NCBI GenBank assembly: GCA_034620365.1
Contig: JAQGEQ010000020.1
Coordinates: 558,001-622,000 of the forward strand
Origin: Pegea sp. RAD2-039
Taxonomy: Eukaryota > Chordata > Thaliacea > Salpida > Salpidae
DNA length: 64,000 nucleotides
Direction of reading: 5' to 3'
Positions within the stretch are counted from its first letter, which is position 1, and each line of letters starts with the position of its first letter. This document shows positions 1-64,000 of the stretch, piece by piece. The translations under genes and the position numbers were made by a program. The notes below the pieces were generated by a model. The model worked only from the letters and a program-made list of their open reading frames with translations. It did no database searches and was not told where the DNA came from.

Positions 1-1035
1 GAAAGCTAAAACTTAGAAGTTGACGATAAATACAAAGTAAAATCAGCTTCCGGTGTTTAGGGTAAAAACATAGAAAAAGTAGTCAATAAAAAGACTTCTT
101 TTAAAATTCCTTTAAGACATTTCAAAAAAAAAAATTGAATAATCATTTTAAAGTAAAAATATGTCTAGAAGTTACATTTAATAATTAGATAATTACTTAA
201 TAATAGTAAGTTTATACTTTGAATTGTTTTTCAAAAACTTTTAAGTTTATTTATTGAATTTAATCTTTAAGAGGAAAATCCAAGCACAAGTTGCAGAGTT
301 GCTTTTTAATTTGCCAAATTCAATATGTCGTTATTACTTAAAATTATGTTAAAAAAATATTTACTTTCATCTCTAAAATTTAAATGACTATTGTAAAAAC
401 TGAATCAATTTTTTTTCTTTCAGCACAAATCCTTGTGTTTCTGTTTATCTTCAAGAATTTGTGAGTATGATCAGAAATCAAAACAAGTTATTATTTTTAG
501 ATGAAAAATCGCCTAGCTCAATAAAAGTCTATAAATGAACCAAGAGATATCTTTCACATAAAATTTAAACTTACTCTTACCAATAATTTTTAATATTTAT
601 CATCAGATTTGCCCTAGTGTCAACAAACGTTCTTTCTTCTCTCAACCTTTTAATAGAACTTCATACTATATCTCGAAAACAACCAGCTTATTATGTACGA
701 AATCTCAAAGTTTATTTATAAAGTGATAAAGGTTTCTTGCTGAATGGTTTTTCTTACATTTTGTCAAATAACCAGACGAGTTTTACTTCAGAACTATATA
801 TTTATTTACTATCACACAGCTAAACGAGGCGCAAATGAATTTTAAGATGATGATGTTTTTCTTACATTTATTTATTAACATGCTAAGTAAACCCACAGAC
901 ACTAGCAACCAATGAATGTTTTATAAAACTCTAATAGTACTTCTAATATATGTTTTTCGACAAATCTAAAAAGATTGTCTTGAACAAAACAAATATTTCT
1001 TCATTACCTTTGTAGATCTCACCCAAAATCACTTA
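1..1035. other. Non-coding AT-rich flank
   Basis: No reading frame or exon with protein-like content is visible on either strand. A pyrimidine tract ending in TTTCAG near 415-423 resembles a splice acceptor, but nothing recognisable follows it. The homology to the neighbouring LINE stops near position 1036. Confidence 0.5.
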
Positions 1036-2740
1036 AAGCGTCTTCTAAAGGAGGAGTATAACCGAAATCAGAAAGAACAACCAACTGATGTCAAATAAAA
1101 ACTTTGAGGTCCACCATTGGCCTTGTGAATTGCCAAGGTTTTTTTTCAAAAAATGGAAGTGGCAAATAATCGCTGCTCCAACATCTTCTTATTTCATATT
1201 CTCTCTGCACAAAATTGTGAATACCATCCTTCCAGCCCAAGATATCAATCGACAGAAGCCTATTATCAAATCTCACAAGCGTCAAAAAGACAATTCTTCT
1301 ATTATATCATCTATTATAGTTATTTTAAGCCATGTAAGCTTTGATATGAACGTTCAAACCACAAGCAAACGGAATTTGTGTCGTGGAAATTATGAAGGTA
1401 TTAGCAAGTTTCTTTCAGATGTTGACTGGATTTCTGTTTTCAACTCATCCGAAGACATCAATACTATTTACTCAAAGTTTACTAACATCGTTAAAGAGTC
1501 AATTTAGAATCCTACCTTCTTATCGGTCAAATATTTAGAGAGTTAAAAACATTTTAAAATCCTCCCATACAAACAAACTGAAGCAAACCCTTCCATCAAA
1601 TAATGGTACAAAGATTTGATTTATATAGTTTACAAGAAATATAGTTGTAATTTATATTTATTTATTTTAGTAAATGCGAAGGAGGGTGCCTGAAAAGACC
1701 ACCTTCCGCTAACACACATTTTCACAAATAATATCTATTAAGTTAGAAATATAGAAAGAAAAAGATGCAACACATGGCATATCAGAAGTCCTCAAAGCAT
1801 ATAACAGTGAACAACTACATAGAAAGTTAGTAATATAAAAAAAAGGCAAAATTCACAGTTTAGAAATGGCAGTGTTGGCAATATTATAACGGTTTAACTT
1901 TTGCTTGAACAACGCGAGTGATTTTGATATGGCAATGTCTGATGCCAGCTGGTTTTATGTACTAGTTGTGCTGTATGAGAAAAATTTGCTCTGATTAACG
2001 TACCCGGTGATATGGGCTTATTAAGATGTAATGTGTGTCATCTAAGTTGATATAACTTGAACGAAGAACTAATAGAAAAGAAATCATCGAATTTAAGATC
2101 AACCAATTTGTAGATAGTTTTAGAAATAAGAAGTTTCCAGTATACCAATCTCGTAAATATTGCCTGGACATATTCGATTTTTTTTGATACCATTAACTTG
2201 ATAGGGCATCGATGCAAATTGTGTTGTAAATTACATTGTATTCAAGAATTGTACGTACGTACAAATTATAAAAATTGATAAAGATTTACGAAGAGAAAGT
2301 GCAGACTTATCTTGACCTAGCAAGAAAACGTTTTCCGGTTTAATAAATTACAAGGTTAAGGCGAGATCTCAAATACCTCCCTTGCTTGATAACAGCAACC
2401 AGCTTATTGTGGAACCAGAGAATAAAGCTGAATTGCTAAACAATCAATTTAATAGCGTTTTTATAACCGATGATCGCAATACTTCTTCTCTTTCCTACTT
2501 TGATATTCTTAAAGTTGTCTCTGAGATGATAGATCTTGACATAACAGTCGATATGGTAGCTAAGGCTTTTTATTCTTTAAAATCATCAGTTTCTAACACC
2601 CCTGATCAGGTCCCTGCTTTGCTTTTAAAGAAAAGATACTTCATCTGTATCACTACCTTTAATGCTTCTCTTTAACATCACTCTGAGGCGAGGAAGAGTT
2701 CCACAAATTTGAAAGAAAACTGTCAATAGTGAGCCAAGTC
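1036..2740 (+). mobile_element. Decayed LINE (non-LTR retrotransposon), endonuclease C-terminus to start of reverse transcriptase; interrupted
   Basis: This copy matches, in the opposite orientation, the better preserved LINE at 59201-60660. Frame pieces at 1088-1507 contain the stretch FLSDVDWISVFNS, shared with the other copy. Pieces at 2382-2675 contain EPENKAELLNN, then LKSSVSNTPDQ, the usual start of a CR1/Jockey-like reverse transcriptase. A shifted frame around 2640-2710 continues with LFNITLRRGRVPQI. Several stops and frameshifts show it is dead. The homology breaks at about 1655 (residues NFYL of the other copy) and resumes at about 2284 (KESAVLSSPSKK region), so the 630 bases between are a later insertion. 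RT motifs beyond the first block are missing. Confidence 0.8.
1650..2283 (-). mobile_element. 5'-truncated LINE 3' end, nested in the + strand LINE
   Basis: The interval carries the same 3' terminus as the LINE pieces at 55.3 kb and 61.3 kb: a TTTA-rich tail, then a conserved segment around GCTAACACACATT at 1710-1722. Read on the minus strand it next encodes the decayed C-terminal region of the reverse transcriptase (for example LKFDDFFSIS and KLYQLR). It sits inside the + strand copy exactly where that copy's protein homology is interrupted. The flanks carry short AT-rich sequence similar enough to be a target-site duplication (TAATTTAT on the left, AGATTTAC on the right), but this is not clean. 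Confidence 0.75.
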
Positions 2741-2944
2741 AGAGCCGATTTTTAGACAAAAGAAGAAAGTGTAAAAAAATAAAAGTTTCGTGATCACTGA
2801 ATCTCAATCACTCCACTAACAAAAGTACGGCCTTTCACACTTTGACTTATTTATTCAAAAATATGCCGCCAAAAGAAATATAAATTTATGATTTCTTCTT
2901 TTTACCGTTCTTCTATCGTTCTTTTTGGTGTATATTTTTCATTT

Positions 2945-3000
2945 CGCTGTCATTTATGCAGTGTCTTTAGAACTTCGAAGCACTGCCAATAAAATAGCAT
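2945..3000. repeat. Dispersed short repeat, copy 1 (partner at 10130-10185)
   Basis: The segment around CTTCGAAGCACTGCCAATAA has a close relative near 10150-10175 reading CCTTCAAGCACTACCAATAA. Both lie at the right-hand end of a slightly less AT-rich island. The shared part is short. It could be the end of an unrecognised mobile element, or chance plus common composition. Confidence 0.3.
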
Positions 3001-3569
3001 TAGTTGTGATTTTTTTATTATTTGTAGAAACAAACTGAACAAAGTTGAATTACATTTTTTTTATTTTAATACCATCAATAATGAAATGAAAATAAATAAT
3101 CTCTAAGAAGAAAGATTACCATAAACTATTGCATTTTCAACTTTATTTACCTGGTTGAGCCTAACATACACCTTTTTAACTTTTAGTCTGTTTTGTGATT
3201 TAGCGACATGTTTATACAGTCTAATCATTTTTCAAATCTTACTTCATGTGTGTTTGCGAAAAGGTTTGAAAAAATTTTGCTTCAAGCCATCTACTTTTGC
3301 TACTCGTATAATCGTTGTGCATATTATAGATCTAATTTTAATATTTAATTGACGCTTGTAAGTAAGTATTGACGTTTGTAAACGTTGTAAGTGTTAAAAA
3401 TAAAATTTAAATTAGTTTAAATAAGCAAGAATTTAAATAAAACTATTGAAATTTGATTAAATTTTACCCTAACATATTAGACTATATAATTTATTTGTTC
3501 ATTTAAATTAGTTATTATCTTGTTTGTGATTGGTTAAAAAAGTTACAATTGTATATTAGAACGTCATTA

Positions 3570-3621
3570 AGCTGTGCCTCTCTGTTTGCCGCCTAGACCG
3601 TAGAATTTTCCTGTTCAGTTT
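3570..3621 (+). promoter_or_regulatory. Candidate untranslated first exon and promoter-proximal region of the SR gene
   Basis: A pocket richer in G and C than its surroundings (GTTTGCCGCCTAGACCG near 3585) ends in a strong splice donor, TTT|GTAAGTG, at 3622. The next good acceptor that leads into coding sequence on this strand is the one at 6390, just ahead of the SR start codon. A leader exon here joined across a 2.77-kb intron is plausible. The alternative is that the acceptor at 6390 receives a trans-spliced leader. Confidence 0.3.
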
Positions 3622-6390
3622 GTAAGTGTAGTATATATCGTTTTTATATATTCTATACGAATTTCGGTTTCTCTTATCCAGCTGATGATTTTAGGTTTGC
3701 CAACTTTGTTTTTTGAAATTATGGGGCAGTCTTACCACTATGTGTGGGGTTTTAAGTGCCTAGCGATACACAATTTGATGATAAAACTAATTGATAGTTT
3801 ATACTAAAACTGTTTAAATGTGAATTGTAAAAAAATTAAGTGTACTGTTTATTGAGTTTATTAATTTTGTTGATTAATTTCATTTTTTCACTGGTGGTTT
3901 GATAAAATTATTTTTGTATTATTTTTGTTGAATGATTTTATCTTTTATTCTTATTTAGTTTATATGAAATTATATATATTTTTGTCACTTTATTTTTCAT
4001 ATGATTTATTATTTATCCATAATAATAAATGATTAAGTAAAAGTTATAAAAGAATTTTATTAATAATGAAGATAGTTAATAGGAATTAATTTATTGGAAT
4101 TTATATCCAAAGCTAATTTAATCGAAATAAAATGATTTTAATAATTTTAAGATTCAATATTTATTTTCAATGCTTAAAGTTAGATTATAAGAATTTGAAA
4201 AAAAAGATGTTTATGTAATGATCAGTTGTTCTTAATTGTTAAGATCCCTTCTAGCCATGCTAAATATAATTGAAATTTTTTTGAATGTTTTTGAATAACT
4301 GCTTATTTTTTACTTATTTTGCTGAAAAGTCTTAATATCAAGCATGCAGTTTTGTATTTATGATTATAGAACTACTTGATTATTTGTTAAACAATTAATA
4401 GTAATGACTTTTTATAATATTTTAAATCTATTACATATATAACAGTTTGTTAGTCTAAAATTTTTTATGTTTTTTTCTTGATTTGTTAGATTATCTCAAA
4501 TTTTTTATGGTTATAAAAATTTTTATTTATATTGAAGTATACACTAACACAGCATGCTGCTTATGAATTGATTATTAATATAATTTTGCATGAGATTGTT
4601 TTACCATATTATTAATTTTTGAGGGAATTGCAATATATGATTTGTGTTATAACTTACAAGATTTTGCATTTTCAAAAATCCTTTTATTGAATTGATTTTT
4701 TTTATAAAAAAAGGTTATATAGCAAAATGAATTAACTCAAATTGAACATTGAAGTGTGCCTTTAAATTTTTGATGTTTTTCTAAATTATTCTTAACTGCC
4801 TGACTATTGATTGATCAGTTATATTCTAGAATTATTTTTGTTTAAATTCAATTTAGTTAAATTTGATCATTTTACAAAAAATATATTGGAGAATGGAATT
4901 TTTAAACTTTTATTTTTTATATGTTATAAAATAACTTATGGCTGTAGATAACAGATCATACAGCTCTTATATAGAACTCAGCATGACTGCTAAGAAGTAA
5001 AAGTCTCAAATTTCACATTACAACATAAGAAGTGTGAAAAATTAGAGCTTAGCAAAGGAAAAAGTATATTCGAATACAAAACATGAAAATAGCTTCATAA
5101 TATATTTTTTGTTTTTGTGAAATATTTCCTTGGAGTCCCTACCTGTGTTCAATCTGAAATTCAAAAAAACTGTTGCAGTCTTATACATTTTTAAATAATA
5201 TACTTCCTACTTTTCAATGTTCCCTTTTATCATATTTAAATTAATAATGAAATAATTTTATCAGAGTTCATAACTTAGTTATGAATTAGTTGATAAATTA
5301 AATTATGATGAGAAATTCCATCTTGCTGATTTTCAAGCTGCTTCTACCAGTGCATTCTTTCTTGGTGTTATGGAATCTTTAAAGGTTGTTACTGCTCTAT
5401 AACCCACAATAATTAGAACCCAAATAAAAAAATCCTTTCATGTAATCCTTATGATTTAAAGTTACTCTTATGTATATTATTTAGAGAAAAAAATTATTCA
5501 AATTATAAATTAAATATTGAACAGGCAAAATCTTCCTTTCCAGTCCATGACATTGTGAGAGGGCTTTCTGCTATCATCAGAGGTTATTATAAATAGGATG
5601 ACATTTTCTCATGATGAATTATGATGACATTTTCATTCATGATGATTGAGATGACATTTTTGAAATATGATGTGATGATTACCTTGATGCTCTTCATATC
5701 ATGATGAATATTATCATCAGATGACCTTGATTTAAATGTAAGTTAAAATCCCCAGTGATGCTTTGTTCAGATCATGGCTTTTGAAACTTCAAACTTGTAA
5801 TGTCATAGGGTTTTAGAGGGACCTACTTTGTTAAAGCATTTATAATCGATGGATTTGTTTTATTTAGAAGTCTAATCTAATGTTTCTACACGTTCACCCT
5901 TTCTAAGTTTGGATATTAGTTTTTTTTTTATTTTGTAGTCATTCATGCTTCTATTTCTTATCTTATTTCATTTTCCCTTTTGTATCTATATTTAGAATTT
6001 TAATAATTTAACATGCTTGTTATATTCCAAATTCCTATTAAAGCTTATTTGTTGTGTATAGTTACACACTTTTTGCAATTTAAAATATTGATTCTACAAC
6101 TTTGAATCACTCAGATGTTTAATGTCAATAAAAAGCTGATTAGTTTCCTTATTCTACAACTATTGTTGTAAATGATAGTTAAAAGCAAACTAATAATTAT
6201 TTTTGTTGTTTTGATGGCAATCAATTGTTTTTAACTTAACAAGCATTGATTATACAAATTATTTTATATTTTTTTAATTATTTCCCCAATGTTTATATTT
6301 ATTTGTTCAGTTTTTGATGAATCTTTTTTTGATAAATTTCGTTTTCTGTCTAAATTGTACCTAAAACTAGCAGCTTTTGTCTATTCACAG
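3622..6390 (+). other. AT-rich probable 5' intron of the SR gene, with a candidate internal exon at 5544-5737
   Basis: There is no protein-like reading frame. Within it, a pyrimidine-rich acceptor (CTTCCTTTCCAG, ending at 5543) and a near-consensus donor (GTAAGTT at 5738) bracket 194 bases packed with GATGA/ATGATGA words, which resemble purine-rich splicing enhancers. SR-protein genes often carry an unproductive internal exon used for self-regulation. That this is one is inference only. Confidence 0.3.
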
Positions 6391-6394
6391 GAAC

Positions 6395-7519
6395 ATGTCT
6401 GGTACACGAGTATTTATCGGAAGACTGACTTATAAAGCTCGTGAGAGCGATGTTGAGAGGTTTTTTAAAGGCTTTGGTAGAATCAGAGACATTAGCCTTA
6501 AAAATGGATATGGCTTTGTCGAATTTGAAGATCCGCGCGATGCAGATGACGCCGTGTATGAATTGAACAATCGTGAGATCTTAGGAGAGCGCGTGACTGT
6601 GGAGCATGCAAAAGGAGTCCCTAGATCCGGAGGAGGTGGAGGAGTGCGAAGTCATCGCGGTGATTATGGTCGAAGTGAACGTTATGAGCGTAGTAGTCAC
6701 TACAAATCGTCGTCACGTGACGAACGAGGTCGTATCAACTACTATGAAAGTCGAGCTATCAGCAAGTATGGACCTCCAGTGCGCACAAAGTATCGCGTCA
6801 TCGTTGAGAACCTCTCTACGCGCGTCAGTTGGCAAGATTTGAAAGATTATTTAAGAGAAGCAGGAGAAGTGACATACGCAGATGCTCACAAGCATCGTCA
6901 AAACGAAGGTGTTGTCGATTTCGCTTCTTATGACGACATGAAACGCGCGATTGAGAAGATGGATAACACGGAGATCAACGGACGTCGAATCCATCTGATT
7001 GAAGATAAATCGTTCCGAACTCCAAGTAGAAGTCGATCCGGCTCACGATCTCATTCTCGATCAAGATCTAGATCTCGATCTAGAAGCGGACGAAGATCTC
7101 GCTCCCGATCTCCTCGTAGAAGCGGATCAAGATCGCGCTCTCGTTCGCCAAGATCCCGATCCGTGTCCAGAGGTTCTCGTGGTAGATCACGATCTCGAGA
7201 TAGGTCACGATCTGGCTCTCCTAGAAGATCTCGAAGTCCAAGAAATAGATCGCAGTCTAGATCGATGTCTGGTCGTTCCCGATCTAGAGAGCGCTCTCGA
7301 TCTCGTGCTAGTGAAGAAAATGGAAGAAGATCTCACAGTAAGTCGCCATCAGGTGATGCAGCACAGCCTGAAGCTCACCCTACTTCTGAGAACCAACCAA
7401 GTCCTCAGAAATGTGACGAAGAACAAAATCAACATGAAGAAGAAAAACAGGAAGAGATGCAGCGATCAAGAAGTCCGTCTGCATCCCGTAGTCGATCCCC
7501 AACACCTAATAAAGAATAG
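6395..7519 (+). CDS. SR splicing factor of the SRSF4/5/6 (B52/SRp55) type
   Basis: 374 residues. RRM1 lies at about residues 4-73 (RNP2 VFIGRL, RNP1 GYGFVEFE). It is followed by a glycine hinge (SGGGGG, about 78-83), then the atypical second RRM at about 132-202 with the diagnostic SWQDLKD motif, then a long RS domain from about 210 to 310 and an acidic, glutamine-containing tail ending in further RS dipeptides. Two-RRM SR proteins bind exonic enhancers and recruit U1/U2 components in the nucleus. The start chosen is the ATG at 6395. The frame is open upstream to 6377, but a splice acceptor (TCTATTCACAG, ending at 6390) lies between, so the extra residues are intronic. The coding region has no intron, unlike vertebrate relatives. 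RS repeats make the paralogue within SRSF4/5/6 undecidable. Confidence 0.95.
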
Positions 7520-8159
7520 ATAAATGAAATCTAACCTGGTTATTGGGGATTTCATCAACTTCTGGATTTCTATATAAGAAGTTTTTGTTATTAATGGATG
7601 ATAGCATTATCATTTGTAAATTGTCACATCACTATTTTGTTTAGCTAAACATCTTGACGAGTTTTTAGGTCTATTTGATTGTAATAAAATCGTTGTTGGA
7701 CTTTTTGTGGTTTCGATTACAGGGAATAGTTTGTGAAACCTCTAATATAAGCATTCGTAGAACTACTAGAATGTTTGCTACAAGTATAAGTTGAACAAGT
7801 TGTATAAAATGTTACAATGATCTTTATCATGAAGTTACCATGTTTCTAAGATGATTATGTTTATCTATATATATAATTGAATTTAAGTTTTAAATTGGGA
7901 TCACGTGACTGACATCCTGGTGTTATAGTTTTGAAACTTTATTTTGTAAATTGCTAATTGAGTTGAAGCTCTGCAATCAGTATCATCCCTCCAAAATAAA
8001 AATTCTTACAAAACCTTCAATATACTTTCGATATAACTTCCTTTAGTCAACAAAAATGCAATACATTTCAATTTTATCGTCTTATCTAAGTTTAAACTAC
8101 ATTTAATCTACATCATATCAGATTTTGTAAATCATTTTTGAATATTTAGTTTCTTGCCA
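7520..8159 (+). other. 3' untranslated region of the SR gene and flank
   Basis: No coding content. Two AATAAA signals are present, at 7683-7688 and 7995-8000. Either could end the SR mRNA, giving 3' UTRs of roughly 0.2 or 0.5 kb. Confidence 0.5.
7683..7688 (+). terminator. Polyadenylation signal AATAAA (proximal)
   Basis: Exact hexamer 164 bases after the SR stop codon, followed by T-rich sequence (CGTTGTTGGACTTTTTGTGG) that fits a downstream element. A second hexamer is at 7995-8000. Confidence 0.45.
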
Positions 8160-8480
8160 GAAACAACGACGCTACTTGGAAACCAAGTCAGCTTGGTTAA
8201 AGTCCACAAGACCAGAGAAGGCTTTTAATAATGAAATTCAATCATAAGATAGAATTCCTCAAATTGTTGAAGCTTCAGAGCTGTGGTACTGGTAACAGTA
8301 AAAGCCAGTTACTATTAGAAGGTTTCAACTTTGTAGGCTAAAGCGTCAGATGAATAGTAGGTTGCAGCTATACTTCCTACCTGTATATGAGATTTGATCA
8401 TAGTGAAGAGCGCTAAGCTCTTCCCAATCTTTAGATTCGATGACATAGCCTAGTAACCAGGGATAGTTACATCGAAGTCA
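8160..8480. ncRNA. Candidate structured RNA or other hairpin-rich element of unknown identity
   Basis: Several perfect inverted repeats occur close together. AACCAAG/CTTGGTT (8181-8187 with 8192-8198) has a 4-base loop. GAAGAGC/GCTCTTC (8405-8411 with 8417-8423) has a 5-base loop. TTCGATG/CATCGAA (8436-8442 with 8470-8476) encloses an inner TAAC/GTTA stem. A further GTAAC/GTTAC pair lies at 8292-8296 with 8308-8312. The interval is richer in G and C than its surroundings and every frame is broken by stops. I recognise no known RNA family. It could instead be a long SR 3' UTR or a decayed mobile element. Confidence 0.3.
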
Positions 8481-11032
8481 ACGGATTGTACATTCTCTTA
8501 CTTTTTCAGGAGCAACCTTAAATCAGTGGTACTATTTACCGCGTTTGTTAGCTTGTCGCGTAATTAAGGTTGACGAGATGAGTGCCGAGTGAGTAGAAGT
8601 GCAATAGACTCAAAACAAGAATACTGGTTATCAGTGTTTAATGTCAAATCTGATTAAAACCAGAACTTCTTAAGCAAAAATGTTTCAAATTTAATAATAA
8701 AAAATCAATTTAAAAGTTTAATTGAAAGTTCAATAGTAAATATCATATCTAAATATTTTTGAAAGTTCAAACTTATTAACTATCATCATACCAACTTAAA
8801 TTTTTACTCTAAATTTAATTTTAGAGAATCATAGAAAGGAACAAATAACGGTAACGCTGACTTTGAGATTTAAATATTATTTATGTGAACAAATCCTGTT
8901 AGAAAGATATGTAATTATCGGTTACCAGTAAAGTGAAATCTGTCAGAAAATCTTTTCTTCAGCTTTAAGTTTAAACTAAGAAATTCATTATTAAAGAATA
9001 AGTTTATGGTTTTTACTAAAGTTTTTAATAAAATTCAACACATTGTCTTTAATAACAACTAATACAGCTATCAAAGCGAACAAAACACAAAATAAAACCG
9101 CAAATAAGTAAAAGTAAAAAGGTTTCAAATGTCAAAGTTTGGCATTAATGTATAAAAAACAGAAACTTCAAAAAAGATGTAATATATACTTAAGAACTAA
9201 AAAAAAACAAATAAAGAAATGGCAGCACAATCAACAATCTACTAAATTATATTCTATAAACTTGATTTTAAAAGAAGTGACAGAATTTGCTGCAGTTAGA
9301 AAGAAGATTCCAAACCGCAGTTACCTTAAGCTATTAACCCACTGGGTGTTATTAAAGTCTTTAGTTGGACCGATTTTAAACGACAAACCTCTGAGAGATT
9401 ATATGTTAAAAACAAGCAGCAACTACAAAAAAGTTTTGTAACCTCTTCTGACCTTCAATTTGAAAACCACTATATTAGCATTTACAAAAAGGTAAAAACA
9501 TTTGACTTAACATCTGTACCATATAGAAATATAAAACTAAAAACTAAAAGAAGTTTTTGGAAATATAGGCTAAGACTATTCTCGTTTAAATCATCATTAA
9601 TTACTTGTTCATAATATTTATTTGACTACATTATTTTGTACGACGTTTGGTCGTTTGTTTATCAGCGCTGCTTCCGAAATGTTTTCTTCATCAAATCGTG
9701 AGGTTTCATGCCTAATACAATTGTGCTTGTTACAGTAAAGTTACTCATCATCAAAATCAATTTCACAAAATATAAACTTGGTTTTGTTGGTCATGTCCCT
9801 AGAATGGAATAAACCGTTTATGTAAAACTGTACTGCATGACAAACTTCTATCTGTCTGCAAAAACAGAGCTGTTGAAAAAAACTTTTAAGCAAAATTCTC
9901 GTTTATAAAGTTTAAGTGTTTAAAGTGTGCAACATTATCAGTTGTCTCTGATTACAGCGGTCATGCAGCATGAGCAAAAAAAACTATTAGCAGTGCGTGC
10001 ACATATTCATGCGCCAATCAAGAGCTGATAAAAGAAGAAAGCGTAATGAAGGTAATAGTTCCACAGTAATCCAGCATTCTCATTTATCACATTCCTGTAA
10101 CAAATGCAGCCGATTCTTATAATCTTCTTTTCTTATGTATCTGCGAACCTTCAAGCACTACCAATAATAGTAAAACTTTGTTGGTAATGATAACTATATA
10201 GAATAAATAAATGTATTTGTAATTTTATTTGAAAGTTTAAATTAGAAATTAAGATAAATTTACACTTTAATTACAATATATACTAAGTAGACAAAACTGC
10301 TTTTAAAAAAAGTTTGAAAAAGTTAAACTTCCATTTTATCAACGTGCTTTTAATACAACGTGTTTTACATTAACCAAAATATACTTAAAATATGTTATGT
10401 ATTGATTAATTTGAAACTATTTTTTTTCTGAAACCAAACACCTTTAAATAATAACCAAAAAAATTATGGTGTTAAATATTTTTCTAAAAAAAAACATATT
10501 TCAAATATCCTTAAAGTGATTTCATCTATCATTTATCTTATTTGCTTTTTTATAACTTTAATGTGTTTCTCCATCAAAAGAATAGATAAGTTATAAAGTT
10601 ACAAAAATAATTGTTATATATATTTTATGAGATTTTGATTTGTTTATTTAAAAAATAAGCTTTAAAACTAACTTTAATAAGTTATGTTACAAAAGTTTCA
10701 TGTGAATATATTGAAGTTACTATTACTTAAGATTAATGGAACCAATAAAATTACAATAATAACTGTTAAATGTAATTTCTCTATAGATATGTTAAAAACT
10801 TTGCATTTATATAAAACTTTGTATTTGAAGACAAAAGCTTCTAATATTTGCTTTATATTTGAAATTATGATAAATAAAATTTATTTTTTTGTAAATTTTG
10901 CTTATAATTTCTTGAAAACTTTATGTATATTTAGAGTAAATTATTTGAACTTCTCAATTTCTTACCAAGCTCTTTTTAATTCTATTTATTCATTTTTAGA
11001 TTATTCCATTTTTCAAGATTCCTACTTCAAAG
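8481..11032. other. Intergenic AT-rich DNA with a mildly GC-richer island near 9.63-10.17 kb
   Basis: No gene can be supported. A lysine-rich 100-codon open frame at 9139-9441 and a 120-codon AT-rich frame at 10684-11046 resemble nothing I recognise. The island at 9630-10170 ends in the short repeat shared with 2945-3000. Confidence 0.45.
10130..10185. repeat. Dispersed short repeat, copy 2 (partner at 2945-3000)
   Basis: It contains CCTTCAAGCACTACCAATAA, close to the first copy's CTTCGAAGCACTGCCAATAA, in the same orientation, followed in both by a T-rich stretch with TTGTG or TTGTTGG. No termini or duplicated target site could be defined. Confidence 0.3.
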
Positions 11033-14000
11033 ATGAAAACTTTTAACTTAAACTGCTTTTCATCTGAGCATATTCAACTGATTGAAAATAAAATCAATTT
11101 GTTCAAAGATTCAATTTTAGGTGAAAACTTTTTTAATAACTTCATATTAAAACTAGATACTTATAATTGATCTAGATGCTTAGATTTTTAAGACTCAATT
11201 TTTAATTCTATTATCATTGAAATTTAAAAAGTGTCTTGAGACAGATAGCTGTAATTTTTGAATTTGTTGTTTTTAAGCTTTGAGTTTGTACTTTACAAAT
11301 AAATGATAATTTAATTTGGTTAATTTAGTTTTTTTCTAACAGTTATGACTGCTGTATATTTAGAATAATTGACTAACTTAATTACTAAACATTTCAATAA
11401 TCTTTTTATAAAGAAAAACTTAAAAATTTATAATATTTTAAAGATCTTCCAAATGAAGAAGATTTGAGGGACATACTACAAACTTTGAGTAGTTTACTAG
11501 AAAATCCAATAAAAGAAAATGTTATGAAAGATATGAACAAAGTAAGTTTTAAAAACCAGATTATTTTTTCTCTTGGCTAAAATCTTTACAAGTTGATAAT
11601 ATTGTCTTCAGCTTATTGATAAGTTGTATGAAAGCAAGTTGCTTAAAACATTAGAAAAAAGGTTTTTGATGAATAATGTAAATTAATATTCAGCAAAATC
11701 AGGTATTTTTGGTACAAATAGAATAAACCAAGGTTTCAAACTTTAAGAGGACCCCTAAACTATAAATCTAAAATATATTTATTTCATTCAAAGTATGGCT
11801 ACAGATGATAAATAATATAACTCTTACAGCAAATATAAAACAAAATGACTGTAGAAAAATAACTAAAGATTCAATTAAACAGAATTATATTTTAAATTGA
11901 AGTTTGGATGACTATATTTCAATATTTAATTTGTTATAAAATAAAACTTTAAATAAACAAAAGACCCTCTTCTATCCAACAATCTATTTTCCATCAATTA
12001 TTGGACCTTACTACTTGAAAAACTTCTTTGTGAACATATACTTCTTATTCAATAAAGAATTCTTCTATTTCTCTAATACTTTTACTTTGTTGACTTAAAA
12101 ATAAGCTAGAATAGAATAATTATATTCAAGAGGTAATAATCAAATGATAAACTCTGCTTCATATTTACAACCTTCTCACAAATGTCTTGGAACCAGAACA
12201 ATTTTCAAACCCACTACTAAACTATAAATGTATAATTGTTGTACATATGCCTTATTTTCAACAAATCATAGTTATAGAAAAATAATTAAATGATTTTCTT
12301 TAATATTCTATAATTGGAAAATATATTCAGCAACTTTTCAAAAATTAATCTCAAAAAACATTTTTTTAATTTTAATGTCAACCTAAAAATATCTAAAGTT
12401 TCTAAAATTTTGCAAAGATTTAATTTTTCAACCTTCTCTTTGAAGTTAAAGACATCTTTTATCTAAGACTCATTTGATAATTTATTTTTATCTGTTGTTC
12501 AGATGAGAGTCATTAAAACTTTATTTATTTTAGATGAAGAAGACACTCTTGAAAAAAACCTTTTATCAACATAGTGATCTTATACATTTAATTTGCCAAA
12601 TGTATCTTCTTTCAAAAGCAAAAAGTCAATATAAGAATATATTATTCAGGTATCTAAAAGTCAAACTCTAAAAATATTCAAAAATTTACAAAATATTTTT
12701 AGAAATTTAAACTCATTAAAAATATCTAATTAAAATTGAGTATTTGCAAAAATCAATAGATTTTTTTTTAGCAATTTTTTTTTAAACATTTAATAAAATA
12801 ATTAAATAGGATTAATTTGGCTACAATAAATCATTCTGTTCAATAAATTAGCTTTAAAAATACTTCTATTTTATTTCCTTATTTTTAAAAATCTTTTTTC
12901 TGCAGTTGTTTAACAAATGATTCATTTGATTTCAAAAAAGCTAAAGTTCATTTAAAAACATTATTATCAGAAGAATTAAACATAAATTCACCAAATACTG
13001 TGTTTAATGTTCAACAAATCGCTTTATCTTTATTTGGAAACCAACTGATACCAGCATTAACCAACAAAGGTATTAGTAATAACCACCAAATCAAATTGAT
13101 CAAGATTTGTTTTTAGTGTTGAAGAATTTCCTACAACAATTTCAATTCCTCTTAAATGGTGATGAATTTGATGTGGATCGAATTTGTGATCTCATAAAAT
13201 GTCTTTTGACTCTTTTTTCTAAGATCAATCTTGTTGAAGATCTTCACTTGAAAGAAAACTTGAAACATTTTACTGAAATGTGTTTAAAAGTTTTTAAAAA
13301 AGGTTTTTAATTTGGTTTTTTGACAAAATTCACGAAATTTTTGTAAATAAGTTTTTCAGATCAATTAATTGGAAATTGTTGGACTTGTTCTGGGATGCTT
13401 TTTATCTCACTTAATCTTCCTCTGATTAATTTGAATGAGGTTAAAACTTGAAAACTGAAAAATCAGATTTGATATATTTGTATTCAGGTGGAATTATTAT
13501 TTCAAGAACTGAAAACCTCTGAAACAAACAATCAAAACTACCAAATTGTAGAAATGGTTGTTTTAAATGGTTTGCTGGTCTCAAACCAACTTCTTCAAAT
13601 GGTAAAACCATCTAACTTCATTTTCAACCATTTTAATAATTATCAAATTGTTTATAGAAATCCGAAAACTTTCTGAAAATAAATTCTTTTGTTTTCAAAC
13701 TAATCAGCAATCACTTTAACAAGTTTGTTCTTCACGTTTGTCTTATTTCAAAATAACTCTTTGATCTTCATCTTTATTTCAGATCTCATAAGACTACTTC
13801 AAAAGTATTTCTAGCTCGCTGCTGCCTCCAGTGGACGATCCTACTTAAGTGATTCACTAAAAACTTTTTAATGAAAAGATTTCAAAATACTTTTTGAATT
13901 TAAAGAATGCGAAAAGAGACTCATGAAATGACAGAAAAGATGACGTCATCACTAATCACCTACGTAATCGACCAATTAGATGATTGTATAGATATAATAC

Positions 14001-17000
14001 GTCATTTGTCACGTGATATTTTAACAAACTTACTTGCTGCTGACGTCATCGTTCGTAGACAAGGTATAAGATTGATGTTGATGATGTCATCAGTTTGTGA
14101 TGTGATAATTTAGATGGAACCAAACGGAAATTGATAGATGACGTCATCAGCGCGTCATCAGATCTCTTGGTAGAATCATCCACATCCAAAAGATCTTATC
14201 TTTTTCTAATGATCGTAATTGTAAATAATCTTAAAGATACTCGATGCTTGTTGGATGTTGATCACATCATATCCCTGCTTTTACAAGGTCTTCTTTCTAC
14301 CTCTATCTTCTGTATGATTTAATCTCTTCCCCACAGCTTTAAATGATGTGTCCTTAAGAAGATTTGCTTCACAACTTTATCTTCAACTCGCAAAAAGTCA
14401 AATGATCAATAAGAGCAAAGATGAGAGCATGAAGTTGTGGATGAGGAGTATCATCTTGAATTATTTGATAGGATCACAACATGCTGAGGTAAATCTGCAT
14501 CCTAATCTTCATCATCTTCATCTTCTTCTTATTAGATCATCATCAGTAACCTGATCTCTTTTTATGGAGCAGAATCCATTTGTTACATCCAAAAAGTCTT
14601 GGATGAAGAGAGCAAAGATCAAGTAACGATTCTAATTTCAAATCTGAACTTTTTTATGATTTTTATTTTTAGGATCAGAATCTTAGGGTCTTACTCTTAT
14701 GTGCAAAGTTCCTGCAAAAGTCCAGTGTCCAGCCCGCGGTACACACTGGTCACCTGTCCAACTACAACAGTGGTATTTTGTGGCGAGACACAGTCCCTGT
14801 ATCCAAGATTATATTAGGATTGGTCCATCAAGACCCTCAAGTACTTTCTAATTTGACCAATAGACTTGTGACGACAAATAATCAACTTTTTAGCTTCGAA
14901 TTGCGACCATATCACTGGTCTGCAACCACTACCGACCGTCTACACCTGTCAGCAGTCTCGACTTGTGGTTATTGTGTAATTATCTGCCTTATTCTATTAA
15001 ATCACAATGTCCAGTTTTCAGACAACAACTTGTATCAATCTTTAGGGAGGTAAGATCTTTCTGATCTTTCAAATCTTTTCTGATCTTTTAATTTTTAAGT
15101 TTTTTTCGCGACTTTTAATTAACTACTCATCGCTGAAACGCGCCACCAAGCGAAATAAAGATGATAAAGTGCACCCTCTAGTGGTTGAGTATCAGGTGAG
15201 TCCCTTGATTCAGGATGTAGATCTTGAAGATTCAGGATGTAGATCTTGAAGTTGATCTTATTTCGCGCAGAAATTTGTTTCTTGGATTTTCACCTTCTTG
15301 CTGAAAAATATTTCTCTTATGACGTCATCAAACGCACGTAAAATGACGTCATTGATGTTGCTAAATGAAGTGATGACGTCACTACCGCAAGCTTCCGGTA
15401 ATTTCCGGTTTTTAAGAAAATATTTGCAAAATTTGATAAATTATTTTGCTTTTTTTCAGATTTTTACCAAATTTGTCAAAAGCTTGTAGGAAGTGATGAC
15501 GTCATCTTTCTCAACAAGTTGATCGATTGTGATGACGTCAGAGGACTTGTGTATGATGTATTGACGTCATCGATGTTTGCTTGTTCGTCGTTTGAAGTTG
15601 TGAGAATTGCAACATTTTGGCTTTTTTCTATTTTCTCAAAATTCCTTTTTTTTTCAGTTTGAAGAAAATTTCGAAGAAAAACTCAACAACTTCCTGATCG
15701 GATGTCGAGAAGAAAAGTCCCCGGATGCTTGCCAGCTTTTTACGACCAGATTGAAATTATTTGTGAAAATCTTTCTAATTAGCTCCAAAAATAAAATAGA
15801 AAAATCGAATTTGATGAAAAAGTAAAAAATAAAATATTTCCTCAAAAATCTATTTCTAATTTCTTCATTTATTTTTAGGATTTCTGATAAAATCACAAAT
15901 TTTCTTCAAGAAGACATTCAAAGTGCTGAAGAAGATCTTACTTCATCAATCATCATCAAACCAATTTACGGATCACTTCTTTCATTGATTGAAATCTTCC
16001 CGTTTATTGAGAGCAGGTAAAAAGATGATTTTCTCTTCAACCAATCAAATATCTTCTTTTCAGTTTGCTGTCTTCTGATTGGTTAAACTTTTTGGAGACG
16101 ATGACAACGCTGTGTTTTAAAGTTAATCACGTGGTGTCATCAGTCGTTAAGTGTCCAGCTCCTGAAGGAGTTCTTATTGATTCGGAAGATTTTGAGAGCA
16201 CACAAGGACATCAGAGTAGTAAAGACACTGAATAAAAAAACAAACTAATTTGTTGTTTGTTTTTTAGATGATAAATCTCAACGTTTATTACTCTCTTGTT
16301 TCCGGTGTTGTAAAAATTCTTCCAAAATCTTAGAACTGATTTCTACAAAGATCTTTCAACTCCCTGATCTTCGTCTTCAGGTACACCACTGATACAACTA
16401 GAGGGCGCTAACTTGTTTTCTTCAGTTTGTGTCAATTGGATCTCATTTGAAAGATCAGCTTCTGCAACTTACTCATCGAGGATCTTTTGAAGTTACTTCT
16501 GATTGTCTAAAGATCTTCATCTCGCTCATCTGGAAGTAAGACTTTCTATTCATCTTCATGTTGATCACGTGATTGAATTTATAGGAGTGGTGAAAATGAG
16601 TTGATAAAGATCGCTTCTGATTGGCTGAAAGAGGCGCTACAAATGCTAGATGACGTCACTGGGTTGTGTGTGACGCGACGCAGCGCGGGGTTTCCCCTTT
16701 TGTTTCAAGTAATTTGCTGATTAATGTCCACTGACCACCAACCTTCATTATGTTTAGTCAATTCTAACTGCACACAAATCACTGAAAGTGGACCAGATGG
16801 TGGACCACACCTTTAGCCAGCTGACTAAAAATCTTTCTGATCCATCTCGAAGTGAACAAATGATCATCCGCAAGGTGGCGCTCTTCTACTATATTCATCG
16901 ATTTGATGTTTAATTTATTCAGATTCATTCACTTAACTGCTTACATCTATTGATGCGTGACGCGGCACTTTCCAATCACGTGACTTCTTATATCGATGAG

Positions 17001-19356
17001 TGTTTGTTGTTAGCTGTGCAAGGTGAAAAGATGATGACTCAGCAGAAAATGAAACTTTTTTGTTTAGGATTAATTTCACCTGATTACAAGATCGTCAACT
17101 CATCTAATCTTCTTTTCTCCACTCTCATTATCAGATTATTTGGATGCGATCATGATCAGAATCTTGAAAAGATCTCGATTCATAATAAGTTACTTGAAGA
17201 TTCTTTTCGATAAAAGCTGGACTCTTTTTTTTATTTAGATTATCGGCAAGAGAATCACAAAAACGGATTCCAAAAATGATGAAGTTTATTTTCAATTTTC
17301 TTCAAACAATTTCCGAAAAAGGTAAATAGGAAGAGATCTATCTTCAAATAATCATCTTGATCTTCATCAGAGTCAATTAAGATGATCGACAATGTCCTTC
17401 TGTATCCTCTTCTTCTAATACTAAATCGAATCTATCCTACTAATAAGGATCGATCTTTAGGAAGATACATACCTTTGTTGATCAAGTAAGATCTTCTTCT
17501 TGATCTCTGCATCTGATCTGATCTGTTGCAGAAGCTGTAAAAGTTGTGTTTACAAAAACCGCATCACATCTGCATCTGCTCTTGCATCAATGCTTCATGT
17601 GTCCTTCTATCATCCGGAAGATCTTGATGATTGGAAATGGAATGCTACTGCTACAGTTGTGAAAATTTTTCGTTTTTTAAACATCCGACTTTCAACAAAC
17701 TCGATTCACGGATCATTACTTCAGGTTGCTTCTCGCGTTTTCTTCAATCTTAAAAATGTTTATTTTCATTTTTAGATCAATGAATTGTTGAATAAATTAA
17801 TGAGGCATGAGACGATGATACTTGATTGTGATTGGTTGAAAGTTATCATGAAAAACTTTTATCAATTTGTTACTTTATACAAGTGAGCAAATATTTAGGA
17901 GTCTTTCTGTTTGAAACAAACTTCTTTCTTTCAGTTTACAAACTTGTTCCCTTGTTACTTCACTTTTGATGGAGATTTTCACGAAAATTATCGAAATTTA
18001 TCAAACTACTAAAATGGCTTTTTGCACAAAAGGTAGCAGCTACATCAGAATCAACATCCATCAATTGATCTTTCTTCAACAGATTTCGATCTTCTTCTTC
18101 CTCAATTCATCAACTTTATTGATCCTCAAAGATCTTTACAAATCAAATCCAGCTCTCTTCTAATCTTCTGCATCTTTCGGTTATCTTGAAATTCTTCATC
18201 TTCATCATCAACTTCTTCATCAACAGATACTTTCCTCATCATCACCAACAAATCATCAACATCCTCATCAAATCTTCTCAGCTCCTCAAGACTCTTTTGT
18301 CATCTTCACAGCTTCCCAGCATTATTCAATATCTCCCAAGTAGATCCCAACATCCGCTCTGATCCTCATCTTCATTAAAACTCTTTCCAGCTTCCTCCTT
18401 CATCAACTTACTCCTCAGAAGCAACGATTTGAAATCTGAGCATCTAACCTCGGTGCCAAATCTCCAAACTCCATTTTCGACTCTTATTGACGTTTTCATC
18501 TTCAGATTCTCAATCTTCTCGGCCATTGCTCCCTGAATGGCGTTGATGACGTCATCACTGCTCTGGAGACATCCCTGTCGATCTTTGAAAGATCCCAGAA
18601 GATTGAATTGAAAGAAGCACTAATAGCTTTTCAATCAAAATGCTTTTTGTATCTCTCACCTCAGGTATGACGTCATTAAAAGTGATGACGTCACAAAGTA
18701 TCTGATCATAAACAGATGGAAGATGGGATTAGTCAATTTGTGGTAGTGTGGATCCAACAACTGTCAGCAAGCTCTTCTTTTGATCCGATTCGCCACCAGG
18801 TGGCGCTGGCACTCAGACAAGTGAGTAGATGTAAAGACTTTGTGGAAGCAAGCTGGATGCAGGGAGTAGGTCTGTAATCTTATCATATGATCCTTGCTTC
18901 TGATCTTTTGATCTTTTAGAGCATCAGGTCTTTAGATGTTTGGAACATCACTCTTGATCTCATTACGGATGATTCTCATCGCGTACGTGACGTCATCAGC
19001 GATGCTGTGATGTCATTGTTTCGATATAAAACTCTGCATCGTGATTGGTCAGTGGGATCGGCAGTTCTTCAATCAAGTGAATGACGATTTTGGTCAAATT
19101 CAAATATGACTAAATTGATGACGTCACAGATATACACGTGACAGATGAATTTGTTCTTCATGCTTCACTAGTTTTCCTCGACAACAAACAAATCTGTGAT
19201 GTGATAAGATTCAACAAGTTGGATGTAGATGTTGATTCGAATGTAGGAGGTCAACTTTTTCCAAGAAAAACTGATTCTTATCTCGAGCATTCTCATCTGA
19301 TTCTAAAAAAGTTTGAATCTTTTCTGTTTGAAGATTATAAAAAGGATTCTTCATAA
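11033..19356 (+). CDS. THADA: THADA, regulator of tRNA 2'-O-ribose methylation (Trm732 homologue), 40 exons
   Basis: THADA/Trm732 partners the FTSJ1/Trm7 methyltransferase for position 32 of tRNA, in the cytoplasm, and is a large alpha-solenoid. My spliced model joins in phase to 1652 codons (human protein about 1950). Exons: 11033-11120, 11444-11541, 11612-11677, 12534-12649, 12906-13069, 13117-13302, 13360-13439, 13488-13601, 13658-13722, 13783-13848, 13906-14063, 14114-14287, 14337-14488, 14536-14622, 14673-14840, 14894-15049, 15100-15195, 15271-15397, 15460-15599, 15658-15821, 15879-16016, 16064-16218, 16268-16380, 16426-16535, 16585-16708, 16758-16874, 16923-17022, 17068-17188, 17239-17321, 17371-17485, 17532-17724, 17776-17882, 17935-18032, 18083-18179, 18227-18339, 18391-18452, 18506-18664, 18716-18820, 18920-19076, 19130-19356. 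Identity rests on the DUF2428 signature VTRRSAGFP (about 16666-16692) and on NSSNLLFSTLIIRLFG, IHGSLLQ and SLDVWNITLDLI. The start and the exons before 12.5 kb are least certain. Confidence 0.9.
13941..19126. repeat. Cluster of 15 exact TGACGTCA palindromes within THADA
   Basis: Exact octamers begin at 13941, 14041, 14139, 15320, 15344, 15374, 15497, 15533, 15562, 16651, 18547, 18668, 18686, 18988 and 19119. They fall both in exons (where they read DDV, MTSS or TSS depending on frame) and in introns. TGACGTCA is the full CRE/ATF-type palindrome. On random expectation an 8-mer occurs about once per 65 kb, and less often in AT-rich DNA. Confidence 0.85.
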
Positions 19357-22300
19357 AATTAGAAAATGTTTTTTGCATAAAAAAAATCAAATCGAATTTT
19401 ATGTTTGATTGAGTCACTAAAGATTTGATTGATAGATGCAAGGACTCTGATTAAGATCCACTGTAGAAGCATTCTAGTTGATCTAACACCCTGACCTCTA
19501 AAACTTCTCGTCAAACAATACCAAGTAGCTGGGTGGTTATTTCTCAATTTGTTGATCATTAATTTAGTTTAAAAACATTTCTTCAAATATAAAAACTCTG
19601 TTTTATCTGAAAACATGAATTTCTACTTTGAATAGCTCAACTAATCAAATTAGAATTTAAATCAATTTATTTTTATAATTACCTCGGATTGGAGTTCTTC
19701 TGTAGAATTTGCGGGTTTTGAATTTCTCAGCATTTCTTGTAATACATGTAATTATCTAAAAAGTTTTGAAAACAATTAACAAAAATATTATTTCAATTTA
19801 CTAGAAAGTTTCTTTTCACTAATGTGTCTTTAAACTTCCAGAAATTAATTTCTAGATAGACAATAATTTCTTCAAGTATTTTGATAATAACTCTTAGAAG
19901 ACAAAACCGTTTTTTTTTTCTGAGGGTTTTAGTAAACGATTGTTATAAGATAAATCTTTTTAACATTTTCTGAATCATTTAAAATTAAAAAAAAGATTTA
20001 TTATCTGCTAAGTGTCGCTAGAGAGCTCAGCTTGCTTCATTGAGGCAAAATGTTCAAGTTTTTCTGATATGAATTTCACTCAATTTTATTCCATTCAAAT
20101 TATTTTAATCTATTGTACCCGCCATTTTTTTGATAAATAAGTTGTTTCAAGTTAAAAGTACCAGCTTTAGTGGTTCATTTATTATTTATCATTTTTGGTT
20201 TAACACAAAAATTTTGATTTAAGTAAAGCACCAAGTTTTCTAACTTTTTCTGAAATTGTAATTTTTTTACAAAAAGTACGGATACCAAACTAGTTCTGAA
20301 TTGAAATTAAATGCTGTTAATATAAAAACCTGCTAAAAATGATAACAACAAAGTACACAAGTAACAAAATTGAAACGGTAAAATGGTTTATTGATTTTTA
20401 CTAGTTGTTGCTATTTATCAAACAGTCGAACGCCTTGAATAATAGATTAACAAAAATCAGTCAAAAAAAGGATTATATTTTCTAATCTAACCACTATAGA
20501 TGTGGTTGGTATAGGAAAAAAGCAAAATATATACATGTTGTGTAAGTTTATACATATTTCATAAATGTACTATCTATAATATTTTAGTACATTTGTAAAA
20601 TAAATTGGATTACAAAGTAAGCTAGTAAAATAAGAACAAGCTTACCATTTTTCTTGTATGTACTTAAAATGTTTTTTTTAAATTATTTTATAAAACAAAA
20701 TAGCAAGTGATTTTGCTAATTATTCGAAAATTTATTTTTATACTTGGTAGTCTGAAAAGCAAATTAAAAAGCGTTTAATTTATTTGGTTAAGATATATCT
20801 GAACAACCCATTTAAAATTTCAAACTAAATATCTTAAATGCTAACTACAATCTGGAGTTTTTTTCTAAACTAAATAATGATTTACAATTGATTCCAAATT
20901 AATCAAACCTTTTTAAAGTAATAAATAAATTATTGATTTTAAAATATGTTCATTGTTGTTTTTCATCAATAAAGACATTCTGTTTATTTCTTTTCTATTT
21001 AAGGCTTTAAAATAATTAATTTTTGATTTGTAGAATTTCAAATAAGCAATTAGTAAAATTATTTTGCCTAAATAACAATTTAAAATGTAAGCTATTATTT
21101 TCCAAAATATGTTTTAGTTACTTTCTATCAACTATTTGTTTAAATAATTGTTGATTGCTGCAGTAAATGCTTGGAACTGTCATCTTAGCCATTCAACATC
21201 TGAGTATGGAGAAAATAGTTACTTTTTCAAAAACTTATTTATCAAAATGTTGTCGTATATTGTGGTTAAAAGTTCTATAGATATTAAAATAACATTTTTA
21301 ATTAGATTTATAATAAATTATTCATTTACTTGATTTGAATTTAAAAAATAACTTTTCTTTAAAAAATGATGTATTTTTGCTTTAAACAGAAATATTTTTA
21401 TGATAAATTAAAAATTGGAAGGTGTAAACATAACCAACAATGTTTTTGTCTCTTTGAAACCTTCACAACACAATAATTGTTGCTTATATAATACAACTTT
21501 TCGCTCTTATATTTCTAAATCAGTATTTCAAATAGTAAATAGGGTTAATTTTTTTTAAATTACATTTTATTTCATTTAGTTTATACAAGTAAAAATATAA
21601 ATTTAAAAAATGAAAAATGATAATGATGTTGGTTTTTGTATAAAATAAATGTTTTAGTCATTAGTAGTCGAAGACTTAATCATTCCTAAATTCCTTTAAA
21701 ACAGTTTTTCTCCTTGAAAAGCGCTTGTACGGTGAATTAATCTCTAACCTTCTTCAATATTTACGTTTTTTCGGATTTGATTTGATCAACTATAGATCTA
21801 TCTTACTATAGCGTACTTGTCACTCAGAAAGAAGACACATTTGTCACTAGATATAAATCTATTTGATTTGAAATACTGAAGTTAAAGTAATGAGACTAAA
21901 ATCATTTGATTAAAATGTTTACAAGAAATCTTTTGTAACAATTGTCAGTAATTTCTACATCATCAATTTCTTTAAAAATCTATTATGATCAATACATTTT
22001 TTTACAGAATAAAAAAAACCTTTTAAGTGAGCTTTGAATGATATTGCAGTGAACGAGAGAAGATAATTTAATTACTGTTTATTCTAGTGCTTTCCATTAT
22101 TTCAAGAAAATATTTTGGAAACTGTACTTTTCTTTGAAATTTGTTGGTTAGTAATAATTACATTAAAGTAGAAACAAAAATGTTTACCAAATGTAATTTG
22201 CTGCAAGCTTGAAGTTTGCACGCGAAAAACTAAAAGTAATTTGAAAGCAATTCGAATCACTTGATGAGATTCTAACCTTTTCACTTCTTCAACCAGAGTG

Positions 22301-25300
22301 GTAGTAAAAACACACAATCTACTTGTATAGGATGTAAAGTTCTTAAATGTAATCTTCATATACTTGTGTCTCCTTCAAATCGACTAGTTTTGTTCAGTTT
22401 CTCTAATGGTGCATACAAATGACTGTGTGCTAGTGATTTTTGACAACTATTCACTAAGCCACTTGTTGTGGTATTCATTCAACTAACTTTTTACCATTTT
22501 GGTAAAACTTTGTGACATTTTAACCATCATGAACAAAAACCCTTATTTACTTTTAAAATACCTAAAAAGTTTCTCGTGATATATTTGAAGAGTTTTATTA
22601 AATGAACTTTATTATACAAAATGTTAGTTTATTAGTAATAAGCAATTATTAAAAAAGTTTGGAAATAACTTTTAAGAAAAAATCATACAAATAAGTTCGG
22701 TAGGTTGTTATTTAATTATGTTTGGAAAATTCGATAAAAGTTAATGACAAAGCAACCAGAAGGAATTTACTTTTAATAAAGATAACAAATAAACTTTTAT
22801 TGACTTCATATCTGGTTTAGATTTATTATCTAACAAAGATTAAATGATTATTGATAAATCGCTTTTAGACATGGTCATATGTATTTAATGACTAAAACGT
22901 TTTGTTTAGTTGATAAAAGCTGGAAAATTTAATATCACAATAAAAGTTACTTTCATTAATGAACATTAAAACTTCTCAGTAAAAATCGACGATTTCACAA
23001 AGAATATGAATATTTTCATTCTTTTACTTATGATAGTTAACAGATTGAAGTAATTGATTTAAAAGAAGGTTTTGTTTGAGCATTTGTGTTTGGTTAATAG
23101 GTGCTTTCCCTATCTCTTCTTTCTTTAATTGTTCTTGTAGCTGTTTAAAGTGTTCTCTTTGTTTATTTAGCAAAAAATATTCTTTATTACTAATTTGTAG
23201 CTTTCTTTGCTTTGTTTATTAGTCAACTTTTTTGAAAAGTTATTACCAACTTTAAAAAGTTTACTGAAGATTTAATAACTCGAAAAAGTTATGCAAAACT
23301 TATAAATTGTTACACAACACCTAAAATAAACTTTTATAAAAAGATTTTTTTAATTTATAAGTTTACTTTTAAATTTATGATGTTAACGCAAAGAATAACA
23401 TAAAAATATTTCGCTATAACCAGAAATTAAACAACTATTTTTAGCCATAAGTTTGGTTTGATATTTTAAGTTAATGTTTTAATTGGTTTCTTTTATATGA
23501 CTTTGATTTAAAGTTTCTAAGAGTATTTGACTAGCTTGTATTTAGTTAGAGCAAAAACACTGTTAACACATCTTTTAGGTTGTTTTATTTTTATTTGTGA
23601 TAAATTATATTTTTCATGATACTAAAAAAACCATAAAAAAAATTATTCAAAATTATTTATAGTTAAAATTAAATGTTTTAAAGTAGATTTGAAAGCAAAA
23701 ATATATTTTGATTTGTTGATATATGTTGTTTTATTTCAGAAATTCTCAGATAAAAAGTTTACTAAATCAATGTTTGCATTAAAAATACTTTATAATTTAT
23801 TTATTCTAATTATATAATTATAGAAATTTTGTTGTCTCTTTGCAGTTTTTATCTTACTTTGTATTTAATATTGTTCACTTATATAAAAAGTATAAATGAA
23901 GAAGTATTGAAAAAGAGTTTTACTATACAATCAAGTTACATAACGTTTGTTTATTATTTACAGCAAACAAAGCAAACTGAAGGCGACAATTGAAAGAATA
24001 TAAATTGTGAAATATCAAAAAAGAATTCTAAACAAATGTTAAAAGAACTACTTCATGTGTTTCAAAATATTTAAAAATGACGTTTCTTATGTTTTTGACA
24101 CAAACATTGTATTTAAAACAAAAAGTAAATAGTTGTTTCAAGAAATATGTTTGTAGTATTAATAATATAATAACTTAATATTCACTTAGTAACATTATTA
24201 GATTTATTTGTATCTAATATAAATTCTTATAAAAAGTTAGTTTTTAATCTACTTTAAATATAACCTCAAAAATTCTTTTCAAAAATATTTTGATAAAAAA
24301 CATTTATTTTGAGAAACATTGATACTTTTTAATATCAAATTAATTTTTTAAACTTTTGAGTAAATAAATCATACATCAAGAAGAAAAAATAAAAAGTAAA
24401 ATTATACTGTGAGCAAAAACAGTTCATATAAGTTCTAAGATTTCATTCAAAATACTTTTACCAAAAATATGCGGCAATATTTTCATTAACTATAAAAATA
24501 TTAGTATCTCTAAAATTTATTTAAATTTTTTTAAATTTAGAATAATATATCTGTTTCTCATTTGCCTTTTAAATTGAATAAAATCTTTGCATAAATTTAT
24601 TTTAATGTTGTAACTCTTACTTTATAAACATTTACAAAATAATTTATAAAGTTTTAAAAGGCTTGCACTTTGAAATTATAAAATGTAATTATAACCCAAT
24701 TAGAGATAATTTTATGTAATATACTAAATTGGTTTGGAATAATAAATCAAAATTCAGGTAAAGTTAATTTTAACTAAAAGTCAAAACTGAATAAGTTTTG
24801 TATTCAACGAATAAAAGCTTATCTAAGCTCTAAGTAAATAGTACAATATAAAGATATTGGAATCCATAAAAAAAAGTATACTTTTTAAGAAAATTAGTTA
24901 TAAGCAGTAAAATTAATTTGTTTTTAGACAAAAAAAGATAAGTGAAGGCTTATTCTAGACTTCAATATTTAACTTTTAGATTAGAAATCAAAAGATTTAT
25001 TTTAATAACTAATTGTATGTGATAAATTCACTGTTTGAATGGTACTATAAAATATGAACAAATAAATTAGTTGAAAAATATTACTTGATTGTACGAGGAT
25101 TTAAACAAGATATTGTTATAGGATATGTAAACTATTCCTAGATATTAAAAGTTAACAGATAAACCTTATGAGAAAATTTTTATTAACAAACAATTTTATT
25201 GAGCTAAAAGTTGAACTAAAGCTGTTAACTTTATAAGAGGTTATACATAAAGTACTTATGTGAAAGAAGTTATATGTAAAGTTTCTTTAAAAATTCTCAG

Positions 25301-28300
25301 TAGAAATCTTCAATTATCAAGATGATTGAACTGAAAAAACTGTTTAAAACATTTCTTGATTAATTCTGTGAAAATTATTTAGTATAAAAGAAAGCAATTT
25401 TATTTCTTATATTTACAAGAATAACATATTTCCACGCTAATTGTTTTCTTTTTAATTTTTAGATAAATTATATTAATATTTTAATTTGTTTTTCAATAGA
25501 AATTATACCACGATTTTATCATTTTTTTATTAAAAACTCAATGACGTCAGAGCCTTGGTTCAAATTGAGGTGTTGATAAATTTGTATAAATATAAGATTT
25601 TGTTGATCTAACCAGCAAGCCAAGAAAAAGTTCAACTTTCGTTCTCATTACTTCGAGTGTAAGCCGCTGAAAAAGCAATCGCTGCAAATTTATAAAAAGC
25701 AAAGGCTGCTGCAATTAATCGTCATGCTCGACTGAGCATGACGTAACTTCAGTGAAGCGTGACGAAGAGAAAAGTTTGTGGAAAAAATCAATTGTTGGGT
25801 TAAAAGCTATGTTGCTGTTAAAGCTGATTTGAAAATTAAGTGAAAATGAGTAATAAGATGAAAAACACTTGTGCAATTCTTATCTTTTTAGTACTTCCGG
25901 AAAATAAACTATTGAATTTAAATGAACTGAAAAAGTTTATGTGTGTGTCTGTTTTTAAGTCAGTTATTTTTTACTGATGTTAATTACAATTTTCTGAATG
26001 AACAATTTATTACAAATATTTTTTATTTCAAAAAAGTCGTTTAAAAACTCATACAAAACATCAGAACAAAAAAAGTTGAACATTTCTGGCTAAAGATGGT
26101 TTTGTATTTAATCATTTAAGATTTTTGTTTAAAGCACTTGAATTACTTCAGAGAAAAGTATGTGACGTCACTGACTTTTCGCGAATATCACATGATCTAA
26201 CCACAATACGGCCGGTATGGTATCACATGCTAGATAAAAATCTCACAATTTCTCAAATAGATAGGTGACGTCATTGTTACCTTGAAAAATTAAACTTCAA
26301 ATTTTAACAACAACAAGAAACACATTTTTAATTACACTTTTGTTTTTATTGTTATAATTTATTGTAAACATTATTTTTTGTTTAGAATATTATTTTAAGT
26401 TACAACTTTCATAGATTTTTATAAAAAAATGTCTGAACTTGGACACAGTTGATATTTATAGTTATTAAGATTACATTTAGATATAAACCATCCAAACAAT
26501 TTGTGTACTAATATTAGCAGTAAATGATTTATAAACAATTTTTTGTTGGACATCTTATAAAATGTTACTAATTTTTCGAGTTAGTTTAAATTTTCAAACT
26601 GTTTTGTCAAAATTAATTGAATTAGTGACAAAATTTTCTTAAAAGTTTTGTTTGGATAGCAAGTGGTTATTGAGATGTATTTTTTATACATATCGAAAAG
26701 ATAAAGTTATTTAACGTAAATAATAAATTCTTATCATTTATTTTTGTATTTCAGTATTTAGCCTTTCACTAATAAAATATTCTGAGAACTTTTAGCTATG
26801 ATACTTACTGCTTAAATCGGAAACACAATTTAACAAGTTGATTACCTAAAGAATTTAGTTTAATAAAAAAATCGACATAATTAACTGAACATAAATAAAG
26901 TTACAGGCTTGCCAAAAATTCAAAGAAAGCAACATTACATAATTGAGTCATGACAAGTTTTTTAAAACATGGTTTGAAAATATAATGAAACAAAACAAAG
27001 TACTTTATACAAATAATTCCATTTATTTAGTCAGAAAATTTGTTTAAAGACGCAACCAAGTATGACTGTAGCCATGTTTGCAATTTGTAAACAAAATTAT
27101 ATCTAAACCATCTAGCTTTCACTCCTGATTTTCACTTTTACTGTTTCGTTCTATTTACTGGCTTATTCATGCGTCTTATTTAAATATTTGTTGGTAGGCT
27201 ATCAAATTTCACTACTTGCTTCTACGTAAAAAGCCATGAATAAAAGTATTAATGACTTATTGTTGCTAGTTAACCTTATAGATAAAAAGCTTTTTCAAGT
27301 ATTTTCCTCATTTCAAATTTATTTGAAAATTTTGTTAATCTAATGTTACATCAACCTTGAAAATTGTTTTTAATTTAATTGTAAACATGATTTTTTTGAA
27401 ATATTTAAAATAAGCTTGTAAAAAAGCTCTTTTTTTTTACAGCAAACAAAATAATTCTGAAATATAACACTGGTGCGGCTGTTCAAAACTTATTTACTAT
27501 ACATAAAATTAATTATTTGTTTAATAAACAAAATATTCACCAGTTTTAAAGACATTTATTGATTGTCTGTCTTTATTATTATTTATATTTGATCTTTTTA
27601 TGAAAATGTGTTTTTAAATGATAGGGTCTCAGCATAAAGTTAAATTAGTCAGATGAAAAAAGCAGAAGTTACTGATTACAAGAAATGTAAAACATTTCAA
27701 AAATTTATCAAAATTCATTTTTTTATTCAAGAATTGTTTTTAATTTCTACTCAATAACAACTAATTTACATTCATAATTTAGACAGTAGCAAAATAATAA
27801 CAATTATTAGTATAACATTTTCCCTCAGGCATTTATATGCCACCACAAAAAACATTTTTGCCTCTAACTAAACTTCCTGACTAGACATTGCAGCAAGTAA
27901 TAAAAACCAGGAGAATTGTTTTCAACTTTTCTCCTAAATTTTCTTTTTTTTTATCGTCTGCAAAATTGCTGCAAATATACAGATGACGCCCATTAACTGA
28001 AATCCATCTTATTCGGTATAGCGTGATACAGAAGCCTTACAGAAGCTACTAGCTTCCTTTATTTCTTTTAAATTTCTACACTGCACAAAAGAATAAACAC
28101 ATTTTGATGTTCTTGTAACTTTTTTGTATTTTACGATTGGAAATCGATCTGAACAGAAAAATGGATTATTTCAAATATGACCGAGTACAAAAAGACCCAT
28201 TTTAATAAATAGTTTTAAGTTGATTCTTTATCATCAAAGAATATTTGATAAAAACAAATTGATCAGGTGCTACTAACAACAGCAATAAATTATGTGCAAA

Positions 28301-28800
28301 TGTAGAGTGTTTGGAAATGTTAAAACATTTAATTGCTTTACAAGGCGAATTTCAAAGGCAGTTTAATCTACTTTTTTCATTAAATTAAGTTTGTAAGAAT
28401 TAATTAAACTCATAATAAAATTAATGTTTGTTTATTTATCTAATGTGAGTGACAACAGCTGACAAACAAGTCAAAAAACAAGAATAAGTTAAGTTTAAAT
28501 ATATCACACACTTCTGCAGTTGAGAAACTTGCAGAGATGAAAAAAGAAAATATTAAGTCACTAGCTACAATAAAAAGTCAGCATTGTGAAAATGTGACAA
28601 AACCTTCTGGTATAAATACACATATAAGAATTAATAAATATGCGAAGGATTTGTGTGAAGGCGAAAAAGAAGTATGTAAATGACACAGTTTAATCAATTC
28701 ACATAATAATTTAAATGGTAAGTGGGACATTGCTCATTAAATGACCTCATTTTCTTGATGAGATTATGAGAATATCTGCCATTAGATGTTAAAAAGTTTT
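19357..28800. other. Gene-poor AT-rich intergenic region
   Basis: About 9.4 kb in which I see no coding exon, RNA gene or recognisable transposon on either strand. Small open frames (for example 21148-21333 and 22102-22359) have AT-driven composition and no recognisable content. The only clear local structures are the hairpin at 25720-25743 and TGACGTCA octamers at 25542, 26163 and 26266, all in a pocket of slightly higher GC. Confidence 0.5.
25720..25743. repeat. Perfect 10-bp hairpin in a GC-richer island
   Basis: CGTCATGCTC and GAGCATGACG pair perfectly across a 4-base loop (GACT). The right arm and what follows it (GAGCATGACG, then GAAGCGTGACG) resemble the segment near 33745-33780 (GAGCATGTC, then GAAGCGTGACC). 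The function is unknown. It could be an end of a short mobile element or a regulatory site. Confidence 0.45.
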
Positions 28801-29239
28801 CCATAAAAAATTCACTATCAAAATACCAGAGAAAAAGCAGAAAGAAATAAGTTTAAAAATGGCAGAAAGAGAAAGATATAAAGGCAGCAAAGCAGAAGGA
28901 TTGTTGAAAACAGAAAAAAAGAAATAGGAACATATATCTACAGATACGAGGCTGTAAGTTTACAAAATAAACGAAAAATTCGCAACGAGCTACTTGCACA
29001 AAATGGAGACCTTTCCCTCTTTGCTTTGTATAAAGACAATTCAATAGAAAATAATAAATCACATAAAAGTGAAAAACTAAATAGAGTGAAAGGGAGCCCA
29101 AATCTCTTTCTACATTTAATGTTGGAACTCGTATAAAATAGCTACAAATAAATATAAAACTGCAAAATGTTTACTCCAAAAAGTTTCATCCACTTAGCAA
29201 TACCAGTTTGTTAGTAAAAGGCACTGCGAATTACTATTC

Positions 29240-29248
29240 AATAAATAA
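29240..29248 (-). promoter_or_regulatory. AU-rich element nonamer TTATTTATT next to the ZFP36 stop codon
   Basis: On the minus strand TTATTTATT directly follows the TAA stop at 29249-29251. UUAUUUAUU is the preferred binding site of this same protein family, so feedback on its own mRNA is possible. A second TATTTATTT lies near 29143-29151 in the presumed 3' UTR. AT-rich background makes such words common, so the position matters more than the sequence. Confidence 0.4.
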
Positions 29249-30735
29249 TTATTCAGTTTTTGAAAGTGACCTGAAAACACTTAAGCGGTTTTGTTGAGGC
29301 TTCTTTTCATCACTAGATGGCGAGTTTGGTGGAGTAATGAAGACATCATCTCGATGATTGGTCAAAATAACTGACTGCACAGCATAAGAAGGAGGACTGC
29401 CACTATTGCCCTCTGCCCAGGGCGGAGTAATAGATGGTTGTTCAAAGCCAGGTGGTGAATATGACGAAGATGGACTTGTAGCTGTTGAATTGTAGTAGTT
29501 TGACGTCAACGGAACTGGACGTGGAACTGAATACACTCTTGGCTTCGTCATTTCCTGTAGCACTGCTGAGTTCTGCTTGTTGTTACCAACAACTGTAGAA
29601 CTGATCTGATTGGTCAAGCAGTTTTTTGAAGTGAGATTTGGTGGTGAGGAAGTTTCACGATGTTTTTCGTGAATGAAGTGACATCTTGGACCATATGGAC
29701 AGTATCCATTGGAGTGATAAGTTCGACAAAGCTCAGTCTTGTACTTGGGGTGTCTCTGCATCTCACGGAGCTCTTGTTTTCCATGAGCAAACTGACATTT
29801 CTCACCATACTTACATCGATTAGTTTCTTCAAATGGACGGCAAAGCTCAGTTTTGTACCTACTACCAGTTTGAACTTGTTGTTGTCCATTAAATGTACCA
29901 TTACTAACTCTTTGTTGCCCATTAGACAGCATAAACTGATTGGTGTTGATCTGTTGCTGCTGGGCGCTAGTGCGCCGACTGACAAACTGATTAGCAGCTT
30001 TTTGTGGGTTACCTCGCCAAATATTTGCAGTGACGTCACCAACACTTTCGCCTGGTGCAAGGTTTAATGAGCCCTCGCTGAAAGCACGTGACCTGCTCAC
30101 GTGCTTGTAATCGCCGCCAATTGGTTGAGTAAAGACATCAGATGTTGGTGAAGTTTGCAATGGAAGGATCTGAGAATGATCGATGTAGGAGTGATGTCGT
30201 TTCGGTGGTGACGTCACAGCTGGATTCCAGCTGCTAGCGAGGTTATCGGTCTGCAGAGTGGAAGATGAGGACAAGTGTCGACTGCGGATCGAGATGTCTT
30301 CTCCGAATCCATCTGGAACTTCGTTGATTGACGGAAGTGAGTCATTAAAGCGCGATTGAGGCGCAAATGGAATCGATGACGTCATCATGGTATTGAGACC
30401 TGGAAAATGATCGCTACCCAGAATGCGTCGCAGTTCGCTGACTTCAAATTTCGACTGAAAGAAAAACAAAGTTGAAAAGAAACTGGTTAAAATCGAGCGG
30501 CGGCGACGGCGACGATGACGTCAACATCTGTGACAAGCCTTGTGTGGAAAATGGCAATTGATACAAGTTGTTGATAAAAGTCAAGCAAATTCAGTTAATC
30601 AAATAAAAGTAAAAATTAAAGAAAAATTGAATAAACTAAGAAAACTATTCAAGCGTAAATTGTATAAAAATAACAATAATAACGTAGACACACCCAGATT
30701 TGGTCATCAGACGTTTCTTGATCGTTAGTGACCAT
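29249..30735 (-). CDS. ZFP36L: ZFP36/ZFP36L (tristetraprolin-type) tandem CCCH zinc-finger mRNA decay factor
   Basis: It binds AU-rich elements in mRNA 3' UTRs and recruits the CCR4-NOT deadenylase. Exon 2 (29249-30454) carries two C-x8-C-x5-C-x3-H fingers, each led by YKTEL, separated by the family's 18-residue linker (about residues 213-279 of 415). The C-terminal [12 protein letters not shown] matches the CNOT1-binding motif that ends these proteins. [11 protein letters not shown], ahead of the fingers, matches the 14-3-3/kinase site of ZFP36L1. Exon 2 begins after the acceptor TTTTTCTTTCAG. I propose exon 1 at 30694-30735, starting [14 protein letters not shown] with donor GTGTGT; the two join in phase 0 across a 237-bp intron. 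The two-exon layout with a tiny first coding exon is typical of the family. Exon 1 is the uncertain part. Confidence 0.93.
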
Positions 30736-30899
30736 TTTAGCTTCAGCTAAAATCACTTCTTATTAAAATATAACAAAAAAAACAAAACTTTATCTAGAAA
30801 CTAAGTCGACGAAGTTTCAGTAGTGGCATAAACAAATGAAACATCGAGCGTGCCGAAGCTAGTTACTGAACTTATAGGAAGAAAAAAAAAAGAAAAAAG

Positions 30900-31020
30900 T
30901 GAATCGCGCAGATTGTTTTGCACAATCCTTTCAACCAATCAGAGAGCTTATTACACAAATGCTAAACTCACGTATATCGGCGCACACACACTGTATCGTA
31001 TGCGAGTCACGTGACTAGTT
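30900..31020 (-). promoter_or_regulatory. Probable promoter region of the ZFP36-type gene
   Basis: A GC-richer pocket upstream of exon 1 contains a CCAAT-box word (CCAATC, from 30935) and a perfect palindrome GTCACGTGAC at 31006-31015 (CACGTG E-box core). Nearby TGACGTCA octamers lie at 30516 (in the intron) and 31459 (further upstream). No TATA box is evident. Confidence 0.4.
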
Positions 31021-34000
31021 CAAACAGTAAAATCGAAAAAAATGCTTTTGCCTGCTGATCGACAGAGGGCGTAGTTGGCACTTACAAACTGATGTGAGTT
31101 TTTTTTTTAGAAAAGAACTTTAAGTTAAAAAATTAGGTCTTTACTAAAACGTTTCATGTAAATTTCATTTTTTGCTATTTTTATGATAATAAAACTGAAT
31201 CTAACTAACTTCATTTAGTTCATAAAACAATTTTTGATGAAATTATAAATAGCAGAACTAAAATTGCTGTTTCTTATCACATAAAAAGCTAAAGTGTTTA
31301 GCTTTAAGCAGATATACTATTGGTTTTCCCGTCATAGATGGCTAACCAAGCCTATCATGAGTACAAGATCCATAACTTTCATTAAGTTTTCATCGATTCA
31401 TTTGCTGACTGATTTGAGCTTTTTACATGTACACACATTTTGCTAACATACGTCATCGTGACGTCATTAAAATGATAAATATTTTGCTAGAGGCTGAGAA
31501 ATAATCAATGTTTTTAAAGGTACTTTTGATTAGATTGATATTTTGATACAAATAATAATTTTATAGACATCATTGTGTTTCTAAATAATAAACTATTACA
31601 ATTATATGTTTAAGTTTATTATTTTTTTCTCAATGAGTGTCGAAAAAAACGAAACCTTGAAATAAGTAGATTATAAAGAAACTATTTATCAATTTATATC
31701 AGCAAAGAATAAACTTATTTATCAGCAAAGAAAATCTAGAAAAATATTCTTTTAAATTCTCAATTTAAACATTTAAATAAGAAAATTAATTACAACTAAA
31801 TGTCATTTTGCGCAATTTCACTAAAATAAAAAATAAAAGAACAAAAACATTTGGATTAGAATGTAAATAATGAAATTTAAATTGGAATTTTGTGATATTT
31901 TGATAAAAATTCTCTTTACTATCTTAAATATTTAACGTCTTTCTTCTATTCTCTTATTTTATTACAGTATGATTTTTAATTATCACTATTTGAACTTAAA
32001 GAGCATTTTAACTATTTATTTATTTAAATATTTTGCAGTTGAGCTTATTGTAGAATTATAGATTGTCATGTTATCACAATTTTAACTAAAATGATTTAGA
32101 ACAGATAAGTTACAACAACAAACTCTAATAATGTCTTCACCATGTGAAATCATTATGGAAAACACCATGACTACAAGAAATTTAAGCCACTTTTATAATT
32201 TGATCTTAATATGGAATCTCTTGAAGACTACTTTAAAAAATTAGGTTCATATAAAAGTAAAATAGTTTCAAAAGTTACATGATTGAATTTTATAATGAAT
32301 TAGTTATTTTTGAATTATGATTAATGACACAAATCAAGTCATTAAATTTCATAAACAAATTTGTAATAAGTATACCCAGAAATGAAAATGGTGGCTAGTA
32401 TAATCAGAAATATCTTATTTTTAGAAATTTTTAAACTCTAGCTAACAGATGACTGATTTGAAATGACCAATGGAAAATTATATGACTCGTTTTTACTGGT
32501 CAGTCAAGCGTAACTTTCAAACCCATCAATTTTCATAACTTCATTACTTGCTTAATAATTTATGTGCATAACGTATCGTTTGTACTCACAACGAGAAAAG
32601 TCCATCACTTTTATGCAAAATTAAAACTAAAGGACATCTTTTATTTAATTTAAACATGTGCTGATATATTTAATAACTTACAATTTTCTAAATTTTGCCT
32701 AAGCTATTTCAAATTTCAACAGATTTGTAAATATTATCAGAATGACGTATTTCAACATAACTATCAACTTGTATAAAGGTTTATTTTATTGCATTTGCAT
32801 ATAAAACATTTTTTAAATATTAGATTAATATTTTATATTCGTGGTTTTCCTAAACTAAAAGATTATTTTCTAAATTAAAAATATTTCAAATAATTCAAAT
32901 TAGTATATTTATTATTTTAGGATGTTTTTATACAAGATGAGTTAGCAATAAATAGAAAATCTATTACATCAACATTTTATCTAAGATACTTCAAATTTAA
33001 TTCAACATTAAAAATGTGATAGATATGTTTTGAATAATTGAAAATATTATAAACAGTTCTATTCCTTTTTTAACTTGAAGAATAATTTTAAAAATATCTA
33101 TAAAGTGACATCATAATAAAAGTTGAAGACGCTTAGTAAAGGAAGTGCCAAGTAATGAATCGTATTGCATTTTCACTCAATACGCATTTCCTTTGCTAGG
33201 CATAGAATTAAAATTTTTCCATATATCAACGACATAATTCAAAGAAACTGTATTTACTACATGTGGGATATTTTTTATTCGTATTTGATTAATTTTGTGA
33301 TGTTTCACTTTACATGGTATTTCGAGATGGAAATAATTTTGAAGATAACTTTTTATAATTAAAATTAAATTAGTTGAATACAATACACTAAATTTTAAGT
33401 TTATGTTACTGTATTCATTTAAGATAAATAGTTAAACCAAGCAATTATTACAGTAGCATTGGTTTTTATTTAAATATTTATAAGGTAATAAATAATCAAA
33501 AGTAATATAGAACAACTACAAGAGCATGTATTGAAGAAACTTTGATTTGATAAAAACTTTTAGTAATTACTTTAGTTCCAGCAAAACGTAAATTAGTTCA
33601 TGGCTTTGTAGCGACGTATAGTGGTCAACAAGTGCAGTTATATGCAGCGGCAATTGTACGTGCAGAAAACAAAACGAGAAGTAGGCAAAAAAATAAGAAC
33701 GCTGCATTTAAGTAACCGCCAGTAACCTTCGAATGGCGTGATCAGAGCATGTCAAATGAAGCGTGACCACCAAAAAAGCTTTGTATGAATACTTTTTATG
33801 AAAGACTGCTTTCTGCGTTCTTTATTTATGTAAAGATCTAATCGTAGTGTTGATATCTCTGAAACACACGGTTCCACTCTTTTACTTTGAGAAAATCACT
33901 TTTATTTTCTTATTTTTCTTTGGATTTTAAGTTCTCAATAAAGTTCAACTTGTTTGAAAAGAGAAAATCAAACATAAGTACCAAAAAAAAATGATTTGTT

Positions 34001-36390
34001 CTCGAGTAAAAATGAGATTCTACAACAATTCTCATTTCGCAAAAATCCTACGTTTGATCATTCGAATCACAAATTTGTTGACACCGATTTAATGAGTTTC
34101 TGAAACATCTTTTACTTCAATTAGTTCATAACTTTACTTAAAAATAACATTAATCAAGATGTTATTTGTGAATTTAATTACTTTTATTTCAAGAGTAAGT
34201 AAGAGATAAGTTGTAAAATAGATTCAATATTCTTAAATGACTAAATTGAACATTTCAATTAAACTTTAAACAACAAAGCCAATTATAAAATGACATAAAA
34301 CAAGATACACAAATGTGAATAAAACTTCAAGTCTTATATCAGTAAATAAAACTAAAAATTTTTCATGACACCATAGCTAAAAAATAATAAATAAGAAAAG
34401 CTGTCAGAAATGTCCGAGTTGCCTTAATCAGTTTCCACATTGACAACTAACAATTCAATTTTTACGATAGAAATTGTAATTGATAAAAATTGTTTGAGGA
34501 GTGTACGTACTATAATCAAGTTAGATGTTTTGATATGAACAGGTGCATGTCTTTCCAACATCTTTGATCACTATACGTAATATTTATCTGTAAGACACAA
34601 TTTTCTCATTTTATTTTGTCGAGCGAAAAGTCATATAGATCACGGTATCATTTTGTGAGTAAACTCAATTATATTTTCATGATATCTGTAAACGTCGTTG
34701 CTGATGTTTCATTTATTTATCTTGCTTTTAAACAGATACAACAAAAGATTGGGTTCGAAAAACAAATTTTAGTTTGATTGTGTGAGAAAATATTTACTAA
34801 AATTTTCGAATGATTTTTTAAAAAAGATTGAAAATATCGCTGCAGCTTTATAGAGTATCAACTGAAATTAGATTGAAAAATATTTATCACATGAAGAGAA
34901 AACATCCCTTCCAAAGAGAAGAAATCTTGCTGTAAAATTCAACTGACTTCATCATATATTTCACTTTAATGCTGTGAAGTTTGGACATTGTGATTTACAA
35001 CTCAGTTTACTTGAAGCAAAAGTTTGAATTGAAAATGTTTAGTTACTCATACAAGAACATTCCATGATAAATTAAAACAATGTGTTTGTGAGCAATCGGG
35101 AAAGACTTTTGGTAAGTCAGAGACACAAAATCCAATTCACAGAGATTTCCTTATATTTGTATCTATCGTGATATATGACTGCTAGTGTTGGAAAATCTTT
35201 GAAAATTCCTTCGCGCTTTTTTATCTATTTGTCGATTATTTAAATTTTTTTGGTGCTATGTTGAAAGTTGATAAATAAAATGTATTTTTCCTGATTAGTA
35301 GTGATGCTAACGGTTACCATACATGATAATCATAATTTTGTTAATAAGTTGGAGTTTCGACCATTTTTTAACATACTGTCTCAAACCAATTATTTATTAA
35401 TTTGTAACTATCAGTCAAAATTATTAATTTTATATTTATTCATTTCATCTTTTGGTTGGATTTTTTTATTTGAAATTTTCTTATTTATATAATCTTATAT
35501 AATTAATTACATCAGAATGAAAAGTTATTTGAGAGATTTGACAGTTTATCAGCTTTGATATCAATATGAAGTATTTTAAACTAAATATAAAAGTATTAAT
35601 CGAGTATTTACTATTCAATTCATTATTTCTCTTCAAGAATTTCATTCTATTTACTTCAAAATTTGGTTACATATCTACAAATTACAGCTGAAAAACTACA
35701 GTTGCATCATCAGTCTACAACAGCACCCGAGTTACACAACGATAAAACTCGTCCAGCTTTTCTTGTCTTCAAATATCTCTTAAATTAATTGATTGGTTAA
35801 AAAACTTGTTATCGTCAACAAGCTGCGCTTTCTAAAAAACAACAAATCATTTTTAGCACTTGTCCTTCGTGTCGCTTAATGTCGTCGAAAATTAAAAATT
35901 AATCTTTTTAAAGATTGAAAATATTACTTGAACAAAGTATCAACTCAATTTTATAATTTTATCTTTATACCTGTTATCTTACTAACCACAGTTTTCACTT
36001 CCATAAATTAGTAATGACAGACTGGCTAATAAAGTAGATGATAGTTGCGGTAAGTGACAACTTTTATTTACACAACAAACTATGTATACTTACATAGTTT
36101 CAAATAGCTTCTTATTCGAATTATTTCAATCATTTTTTAATAAAAAAAAAAACAATGGCTCTAAACTTATTAAAGACTTGATTGAAGAAACTGTGAACTT
36201 TATGTATCCTACATACAAAATCAAATAAAGGTGTAGAATTCAAACAAATGTCTTTATAAAACATAAGCCAAAATAAATTTGATGAACGTACTGAACCCTT
36301 TAGCTTGAAAAACTGATCAAAACTTTCTTTCTAACTTCACCTCTACTGTTAAAACATTGACTGAAATACAGAAAATTATTCAGAAAAGTT
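31021..36390. other. Gene-poor AT-rich intergenic region with an island at 33590-33790
   Basis: I see no exon with recognisable content. Open frames at 33165-33362 and 33177-33383 overlap on opposite strands and look random. The island at 33590-33790 is richer in CG dinucleotides and shares short words with the hairpin island at 25.7 kb. It could be a regulatory element or a mobile-element remnant. Confidence 0.45.
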
Positions 36391-36396
36391 TTTATT
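36391..36396 (-). terminator. Polyadenylation signal of the mucin-like gene
   Basis: TTTATT on the + strand is AATAAA on the minus strand, about 130 bases after the stop of the last exon. It is the nearest hexamer downstream on that strand. Confidence 0.5.
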
Positions 36397-36528
36397 ATGA
36401 GCAAAAGCAAACACCTATAATCGAAACGTCAAGTGCAATTTAAAGAGAAATTTAAATACAGCTTGCTATCGTTATTAAGCCGTCACCGCAAAAAGCATAA
36501 AACAAGATAAGATTGTCCTTAAAAGCAT

Positions 36529-36825
36529 TTATGGACGTTCATCATCACATTTTTTTGATTGGCATCCACAATGAACAGCACTCTTATAAGTAACTTCTTT
36601 AATTGAGCGATCTGGACATAACAGATTGACCATTCGAGTTTCTGTGGTTGCCGCATTACAACAACTACAGATTCGTGTGAAATTTCCAGCTTCAAATGAA
36701 TAAGCTGATCGACTGACACAAGCTCCTTCACAGAAAGAGAGCTCAACTGGTCCATCACTTGTACATCCGTCAATTGTAAGACTTTGCTCGATTGTTTGTT
36801 TGATAGAACATTCTTTCATTGAGTC
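36529..36825 (-). other. C-terminal cystine-knot (CTCK) exon of the mucin-like gene
   Basis: The last exon follows the acceptor CTGTTTATAG. It has the CTCK spacing: CSIKQ at the start, FCEGAC in the middle, CSCC, then HCGC near the end. In VWF and gel-forming mucins this domain makes disulfide-linked tail-to-tail dimers. The protein ends KCDDERP. Confidence 0.9.
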
Positions 36826-39800
36826 TATAAACAGATATTGAAGCGATCATAAAAGAAAAAAAAGAAAGATAAAATATTTCCTTTTACCTGTTTCACAATA
36901 TTGACAACACCCATCAGCACTTGCTCTTATCTTATCGACAGGACAAGTAGGATCTAGTGGAATGCATGCAGCCTTTGAACATGTTGTAAATACTTCACCA
37001 GTTTCTGGGCACATCTCACAAGTACATGTTGTGCAACTATCATCCTTTGAAGCCCATGTTTGCCCGACCTTAAACAAGTATTCAATTAGATTTTAATCAA
37101 GTTTGAATAAAAATGAAATACTCACGGTGTGTTCATGCCCATCATAATGACAAGTAATTGGAACACAGTCACCGCAACATTCACCAGGTACTGGCACATA
37201 AGCGTATCCAGAACTGCATCGTCCGCATTGGATAGCTGTACATTCAGTTTCGTATTCTCCTAATGAGTTTGGTGCAGCGGAGCATGTGCATTCTGTACAA
37301 ATGTCTTCGAACCAAGTAGAAGCTGGTGCATGAGTTTCACTATTGTGTACACACATATTTGGTGGAGAACAAGTTCCTATAAAGCAATATCTTAAAAATC
37401 TATTTCTTCATCAAAAGAACGTAGAACTCACTGCTCTTGCATCCACAGCTATCAGTTTCATCTACTGTAATCCACCCATCTTTACAAACTGTTGTAACAA
37501 CTGGGCATTCATCACAAACACAAATTGCTTGTTTGCAACAACTATTTGCATTCACGTATTCAACATGTTGATTAACGTTACAATCAGCGTGTTCTACTGG
37601 ACATAGGCTTTGATCACATTCACATCGTATTGTGGTACAACAGGAAGATAAAGGTACTTCAACACTTCGCTCATATGAGGCACATCTTGTAGCAGTCATT
37701 GGACACAAAGAGCTGTTATAAAAGAGACATTTTAATCTTTCAGACACATTAAAATCTATTTAGTTTTTATGGTTAGATTATTTACCTATCACAAGTACAA
37801 ACTTCTTCATAAATCTTTGGGCAACAAGCCATTTGACGTGGATGTGTCCATCGGGTGCTTGTGGCAACTCGTTTCAAACCTCTTGAAGCATCACACTGTG
37901 GTGGGTAATAATGTGGACACATACTCACGTCACATTCACATTCCGCAATTATTGAACAGCATTTAGTTGCATCAATTATTTCCTATTTTTTAAAAAAGTA
38001 AAAGTTTTTCAACTAAAGACTCAAAGTAGTTCTAAAACCTTCACCTTAAGTCGATGACCATAAGAACATTGAGTTTGTCTTGCAGGGCAAGTAGCAACGT
38101 CACATACACATTGGTATTGTGAGCAGCAATCTCCTGGATTAATAACTTGGAGTTTTTCTCCAATATCACATTGAGGTTTTTCAACAGCTGGACATGAAGA
38201 ACGGTCGCAGCTGTATGGAGCCATTTCAGTTAAAAGGAAAATTTAAAAACAAATCAAAGTTAAGGAAACTTACATGCATTCGTATTCCTTGCAACATCTT
38301 CCTTCATTTACTACTTGAAGTTGGAAGCCATCTCCACTACATGATGGTTGTCTTGGACAAGTTTCTGGTCTACATTGGCAAGTCATTGACTTACAGCATT
38401 GACTAGATTCACTGGTTAAAGTTTCCCCGATCTAGTAATAATACAATCCTTTTAAACTTTGTTCTTGTTGCATATCTAGAAAATTAAAAAAACAACTAAC
38501 TTCACAAACTGGCTGTGGTACCATTGGACAGAGTGCTGGGTTGCAAACACAAACAAACTCGACACAGCATTGATCATGGATAATACTTTGGACATCTTCT
38601 CCAGGTTGACAAGATGGAGTTTGATATTTAGGACACGTCACTCCCTTAAAAAATATCTTGTTAAATCAGCTTTTATCAGTTGACTAGTTTAGATGAAATT
38701 ATATTTAATTTTGGTAATTACTTGACACGTTTCTCGTGATATGCATTCAGTGACTGGGCAGCATGTGTCTGCATCAACAGTTCGTTCAATTTCAGAAGAA
38801 GAACACACTTTTCTTGCTGGACAAGTTGCTGTCATTTGAAGCTGCAAAAATGTTTATGTTAAAAAATGTGGCTTTTTTAGAGAAAAAATAAAAACAAAAG
38901 GAAACTTTTGTCACAAGTTTCAATTTGTAACTTACAATTTGTCCATCGCATGAGCAAGTACTTGTTATGCAAGGATTATCTGTTCGGGTCCAAGATTCGC
39001 CGGCATATCTTCCAGCTCCTTGCTCATCATAGCAAACTGGGCACTCAGCTGAGTGTACACATGTTCCATTAGATAAGACCTTGAAAGAATTATTGCAAAG
39101 TTATTTTGGGCGATATTAAGTTAGTGATAATTGGAAATCTAGTAAATTACCATATCTCCATTACAGAAGCAGCCATCTGATAACGATTGTGATTCAGTAA
39201 GAATAAATTTGTAGTTGTCACATGTTCTTGGTGTTGATCGAGTGCAGCCTCTATATGATGCAGTTGCAGGACAGTCTACAGGACAGAGAGAATCGCTTCT
39301 CCATTCGATACAAAGATCATCACATAATCGACAAGTTGAAGCCAAAGCTGACAAGGCATAACAAGGTGTTCCTCCTGTGACCCAAAAAAGATTAATCAAA
39401 GAACAAGAAACAAAAAAAATAGATTTTCTGTTAATCAACTTACCGTTGCTTAGGTAAGATGCGCAAGCTCCAAGATACATCAGCTTATCTACTGAGCATG
39501 ATGAGAACTGATTTGCCATGAATTGACCACAAAGTCGAACATTGCCTAATGTTGCTTCTTGTAATGGTTTGTTGAAACGAGATTGAGACAAGCTAAATCC
39601 ATCTAGCACTTCATCAGTGATATCACCAATCTATAAATTAGAAGAATTGAAGTAGTAAACATATATTTAACTCTAAAAACACAAAGAATTAAATATTTTA
39701 CGAATCAGTAAATATTATGAAGTAAAAAAACAGATTTCCGTTTGAGGTTACCTTTACTTCATTTTGTACACAATTAGTTGAGCTGCAGGTTCCGCAGAGC

Positions 39801-42800
39801 CCATTGACGCGATTTTGGTATGAGTGTGGCAGTTTAACCGACCAAGTATGGCCTTCTTCTCCAAGTGTCACCACCAATCCGCATGTAGACAAAGTTGCAG
39901 TAATTTCTGAGTTCATTCTTATTACATAACTGAATTTTCTTAGAGTTTCCATTTGTTTAAGTGAGTATGTAGCACCATCAAGTTTAATCTAAAGTTTTGC
40001 GGAAAAAAACGAACCATTTTTATTTTCAATGAAATTATATCTATTGATTACTCACCTGGCCATTTGGATACAACACAAGTATGTGGTTTCCCACTCTATC
40101 TTCAATTGACAATGAGCCCAAACAGACAGATGAACTGCAATCTTTACGGTTTATCTTGATAGTGAAGTCATTTGTTTCCATGTCTTCAACAAGAACAAAG
40201 TCGCCAATTCGGCTTGAAGATACAAGATCCTCATTAAACATTGTCCAGTAGCTTGATAAACCATTACATACACCTATATAAAATCATAAGAAGCGAAAAT
40301 TACAAATATGGCAATGAAAGGTATTACTACGGAAAGAATAATAAGTTTATCTCGATCATCTACAGAATAGTAAATTAAAAACTCTCATAGGTGTTAACTT
40401 ACAATCACATGTGTAAACTTGGCAACATCCATCATTTGTTGTTATAAGTGTAGGTGTTGCTTTGTTTCTACATTTTGGTGCCGAAATAACTGGGCATATC
40501 TTTTTCTCGCAAATTGTGATACCATCTTCTGTACAGATACATTGCGAACAATGATCTAAGGGATCTAAGAAAGTGGATCCAAGCTCATGTGGTACTCCAG
40601 CAGCATCTGAGCAAACGATTGCTTCACACCTAAATATAATATAAGGTAAAAGTTAGGTAAGAAACTTGGAAGCATTTAAGGAATAACATTTATAAAATGT
40701 TTTCAGCACCTATAATGTGGACAGCAGTCGAAATCGCCGTCAACTTTCACTTTTCTTTCTCCTTCCTTGCAGTAGGTTTGTGGACATTTCTCAGAATTAC
40801 AAATACATCGATATTCGGGACAGCAAGCTCCATTGAAAGTAACAGCTACAAGCTCATAATACTCTCCGCAATCAGGCTGTGTTTCATTGCTACATGTTGT
40901 GTAGTCGCAAACACATTCGAAAACTGGGCAGCAACCAGATATCTTTTGTACCAGTTCGTATCCTTCTTCACATACAGGTCTAACAGTTGAACTACATTCG
41001 ACAGGCAAGCAAACAGTGCCACTTTCAAGGCAAGTACAGCTTTCACAATTTTCTTCCCAAACGTCTCCAATCTAAAAAAAAGTATTAATTTCACTTTTCC
41101 TTATACATTGTAACAACGTTGGAAGAAAATACTCACTGATTTCAAGCCTTCTTCGCAAGTCTTATCTGAAGGCAAGCATGAAGGACAACAATCACCAGGA
41201 AGCACAACAAGTGTATAACCAGGATTACAACTGTTTACTTCACAAAGTTCTTGAGTACATTTGGAAAGACCACCAATACAAATACAATTAGTACAGCCAT
41301 TATTTTCTTTCCAAATAGATCCACTCTACAATAAAAAATCAAACAAACAGCAACGCTAAATTAGTAAAAACATACCGTATAGAAATTATGCTCAGTAATA
41401 CATGGACAATCCTCAGGGGCAACACAACGTCTTCCATCCCATAATTCACTTGAGCTACAGCTAAATGAATCACCAGGAGTGATATCAACCCCATTACAAA
41501 CTTGTTTAGTTGTAAGTTCTACGGAAGTTACATTAGAATGTATATCTTGCAACTGAACTGGAAGTGCATCAATAAATTTGTAAGTTTGAGGTTTTACATC
41601 ATTAATAACATTGCTACGAATTGGACTGCTTGAATGAGGTGAGAAACTCATAGGCAAACCACGATCACCAGCAGATGGGGTGGGAGAAGTTACTAATAGC
41701 GAAGGCAAAACAGACACATCAAAGTCATCCGTATCTAATTCACTGTAGATAATTCCTGTATCATCTGCAACATATCCGGCGTGATCCTTGAATGGAACAT
41801 CGAATCGGTTGTCTTCAGTAATAACGTCATCTTCGTCGATGTATGTGTCATGTGGTATTGGTAGTCCACCATACATTACTGGTGCTTGTGGTCCGACAGG
41901 TTGTGGTCGCAATGGCTTGCCACTATCGCTGACAGTTGGTCCGAATGGACTTGGATATCCTGGTGCAAGTGGATGTCCTGGAGCAGTTGGTACTGGTCCG
42001 ACAGCTAATGTTGTTGGTCGATGATCTCCAAGATCCTTGTCATTGTCAGTGTAGACAACTCCTGTTTCTTGTGGAACATAACTTGGTCCTTCCAACATTG
42101 GAATATCGTACTTGTGACCGTCACTAAGAACATCTTCATCGTCATAATAACTGTCGTGTGGTGTTGGTACTCCACCATAGACCATTGGAGCTTGTGGGCC
42201 GACAGGTTGTGGTCTCATTGGCTTATCACTGTCTACAATGCTTGGGGCAAATGGAATTGGATAACCTGGTGCAAATGGATGTCCTGGAGCAGTTGGTACT
42301 GGTCCGACAGCTAATGTTGTTGGTCGATGATCTCCAAGATCCTTGTCATTGTCAGTGTAGACAACTCCTGTTTCTTGTGGAACATAACTTGGTCCTTCCA
42401 ACATTGGAATATCGTACTTGTGACCGTCACTAAGAACATCTTCATCGTCATAATAACTGTCTTGTGGTGTTGGTACTCCACCATAGACCATTGGAGCTTG
42501 TGGGCCGACAGGTTGTGGTCTCATTGGCTTATCACTGTCTACAATGCTTGGGGCAAATGGACTTGGATAACCTGGTGCAAGTGGATGTCCTGGTGCAGCA
42601 GCTGATGGAACATATGCTGGTCCTGATGGTGACAAGTCTCCGAGATCCTTGTCCATTCCACTGTAGATAATTCCTGTATCATCTGCAACATATCCGGCGT
42701 GATCCTTGAATGGAACATCGAATCGGTTGTCTTCAGTAATAACGTCATCTTCGTCGATGTATGTGTCATGTGGTGTTGGTAGTCCACCATACATTACTGG

Positions 42801-45800
42801 TGCTTGTGGTCCGACAGGTTGTGGTCGCAATGGCTTGCCACTATCGCTGACAGTTGGTCCGAATGGACTTGGATATCCTGGTGAAAGTGGATGTCCTGGA
42901 GCAGTTGGTACTGGTCCGACAGCTAATGTTGTTGGTCGATGATCTCCAAGATCCTTGTCATTGTCAGTGTAGACAACTCCTGTTTCTTGTGGAACATAAC
43001 TTGGTCCTCCCAACATTGGAATATCGTACTTGTGACCGTCACTAAGAACACCTTCATCGTCATAATAACTGTCGTGTGGTGTTGGTACTCCACCATAGAC
43101 CATTGGAGCTTGTGGGCCGACAGGTTGTGGTCTCATTGGCTTATCACTGTCTACAATGCTTGGGGCAAATGGGCTTGGATAACCTGGTGCAAGTGGATGT
43201 CCTGGTGCAGCAGCTGATGGAACATATGCTGGTCCTGATGGTGACAAGTCTCCGAGATCCTTGTCCATTCCACTGTAGATAATTCCTGTATCATCTGCAA
43301 CATATCCGGCGTGATCCTTGAATGGAACATCGAATCGGTTGTCTTCAGTAATAACGTCATCTTCGTCGATGTATGTGTCATGTGGTGTTGGTAGTCCACC
43401 ATACATTACTGGTGCTTGTGGTCCGACAGGTTGAGGTCGCAATGGCTTGCCACTATCGCTGACAGTTGGTCCGAATGGACTTGGATATCCTGGTGCAAGT
43501 GGATGTCCTGGAGCAGTTGGTACTGGCCCGACAGCTAATGTTGTTGGTCGATGATCTCCAAGATCCTTGTCATTGTCAGTGTAGACAACTCCTGTTTCTT
43601 GTGGAACATAACTTGGTCCTTCCAACATTGGAATATCGTACTTGTGACCGTCACTAAGAACATCTTCATCGTCATAATAACTGTCTTGTGGTGTTGGTAC
43701 TCCACCATAGACCATTGGAGCTTGTGGGCCGACAGGTTGTGGTCTCATTGGCTTATCACTGTCTACAATGCTTGGGGCAAATGGACTTGGATAACCTGGT
43801 GCAAGTGGATGTCCTGGTGCAGCAGCTGATGGAACATATGCTGGTCCTGATGGTGACAAGTCTCCGAGATCCTTGTCCATTCCACTGTAGATAATTCCTG
43901 TATCATCTGCAACATATCCGGCGTGATCCTTGAATGGAACATCGAATCGGTTGTCTTCAGTAATAACGTCATCTTCGTCGATGTATGTGTCATGTGGTGT
44001 TGGTAGTCCACCATACATTACTGGTGCTTGTGGTCCGACAGGTTGTGGTCGCAATGGCCTGCCACTATCGCTGACAGTTGGTCCGAATGGACTTGGATAT
44101 CCTGGTGCAAGTGGATGTCCTGGAGCAGTTGGTACTGGCCCGACAGCTAATGTTGTTGGTCGATGATCTCCAAGATCCTTGTCATTGTCAGTGTAGACAA
44201 CTCCTGTTTCTTGTGGAACATAACTTGGTCCTTCCAACATTGGAATATCGTACTTGTGACCGTCACTAAGAACATCTTCATCGTCATAATAACTGTCTTG
44301 TGGTGTTGGTACTCCACCATAGACCATTGGAGCTTGTGGGCCGACAGGTTGTGGTCTCATTGGCTTATCACTGTCTACAATGCTTGGGCCAAATGGACTT
44401 GGATAACCTGGTGCAAGTGGATGTCCTGGTGCAGCAGCTGATGGAACATATGCTGGTCCTGATGGTGACAAGTCTCCGAGATCCTTGTCCATTCCACTGT
44501 AGATAATTCCTGTATCATCTGCAACATATCCGGCGTGATCCTTGAATGGAACATCGAATCGGTTGTCTTCAGTAATAACGTCATCTTCGTCGATGTATGT
44601 GTCATGTGGTGTTGGTAGTCCACCATACATTACTGGTGCTTGTGGTCCGACAGGTTGTGGTCGCAATGGCCTGCCACTATCGCTGACAGTTGGTCCGAAT
44701 GGACTTGGATATCCTGGTGCAAGTGGATGTCCTGGAGCAGTTGGTACTGGCCCGACAGCTAATGTTGTTGGTCGATGATCTCCAAGATCCTTGTCATTGT
44801 CAGTGTAGACAACTCCTGTTTCTTGTGGAACATAACTTGGTCCTTCCAACATTGGAATATCGTACTTGTGACCGTCACTAAGAACATCTTCATCGTCATA
44901 ATAACTGTCTTGTGGTGTTGGTACTCCACCATAGACCATTGGAGCTTGTGGGCCGACAGGTTGTGGTCTCATTGGCTTATCACTGTCTACAATGCTTGGG
45001 GCAAATGGACTTGGATAACCTGGTGCAAGTGGATGTCCTGGTGCAGCAGCTGATGGAACATATGCTGGTCCTGATGGTGACAAGTCTCCGAGATCCTTGT
45101 CCATTCCACTGTAGATAATTCCTGTATCATCTGCAACATATCCGGCGTGATCCTTGAATGGAACATCGAATCGGTTGTCTTCAGTAATAACGTCATCTTC
45201 GTCGATGTATGTGTCATGAGGTGTTGGTAGTCCACCATACATTACTGGTGCTTGTGGTCCGATAGGTTGTGGTCGCAATGGTTTGCCACTATCGCTGACA
45301 GTTGGTCCGAATGGACTTGGATATCCTGGTGCAAGTGGATGTCCTGGAGCAGTTGGTACTGGCCCGACAGCTAATGTTGTTGGTCGATGATCTCCAAGAT
45401 CCTTGTCATTGTCAGTGTAGACAACTCCTGTTTCTTGTGGAACATAACTTGGTCCTTCCAACATTGGAATATCGTACTTGTGACCGTCACTAAGAACATT
45501 TTCATCGTCATAATAACTGTCTTGTGGTGTTGGTACTCCACCATAGACCATTGGAGCTTGTGGGCCGACAGGTTGTGGTCTCATTGGCTTATCACTGTCT
45601 ACAATGCTTGGGGCAAATGGACTTGGATAACCTGGTTCAAGTGGATATCCAGGAGCAGTTGGTACTGGTCCGATAGCTAATGTTGCCGGTAGTTCTTCTC
45701 CAAGATTTGTTTCATTCTCAGTGTAGACAACTCCTGTTTCTTGTGAAACATAAGTTGGTCCTTCCAAGCTTGGATTGTCGTTATTATGGATGTTTTCAAA

Positions 45801-48800
45801 GTTATATTCATTTTCATGCTCATTTATCATAGGAATTTCTTCAACTGTTTGAACTAACACTCCGATGTTTTCAGTAGGATTTCCCACATTTGGTAAGTTT
45901 TGATTGTTGTTTATAAATGGTGGTAATATTTTTGAATCTTTATTAAAGTTCGGTTGATCATTGTGGCCACTTGGTGTTATTATACTGTCTGTATACGATA
46001 GATCTGTTAAACTGTTCGGGATTTGTTCGTTTAGTGTTACTTGGTCTTCGTAAGGTATTGTTTCCTTTAGCAAATTGTCTAATGCATTGTAAATGTCATC
46101 TTGACTTTCTTCTTTATGAATCAACTCGTTTCTTTCCATTTGTTTGTTTTCTCTGCTAACGCGGACGCATTTTTTCACAGGACAACAAACTTCTGGATCT
46201 ACTTCCATTCTAATGGTACCCAGTGGGCAGTTTGCTTCTGCTAGTTTCATGCATTTTTCTTCTTCACATTGACACTGGTATTCTGCGCAGCAGCCATCGA
46301 ATGATGTACTTTGTAGTTTTTCGTAGTATTTGCACTTTGGTGTTGGCTTACATTGAAATTCATCGCAGTTTCCTATTAAAGATTAGATATTTGTTTTTAG
46401 TATTTTATTTTTGATATTGACACTTACTTTCAACACATCTGTAGGATTTACAGCATTCATCTAATTCTTCTGCTACTAATCTCTGACCAAAGGAACATAA
46501 TGGACGAGCTTGACATTCAACTGATTCACATCTGGTTTCGTCTTGATTATAACACGTACAAATTTGACAAGGATCATCTTGTTTCCTCCAACATTCTCCG
46601 TAAGATCTTTCTCTTCCTCGCTCATCCATACAAATAGTTAGGTCATCTACGATTTCGTATGCAAAATTTGGAACAGAAAGACCGTCAACAAGTCCTGCAG
46701 TTTGCGGTTGCACTATGTTGTCTAATTCCCCATATTTAGGTGATGATATTGCTGCATCAAAGATTGATAGCATTTGGTTAATTGATGGGGCTTGTTCTTT
46801 TGATGCTTCGCCAACAGCTGCGTCAACTTCTTCAACTATTTCTTCTTCAAGTGCCTAAACAAAAGGAAATCATCAATAAAATCTAGTTTTAAAAATCTAT
46901 TCATTTTAGTTTTATGTATTGTGTGATAAAGTAATTTTCACCGTAGTAGCATCAGTTGTTGGTTGTTCACCGGCAGTTTCTGGGTACTTCACTGCAAGAG
47001 CGGTGTAACTTGGATATTCAGAAGTAATATCTTCTGTAACTTCGATTGCTTTTTCTTCAGAGATGCAGTCCTTGATGACGCTTTCTTCAAGTTGATTATT
47101 CCAACAATAATACCTAGTACATGTGGCGCGACAGTCCCAATTGTCTCCGGGCTACAATATTCAATTATTTTTATAATACCAGCTAGCTTTTTAATTCAAA
47201 CAACTTAATCACTTACTGCTAAGATATTTCCATTCTGCAATATACATGGGCAATCTTTTGGATCAGTACATGTATTTTGATCACGTAGAACTTGGCCAGT
47301 TGGACATTTATTAATTGTTTGACCACAAGTAAAGCAACAAGTGGGATTTTGTCCGTGTATACATTCATAAGTTGCAGCTCTCCAAGCATGGCACAAATCT
47401 TGGCATTGATAACCGCACGGGTTCTGTCTACTTGGAGGGCAATTTTCTGCAAACGTAATGATTCAGTTTACAAGCAGAATGGTGACAAAAATAGATTTAA
47501 ATTTTTAAATTTAAAAACAATTTGTTTAAAATGATCTTTACTTACTGATTGCACGTCCCATTTCTGTATTACAAACATCTAATGTTGGTTTCAGCATAAA
47601 TGGGTCGTATCTTTCGGTTCCCACTCTTTCCCAATATTTTATTGTAGATGGTAAATCTGGTGGTTGATAACTATCTGGACATGATAAACCTAGACAATGT
47701 ATTCCGTGATCCATGCAGTAGCTATAAGAATATATTATAAATTATACTTTCATAAAGCTTGAAATATTTTGTTGCATCTAGATATTGTAAGGAAAACCTA
47801 AAAATAAACTTTTCACTTAAGGAGGTCTTACCAACTTTTACATTCATCTGACATGCTCCAAATTTTATCTCCTTCACCATATACTACGCCATCTATAGAT
47901 CTACATAAGCACTGTGATCGTTCTACACAGCAACCTTCATCAGTATCATAAATAAGTTTTCCTTTACATGAACAGCCTTCTACACAAGCATCTTTACACT
48001 CAGCTTCAATCTAAAAACAAGTAAGTTTGTAACAGACGCAAGAAACAATACGCTTTCTTATTTGGCTTGTCTTCAATTTCTAAATTATAAAAGGTTATTA
48101 AGTCTAGTCACCTGTGCACGCTTAGCATAATTATCGCATGTGACTGGACATGCTGAAACACATGGACTGTATACTCGATACCCATCACACTGTATTGGGC
48201 ACATCTCTTGAGTTCGCCAGTAAATATTGGCACCATGTCTATTACATTCTTGGGCATAAGCAGCAACTGCTGTACAGAAGCATTCGCATTCTCCACCACT
48301 GTTGCAAGCGCACGTGTCGAATATACAGCGCTCGTAGAAAGGTTCGTAATTAACGTATTTATGACACTCAGCAAATGTTGTTTTGATCACGCTACATCTT
48401 GCTTCAGCCCATGATCTTCGTCCAGGATTATTTGAACAACCATCAACTTCATCAACACTAGTTGGCGTTCGGCAGGTTCCTAGCTGCCAAGATTTTGCCA
48501 TATCTAGTTTGTCACTTGTTTCAAGTCCATCTAAGTACAATAAGGCTTTTATAGAACTGTGGTCTATTTATATAAATGTCTTAGATTATTTTACTTACCG
48601 CTGGTTCTGAAGTCATTTCTTGAATTCTGATCGTAGTTTCCACATAAACCTTCTACTTTACCTGCGTGCTCTTCAGACAACTTGACAACAATGTGAGTTG
48701 CTTTATCCCATTGAAGTGTTACGCCAATATCAGTATCGATGAACACTGATAATCCAACTTCTCTTAGCTCAAACCCAGATGCTCTTTCAATCTCAACATC

Positions 48801-51800
48801 CATACCACGAACTAATTGAACTGTGCTTTCTTCTGTTCCATTTATTATCGTCATTGTGACCTTTTTACTGAAAGTAACATCAGTTTTGATATAATAACTT
48901 GAAAAAGTTTAATTATTGATTAAAGATCTATTATCTACCTGCAAATTGTTCCATATGTCCCACAAGGTATGTTTGTTATAGCAATTTGGAAGTTGTAAGG
49001 ACTACCACTACTACTTCGTGCTAATACATACTCACAGCTCTAAAAAACAAATACCAACTTTTTTGCCCGACCATTGTAATAAATTAAGCTTAAATTCTTT
49101 AGGTAAATACTTTAACTTTATTTTCAATATGCAATTTTAGTTTTAGAGTCTCAATTATCTTACTTGTCCAAACTTATACGAATGATGATCAAATGTTGTA
49201 ATATGGTTAGCTCCATAAGCATGACAAGCACCACGACAGATTTTGTCGGTACAAGTCCATCGACCACCACTACATTGACAGTTATTGCAATCTTTTCTCA
49301 TAATTTCACCTTCTTGGTAGCTTCTTCCTCCATAAATACAAGGGCATTGATTCTTTGTAACACATTGACCGCATGTTTCATCCAAAACAAATCCTACGTA
49401 TATTATTACTTATTAAAACTCTGGTTAGAGTTTCGGGGTTTCAAATTTTGCTAAGTTGTAAGAACACTTTAGACAGCAGAGTTGAAATTCTCTGGAGTAT
49501 GTAAGAAATTGTAGTTTAAAACTTATGATTCAAGTTTAATGTTTCCAAACAGATTAAAGCAAAGTTTTAATATTTGTAATTACCTTCAAGACACTGGCAT
49601 CCAGATCTACATTGATCAGGTTTCTTGTGCTGTTCAATTGGCAAATGCATGCTGAAGCAAGTAGTTGGTCTCTCCCATTTGCATTTGACAAATTCCTAAT
49701 CAAGTTACGAACAAACAAAATAGTTATTTACAGATTTGAAGCCATTATAAAGAACTATACCTGGTTTGGTCCACATGATTCATTTGGTGGACAGACGTTA
49801 TCTGTACAATGCCACTTTCCAGTATTACATTCACAAACATTACAATCCTTTGAGTACAAATAATTTTCGGTTAAAAAAATAATGTTAATCAAATAGTCTC
49901 TTTTAGATAGTCGCTTCACCTGCATATGTGACTCTCCTGGCAAATATTTTTGATTCTCAAACCAACATGGACAGTCTCTTACATCAACACATATGCCAGA
50001 ATAATCAAAAACGAAACCCACTGGGCATGTACAACCAGGCACACATTGCTCAGTACAGGGAATTTCATCATGAATTGCTCCACAGGAAGCTTCACATGAA
50101 TTAGCGCATTCAGACCATTCACTTCCAGGTGAGCAGGTAACCTAGAAAAATAAACTCGAGTCATTTAAGCAACTGTTAAAAACTGTTAATAAAGAAAATA
50201 GTTTTATACCTCGCATTCTGAGTCATCTCTCCAATCAAACACAACTCCTTGTTTGTTACAAGCCATTGCATAAGTGGCAAAAATATCACAACCTGACTGG
50301 CTTCTGGGAAGAGTACAGAACTCGTACATACAAGCATCGTAGTAAGGCTGCACAAAAAGTCATGATAAAAATGAAATTCACAGCAAAAACTGATGTCAGT
50401 CAACTGAAACTTACTTGATATTCAACAATATCATGACATTGCAAAAATGGGGGATTTTTCAAGCGACCACAGAATTCTTTAGCACGAGGCTTGTTGATTG
50501 AATAAACCTTACAGGGATTTTCTTTCATTGGATCGTACCTTGGAGCTCCTTCACAAACTTCAGTCTATGCCAAATTTAAAGTAGTTTAACAACTGCATCA
50601 TTGACATATAAATATTCACCTGCCAAAGACTTGCAAATTCATAAACATCTTCGTGAGTAATGCCATCAGAAGCCCATTTGTCATCTTCTTGAATTGAGTT
50701 GAAGTTGCCGCACAATCCCATCATTCTTCCGCACATATTGTCTTTGGCTCGAATAAAGCAACGGGATTTGGTATCCCATAAAACAGTCATACCATTCCAG
50801 ATTGTAACCTGAACGAAAAATGTGTATTTTTAGAAACATTTTAGCAAAAAAACACAGTTTCAAAAGTTTGTATGAACCTTTTGAAACTCCGAAGTGACTT
50901 TTTCAACACTGAAGCTGTCTAAAACATGCGGCAGTCTCATTTCTTTGTCATTATGAATAACAAGGCCACCAGACATCAGTTGAACTGTTTGTCCATTTAC
51001 TGTAATAATTAGATTTCGTGTACATTGAGTTGCAGGTTGTCCAGTGGTTTGATCTGGTTCTCTGTTTCCATAACAAGAAAAGACATTAATATTTTGTTCA
51101 GATAAAGCTTTATTATTCACTTTGAAATTAAACAGCAACAACTTACAGGCATTTTTCACTTTGAATTACAATTTCAAAAGAAATTTCTTGATTTCCACTA
51201 GATCGTGCCAAAACGTAAGAACAATCTTGATCAACTTTCATATTGTAATCGGTTCCATCAAATGTCTGATAATGACTGCAAGGCAAAGACATTTGTTTCA
51301 ATGTTAAAGCTATCAGCATTATGATATAAGTTAATATCTCACCTGTCTCCAAATGTTCTACAGATTCCGTCACAAATGTTTTTAGTGCAAACCCATTTTC
51401 CTCGAGCACACACACATTGGTTACAATCACGACGAATCTTGCTTTTTGGTTGATATGACTGAAGTTTCATAATGATTATTAATAACAAATCAAATTCAAA
51501 AACTTGATATTCGGACACAAAAGTTTACCTTTTCTCCGAATTGACAAGGACAAGAGGTTTTTTCGACACATTGGCCATCGTACAAATACGTTCCTTGAGG
51601 ACAATGGCAGCCGTCAATACAATGTTTGTCTTCGCAATTGTATTCTCGGCCAGAACAAGTAAGTGGACAAGAGCTACCACATTGATCAAACACCATTCCT
51701 ACAGTAGTCAAAAATTTGAATGAGTTATTTCTATTTTCATGTACTTTATAAGGCTCACTGACCAACTGGGCATGAAGCGGGACATAAGTCCGGTCCTCTC

Positions 51801-54174
51801 CAATCTACATGAACACCACGTCTTGAGCATTCCCTGAAGTAAGCTGACATTGAGGCACAAACTGAACTTTCATCTCCTCCATAAAAGCAAACATCTTCTT
51901 TGCAAGCTTCAAAGAAGGGTACAGGATCAACAACATCTTGGCAAATAGAAGACATAATAGCTGAACACATAACAAGAGCGCGTCCTGTAAGAAATAAACG
52001 TTTGGTTAGATATTTGCTTAAAATTAAGTTAATTTTTTTAACAAACCAGTTAGAAGCCGACTTTGAATTGGTTCTCCTTCACCAAATTTGCAGTAAGGTT
52101 CGCTAGCTACGTTTCGACAGCTTAATGTAGATTTCCAGTTGTTTGCAAATATGTCAACATCATTGACAGTACGAGCTTGGCTTCCTTCATAGATTGTTAG
52201 ATCATCCAAGTTGTCCCTAAAATTATTTTTCGGTTTGTTTAACAAGCTTTGACATTGATATCTAAGGAAGTGACAATTTACCTGTTGAAAGTTCCACATA
52301 AACCAGAGGTCTTATATAACATTATTTCAGCTACATGAACCCAAATTTGTTCAGCGCCATCCCATTTGACACTCAACAAATTATCATCACTCTAAGGATT
52401 AAAATTTGGCATTTAAAAAACTTATTTTTAAACTTTTACTAGTTGTAACCAAACTTTATTCTCTAAAACAACCAATTTTACCTTGACAACAATATATGTA
52501 GCAATTTTCTCAACAGACAATCCATAGATATATTCAGGAAGGAAAAGCTTAGACATACCCTCGCCATAAGCAGTTGGTTCACCAGTCACTGGGTCATTCT
52601 TTAAGGTCAACTGATCGTCACCATAAGTAATAACTAAGCTTCTGGAAATAGGTATTTAAATGTTAAAAGATGATCATATGAAATATATGTAAACACATTT
52701 GTGTTGTGAAACAAACAAACCTTTTACAGGAAGCTTGAGAGCCATCACAGTTCTCATCGTTTTGAACATGAACTGTAAATCGTCCTCCAAACTGGTCCTT
52801 AGCCAAGATGTAGCTGCAAGCTCCATTGAATCTAAAGACTGTGCCATCAAAGGTTCGATAATGATGTTGACCCCAGGTGTAACAAGTTCCTGCTTGACTA
52901 GCTGGTGCTTTGATGTTAGTGTAAATACCGGTGTAATGCCCAGAACCAATCATATTGACCTATAAAACCAAAGGTTTAATTGAAATTGATTTTCAACAAT
53001 GATTTTCAATTTGTAGAAAAACCTACAGTGTTTTGATCTTCAATACACTGTGGAAGAATATTATCTGGCTTCCAGTATCCATTTACGTCACAGTAGTAAA
53101 AGCCACTTCGGGGAATATTTGCCGAGAACATGAAACCTTGAAGATATCAAACTTTGAAGACAGGTGTTTGTGGAAAAGAAGTTGACACATTACCTTGTGG
53201 ACAGGAAGGAAAGCATCGCTGCTCGTCATCTGTTACATTACATGCAACAAATCCGTTGACAGGTGGTGCTAGAGACCGACATCTTTGAAAGTAAAAGTAA
53301 TTAAGTTGTTTCAAAAAAGTCCAAAAAATTTACTTTTTATGTCCTTGAATACAAGAAGGGAATCGATTCTTTTCCGGTAGAGGAGGATTCCATTCACCAG
53401 TTGCCTTCGTACACACAAAGAGATTAGCGGAACTAGGGCGGTATCCATTGCGACAACGAATGTTGCAAAGGACCATTGACCCTACGTCCTGACAATCAAG
53501 ATCTTCGGCGTTTTCAGGCTCCATGGCTTCACATCTTGCCTCTGTTTACCATGTAACTCATTTTATTTATTTCTCATGAATCTCACAAAGTCCTCACACT
53601 TACCAATACATTGAGGGAAAACGCTTTGGCTCCACGTACCATCTTGCGGGCGGCATTTTGAAGTCAGTTCTTCACCGATCGTACATCCTTCAAACTTATA
53701 ACCAACATCACAAACTGCTGTGGCAATTCTAAAAAAAACAGTTTTCAAGATTTAGATTGTTGCTCATAAATTAAAAAAATTAAATCTTACATTTCATTGC
53801 CTTGTTGTTCATAAGTGATATCTCCATTTGAAAGCTGTGAAAAGTCAGCACAAAAGCCACGGTCGTCTAAATTACAAGATAATCATTTAAAAACACTTTA
53901 CAATACATTAATCAAGATTAAGAAAACGTTTTCTAACTTACCAACAGTTGCAACCACACTGTAAAAAGAATAAACACAATTTTTAAAATATTAATCATAC
54001 TTTAAGATCTACAATTGATATTACAACAAAATAGATTATCTTACAGTGTCACTAGTTCTAAGTTAAATGTCAAAATATTTTCTATAAAAAACTTTACAAA
54101 AAGATACAAGTTCAACAGTAAACTCACCATAATGGAAGCAAAAAAGCAGTTAAGAAAAGAAAGTTTGAAAACAT
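36529..54174 (-). CDS. Giant secreted gel-forming mucin / von Willebrand-like protein with an acidic tandem-repeat core
   Basis: An extracellular polymer-forming protein of roughly 4,500 residues in dozens of exons; only the first exons and the large central exon (41376-46372) were splice-resolved here. Order from the N-terminus: signal peptide (exon 1, 54128-54174, MFSNFLFLTAFLLPL; a 17-nt exon 2 at 53942-53958; exon 3 from 53866), sushi modules (53.1-53.8 kb), VWD1-C8-TIL (51.5-52.96 kb), VWD2-C8-TIL (49.6-51.35 kb), VWD3-C8-TIL (48.1-49.4 kb), more TIL/VWC-like modules and an acidic linker (46.4-48.0 kb), the tandem array (41.74-45.64 kb), VWC-like modules, VWD4-C8-TIL (39.1-40.3 kb), many short CC-containing cysteine modules (36.85-39.0 kb), and a CTCK cystine knot (36529-36825). 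This matches MUC2/MUC5/VWF/hemocytin layout plus sushi domains. GDPH and full CGLC motifs are absent. The family is sure; the orthologue is not. Confidence 0.92.
36850..39080 (-). other. Array of short VWC-like cysteine modules in the mucin-like gene
   Basis: Successive exons encode modules of about 45-65 residues with a repeated CxC-x3-CP ... CC ... CxC pattern (for example ICVCDECP, CVCDVATCP, CVCNPALCP). Similar modules link D4 to the cystine knot in gel-forming mucins and hemocytin. Several exons begin and end in the middle of a module, so exon and module borders do not coincide. Confidence 0.8.
39120..40290 (-). other. Fourth VWD with C8 and TIL (D4) of the mucin-like gene
   Basis: VWD4 starts near 40265 (CNGLSSYWTMFNED) and contains RVNGLCGTCSS near 39795. 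C8-type and TIL-type cysteine patterns follow at 39139-39609 (CDDLCIEWRS, LCPVDCP). In MUC2 and MUC5AC the start of D4 carries the self-cleaving GDPH sequence. Here that place reads NGLSS, so cleavage is not expected. Confidence 0.8.
41376..46372 (-). other. Single 5-kb exon holding the repeat core of the mucin-like gene
   Basis: Bounded by the acceptor CTTTAATAG (before GAAACTGCG) and the donor ACG|GTATG, this exon is open throughout. It begins with VWC-like cysteine sequence, passes through an Asn/Glu-rich linker, then the array of 102-residue modules, and ends in a Ser/Pro stretch and a cysteine cluster (VCNGVDITPG, ending ITEHNFYT). The opposite strand shows several repeated open frames, which are shadows of the array. 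Central exons of several kilobases are typical of gel-forming mucins. Confidence 0.9.
41740..45641 (-). repeat. Tandem array of 102-residue A and B modules (612-bp A+B period)
   Basis: Twelve complete modules plus a partial one, 306 bases each, run A-B five times, then A, A, B; the last B stops after about 76 residues. A modules contain DSYYDDEDVLSDGHKYDIP and VVYTDNDKDLGD. B modules contain DTYIDEDDVITEDNRFDVP and IIYSGMDKDLGD. Both begin with APGYPSPF and share RPQPVGPQAP and YGG.PTP, so A and B derive from one ancestor. A modules differ from each other at only a few residues, as do B modules. By count an A module has about 21 Pro, 15 Asp/Glu and only about 12 Ser/Thr. A degenerate partial A module precedes the array. 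Confidence 0.97.
46405..48010 (-). other. TIL/VWC-like modules and acidic linker between D3 and the repeat core
   Basis: Minus-strand exons encode cysteine-rich pieces (DACVEGCSCKGKL near 47.97 kb, QCQDLCHAWRAATYEC near 47.4 kb, DDPCQICTCYNQDETRC near 46.55 kb). Between them, near 46.8-47.0 kb, is an acidic low-cysteine linker (EEEIVEEVDAAVGEASKEQ). This corresponds to the D3-to-repeat junction of gel-forming mucins. Confidence 0.75.
48085..52970 (-). other. Three consecutive VWD-C8-TIL assemblies (D1, D2, D3) of the mucin-like gene
   Basis: VWD1 has HYRTFDGTVFRFNGACSYIL near 52.85 kb. VWD2 has HYQTFDG near 51.26 kb. VWD3 has THE equivalent HITTFDHHSYKFGQ near 49.18 kb. Each ends in a GLCG motif (SGLCGTF, MGLCGNF, EGLCGNY), with C8 and TIL modules following (for example DPVPFFEACKEDVCF and CIDGCHCPQGTYL). 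In VWF and mucins these units drive multimer assembly, through a CGLC motif. The first Cys of that motif is replaced in all three here. Confidence 0.88.
53100..53866 (-). other. N-terminal sushi (CCP) modules of the mucin-like gene
   Basis: Exons after the signal peptide encode modules with four cysteines and a late Trp, the sushi pattern: VCDVGYKFEGC ... GTWSQSVFPQC, then CNIRCRNGYRPSS ... GEWNPPLPE, then YCDVNGYWKPDNILPQC. Sushi domains ahead of VWD units are not part of the vertebrate gel-forming mucin or VWF layout, so this N-terminus is distinctive. Confidence 0.8.
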
Positions 54175-54330
54175 ACGAAATTTCGTAGAAAAAACGTTTT
54201 GAAGAAGTATGTTGGCTTGATTTTTGTTTCTCAAGCAAACAGATAAATATATTTCAATCAGAAGTAAACTGATAAGTAGAAGAGGCGAATACAAAGCGCC
54301 TTTGATAGTTTGATAGTCACCAGCATCTAC

Positions 54331-54338
54331 CTTATATA
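54331..54338 (-). promoter_or_regulatory. TATA box of the mucin-like gene
   Basis: TATATAAG on the minus strand lies about 157 bases upstream of the start codon at 54174. Transcription would begin near 54300-54308, giving a 5' leader of about 130 bases. It is the only strong TATA match close to the signal-peptide exon. Confidence 0.6.
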
Positions 54339-54339
54339 C

Positions 54340-55295
54340 TGATTTTCAAGTGGGAAGAATAAAACAATTTGAAGTACTTGATAAGGATTGCCAGCTTGGC
54401 AAAAAAACAGTATTTTTACGTCAACGTGTTGCAATTTGCTTTCACTTTCACTGTTTTTGACATGTTATTTGCATCCGTGATTGAGTTGTGCCATCATCAA
54501 TGGTAAGAGTCTTATCTATCATTGATGTACAAGTGGAGAGTTTAATCACCTGTTAAACTTGAGTTGTAGTGGCTTGATGATCTATAACTTTCAAAAATAA
54601 AACAATTTTCAAGTATAACAAACTAAATGTTTTGTATTTAAATATTTGTTTTCCTGATTTCTTTTATTTGTTTAATTGATTTGTTTTGTAACTATTAAGT
54701 CAGGCTATTGCAATATATGATGAAGTTAAAACATCTAAGTATTATAAAAGTTCAATATTACAAATAATATTTAAAGGTCTAAGTTAAGATTTTCAAGATC
54801 TTTAATTTAGATAAGAATAATTTACTTCACGACAATTTTTTAATTCCTAAATTTTAGATAAAGTATCAAAATCATTAGACAATTTTGAAAACTAATTTTA
54901 TTTAGTTTTATTTTAGGCGAAAATTTTTTGGTAAATTCGTTTTGTGATATAAAATCTGAATTTTTTATCTAAGATGATATAAAATGTTTTATTTTAAACT
55001 GATATTTGTCGAATTAATGCCATTATATTCAACATTACTTTGCACTATTGTTTACCTAAGTTATGCGAAATGAATTTGAGTAATTATAGATCTAAATGAA
55101 CTATTTTGAGATAACTTTAAAAAATCAAATTTCTTCTATTTGTGAAAATATCCACACCTCTTGTCAATCAAACCTTAAATTTGCTACAAGGTCTCCTTTG
55201 TAACAAAGTAGCACAAGCTTCTAAAGACCAAAGATCAAAGTTGAAAGTTTGATTTATTACTATTGAAACTTTACTACAAAAGTTGTTAAGCATTT
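54340..55295. other. Upstream flank of the mucin-like gene, non-coding
   Basis: No exon is visible. Possible upstream elements include a CACCTG E-box near 54548 and a TTATCT/AGATAA GATA-type word near 54511. The remainder is AT-rich up to the LINE tail. Confidence 0.4.
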
Positions 55296-55299
55296 ACTT

Positions 55300-55330
<31 letters not shown>

Positions 55331-55333
55331 TTA
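55296..55333 (-). repeat. (TTTA)n microsatellite at a LINE 3' end
   Basis: About nine TTTA/ATTT units, joined directly to the conserved LINE 3' segment. On the element's own strand this is a (TAAA)n tail. The same junction, with a shorter tail, is seen at about 1655 and 61258. Confidence 0.9.
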
Positions 55334-56080
55334 CAATAAATGTGAAGGAGGGTGCCTAAAGAGAGCATCTCTCGCTAACACACATTCTCACAAATTAGAT
55401 CTATTTGACGTGTAAACGAAAAAGCATATGACAATGAAGAATTGCACAGAATCATAGTATTGTAAAAGAGAAAAATTCACAGTTTAGAAATGGCAATGTT
55501 GGCGATATTATAACAATTCAGCTTTTTCTTGAACAGCATAAGTGATTTTGACATGACAATCTCTGATGGCAGATTGTTCCCCATGTACTGATTGTGCGGT
55601 ATGAGAAAAAACTTAATCTGGTTAACGTAGCTGGTGGAGTGGGCTTATTAAGATGTAATTTATGTCTTCTAAGTTGATATAACTTGAGGGAGGGACTAAT
55701 GGAGAAAAAGTCATCAAACTGAAGATCAATTAGGTTGTGAATAATTTTAAAAATCAGAATAAGGTCGTATTTAATTCTTCGGGTTTCCAAAGTATCTAGA
55801 TTGAAGAAGCTGAGGCGATGCTTATAACTCTCGTATTTGATATTAAGTTTCCTGCAAACCAATCTCGTAAATGTTGCCTGAACAGATTCGATTTTTCTGA
55901 TATCACCAACTTGATATGGCATCCATGCACTGATATTGTATTCAAGAATAGGGCGTATGTACAGTTTGAAAAGGTTGACGAAAAACCATGGATCTTTAGA
56001 ATTAAAAGTCTTTATGATGAGGTGGACAAGCTTGATAGATTTTCCAAAGATTCTGGAAACTTTTACTTTGTATAACTTTG
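55334..56080 (-). mobile_element. LINE 3' piece: reverse transcriptase C-terminus plus 3' UTR
   Basis: Minus-strand frame 55518-55922, extended upstream to about 56075, reads FKLYIRPILEYNISAWMP then KIESVQATFTRLV and FFNLDTLETRRIKYDLILIF. This is the typical tail of a CR1/Jockey-like reverse transcriptase (LEY...W.P, then IE.VQ..FTR). The frame is intact over this stretch, so it is among the younger pieces. It lacks the endonuclease and catalytic RT core. It could be the 3' half of the element whose 5' half lies at 59.2-60.7 kb, split by other insertions, or a separate 5'-truncated copy. Confidence 0.85.
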
Positions 56081-57540
56081 TGGTCGCTTATAAATGTGTA
56101 TAATTGTTTAAATGCTTGATTAGATTTTATTAAATAAGACGTAGAGCAGTATTTTCTCAAATGTTTTCATTTAAAAGAGGCCATATGAGATTTCCAGGAT
56201 CGCTTAAAGTTGCAATTTAACAACTTACACGAATCGATTGCATATTTGTTTTATAGTTTATGTTTAGTGTTTGAACTCTGCTACTCGAAATTACTTGTAT
56301 ACTTTTGTGATCGTTCTAGTTATTATTTTCTGTTTTGTTAAGGGTTTTACAAATTTATGTAACCAAATACATTTTTATTCACTTTAGCCGATCAAGGAAC
56401 AGCAAGTCTTCATACTTTTTCAGACGTATAATTTTTTGATCCAGCAGGTCTAGTGCTGAGCTTCATAAACTTAACTGTGTTCTACTAAATACATTAAACT
56501 TGATTTACTTGTAATGATTTCAACTAATTCTTATTTGGAAGATGGATAAGTCAGTATCCAATTTGAACTCCTTTTGTTTTTACATATGCTTCAAAAATAA
56601 TCTGATATTTTATTAACTAATAATGAAATCTTTAATAAACTGAAATAAAAATCTTTGAGATACAGTAATGAAACCTTTAATCTCTTAAATAAGTTTTTTT
56701 TATGGACTATGTAGTAGTTTGAGCCACTAGTAAGTGTTGATGAAAAGTTTTGATTCAAAATATCAAAAGTATTTCAAACCTTTATACATTTTGAGCTTTC
56801 TGAAGATTTGACTTTGTTAACACAAGGAAAATTATGAAAATTATCATACAAGCTAGTTGGATATAATGGTTTTAGTCAATTTTAGCTAAGGTATTAAATC
56901 GATCTGACATCTTGAATTTAGTATAAAGGCATGGAAAAAGTTTGTAAAAGCAGTCTGTAAAATAATTAAATGATTAAAACTTATTTAAAGATTATTTGCA
57001 AGAAGCAATTAAAACTAAAGTTGCTGAGTCGGTTATAAAAGCAAAAATGTGTTGCATTAACACATTTAAAACTATTTCTATCAATTAATCAATTTGGTTT
57101 TTATATCAAAACATAAATTAAAATAATTTAAAATCCGTACGATGAATAAAGTATTTAGAAAATAAGATTTCCGGTCATCATGGCAACGAAAAATGTAATA
57201 TTTGACCCATTCACACTAATCCAAATAAAATTAGATTGCAGGTCTTATGTTAAGTCACTTTTGAATTACAAAAATAATGAAAGTTTCCCTAAATAGGGGC
57301 CTGCTTCGTCTGAAAATGGCCATACTGGATATACTTTGACGATATTAAAAATAAGGCAAAACACATAAAGTTGCAAAGGAGATAATGCAGCAAGATACAA
57401 TGAAATGAAAATGGAACGTCTTTAGAGTCTCTTTCTTTTCTTTGAAGCTGGTTTTTCATTCTTCAGTTATATACTATTCTTTAGTTGATTTCGGAGTAGA
57501 GAGCGCAATTTGTTGCAATCTGATACCATATTCTATTAAA
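56081..57540. other. AT-rich DNA without a recognisable gene
   Basis: No exon or recognisable repeat on either strand. A slightly GC-richer part near 57170-57440 precedes the LINE fragment and may belong to the same decayed element. Confidence 0.4.
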
Positions 57541-57765
57541 TGCTAGCATTGATATTGAACGATTTTATATCGCGCTTGAAAGTATCCTCAAAACAAATAC
57601 AGAGACGACCGATATTGTGTTTACCTTTTGATAGCTTCCCATACAAAAATTTCGTTGGTCTTCGACAAAGTTCACTGGCTTACAATAGCGTACTGCAGAC
57701 GAAGGCTCTGTAGATGGCAGCCTTGGTTTTGATGGATAAGATTTCTATTAATAATGTTACAAACA
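57541..57765 (-). mobile_element. Remnant of a second LINE family, reverse transcriptase C-terminus
   Basis: On the minus strand the sequence reads ILSIKTKAAIYRAFVCSTLL, a stop, then ASELCRR, followed by KHNIGRLCICFEDTFKRDIK. This is the well-known tail of RTE/Jockey-type reverse transcriptases (KTK..IYRA...LLY.SE, then GR....ED..KRD.K). The segment normally separating the two blocks is missing and a stop interrupts the frame. It does not match the LINE family found elsewhere in the window. Confidence 0.65.
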
Positions 57766-58740
57766 TATTCTTACTCGGTAAAGAGGTATTTTAAATTTTA
57801 AATAAATATGTATGAAGCAAATACACTTTAATTACTTTTTAAACTTTCTTCTTTTATAAATACTTGCTTACTATTTAGAATTCAGTTTGGAAAAATAAAT
57901 CCATACACTGATCGTGGTTAGAAAATAGAAGAAATTTGTCTGTATCAGATAAAGCAAGGATTTGTTCTTTTATCTGCTTATATTTATATGTAGACTCAGA
58001 AAAAAATAGAATTTATAAGAAGATAAATTTAAAGTATTTTAACTAAAACTGGAATCTAGCTGAAAGCTATTTTATGATTAACGCTATTACATACTTAGTT
58101 AATGACTTTATTTGCTAATTAAAGATAATTAACGTAATCCTATATCAAAAAAGTTTTTGAAGTATGTCAGTCTATTTTAAGTTTCAAAAAATTTTGAACA
58201 TGAAGCTTTAAATTAGTTTACCATTTTTTCTACTCATTGTTGTAAACATTTTCCAAAATGTTTCTGGGCTAGAATATATTCTTTTACAGCAATTTTTTCT
58301 AATAATTTATAATAACTTTTCCTTATTGGTTTTTGACCTACTGATAAAGCACTTGAAATATATATTAAAATGATACCTGACAACGCATATTGATAATCAC
58401 TATCATGAGGAGTTTCATATTTTTATCTTTATTGAAAAATAATTAAAACTTTCTTTGATGGAAACTTTCAGCGCTTTTAAAGTCAAATTTGAAATTTTTT
58501 GGCGCGCTTTATTACAACCTATATTTCAAAATCTCAAGCTTGACTGCTTTCAATTAAGTTTTATTATTTTTGGCACTCTAGTATTAGCAAAGTCAAAATA
58601 AAGAAATTGCTTTACATTCAAAATGATGTTGATGAAAACTTTCAAAATTTAAACCTAATTTGATTAACCAATTTATGATGACAAATGCTAACTCTAAATA
58701 TCAAATTAAAATTAAAATCTTGGCTTAGTGTTGAGTAATT

Positions 58741-59065
58741 CTAAAAAGAACCTTTTATAAAGATGATAACTTCAGCTTTCTTTGTAGATGGTTCAGTCTT
58801 TTTAGATAACAAAACTGCTTGGATGTTTCGTAGAACTCCTCCTTGAGTAATTGTTAGATCTCCAAGTAATTTGTTCAACTCTTCATCATTTCGAATTGCT
58901 AATTGTAAATGGTGAGGAATGATTCAAGCTTTTTTATTGCAACAGCGTCAATACGCTGAGAATAACTTCCATATCGATGAACACTACCATCTTAAATTTG
59001 TAGACCAGAGTGTGACAATCGGTTCTTCAGCTTCGACTTTGTTTTAGCTCCATTACTGCGTCCTC
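58741..59065 (-). pseudogene. Broken histone H2A copy
   Basis: The minus strand first reads KTKSKLKNRLSHSGLQI, a stop, DGSVHRYGSYSQRIDAVA, matching the H2A start (KSRSS.AGLQFPVGR.HR, then Y..RVGA). It then shifts frame to KKA, stop, [19 protein letters not shown], followed by [19 protein letters not shown] and [10 protein letters not shown], a close match to the H2A C-terminal half. About 25 residues of the histone fold between VGAGA and DNKK are missing, two in-frame stops are present (one replaces the Arg of TRIIPR) and the frame changes. Canonical H2A genes lack introns, so a retrocopy and a decayed gene copy look alike. No intact histone gene is nearby. Confidence 0.85.
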
Positions 59066-59200
59066 AATCTTGCAAAATGTAGTATGATATGATCGCCTTA
59101 GACAAAAATTTTACTGATCTAGATACACAAACGTAGTTGACATACCATTTTACTATTGATTTATAATTATAAGCTTAAGTTTTCACTTTTAACTTTTTTC

Positions 59201-60660
59201 TTAACTATCAAGACTAATATTCAACATGGTCGAAGCAAAAGGAAGTAAGAAAAAGAGTAGTGACAAGGAGGAATTAGTTTTTCTTAAAAACAAATCAGGC
59301 ATCTGATCTGGGGTATTAGAAACTGATGATTTTAAATAAGAAATAGCCTTAGCTACCATATTGACCTTTATGTCAAGATATATCATTTCAGAGGCATTTG
59401 TAAGAATGTCAGAGTAGGAAAGAGAAGAAGTATTGCGATCATCGGTTATAAAAACGCTATTATAAACGATTGTTTAGCAACTCAGCTTTATTCTCTGGTT
59501 CCATCACAAACTGGTTTCTGTTATCAAGCAAGGGAGATATTTGAGATTTCACCTTAAGCTTGTGATTTATGAAAACGAAAAACGTTTTCTTGCTAGGTGA
59601 AGATAAGACTGCACTTTCTTTTCCTAAGTAGAAATTAGAGATAGATTTCTTGTAAACTATATAAAGATCTTTGTGCAGAGATTTGATGGAATAGTCTGCT
59701 TTAGTTTGTTTGTAGAGGAGGTTTTGTATATGTTGTAAGTTCCTTAAGTATTTGGAAAAATGTGGCTTTTTGTTGGCTCTATAAAAAGGTATGAATTTTT
59801 CAATTGACTCTTTAACGATGTTCGTAAACCTTGAGTAAATAGTGTTGATGTCTTTGGTAGAGTTGAAGACAGAAATCCAGTCAACATCTGATAGAAACTT
59901 TTTGATACCATCATAATTTCCACAATAAAAATTCCTTTTGCTTGGAGTTTCAACGTTCATGGAAAAAGTTTGATGAAGCTTGAATTCAATCATGTTGTGA
60001 TCGAATATTAGAGTAAAAGAATCTTTTTGATCAACGTAGATAATGTTCTGAGAGTTTGATGTGGTAAGAAGATTCAAAATATTACCATTAACTTGGATTG
60101 GAAATGTAACCATCTGAGATAGGTTATTGGCATCTAGGAAGCTCAAAAAGGCATAACTTAAAATGAATGAATTAGGATTGTCGCTATCCGAGTTGTACGA
60201 TTTTCCCATAAATGCTGAATTCGGATTATTCCAATCAATTTTACTAAAATTAAAATCCCCCAAAATATATAACTTAGGACACAAAATACTCTTCAAAACC
60301 TACAATAAGGCCTTAACAGTAACCTCATTATTAGTTTTAGAAGGTGGTAGATAGGTACATATAAAACGAGAAAATTTGTACTTCGAGTAATGAAAATCTA
60401 AAGCGATAATCTCAAATACTGGAGAATTAACGCTATATATCTGAATTTTGGAGATCTTGGAAGGATGGTGTTCACAATTGTCTGCGGAGAGCATGTGAAA
60501 AAAGAAGATGTGGGACCAGTGGTTATTTGCTACTTCCGTTTTATGAAAAAACCTTGACAATTGTCAAGGCCCATGGTGGACCTCAAACTTTTTATTTGAA
60601 ATCAGTTGGTTGTTTCTTCTGATTTCGGTTGTATGCCTTTTTTTAAAAGACGCTTGTTTT
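59201..60660 (-). mobile_element. Decayed LINE, endonuclease to start of reverse transcriptase (best 5' copy)
   Basis: Minus-strand frames 60300-60560 and 59460-60296 are the two parts of one endonuclease-containing frame broken near 60298. The second contains YILGDFNFSKIDWN (the catalytic GDFN block of AP-like endonucleases) and, later, FDHNMIEF, then the linker with EPENKAELLNN. A third frame at 59201-59386 has LKSSVSNTPDQMPDLFLRK, the first RT block. Frameshifts separate the parts, and homology ends before the catalytic RT motifs. The family is CR1/Jockey-like by motif order. The copy at 1.04-2.74 kb is its closest relative here. Confidence 0.88.
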
Positions 60661-61249
60661 TTAACCTATTATCTTCACACATATCATGTGTTATACAATT
60701 TATTTATACTTTATTTTGTTCGCTCAAAGTCTGGTCATTGATACCATTGGAACGTCCTCAAAGTCAAGACCTTAAGAACACATTTGATTAAAAAATTTAC
60801 TGTCATCATCCTTATTAGTCTCGGAGACATTATTACCCATTTGTCAATATTAATTTATGTCACTAAATACTTTGATACGTTTAACTGATGTTTCACAGTG
60901 GCAGATAATTTAATCTTTTTTGGATTTTATTAGCCTTTTGCTTCAAATTAGACAACTCAAGCTAGCTACCAAAAAATATTTCCACTTCCTTATAAATATA
61001 TCCTAAAACCTTAACCCAACGCCATCTGATTTCTGCTTGATCACAAATAACACTTTCCTGTGTAAAGGCTTCAGCGTTTTCATCTTTTATGAATTAAAAC
61101 GGTTTCATCTACCAGCTGAAAACTGCTTCAGCTACTTTTTATCAAATCCATAAATCTTTCAAGACCAGAAATATATGGCCACTGGTAAAACTCTGCAAAA
61201 AGTTTATTTGTCCAGACCTAGAGTTTGATCTTCTGTATAAAATCCTCAC
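60661..61249. other. Flanking DNA between LINE pieces
   Basis: No recognisable gene. It may contain the 5' part of the LINE at 59.2-60.66 kb, but no protein motif is visible on the minus strand here. Confidence 0.35.
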
Positions 61250-61915
61250 CTTAAAAAATATTTATTTATTACAATAAACTTGACTAAGGACCTGAAAATA
61301 GCACCTCTCGCTAACACACATTCTCACAAGTAGTAACTATTATGTATAATTAGGGTACAAATATAAAAATAAAAAGATGAAACCCTTAGCATTTCAGTAG
61401 TTACCCCCAGACAATATAACCGTGAATATTTACACAGAATATTAAATATATAAAAGAAAAACAAATCACAGTTTCAAAATGACAATGTTGGCAATATTAT
61501 AACGTTTTAAATTCTGCTGGAACAACGCGAGTGATTCTGACATGACAATGTCTGGTGGCAGCTGGTTCCATGTACTAATTGTGTAGTATGAGAAAAAAAA
61601 TCTGATTAACGCACCAGTTGAATGCGCTTATTAAGGTTTATTGTGTGTCGTCTGAGTTTATATAACTTGAGGGAAGGACTAATTGAAACGAAAACATCAA
61701 ATTTAAGGTCAACTGTATTATGGATAATTTTTAGAATAAGAATTAAGTCGTATTTAATCCGCCGAATTTCCAAAGTATCTAAATTAAAAAAGATGTGACG
61801 ATGTTCATAATGGGCTGTAAGCTCTTTAAGAAAGATGAGATGTTCAGTCAGGGAAGATCTTCATTTCACAAGGCCATGCTGGACATCAGATATTATATAG
61901 TGCTATATCAAATGA
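61250..61915 (-). mobile_element. Internally deleted LINE copy
   Basis: It starts (on its own 3' side) with the shared tail and GCTAACACACATTCTCAC segment at 61308-61325. The minus strand then encodes FFNLDTLEIRRIKYDLILIL and LKLYKLRRHT, as in the 55.5-kb copy. Just upstream, at about 61820-61900, it reads SDVQHGLVK, stop, RSSLTEHLIFLKEL, an earlier RT motif (QHGF.KGRS). The several hundred residues that separate these two blocks in an intact element are missing, so an internal deletion has joined them. Confidence 0.75.
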
Positions 61916-63547
61916 TCAGTCATTTAATTGTGAAGATAACTGAAGTTTGTTATCTTTGTAAAATTTTGCTTTGAAGTTTGCTTTAGACTGCAACCTATGT
62001 GCTGAAAGTTTCGCTGGTCAATGTTAATCTGATTAAAAACTTGAAGAACAACCAGTACATGATTACAGAGAGTACAGCCTTTTCAATAGAGTTACCACAA
62101 CTTGGAATTTTCTTCCCAACTTTATCACTTTATACAGTCATCTTATTGAACAACCATGTTTTATAATTAACTTAAAAATTTTATGCTTCGAACAAATTTG
62201 TTTACAAGTGATATTTCACGTTTTTAGATTTATACTGTTTCTTCATTTTTTTTATCTTTTTAATCTTAACCATGCTTTACTTGTTTCTTCGCTGTGTTCT
62301 GGCTGTTTTACAATTCTTATCTTCAAATGTGTTGTTTGAGATTCTTTATTTGCATATACCAATTATATGCAGCTATGTATTAAACCATAAATATCTAAGT
62401 GCTGTTTTTCTTTATCATACCTCCTGATACCTTTCTTGATTTATGTCATGACCGAAGTACTTCCAACGAGCTTAAAATCAAACCACTAAAACTGACGTTC
62501 TGGTAGAAATAAATCCATTTTTCAGCATTCTTTTCAATAGTATTTATTTATCTATTTAATGCGTAGTTGAGAGTGATGAACTCAGCAGCTCTTATAGCGG
62601 ATAATATATATAGTAAGTGGACTAAGTAGAAGCTACTCAATGAAATCTTTTGTATCAAAGCACTACGAAAGCACCATAAACATTGCATGAAAACACGAGT
62701 TTTTCATATTATTTGACGCTATATTACTTTTGGTTAATCCAAAGATAGAATGACAAAGTTTTGGTGGTGTAGCTCGAGGTAAGACTTTTTAAAGAGCTAA
62801 GCTTTTACTTCAACTGAACTATATCCAAATGTTGTACAAACTTTATTAATTCAAGAAATGTTCTTCTTCAAGCCATTTTGAAGTCAACTATTAGTTAATT
62901 AGTTATTTCTAAAATTGAGTCTAAACCCAACAAGCTGATAGATGTAAATTACATTTACTCATCCGCTAACCATGACGTTAATTGTCTACATCATCATTAT
63001 ATTGCTAATTTGCTTTGTTTTAAAGTTAAACATTTTACAATTGAAATAAAATTCTTCATTTTATAGTAGTAAATGCAACTTCTTAATTTTTTCTTGTAAT
63101 TTTATAGTAAGGAGTAGTATTTGATTATTTTACATTTCTTACAAATTTTGAAAAAATAAATTCTAAAACAAATGGATATCAACTTTAAGTTACATCTTTA
63201 AAATGAACGTAAATAATAGAAATTGAAATTAAAATATTTAGTGAGTATATACAGCTTCTTTTGGCTAAGGTGTATATTTTAACAAAATTTTAGATTCGTT
63301 TTGTTAACTCTAACGTGAAATGGTCGCTAAAAAATCATTAAAATGCTTTTTATCAATTTGTTTATGACCATATAACAAATAAACGGTTGAGTCTGTTGTT
63401 AGTTTTTATAAAACATTACATAGTAATCGGCTTACAAATTCTTATAAGCATTAGGAATGCGATTATTTCTTTAAAATCATTGAATTAAAAAACAATAAGA
63501 AATTAGTTTTTTTCAAATAAAGAACACTTTAAAAATTGGTGTCTTTC
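61916..63547. other. AT-rich intergenic DNA
   Basis: No coding exon, RNA gene or clear repeat seen on either strand. Confidence 0.45.
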
Positions 63548-63586
63548 TTTATTAAAACAATAAAGAAGATGATAAATAGAAAACAT

Positions 63587-63592
63587 TTTATT
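63587..63592 (-). terminator. Polyadenylation signal of the IL-17-like gene
   Basis: TTTATT on the + strand is AATAAA on the minus strand, about 57 bases after the stop at 63649-63651. A second copy lies at 63548-63553. Confidence 0.4.
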
Positions 63593-63648
63593 AAAAAATA
63601 GAAAACTTTAAAGAAAAAACAATATGACATAAAAAACATTGAAAAAGA

Positions 63649-64000
63649 TTAAGTGTTTGCATACTTTTCAAACCTTTTCTGACTGTAGACACACTGACAG
63701 TATCTGGGGATCTTAAACTCTTTTTTCGAGTCAATTTGAAGTCTTATTTTTTCAAAAACTGGAATATTTTTCAATCCTGGTAATGTAATCTTATTTCTTG
63801 GATTTAAACACTTCGGTTTACAAACTGTAATCCAAATACTTTCTCTCTCAAGATCATGGCATCTAAATTGATATTCTAAGTATGGGGATGTTGTTTCATC
63901 GTTCTCCAAGACCTTTTTACATTCTGTGCATTTTGACAAGATTAGTTTTCTTGTTTCACTTCTCAACTTATGAAGTTGACACTTGCTAGCATCTAAATTT
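63649..64000 (-). CDS. IL-17-like cystine-knot cytokine, 3' part (cut by window edge)
   Basis: The frame is open from the stop at 63649 to the window end, giving at least 117 residues. The TTG at 63964-63966 is not a real start, because reading continues through it and includes another cysteine. Eight cysteines are visible. TTSPYLEYQFRC matches the SPW.Y block of IL-17 proteins. WITVCKPKC matches the following A.C...GC block. NIPVFEKIRLQ matches the N.VPI...I.VL strand, and the ending YCQCV matches the terminal CxCV. IL-17 proteins are secreted dimers signalling through IL-17 receptors in immunity. Trp of SPW is Tyr here. The signal peptide and 5' exon(s) lie outside the window. Another cystine-knot ligand family is the main alternative. 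Confidence 0.55.
   Translation of the reverse strand, partial: NLDASKCQLHKLRSETRKLILSKCTECKKVLENDETTSPYLEYQFRCHDLERESIWITVCKPKCLNPRNKITLPGLKNIPVFEKIRLQIDSKKEFKIPRYCQCVYSQKRFEKYANT

Follow-up and report, generated by a model that had tools for sequence, protein, structure and literature searches.

What kind of protein results when the frame of a gel-forming mucin encloses a core with little serine and threonine? The question is raised by a locus in a 64,000-nt stretch of the genome of Pegea sp. RAD2-039 (contig JAQGEQ010000020.1, positions 558,001 to 622,000; 'the window', to which all coordinates refer). The initial annotation had placed an acidic Pro/Tyr array there, in a MUC2/MUC5-type protein, at the position of the O-glycosylated PTS region.

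Gene structure and domain frame

The predicted gene (36529..54174, minus strand, as are all features described here) has 49 exons encoding ~4629 aa; it was obtained by splice DP with the first exon corrected. The ATG initially picked by splice DP as the start was rejected, since a near-identical second copy of the gene (C40/C80) has GTG at that site in C40. The start is placed in a signal-peptide exon (MFSNFLFLTAFLLPLC...; 54128..54174), called by eye, which is in phase with exon 2, has the donor GTGAG and is conserved in C40. Sushi-like domains follow (53027..53866; Pfam PF00084, E 5.7e-07, two stretches, three domains by eye). The D1, D2 and D3 assemblies (VWD-C8-TIL; 47691..52906) were recognized by Pfam matches to VWD (three stretches, E 1.4e-84), C8 (three) and TIL (four), and D1-D2-D3 aligns in one stretch with MUC5AC (9gvj, E 1.5e-172, covering residues 241-1432 of the first gene model) and with MUC2 (E 8.8e-168).

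Directly N-terminal of the array, splice DP predicts an exon (46428..46854) with an acidic linker and the first part of a Cys cassette, which has 33-39% identity to cassettes of a diverged paralogue, C3. The large central exon (41376..46372, ~5 kb) contains the end of the cassette, the array and the start of the next Cys module, the array lying in a single open frame of 1673 aa (46382..41364). C-terminal of the array are VWC-like modules (40403..41325; Pfam VWC, three stretches in the C-terminal part), the first of which is 42% identical to C3, and then a divergent D4 (38936..40273) with VWD (E 2.2e-08), TIL (E 2e-06) and a C8 that scores below its Pfam cut-off. A run of VWC-type Cys modules (36888..38841) has its best Pfam VWC stretch near the C-terminus (E 1e-11), the remaining modules being assigned by eye from Cys spacing. 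The gene ends with a CTCK cystine knot and the stop (36529..36824; Pfam Cys_knot 5.3e-08); the CTCK region matches the VWF structures 9qrv (E 1e-10) and 4nt5 (E 1.6e-10), and the stop codon is common to copy C80.

With D1-D2-D3, D4, VWC modules and a C-terminal CTCK all present in the predicted gene model, the proposed MUC2/MUC5-type frame, with the array in the place of the PTS region, was borne out. The D1-D2-D3 and D4 assemblies, the CTCK and a huge repetitive central exon are shared with MUC2, MUC5AC and MUC5B; what differs is the presence of N-terminal sushi domains, the lack of a PTS domain and the loss of certain cysteines.

The CGLC motif is important in D domains of gel-forming mucins and VWF. 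None of the four D domains here has its first Cys (SGLC, MGLC, EGLC and NGLC), and D2 of human MUC2 lacks it as well. Of the two D3 inter-chain Cys, the counterpart of MUC2 C1088 is kept (GGECECFC aligned to MUC2 GGDCECFC, C1088 being identified from the distances to C1082 and C1090 given in the available text of PMC6739602). The second inter-chain Cys, MUC2 C1130, given there as VWF C1142, is absent, with an alignment gap opposite VWF C1142. Because this Cys and the first Cys of CGLC are missing, assembly may differ from that of gel-forming mucins. The exon count equals that given for human MUC2 (49, including a large central exon) in the part of PMC6269512 available.

Architecture of the repeat array

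The anchor GPxAPx[VM]YGG occurs 13 times in the open frame, spaced invariably by 102 aa, and TRF reports a period of 306, with 12.9 copies at 41846-45781 (score 4412, threshold 50). Twelve full 102-aa units (41895..45566), seven A and five B, stand in the order ABABABABABAA, with a decayed partial unit ahead of the first (45567..45779, N-terminal edge) and a partial B unit after the last (41742..41894, C-terminal edge). The 12 full modules of the initial annotation thus stand, but partial units flank them at both ends rather than one, and the A/B alternation is broken once, by two successive A units (11 and 12). Its limits, 41740..45641, lie within ~140 bases of ours (about 41742-45779 with the partial units). 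An A unit has 19 Pro, 14 Asp/Glu and 13 Ser/Thr, close to the 21, 15 and 12 counted before, though not identical; a B unit has 17, 16 and 11. Pfam searches of array units gave no credible family (SAMP2 and two others, all below cut-offs); a later search again found none for the array and one match, below cut-off, for the C3 unit.

A second copy and coding constraint

The near-identical second copy was compared over 26 + 17 exons without indels, the sole stop being the terminal one. This comparison covers the signal-peptide exon and 43 exons of the first model; as one of the 43 is the first exon that was rejected, 42 further exons of the predicted gene are intact there. It runs outside 46428-48010 (five exons) and takes in the array exon only for its array. 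Outside the array, dN/dS between the copies is 0.027 and 0.089; between array units, with the partial last B unit left aside and C80 A units with Leu counted as A, it is 0.30 for A and 0.04 for B. The consensus A units of the two copies differ by two substitutions, both Met/Leu. Each of the 13 + 16 units is exactly 306 bp long, while array length is unequal, 13 units vs at least 16 in the second copy. We take the low dN/dS as a sign of coding constraint; concerted evolution is a possible cause of the reduced dN between copies. An assembly artefact or a non-coding repeat was rejected as an account of the array in view of the open frame, the GT-AG exons and the low dN/dS.

The flank at 20000-35600 has matches elsewhere of just 52 and 42 bases, and similarity between the copies stops at about 35549 and 55309. 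A simple other haplotype of C57 is therefore disfavoured, and C40/C80 is likelier, judging from these boundaries, to be a duplicated segment.

Between A and B units (same units and A assignment as above), mean dS is 0.55 and dN 0.33, which indicates only mild constraint. Residue class is kept at 13 of 14 acidic, 16 of 19 Pro, 7 of 8 aromatic and 9 of 13 Ser/Thr positions; the difference between acidic and Ser/Thr positions is not significant (Fisher P 0.16).

Composition of the core and of its counterpart in a paralogue

The core is poor in Ser/Thr, as had been proposed: the array has 9-14 Ser+Thr per 100 aa and the highest window anywhere in the protein 26, whereas a Thr-rich repeat from C113, a different VWD gene, reaches 42. 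All mucins are described as carrying at least one PTS domain (PMC1552070, from the portion available); at these Ser+Thr values this protein has none, and the array as a PTS variant is rejected by its composition. The array may still be O-glycosylated to some extent. A sparser kind of mucin domain, with O-glycans on some seven Pro-flanked Ser/Thr per unit, would fit the presence of Pro at -1, +1 or +3 of 7/13 Ser/Thr in A and 7/11 in B. It would have company in the Gal-GalNAc borne by flatworm Mlig-ap2 (PMC6410801) and in the up to three GalNAc sites predicted per 18 aa in frog PRIT repeats (PMC11237159), going by the accessible parts of both sources. The gap to the C113 repeat speaks against such a low-sugar mucin. 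So does the retention of Ser/Thr between A and B, which is not the highest of the residue classes, even if it does not differ significantly from that of the acidic positions. We regard a low-sugar mucin as unlikely.

It had also been suggested that Asp/Glu clusters with sulfated tyrosines form a polyanion, standing in for mucin O-glycans and yielding a calcium-responsive gel. Over its 1345 aa the array carries a net charge of -132 (pI 4.18), sites resembling YYDDED or YIDEDD are found throughout it, 28 of its 87 Tyr fit a sulfation motif rule, and the retention of acidic positions between A and B points the same way. Per residue, however, the charge is mild (NCPR -0.098, FCR 0.19), below that of the 104-residue linker N-terminal of the array (-0.135), and the Tyr-acid motifs are not above a shuffle of the A+B composition (P = 0.074). 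Under the same rule, 0 of 18 Tyr qualify in the core of paralogue C3 (three concatenated units). Both a strong polyanion and Tyr sulfation as its principle come out weak, and this account is improbable.

The diverged paralogue C3 retains the frame and has, in the same region, an unrelated core of 111-aa Gly/Ala/Asp/Tyr units (12.5 copies, 99% matches). No homology between the two cores was found (best E 13 with the low-complexity filter off), and the core positions do not coincide precisely, C3 having several Cys cassettes before its array and one after. The C3 core has 27.9% P+G, 9.9% S+T, 9.0% aromatics and an NCPR of -0.081, and the array described here has 28.5% P+G; both lack Cys, contain 28% Pro+Gly and 8-9% aromatics, and are mildly acidic. 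On a charge-hydropathy plot, the whole array and A fall in the disordered region; B is borderline, and the C3 unit lies narrowly on the folded side. Disorder of the array is predicted from composition. Our reading is that both cores would act as flexible spacers within a disulfide-linked polymer. More tentatively, with the odds somewhat against it, the mucin polymerizing frame may be a chassis with exchangeable Tyr-/Pro/Gly-rich cores, the two paralogues preserving the D1-D3/D4 ends around unrelated arrays in one and the same linker region, and protein repeats, not glycans, would then give mucus-like properties.

The locus might instead encode a clotting or immune protein of haemolectin/VWF type in which repeat expansion lengthened the linker, the array then being a mere spacer of irrelevant sequence. 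Haemolectin/VWF-like proteins share D assemblies and VWC modules with this one; the VWF-like layout with N-terminal sushi domains, the unequal array lengths of the two copies, the wholly different core of C3 and the mild constraint between A and B would all suit such a protein. The low dN/dS of the unit sequence between copies does not, and no FA58C or VWA family is among the Pfam matches of the gene, parts that, judged by eye, appear to be present in the VWD genes of C18 and C262. We give this possibility little credence.

Comparison with known proteins

The literature searched does not contradict the earlier statement that no described gel-forming mucin has such a core, but non-PTS repeat cores have been published in adhesive proteins of the VWD family (PMC6410801, PMC11237159). 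As far as the available portions of the sources go, there are three parallels to a mucin/VWD frame with a repeat core: Mlig-ap2, PRIT and spiggin. The Macrostomum adhesive protein Mlig-ap2 has N-terminal VWD/TIL, with TIL also near the C-terminus (PMC8621496), and central tandem units of 21 x 255 aa and 25 x 221 aa (PMC6410801). It thus has in common with our protein N-terminal VWD/TIL and a long-unit repeat core, a likeness of layout as described and not of unit sequences. It differs in having two VWD domains and, at its end, thrombospondin-1 repeats, a family with no match among the Pfam matches of our gene; CTCK is not mentioned in those portions.

The frog PRIT glue proteins belong to a gene cluster of IgGFc-binding/VWD proteins; their Gly/Pro-rich repeats are disordered and evolved in parallel, flanked by domains that are conserved (PMC11237159). 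In the text available they have lost VWD, their units are 18 or 8 aa long and Lys-rich, and CTCK is not mentioned. Spiggin, the stickleback nest glue derived from MUC19, is a mucin-derived secreted glue with a predicted VWD multimerization motif, for which the part of PMC4989455 at hand describes no long repeat array. What is new here is the paralogue with the frame kept and an unrelated core.

Genes C113 and C18 of the same genome resemble, by eye, the haemolectin/VWF-like group. The linkers of these two are rich in Thr, and C18 also has, judged by eye, parts resembling FA58C/LDLa; a long Ser/Thr-poor array was not seen in the stretches examined. Elsewhere in this genome, searches gave no COX1 match, no hit for the nematode SL1 (a search in which no control sequence registered either) and 0 hits for a TTAGGC telomere, while TTAGGG gave 81 hits in forward and 5 in reverse orientation, some of them right at the beginning of C108 and C125.

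Proposed role of the protein

The reading that we prefer, to which we would give an even chance, is a secreted protein with a mucin/VWF frame in which the PTS core has been replaced by an expanded, Cys-free, Pro/Gly/Tyr-rich and mildly acidic array. Its parts differ in strength. Disulfide polymers are probably formed: CTCK would dimerize the C-termini and the D1-D2-D3 head would join the N-termini, giving disulfide chains. A spacer/sticker role of the array is rather likely; it would be a flexible, probably disordered spacer of ~1350 residues per chain, with stretch and self-contact coming from the Pro/Gly backbone and the regularly placed Tyr. The DDED/DEDD clusters may add some calcium or pH response at packing and release. 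That the product is a glue or structural gel we hold to be slightly short of an even bet; it would be a protein-based gel, glue or matrix, in contrast to sugar-based lubricating mucus.

It has been suggested that core sequence matters little in gel-forming mucins, given enough O-glycan sites (PMC6269512, in the part available). In the present protein a mucin frame holds a core with few such sites and with low dN/dS between copies. Since this core appears constrained and the paralogue has an unrelated core of similar make-up, the two together would constitute a natural experiment on what a mucin frame does without dense sugars. The gene product may form a gel or glue built on protein, as against ordinary mucus, and the locus would offer a starting point for protein-based gels and glues.

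The gene and its repeat array

A splice model built by dynamic programming has 49 exons. Its first exon was rejected because the second gene copy has GTG in place of its ATG. The exon at 54128-54174, which is conserved in the second copy and whose phase fits exon 2, encodes MFSNFLFLTAFLLPLC, by eye a putative signal peptide. The corrected predicted protein has 4629 residues, in the order signal peptide, sushi-like domains, D1, D2 and D3 (VWD-C8-TIL), linker and Cys cassette, array, VWC-like modules, divergent D4, more VWC-type modules and CTCK. A TATATAAGG box at window positions 54330-54338 (minus strand), 164 bp 5′ of the signal-peptide ATG and kept in the C40 copy, is a likely promoter.

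In the model before the first-exon correction, human MUC5AC matched residues 241-1432 in a single stretch (E 1.5e-172), MUC2 matched with E 8.8e-168 and VWF with E 8.6e-163 in three stretches; the lowest E-value, that of FCGBP (7.3e-190), is summed over six stretches. The C8-3 part of D3 scored 145.8 bits against MUC2 D3 versus 93.2 against VWF D3, and the CTCK aligned with that of VWF (E 1e-10). The MUC2/MUC5-type frame proposed in the initial annotation was right, given the D1-D2-D3, D4 and CTCK matches.

The array lies in a minus-strand open frame (46382..41364) 1673 codons long and makes up residues 1970-3314 of the corrected protein. The tandem A/B modules were borne out by the motif GPxAPx[VM]YGG, present 13 times as an anchor with a constant spacing of 102 residues, and by TRF (period 306, 12.9 copies, score 4412). 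The units run A B A B A B A B A B A A B(partial), 12 of them complete; the alternation breaks once, and both edges of the array carry a partial unit. The A unit has 13 Ser/Thr, 14 Asp/Glu and 19 Pro, and the B unit 11, 16 and 17.

Conservation in a second copy

The second gene copy is split, with its 5′ part on contig C40, whose end (416315) falls inside the gene, and its 3′ part on C80, whose end (741901) falls inside the array. The comparison covered 43 exons, 26 against C40 (including the rejected first exon) and 17 against C80, with five exons and the non-array parts of the central exon outside its scope. These 43 exons contained no indels and no stop other than the terminal one, GT/AG was retained at internal exon borders, and dN/dS was 0.027 against C40 (1346 codons) and 0.089 against C80 (1186 codons).

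The C80 array has at least 16 units, the contig stopping there, each of 306 bp. The consensus B units of the two arrays are identical, and the consensus A units are set apart by two Met/Leu exchanges. A units diverge by 3.52% between arrays and by 2.83% and 0.99% within them; for B units the values are 1.32%, and 0.39% and 0.28%. This greater likeness within arrays is a pattern as in concerted evolution, which lowers dN too, so that the unit dN/dS ratios (0.04 for B, 0.30 for A) are indicative only. Mean dS and dN between A and B units, 0.55 and 0.33, indicate mild constraint. The array is a real, coding and conserved feature.

Composition of the core and a paralogue with another core

The array is not a PTS domain. 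Every 100-residue window of it has 9-14 Ser+Thr, the maximum in the whole protein is 26, and the repeat of another VWD gene of this genome, on C113, has 42 per 100. Pro stands at −1, +1 or +3 of 7 of the 13 Ser/Thr in A and 7 of the 11 in B, and some O-glycosylation is possible. The array contains 17.6% Pro, 10.9% Gly and 6.5% Tyr, lacks Cys and has a pI of 4.18.

A diverged paralogue on contig C3 bears on how such a core might work. It shares with the window gene 36-60% identity in many D1-D3 segments (lower in some), 33-39% in the cassettes before the array, 42% in the module after it and 22% in the D4 part (E 4.5e-12); the stretch compared did not take in the C3 CTCK. In its core a 333-bp unit, repeated 12.5 times with 99% matches, encodes 111 Gly/Ala/Asp/Tyr-rich residues. 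This core too sits after a Cys cassette; since several cassettes precede the C3 array and one follows it, the two cores share a region and not an exact site. A second copy of the paralogue lies on C5, which ends (395614) before any array, and C42, which starts inside the array; the second-copy contigs of both paralogues (C40, C80, C5 and C42) thus break in or near arrays.

No homology between the two cores was detectable (best E 13). Their make-up is similar in P+G (28.5 vs 27.9%, window vs C3), S+T (11.9 vs 9.9%), aromatics (8.4 vs 9.0%) and net charge per residue (−0.098 vs −0.081), and Cys is absent from both. The initial annotation had proposed a polyanion of Asp/Glu clusters and sulfated tyrosines. 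A sequence-motif rule for sulfation picks out 28 of the 87 Tyr of the array as candidates, a count reached by shuffled A+B units in 7.4% of 2000 trials, and the same rule finds none in the C3 unit. The 104-residue linker directly before the array is more acidic (−0.135), so the acidity of the array is not unusual among the linkers of this protein. The array is mildly acidic, and the proposed charge and sulfation mechanism is weakly supported. Mainly because the unrelated C3 core shares the make-up and lacks sulfation candidates, we prefer to read the array as a flexible sticker-and-spacer core.

Long Ser/Thr-poor arrays were absent from the examined parts of the VWD loci on C113, C18, C21, C262 and C8; further VWD loci, among them C84, C88, C25, C30 and C192, fall outside this survey. 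By eye, the D-domain gene on C262 (L042, C262:1503000-1510999, at 4623-7016) has a Ser/Thr-rich linker followed by VWA-like domains, a layout resembling VWF itself, while those in L040 (C18) and L029 (C113) are haemolectin-like, with Thr-rich linkers and a D3 of GGDCECYC type, the C18 gene having LDLa/FA58C-like parts as well.

Array fragments and surroundings

An array piece of 336 bp, comprising one A unit and some 30 bp more, lies at 4669-5004 of L012 (C159:70000-79999) and recurs in L013, L014, L015, L016 and L017. Its host repeat, several kb to about 10 kb long, was examined at six places (C159, C86, C165, C359 and two on C272), with pieces about 88-99% identical between them, and in L012 also carries a PROPPIN/WIPI-like frame. 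It looks like an amplified segment that captured gene fragments; a B chromosome or something similar would be a guess. Isolated fragments with stops, at 4792-5312 of L011 (C46:124000-133999; 521 bp, about 92%), with a cyclophilin frame about 2.6 kb away, and at 4662-4761 of L018 (C265; 100 bp, 87%), are scattered pseudogene pieces of the array. In the window, fragments at 55300-56087, 59460-60299 and 61609-61860 resemble non-LTR retrotransposons by eye and border the duplicated segment on its 5′ side. A TTTA tract occupies 55299-55332 there, and a Pfam search with two of the fragments' frames gave no match.

Probable polymer assembly and relation to known systems

The MUC2 D3 dimer is closed by C1130 and C1088 (PMC6739602). 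The window D3 has a counterpart of C1088 (GGECECFC) and, in the alignment, none of C1130/VWF C1142. All four D domains of the window protein lack the first Cys of CGLC, as does human MUC2 D2. With the C1088 counterpart kept and the C1130 counterpart and the CGLC Cys missing, polymerisation probably follows the mucin route, though its details may differ.

Published accounts describe related designs: 46 long central repeats with VWD/TIL parts in flatworm Mlig-ap2 (PMC6410801, PMC8621496); disordered Gly/Pro-rich repeats of parallel origin in frog PRIT glue proteins, a family related to VWD proteins (PMC11237159); spiggin, a glue derived from MUC19 (PMC4989455); limpet pedal mucus that includes VWD proteins (PMC7333891); and a placozoan gel-forming mucin that has a PTS region (PMC12013895). 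Judged by titles and the openings of abstracts, literature searches by topic turned up no protein that joins an acidic Pro/Tyr core to a complete mucin frame; they lay mostly outside subscription papers and do not establish absence. By the definition in PMC1552070, all mucins have a PTS domain; the window protein, having none, is not a mucin in that sense. It probably functions as a polymer built on the mucin frame, its core being protein.
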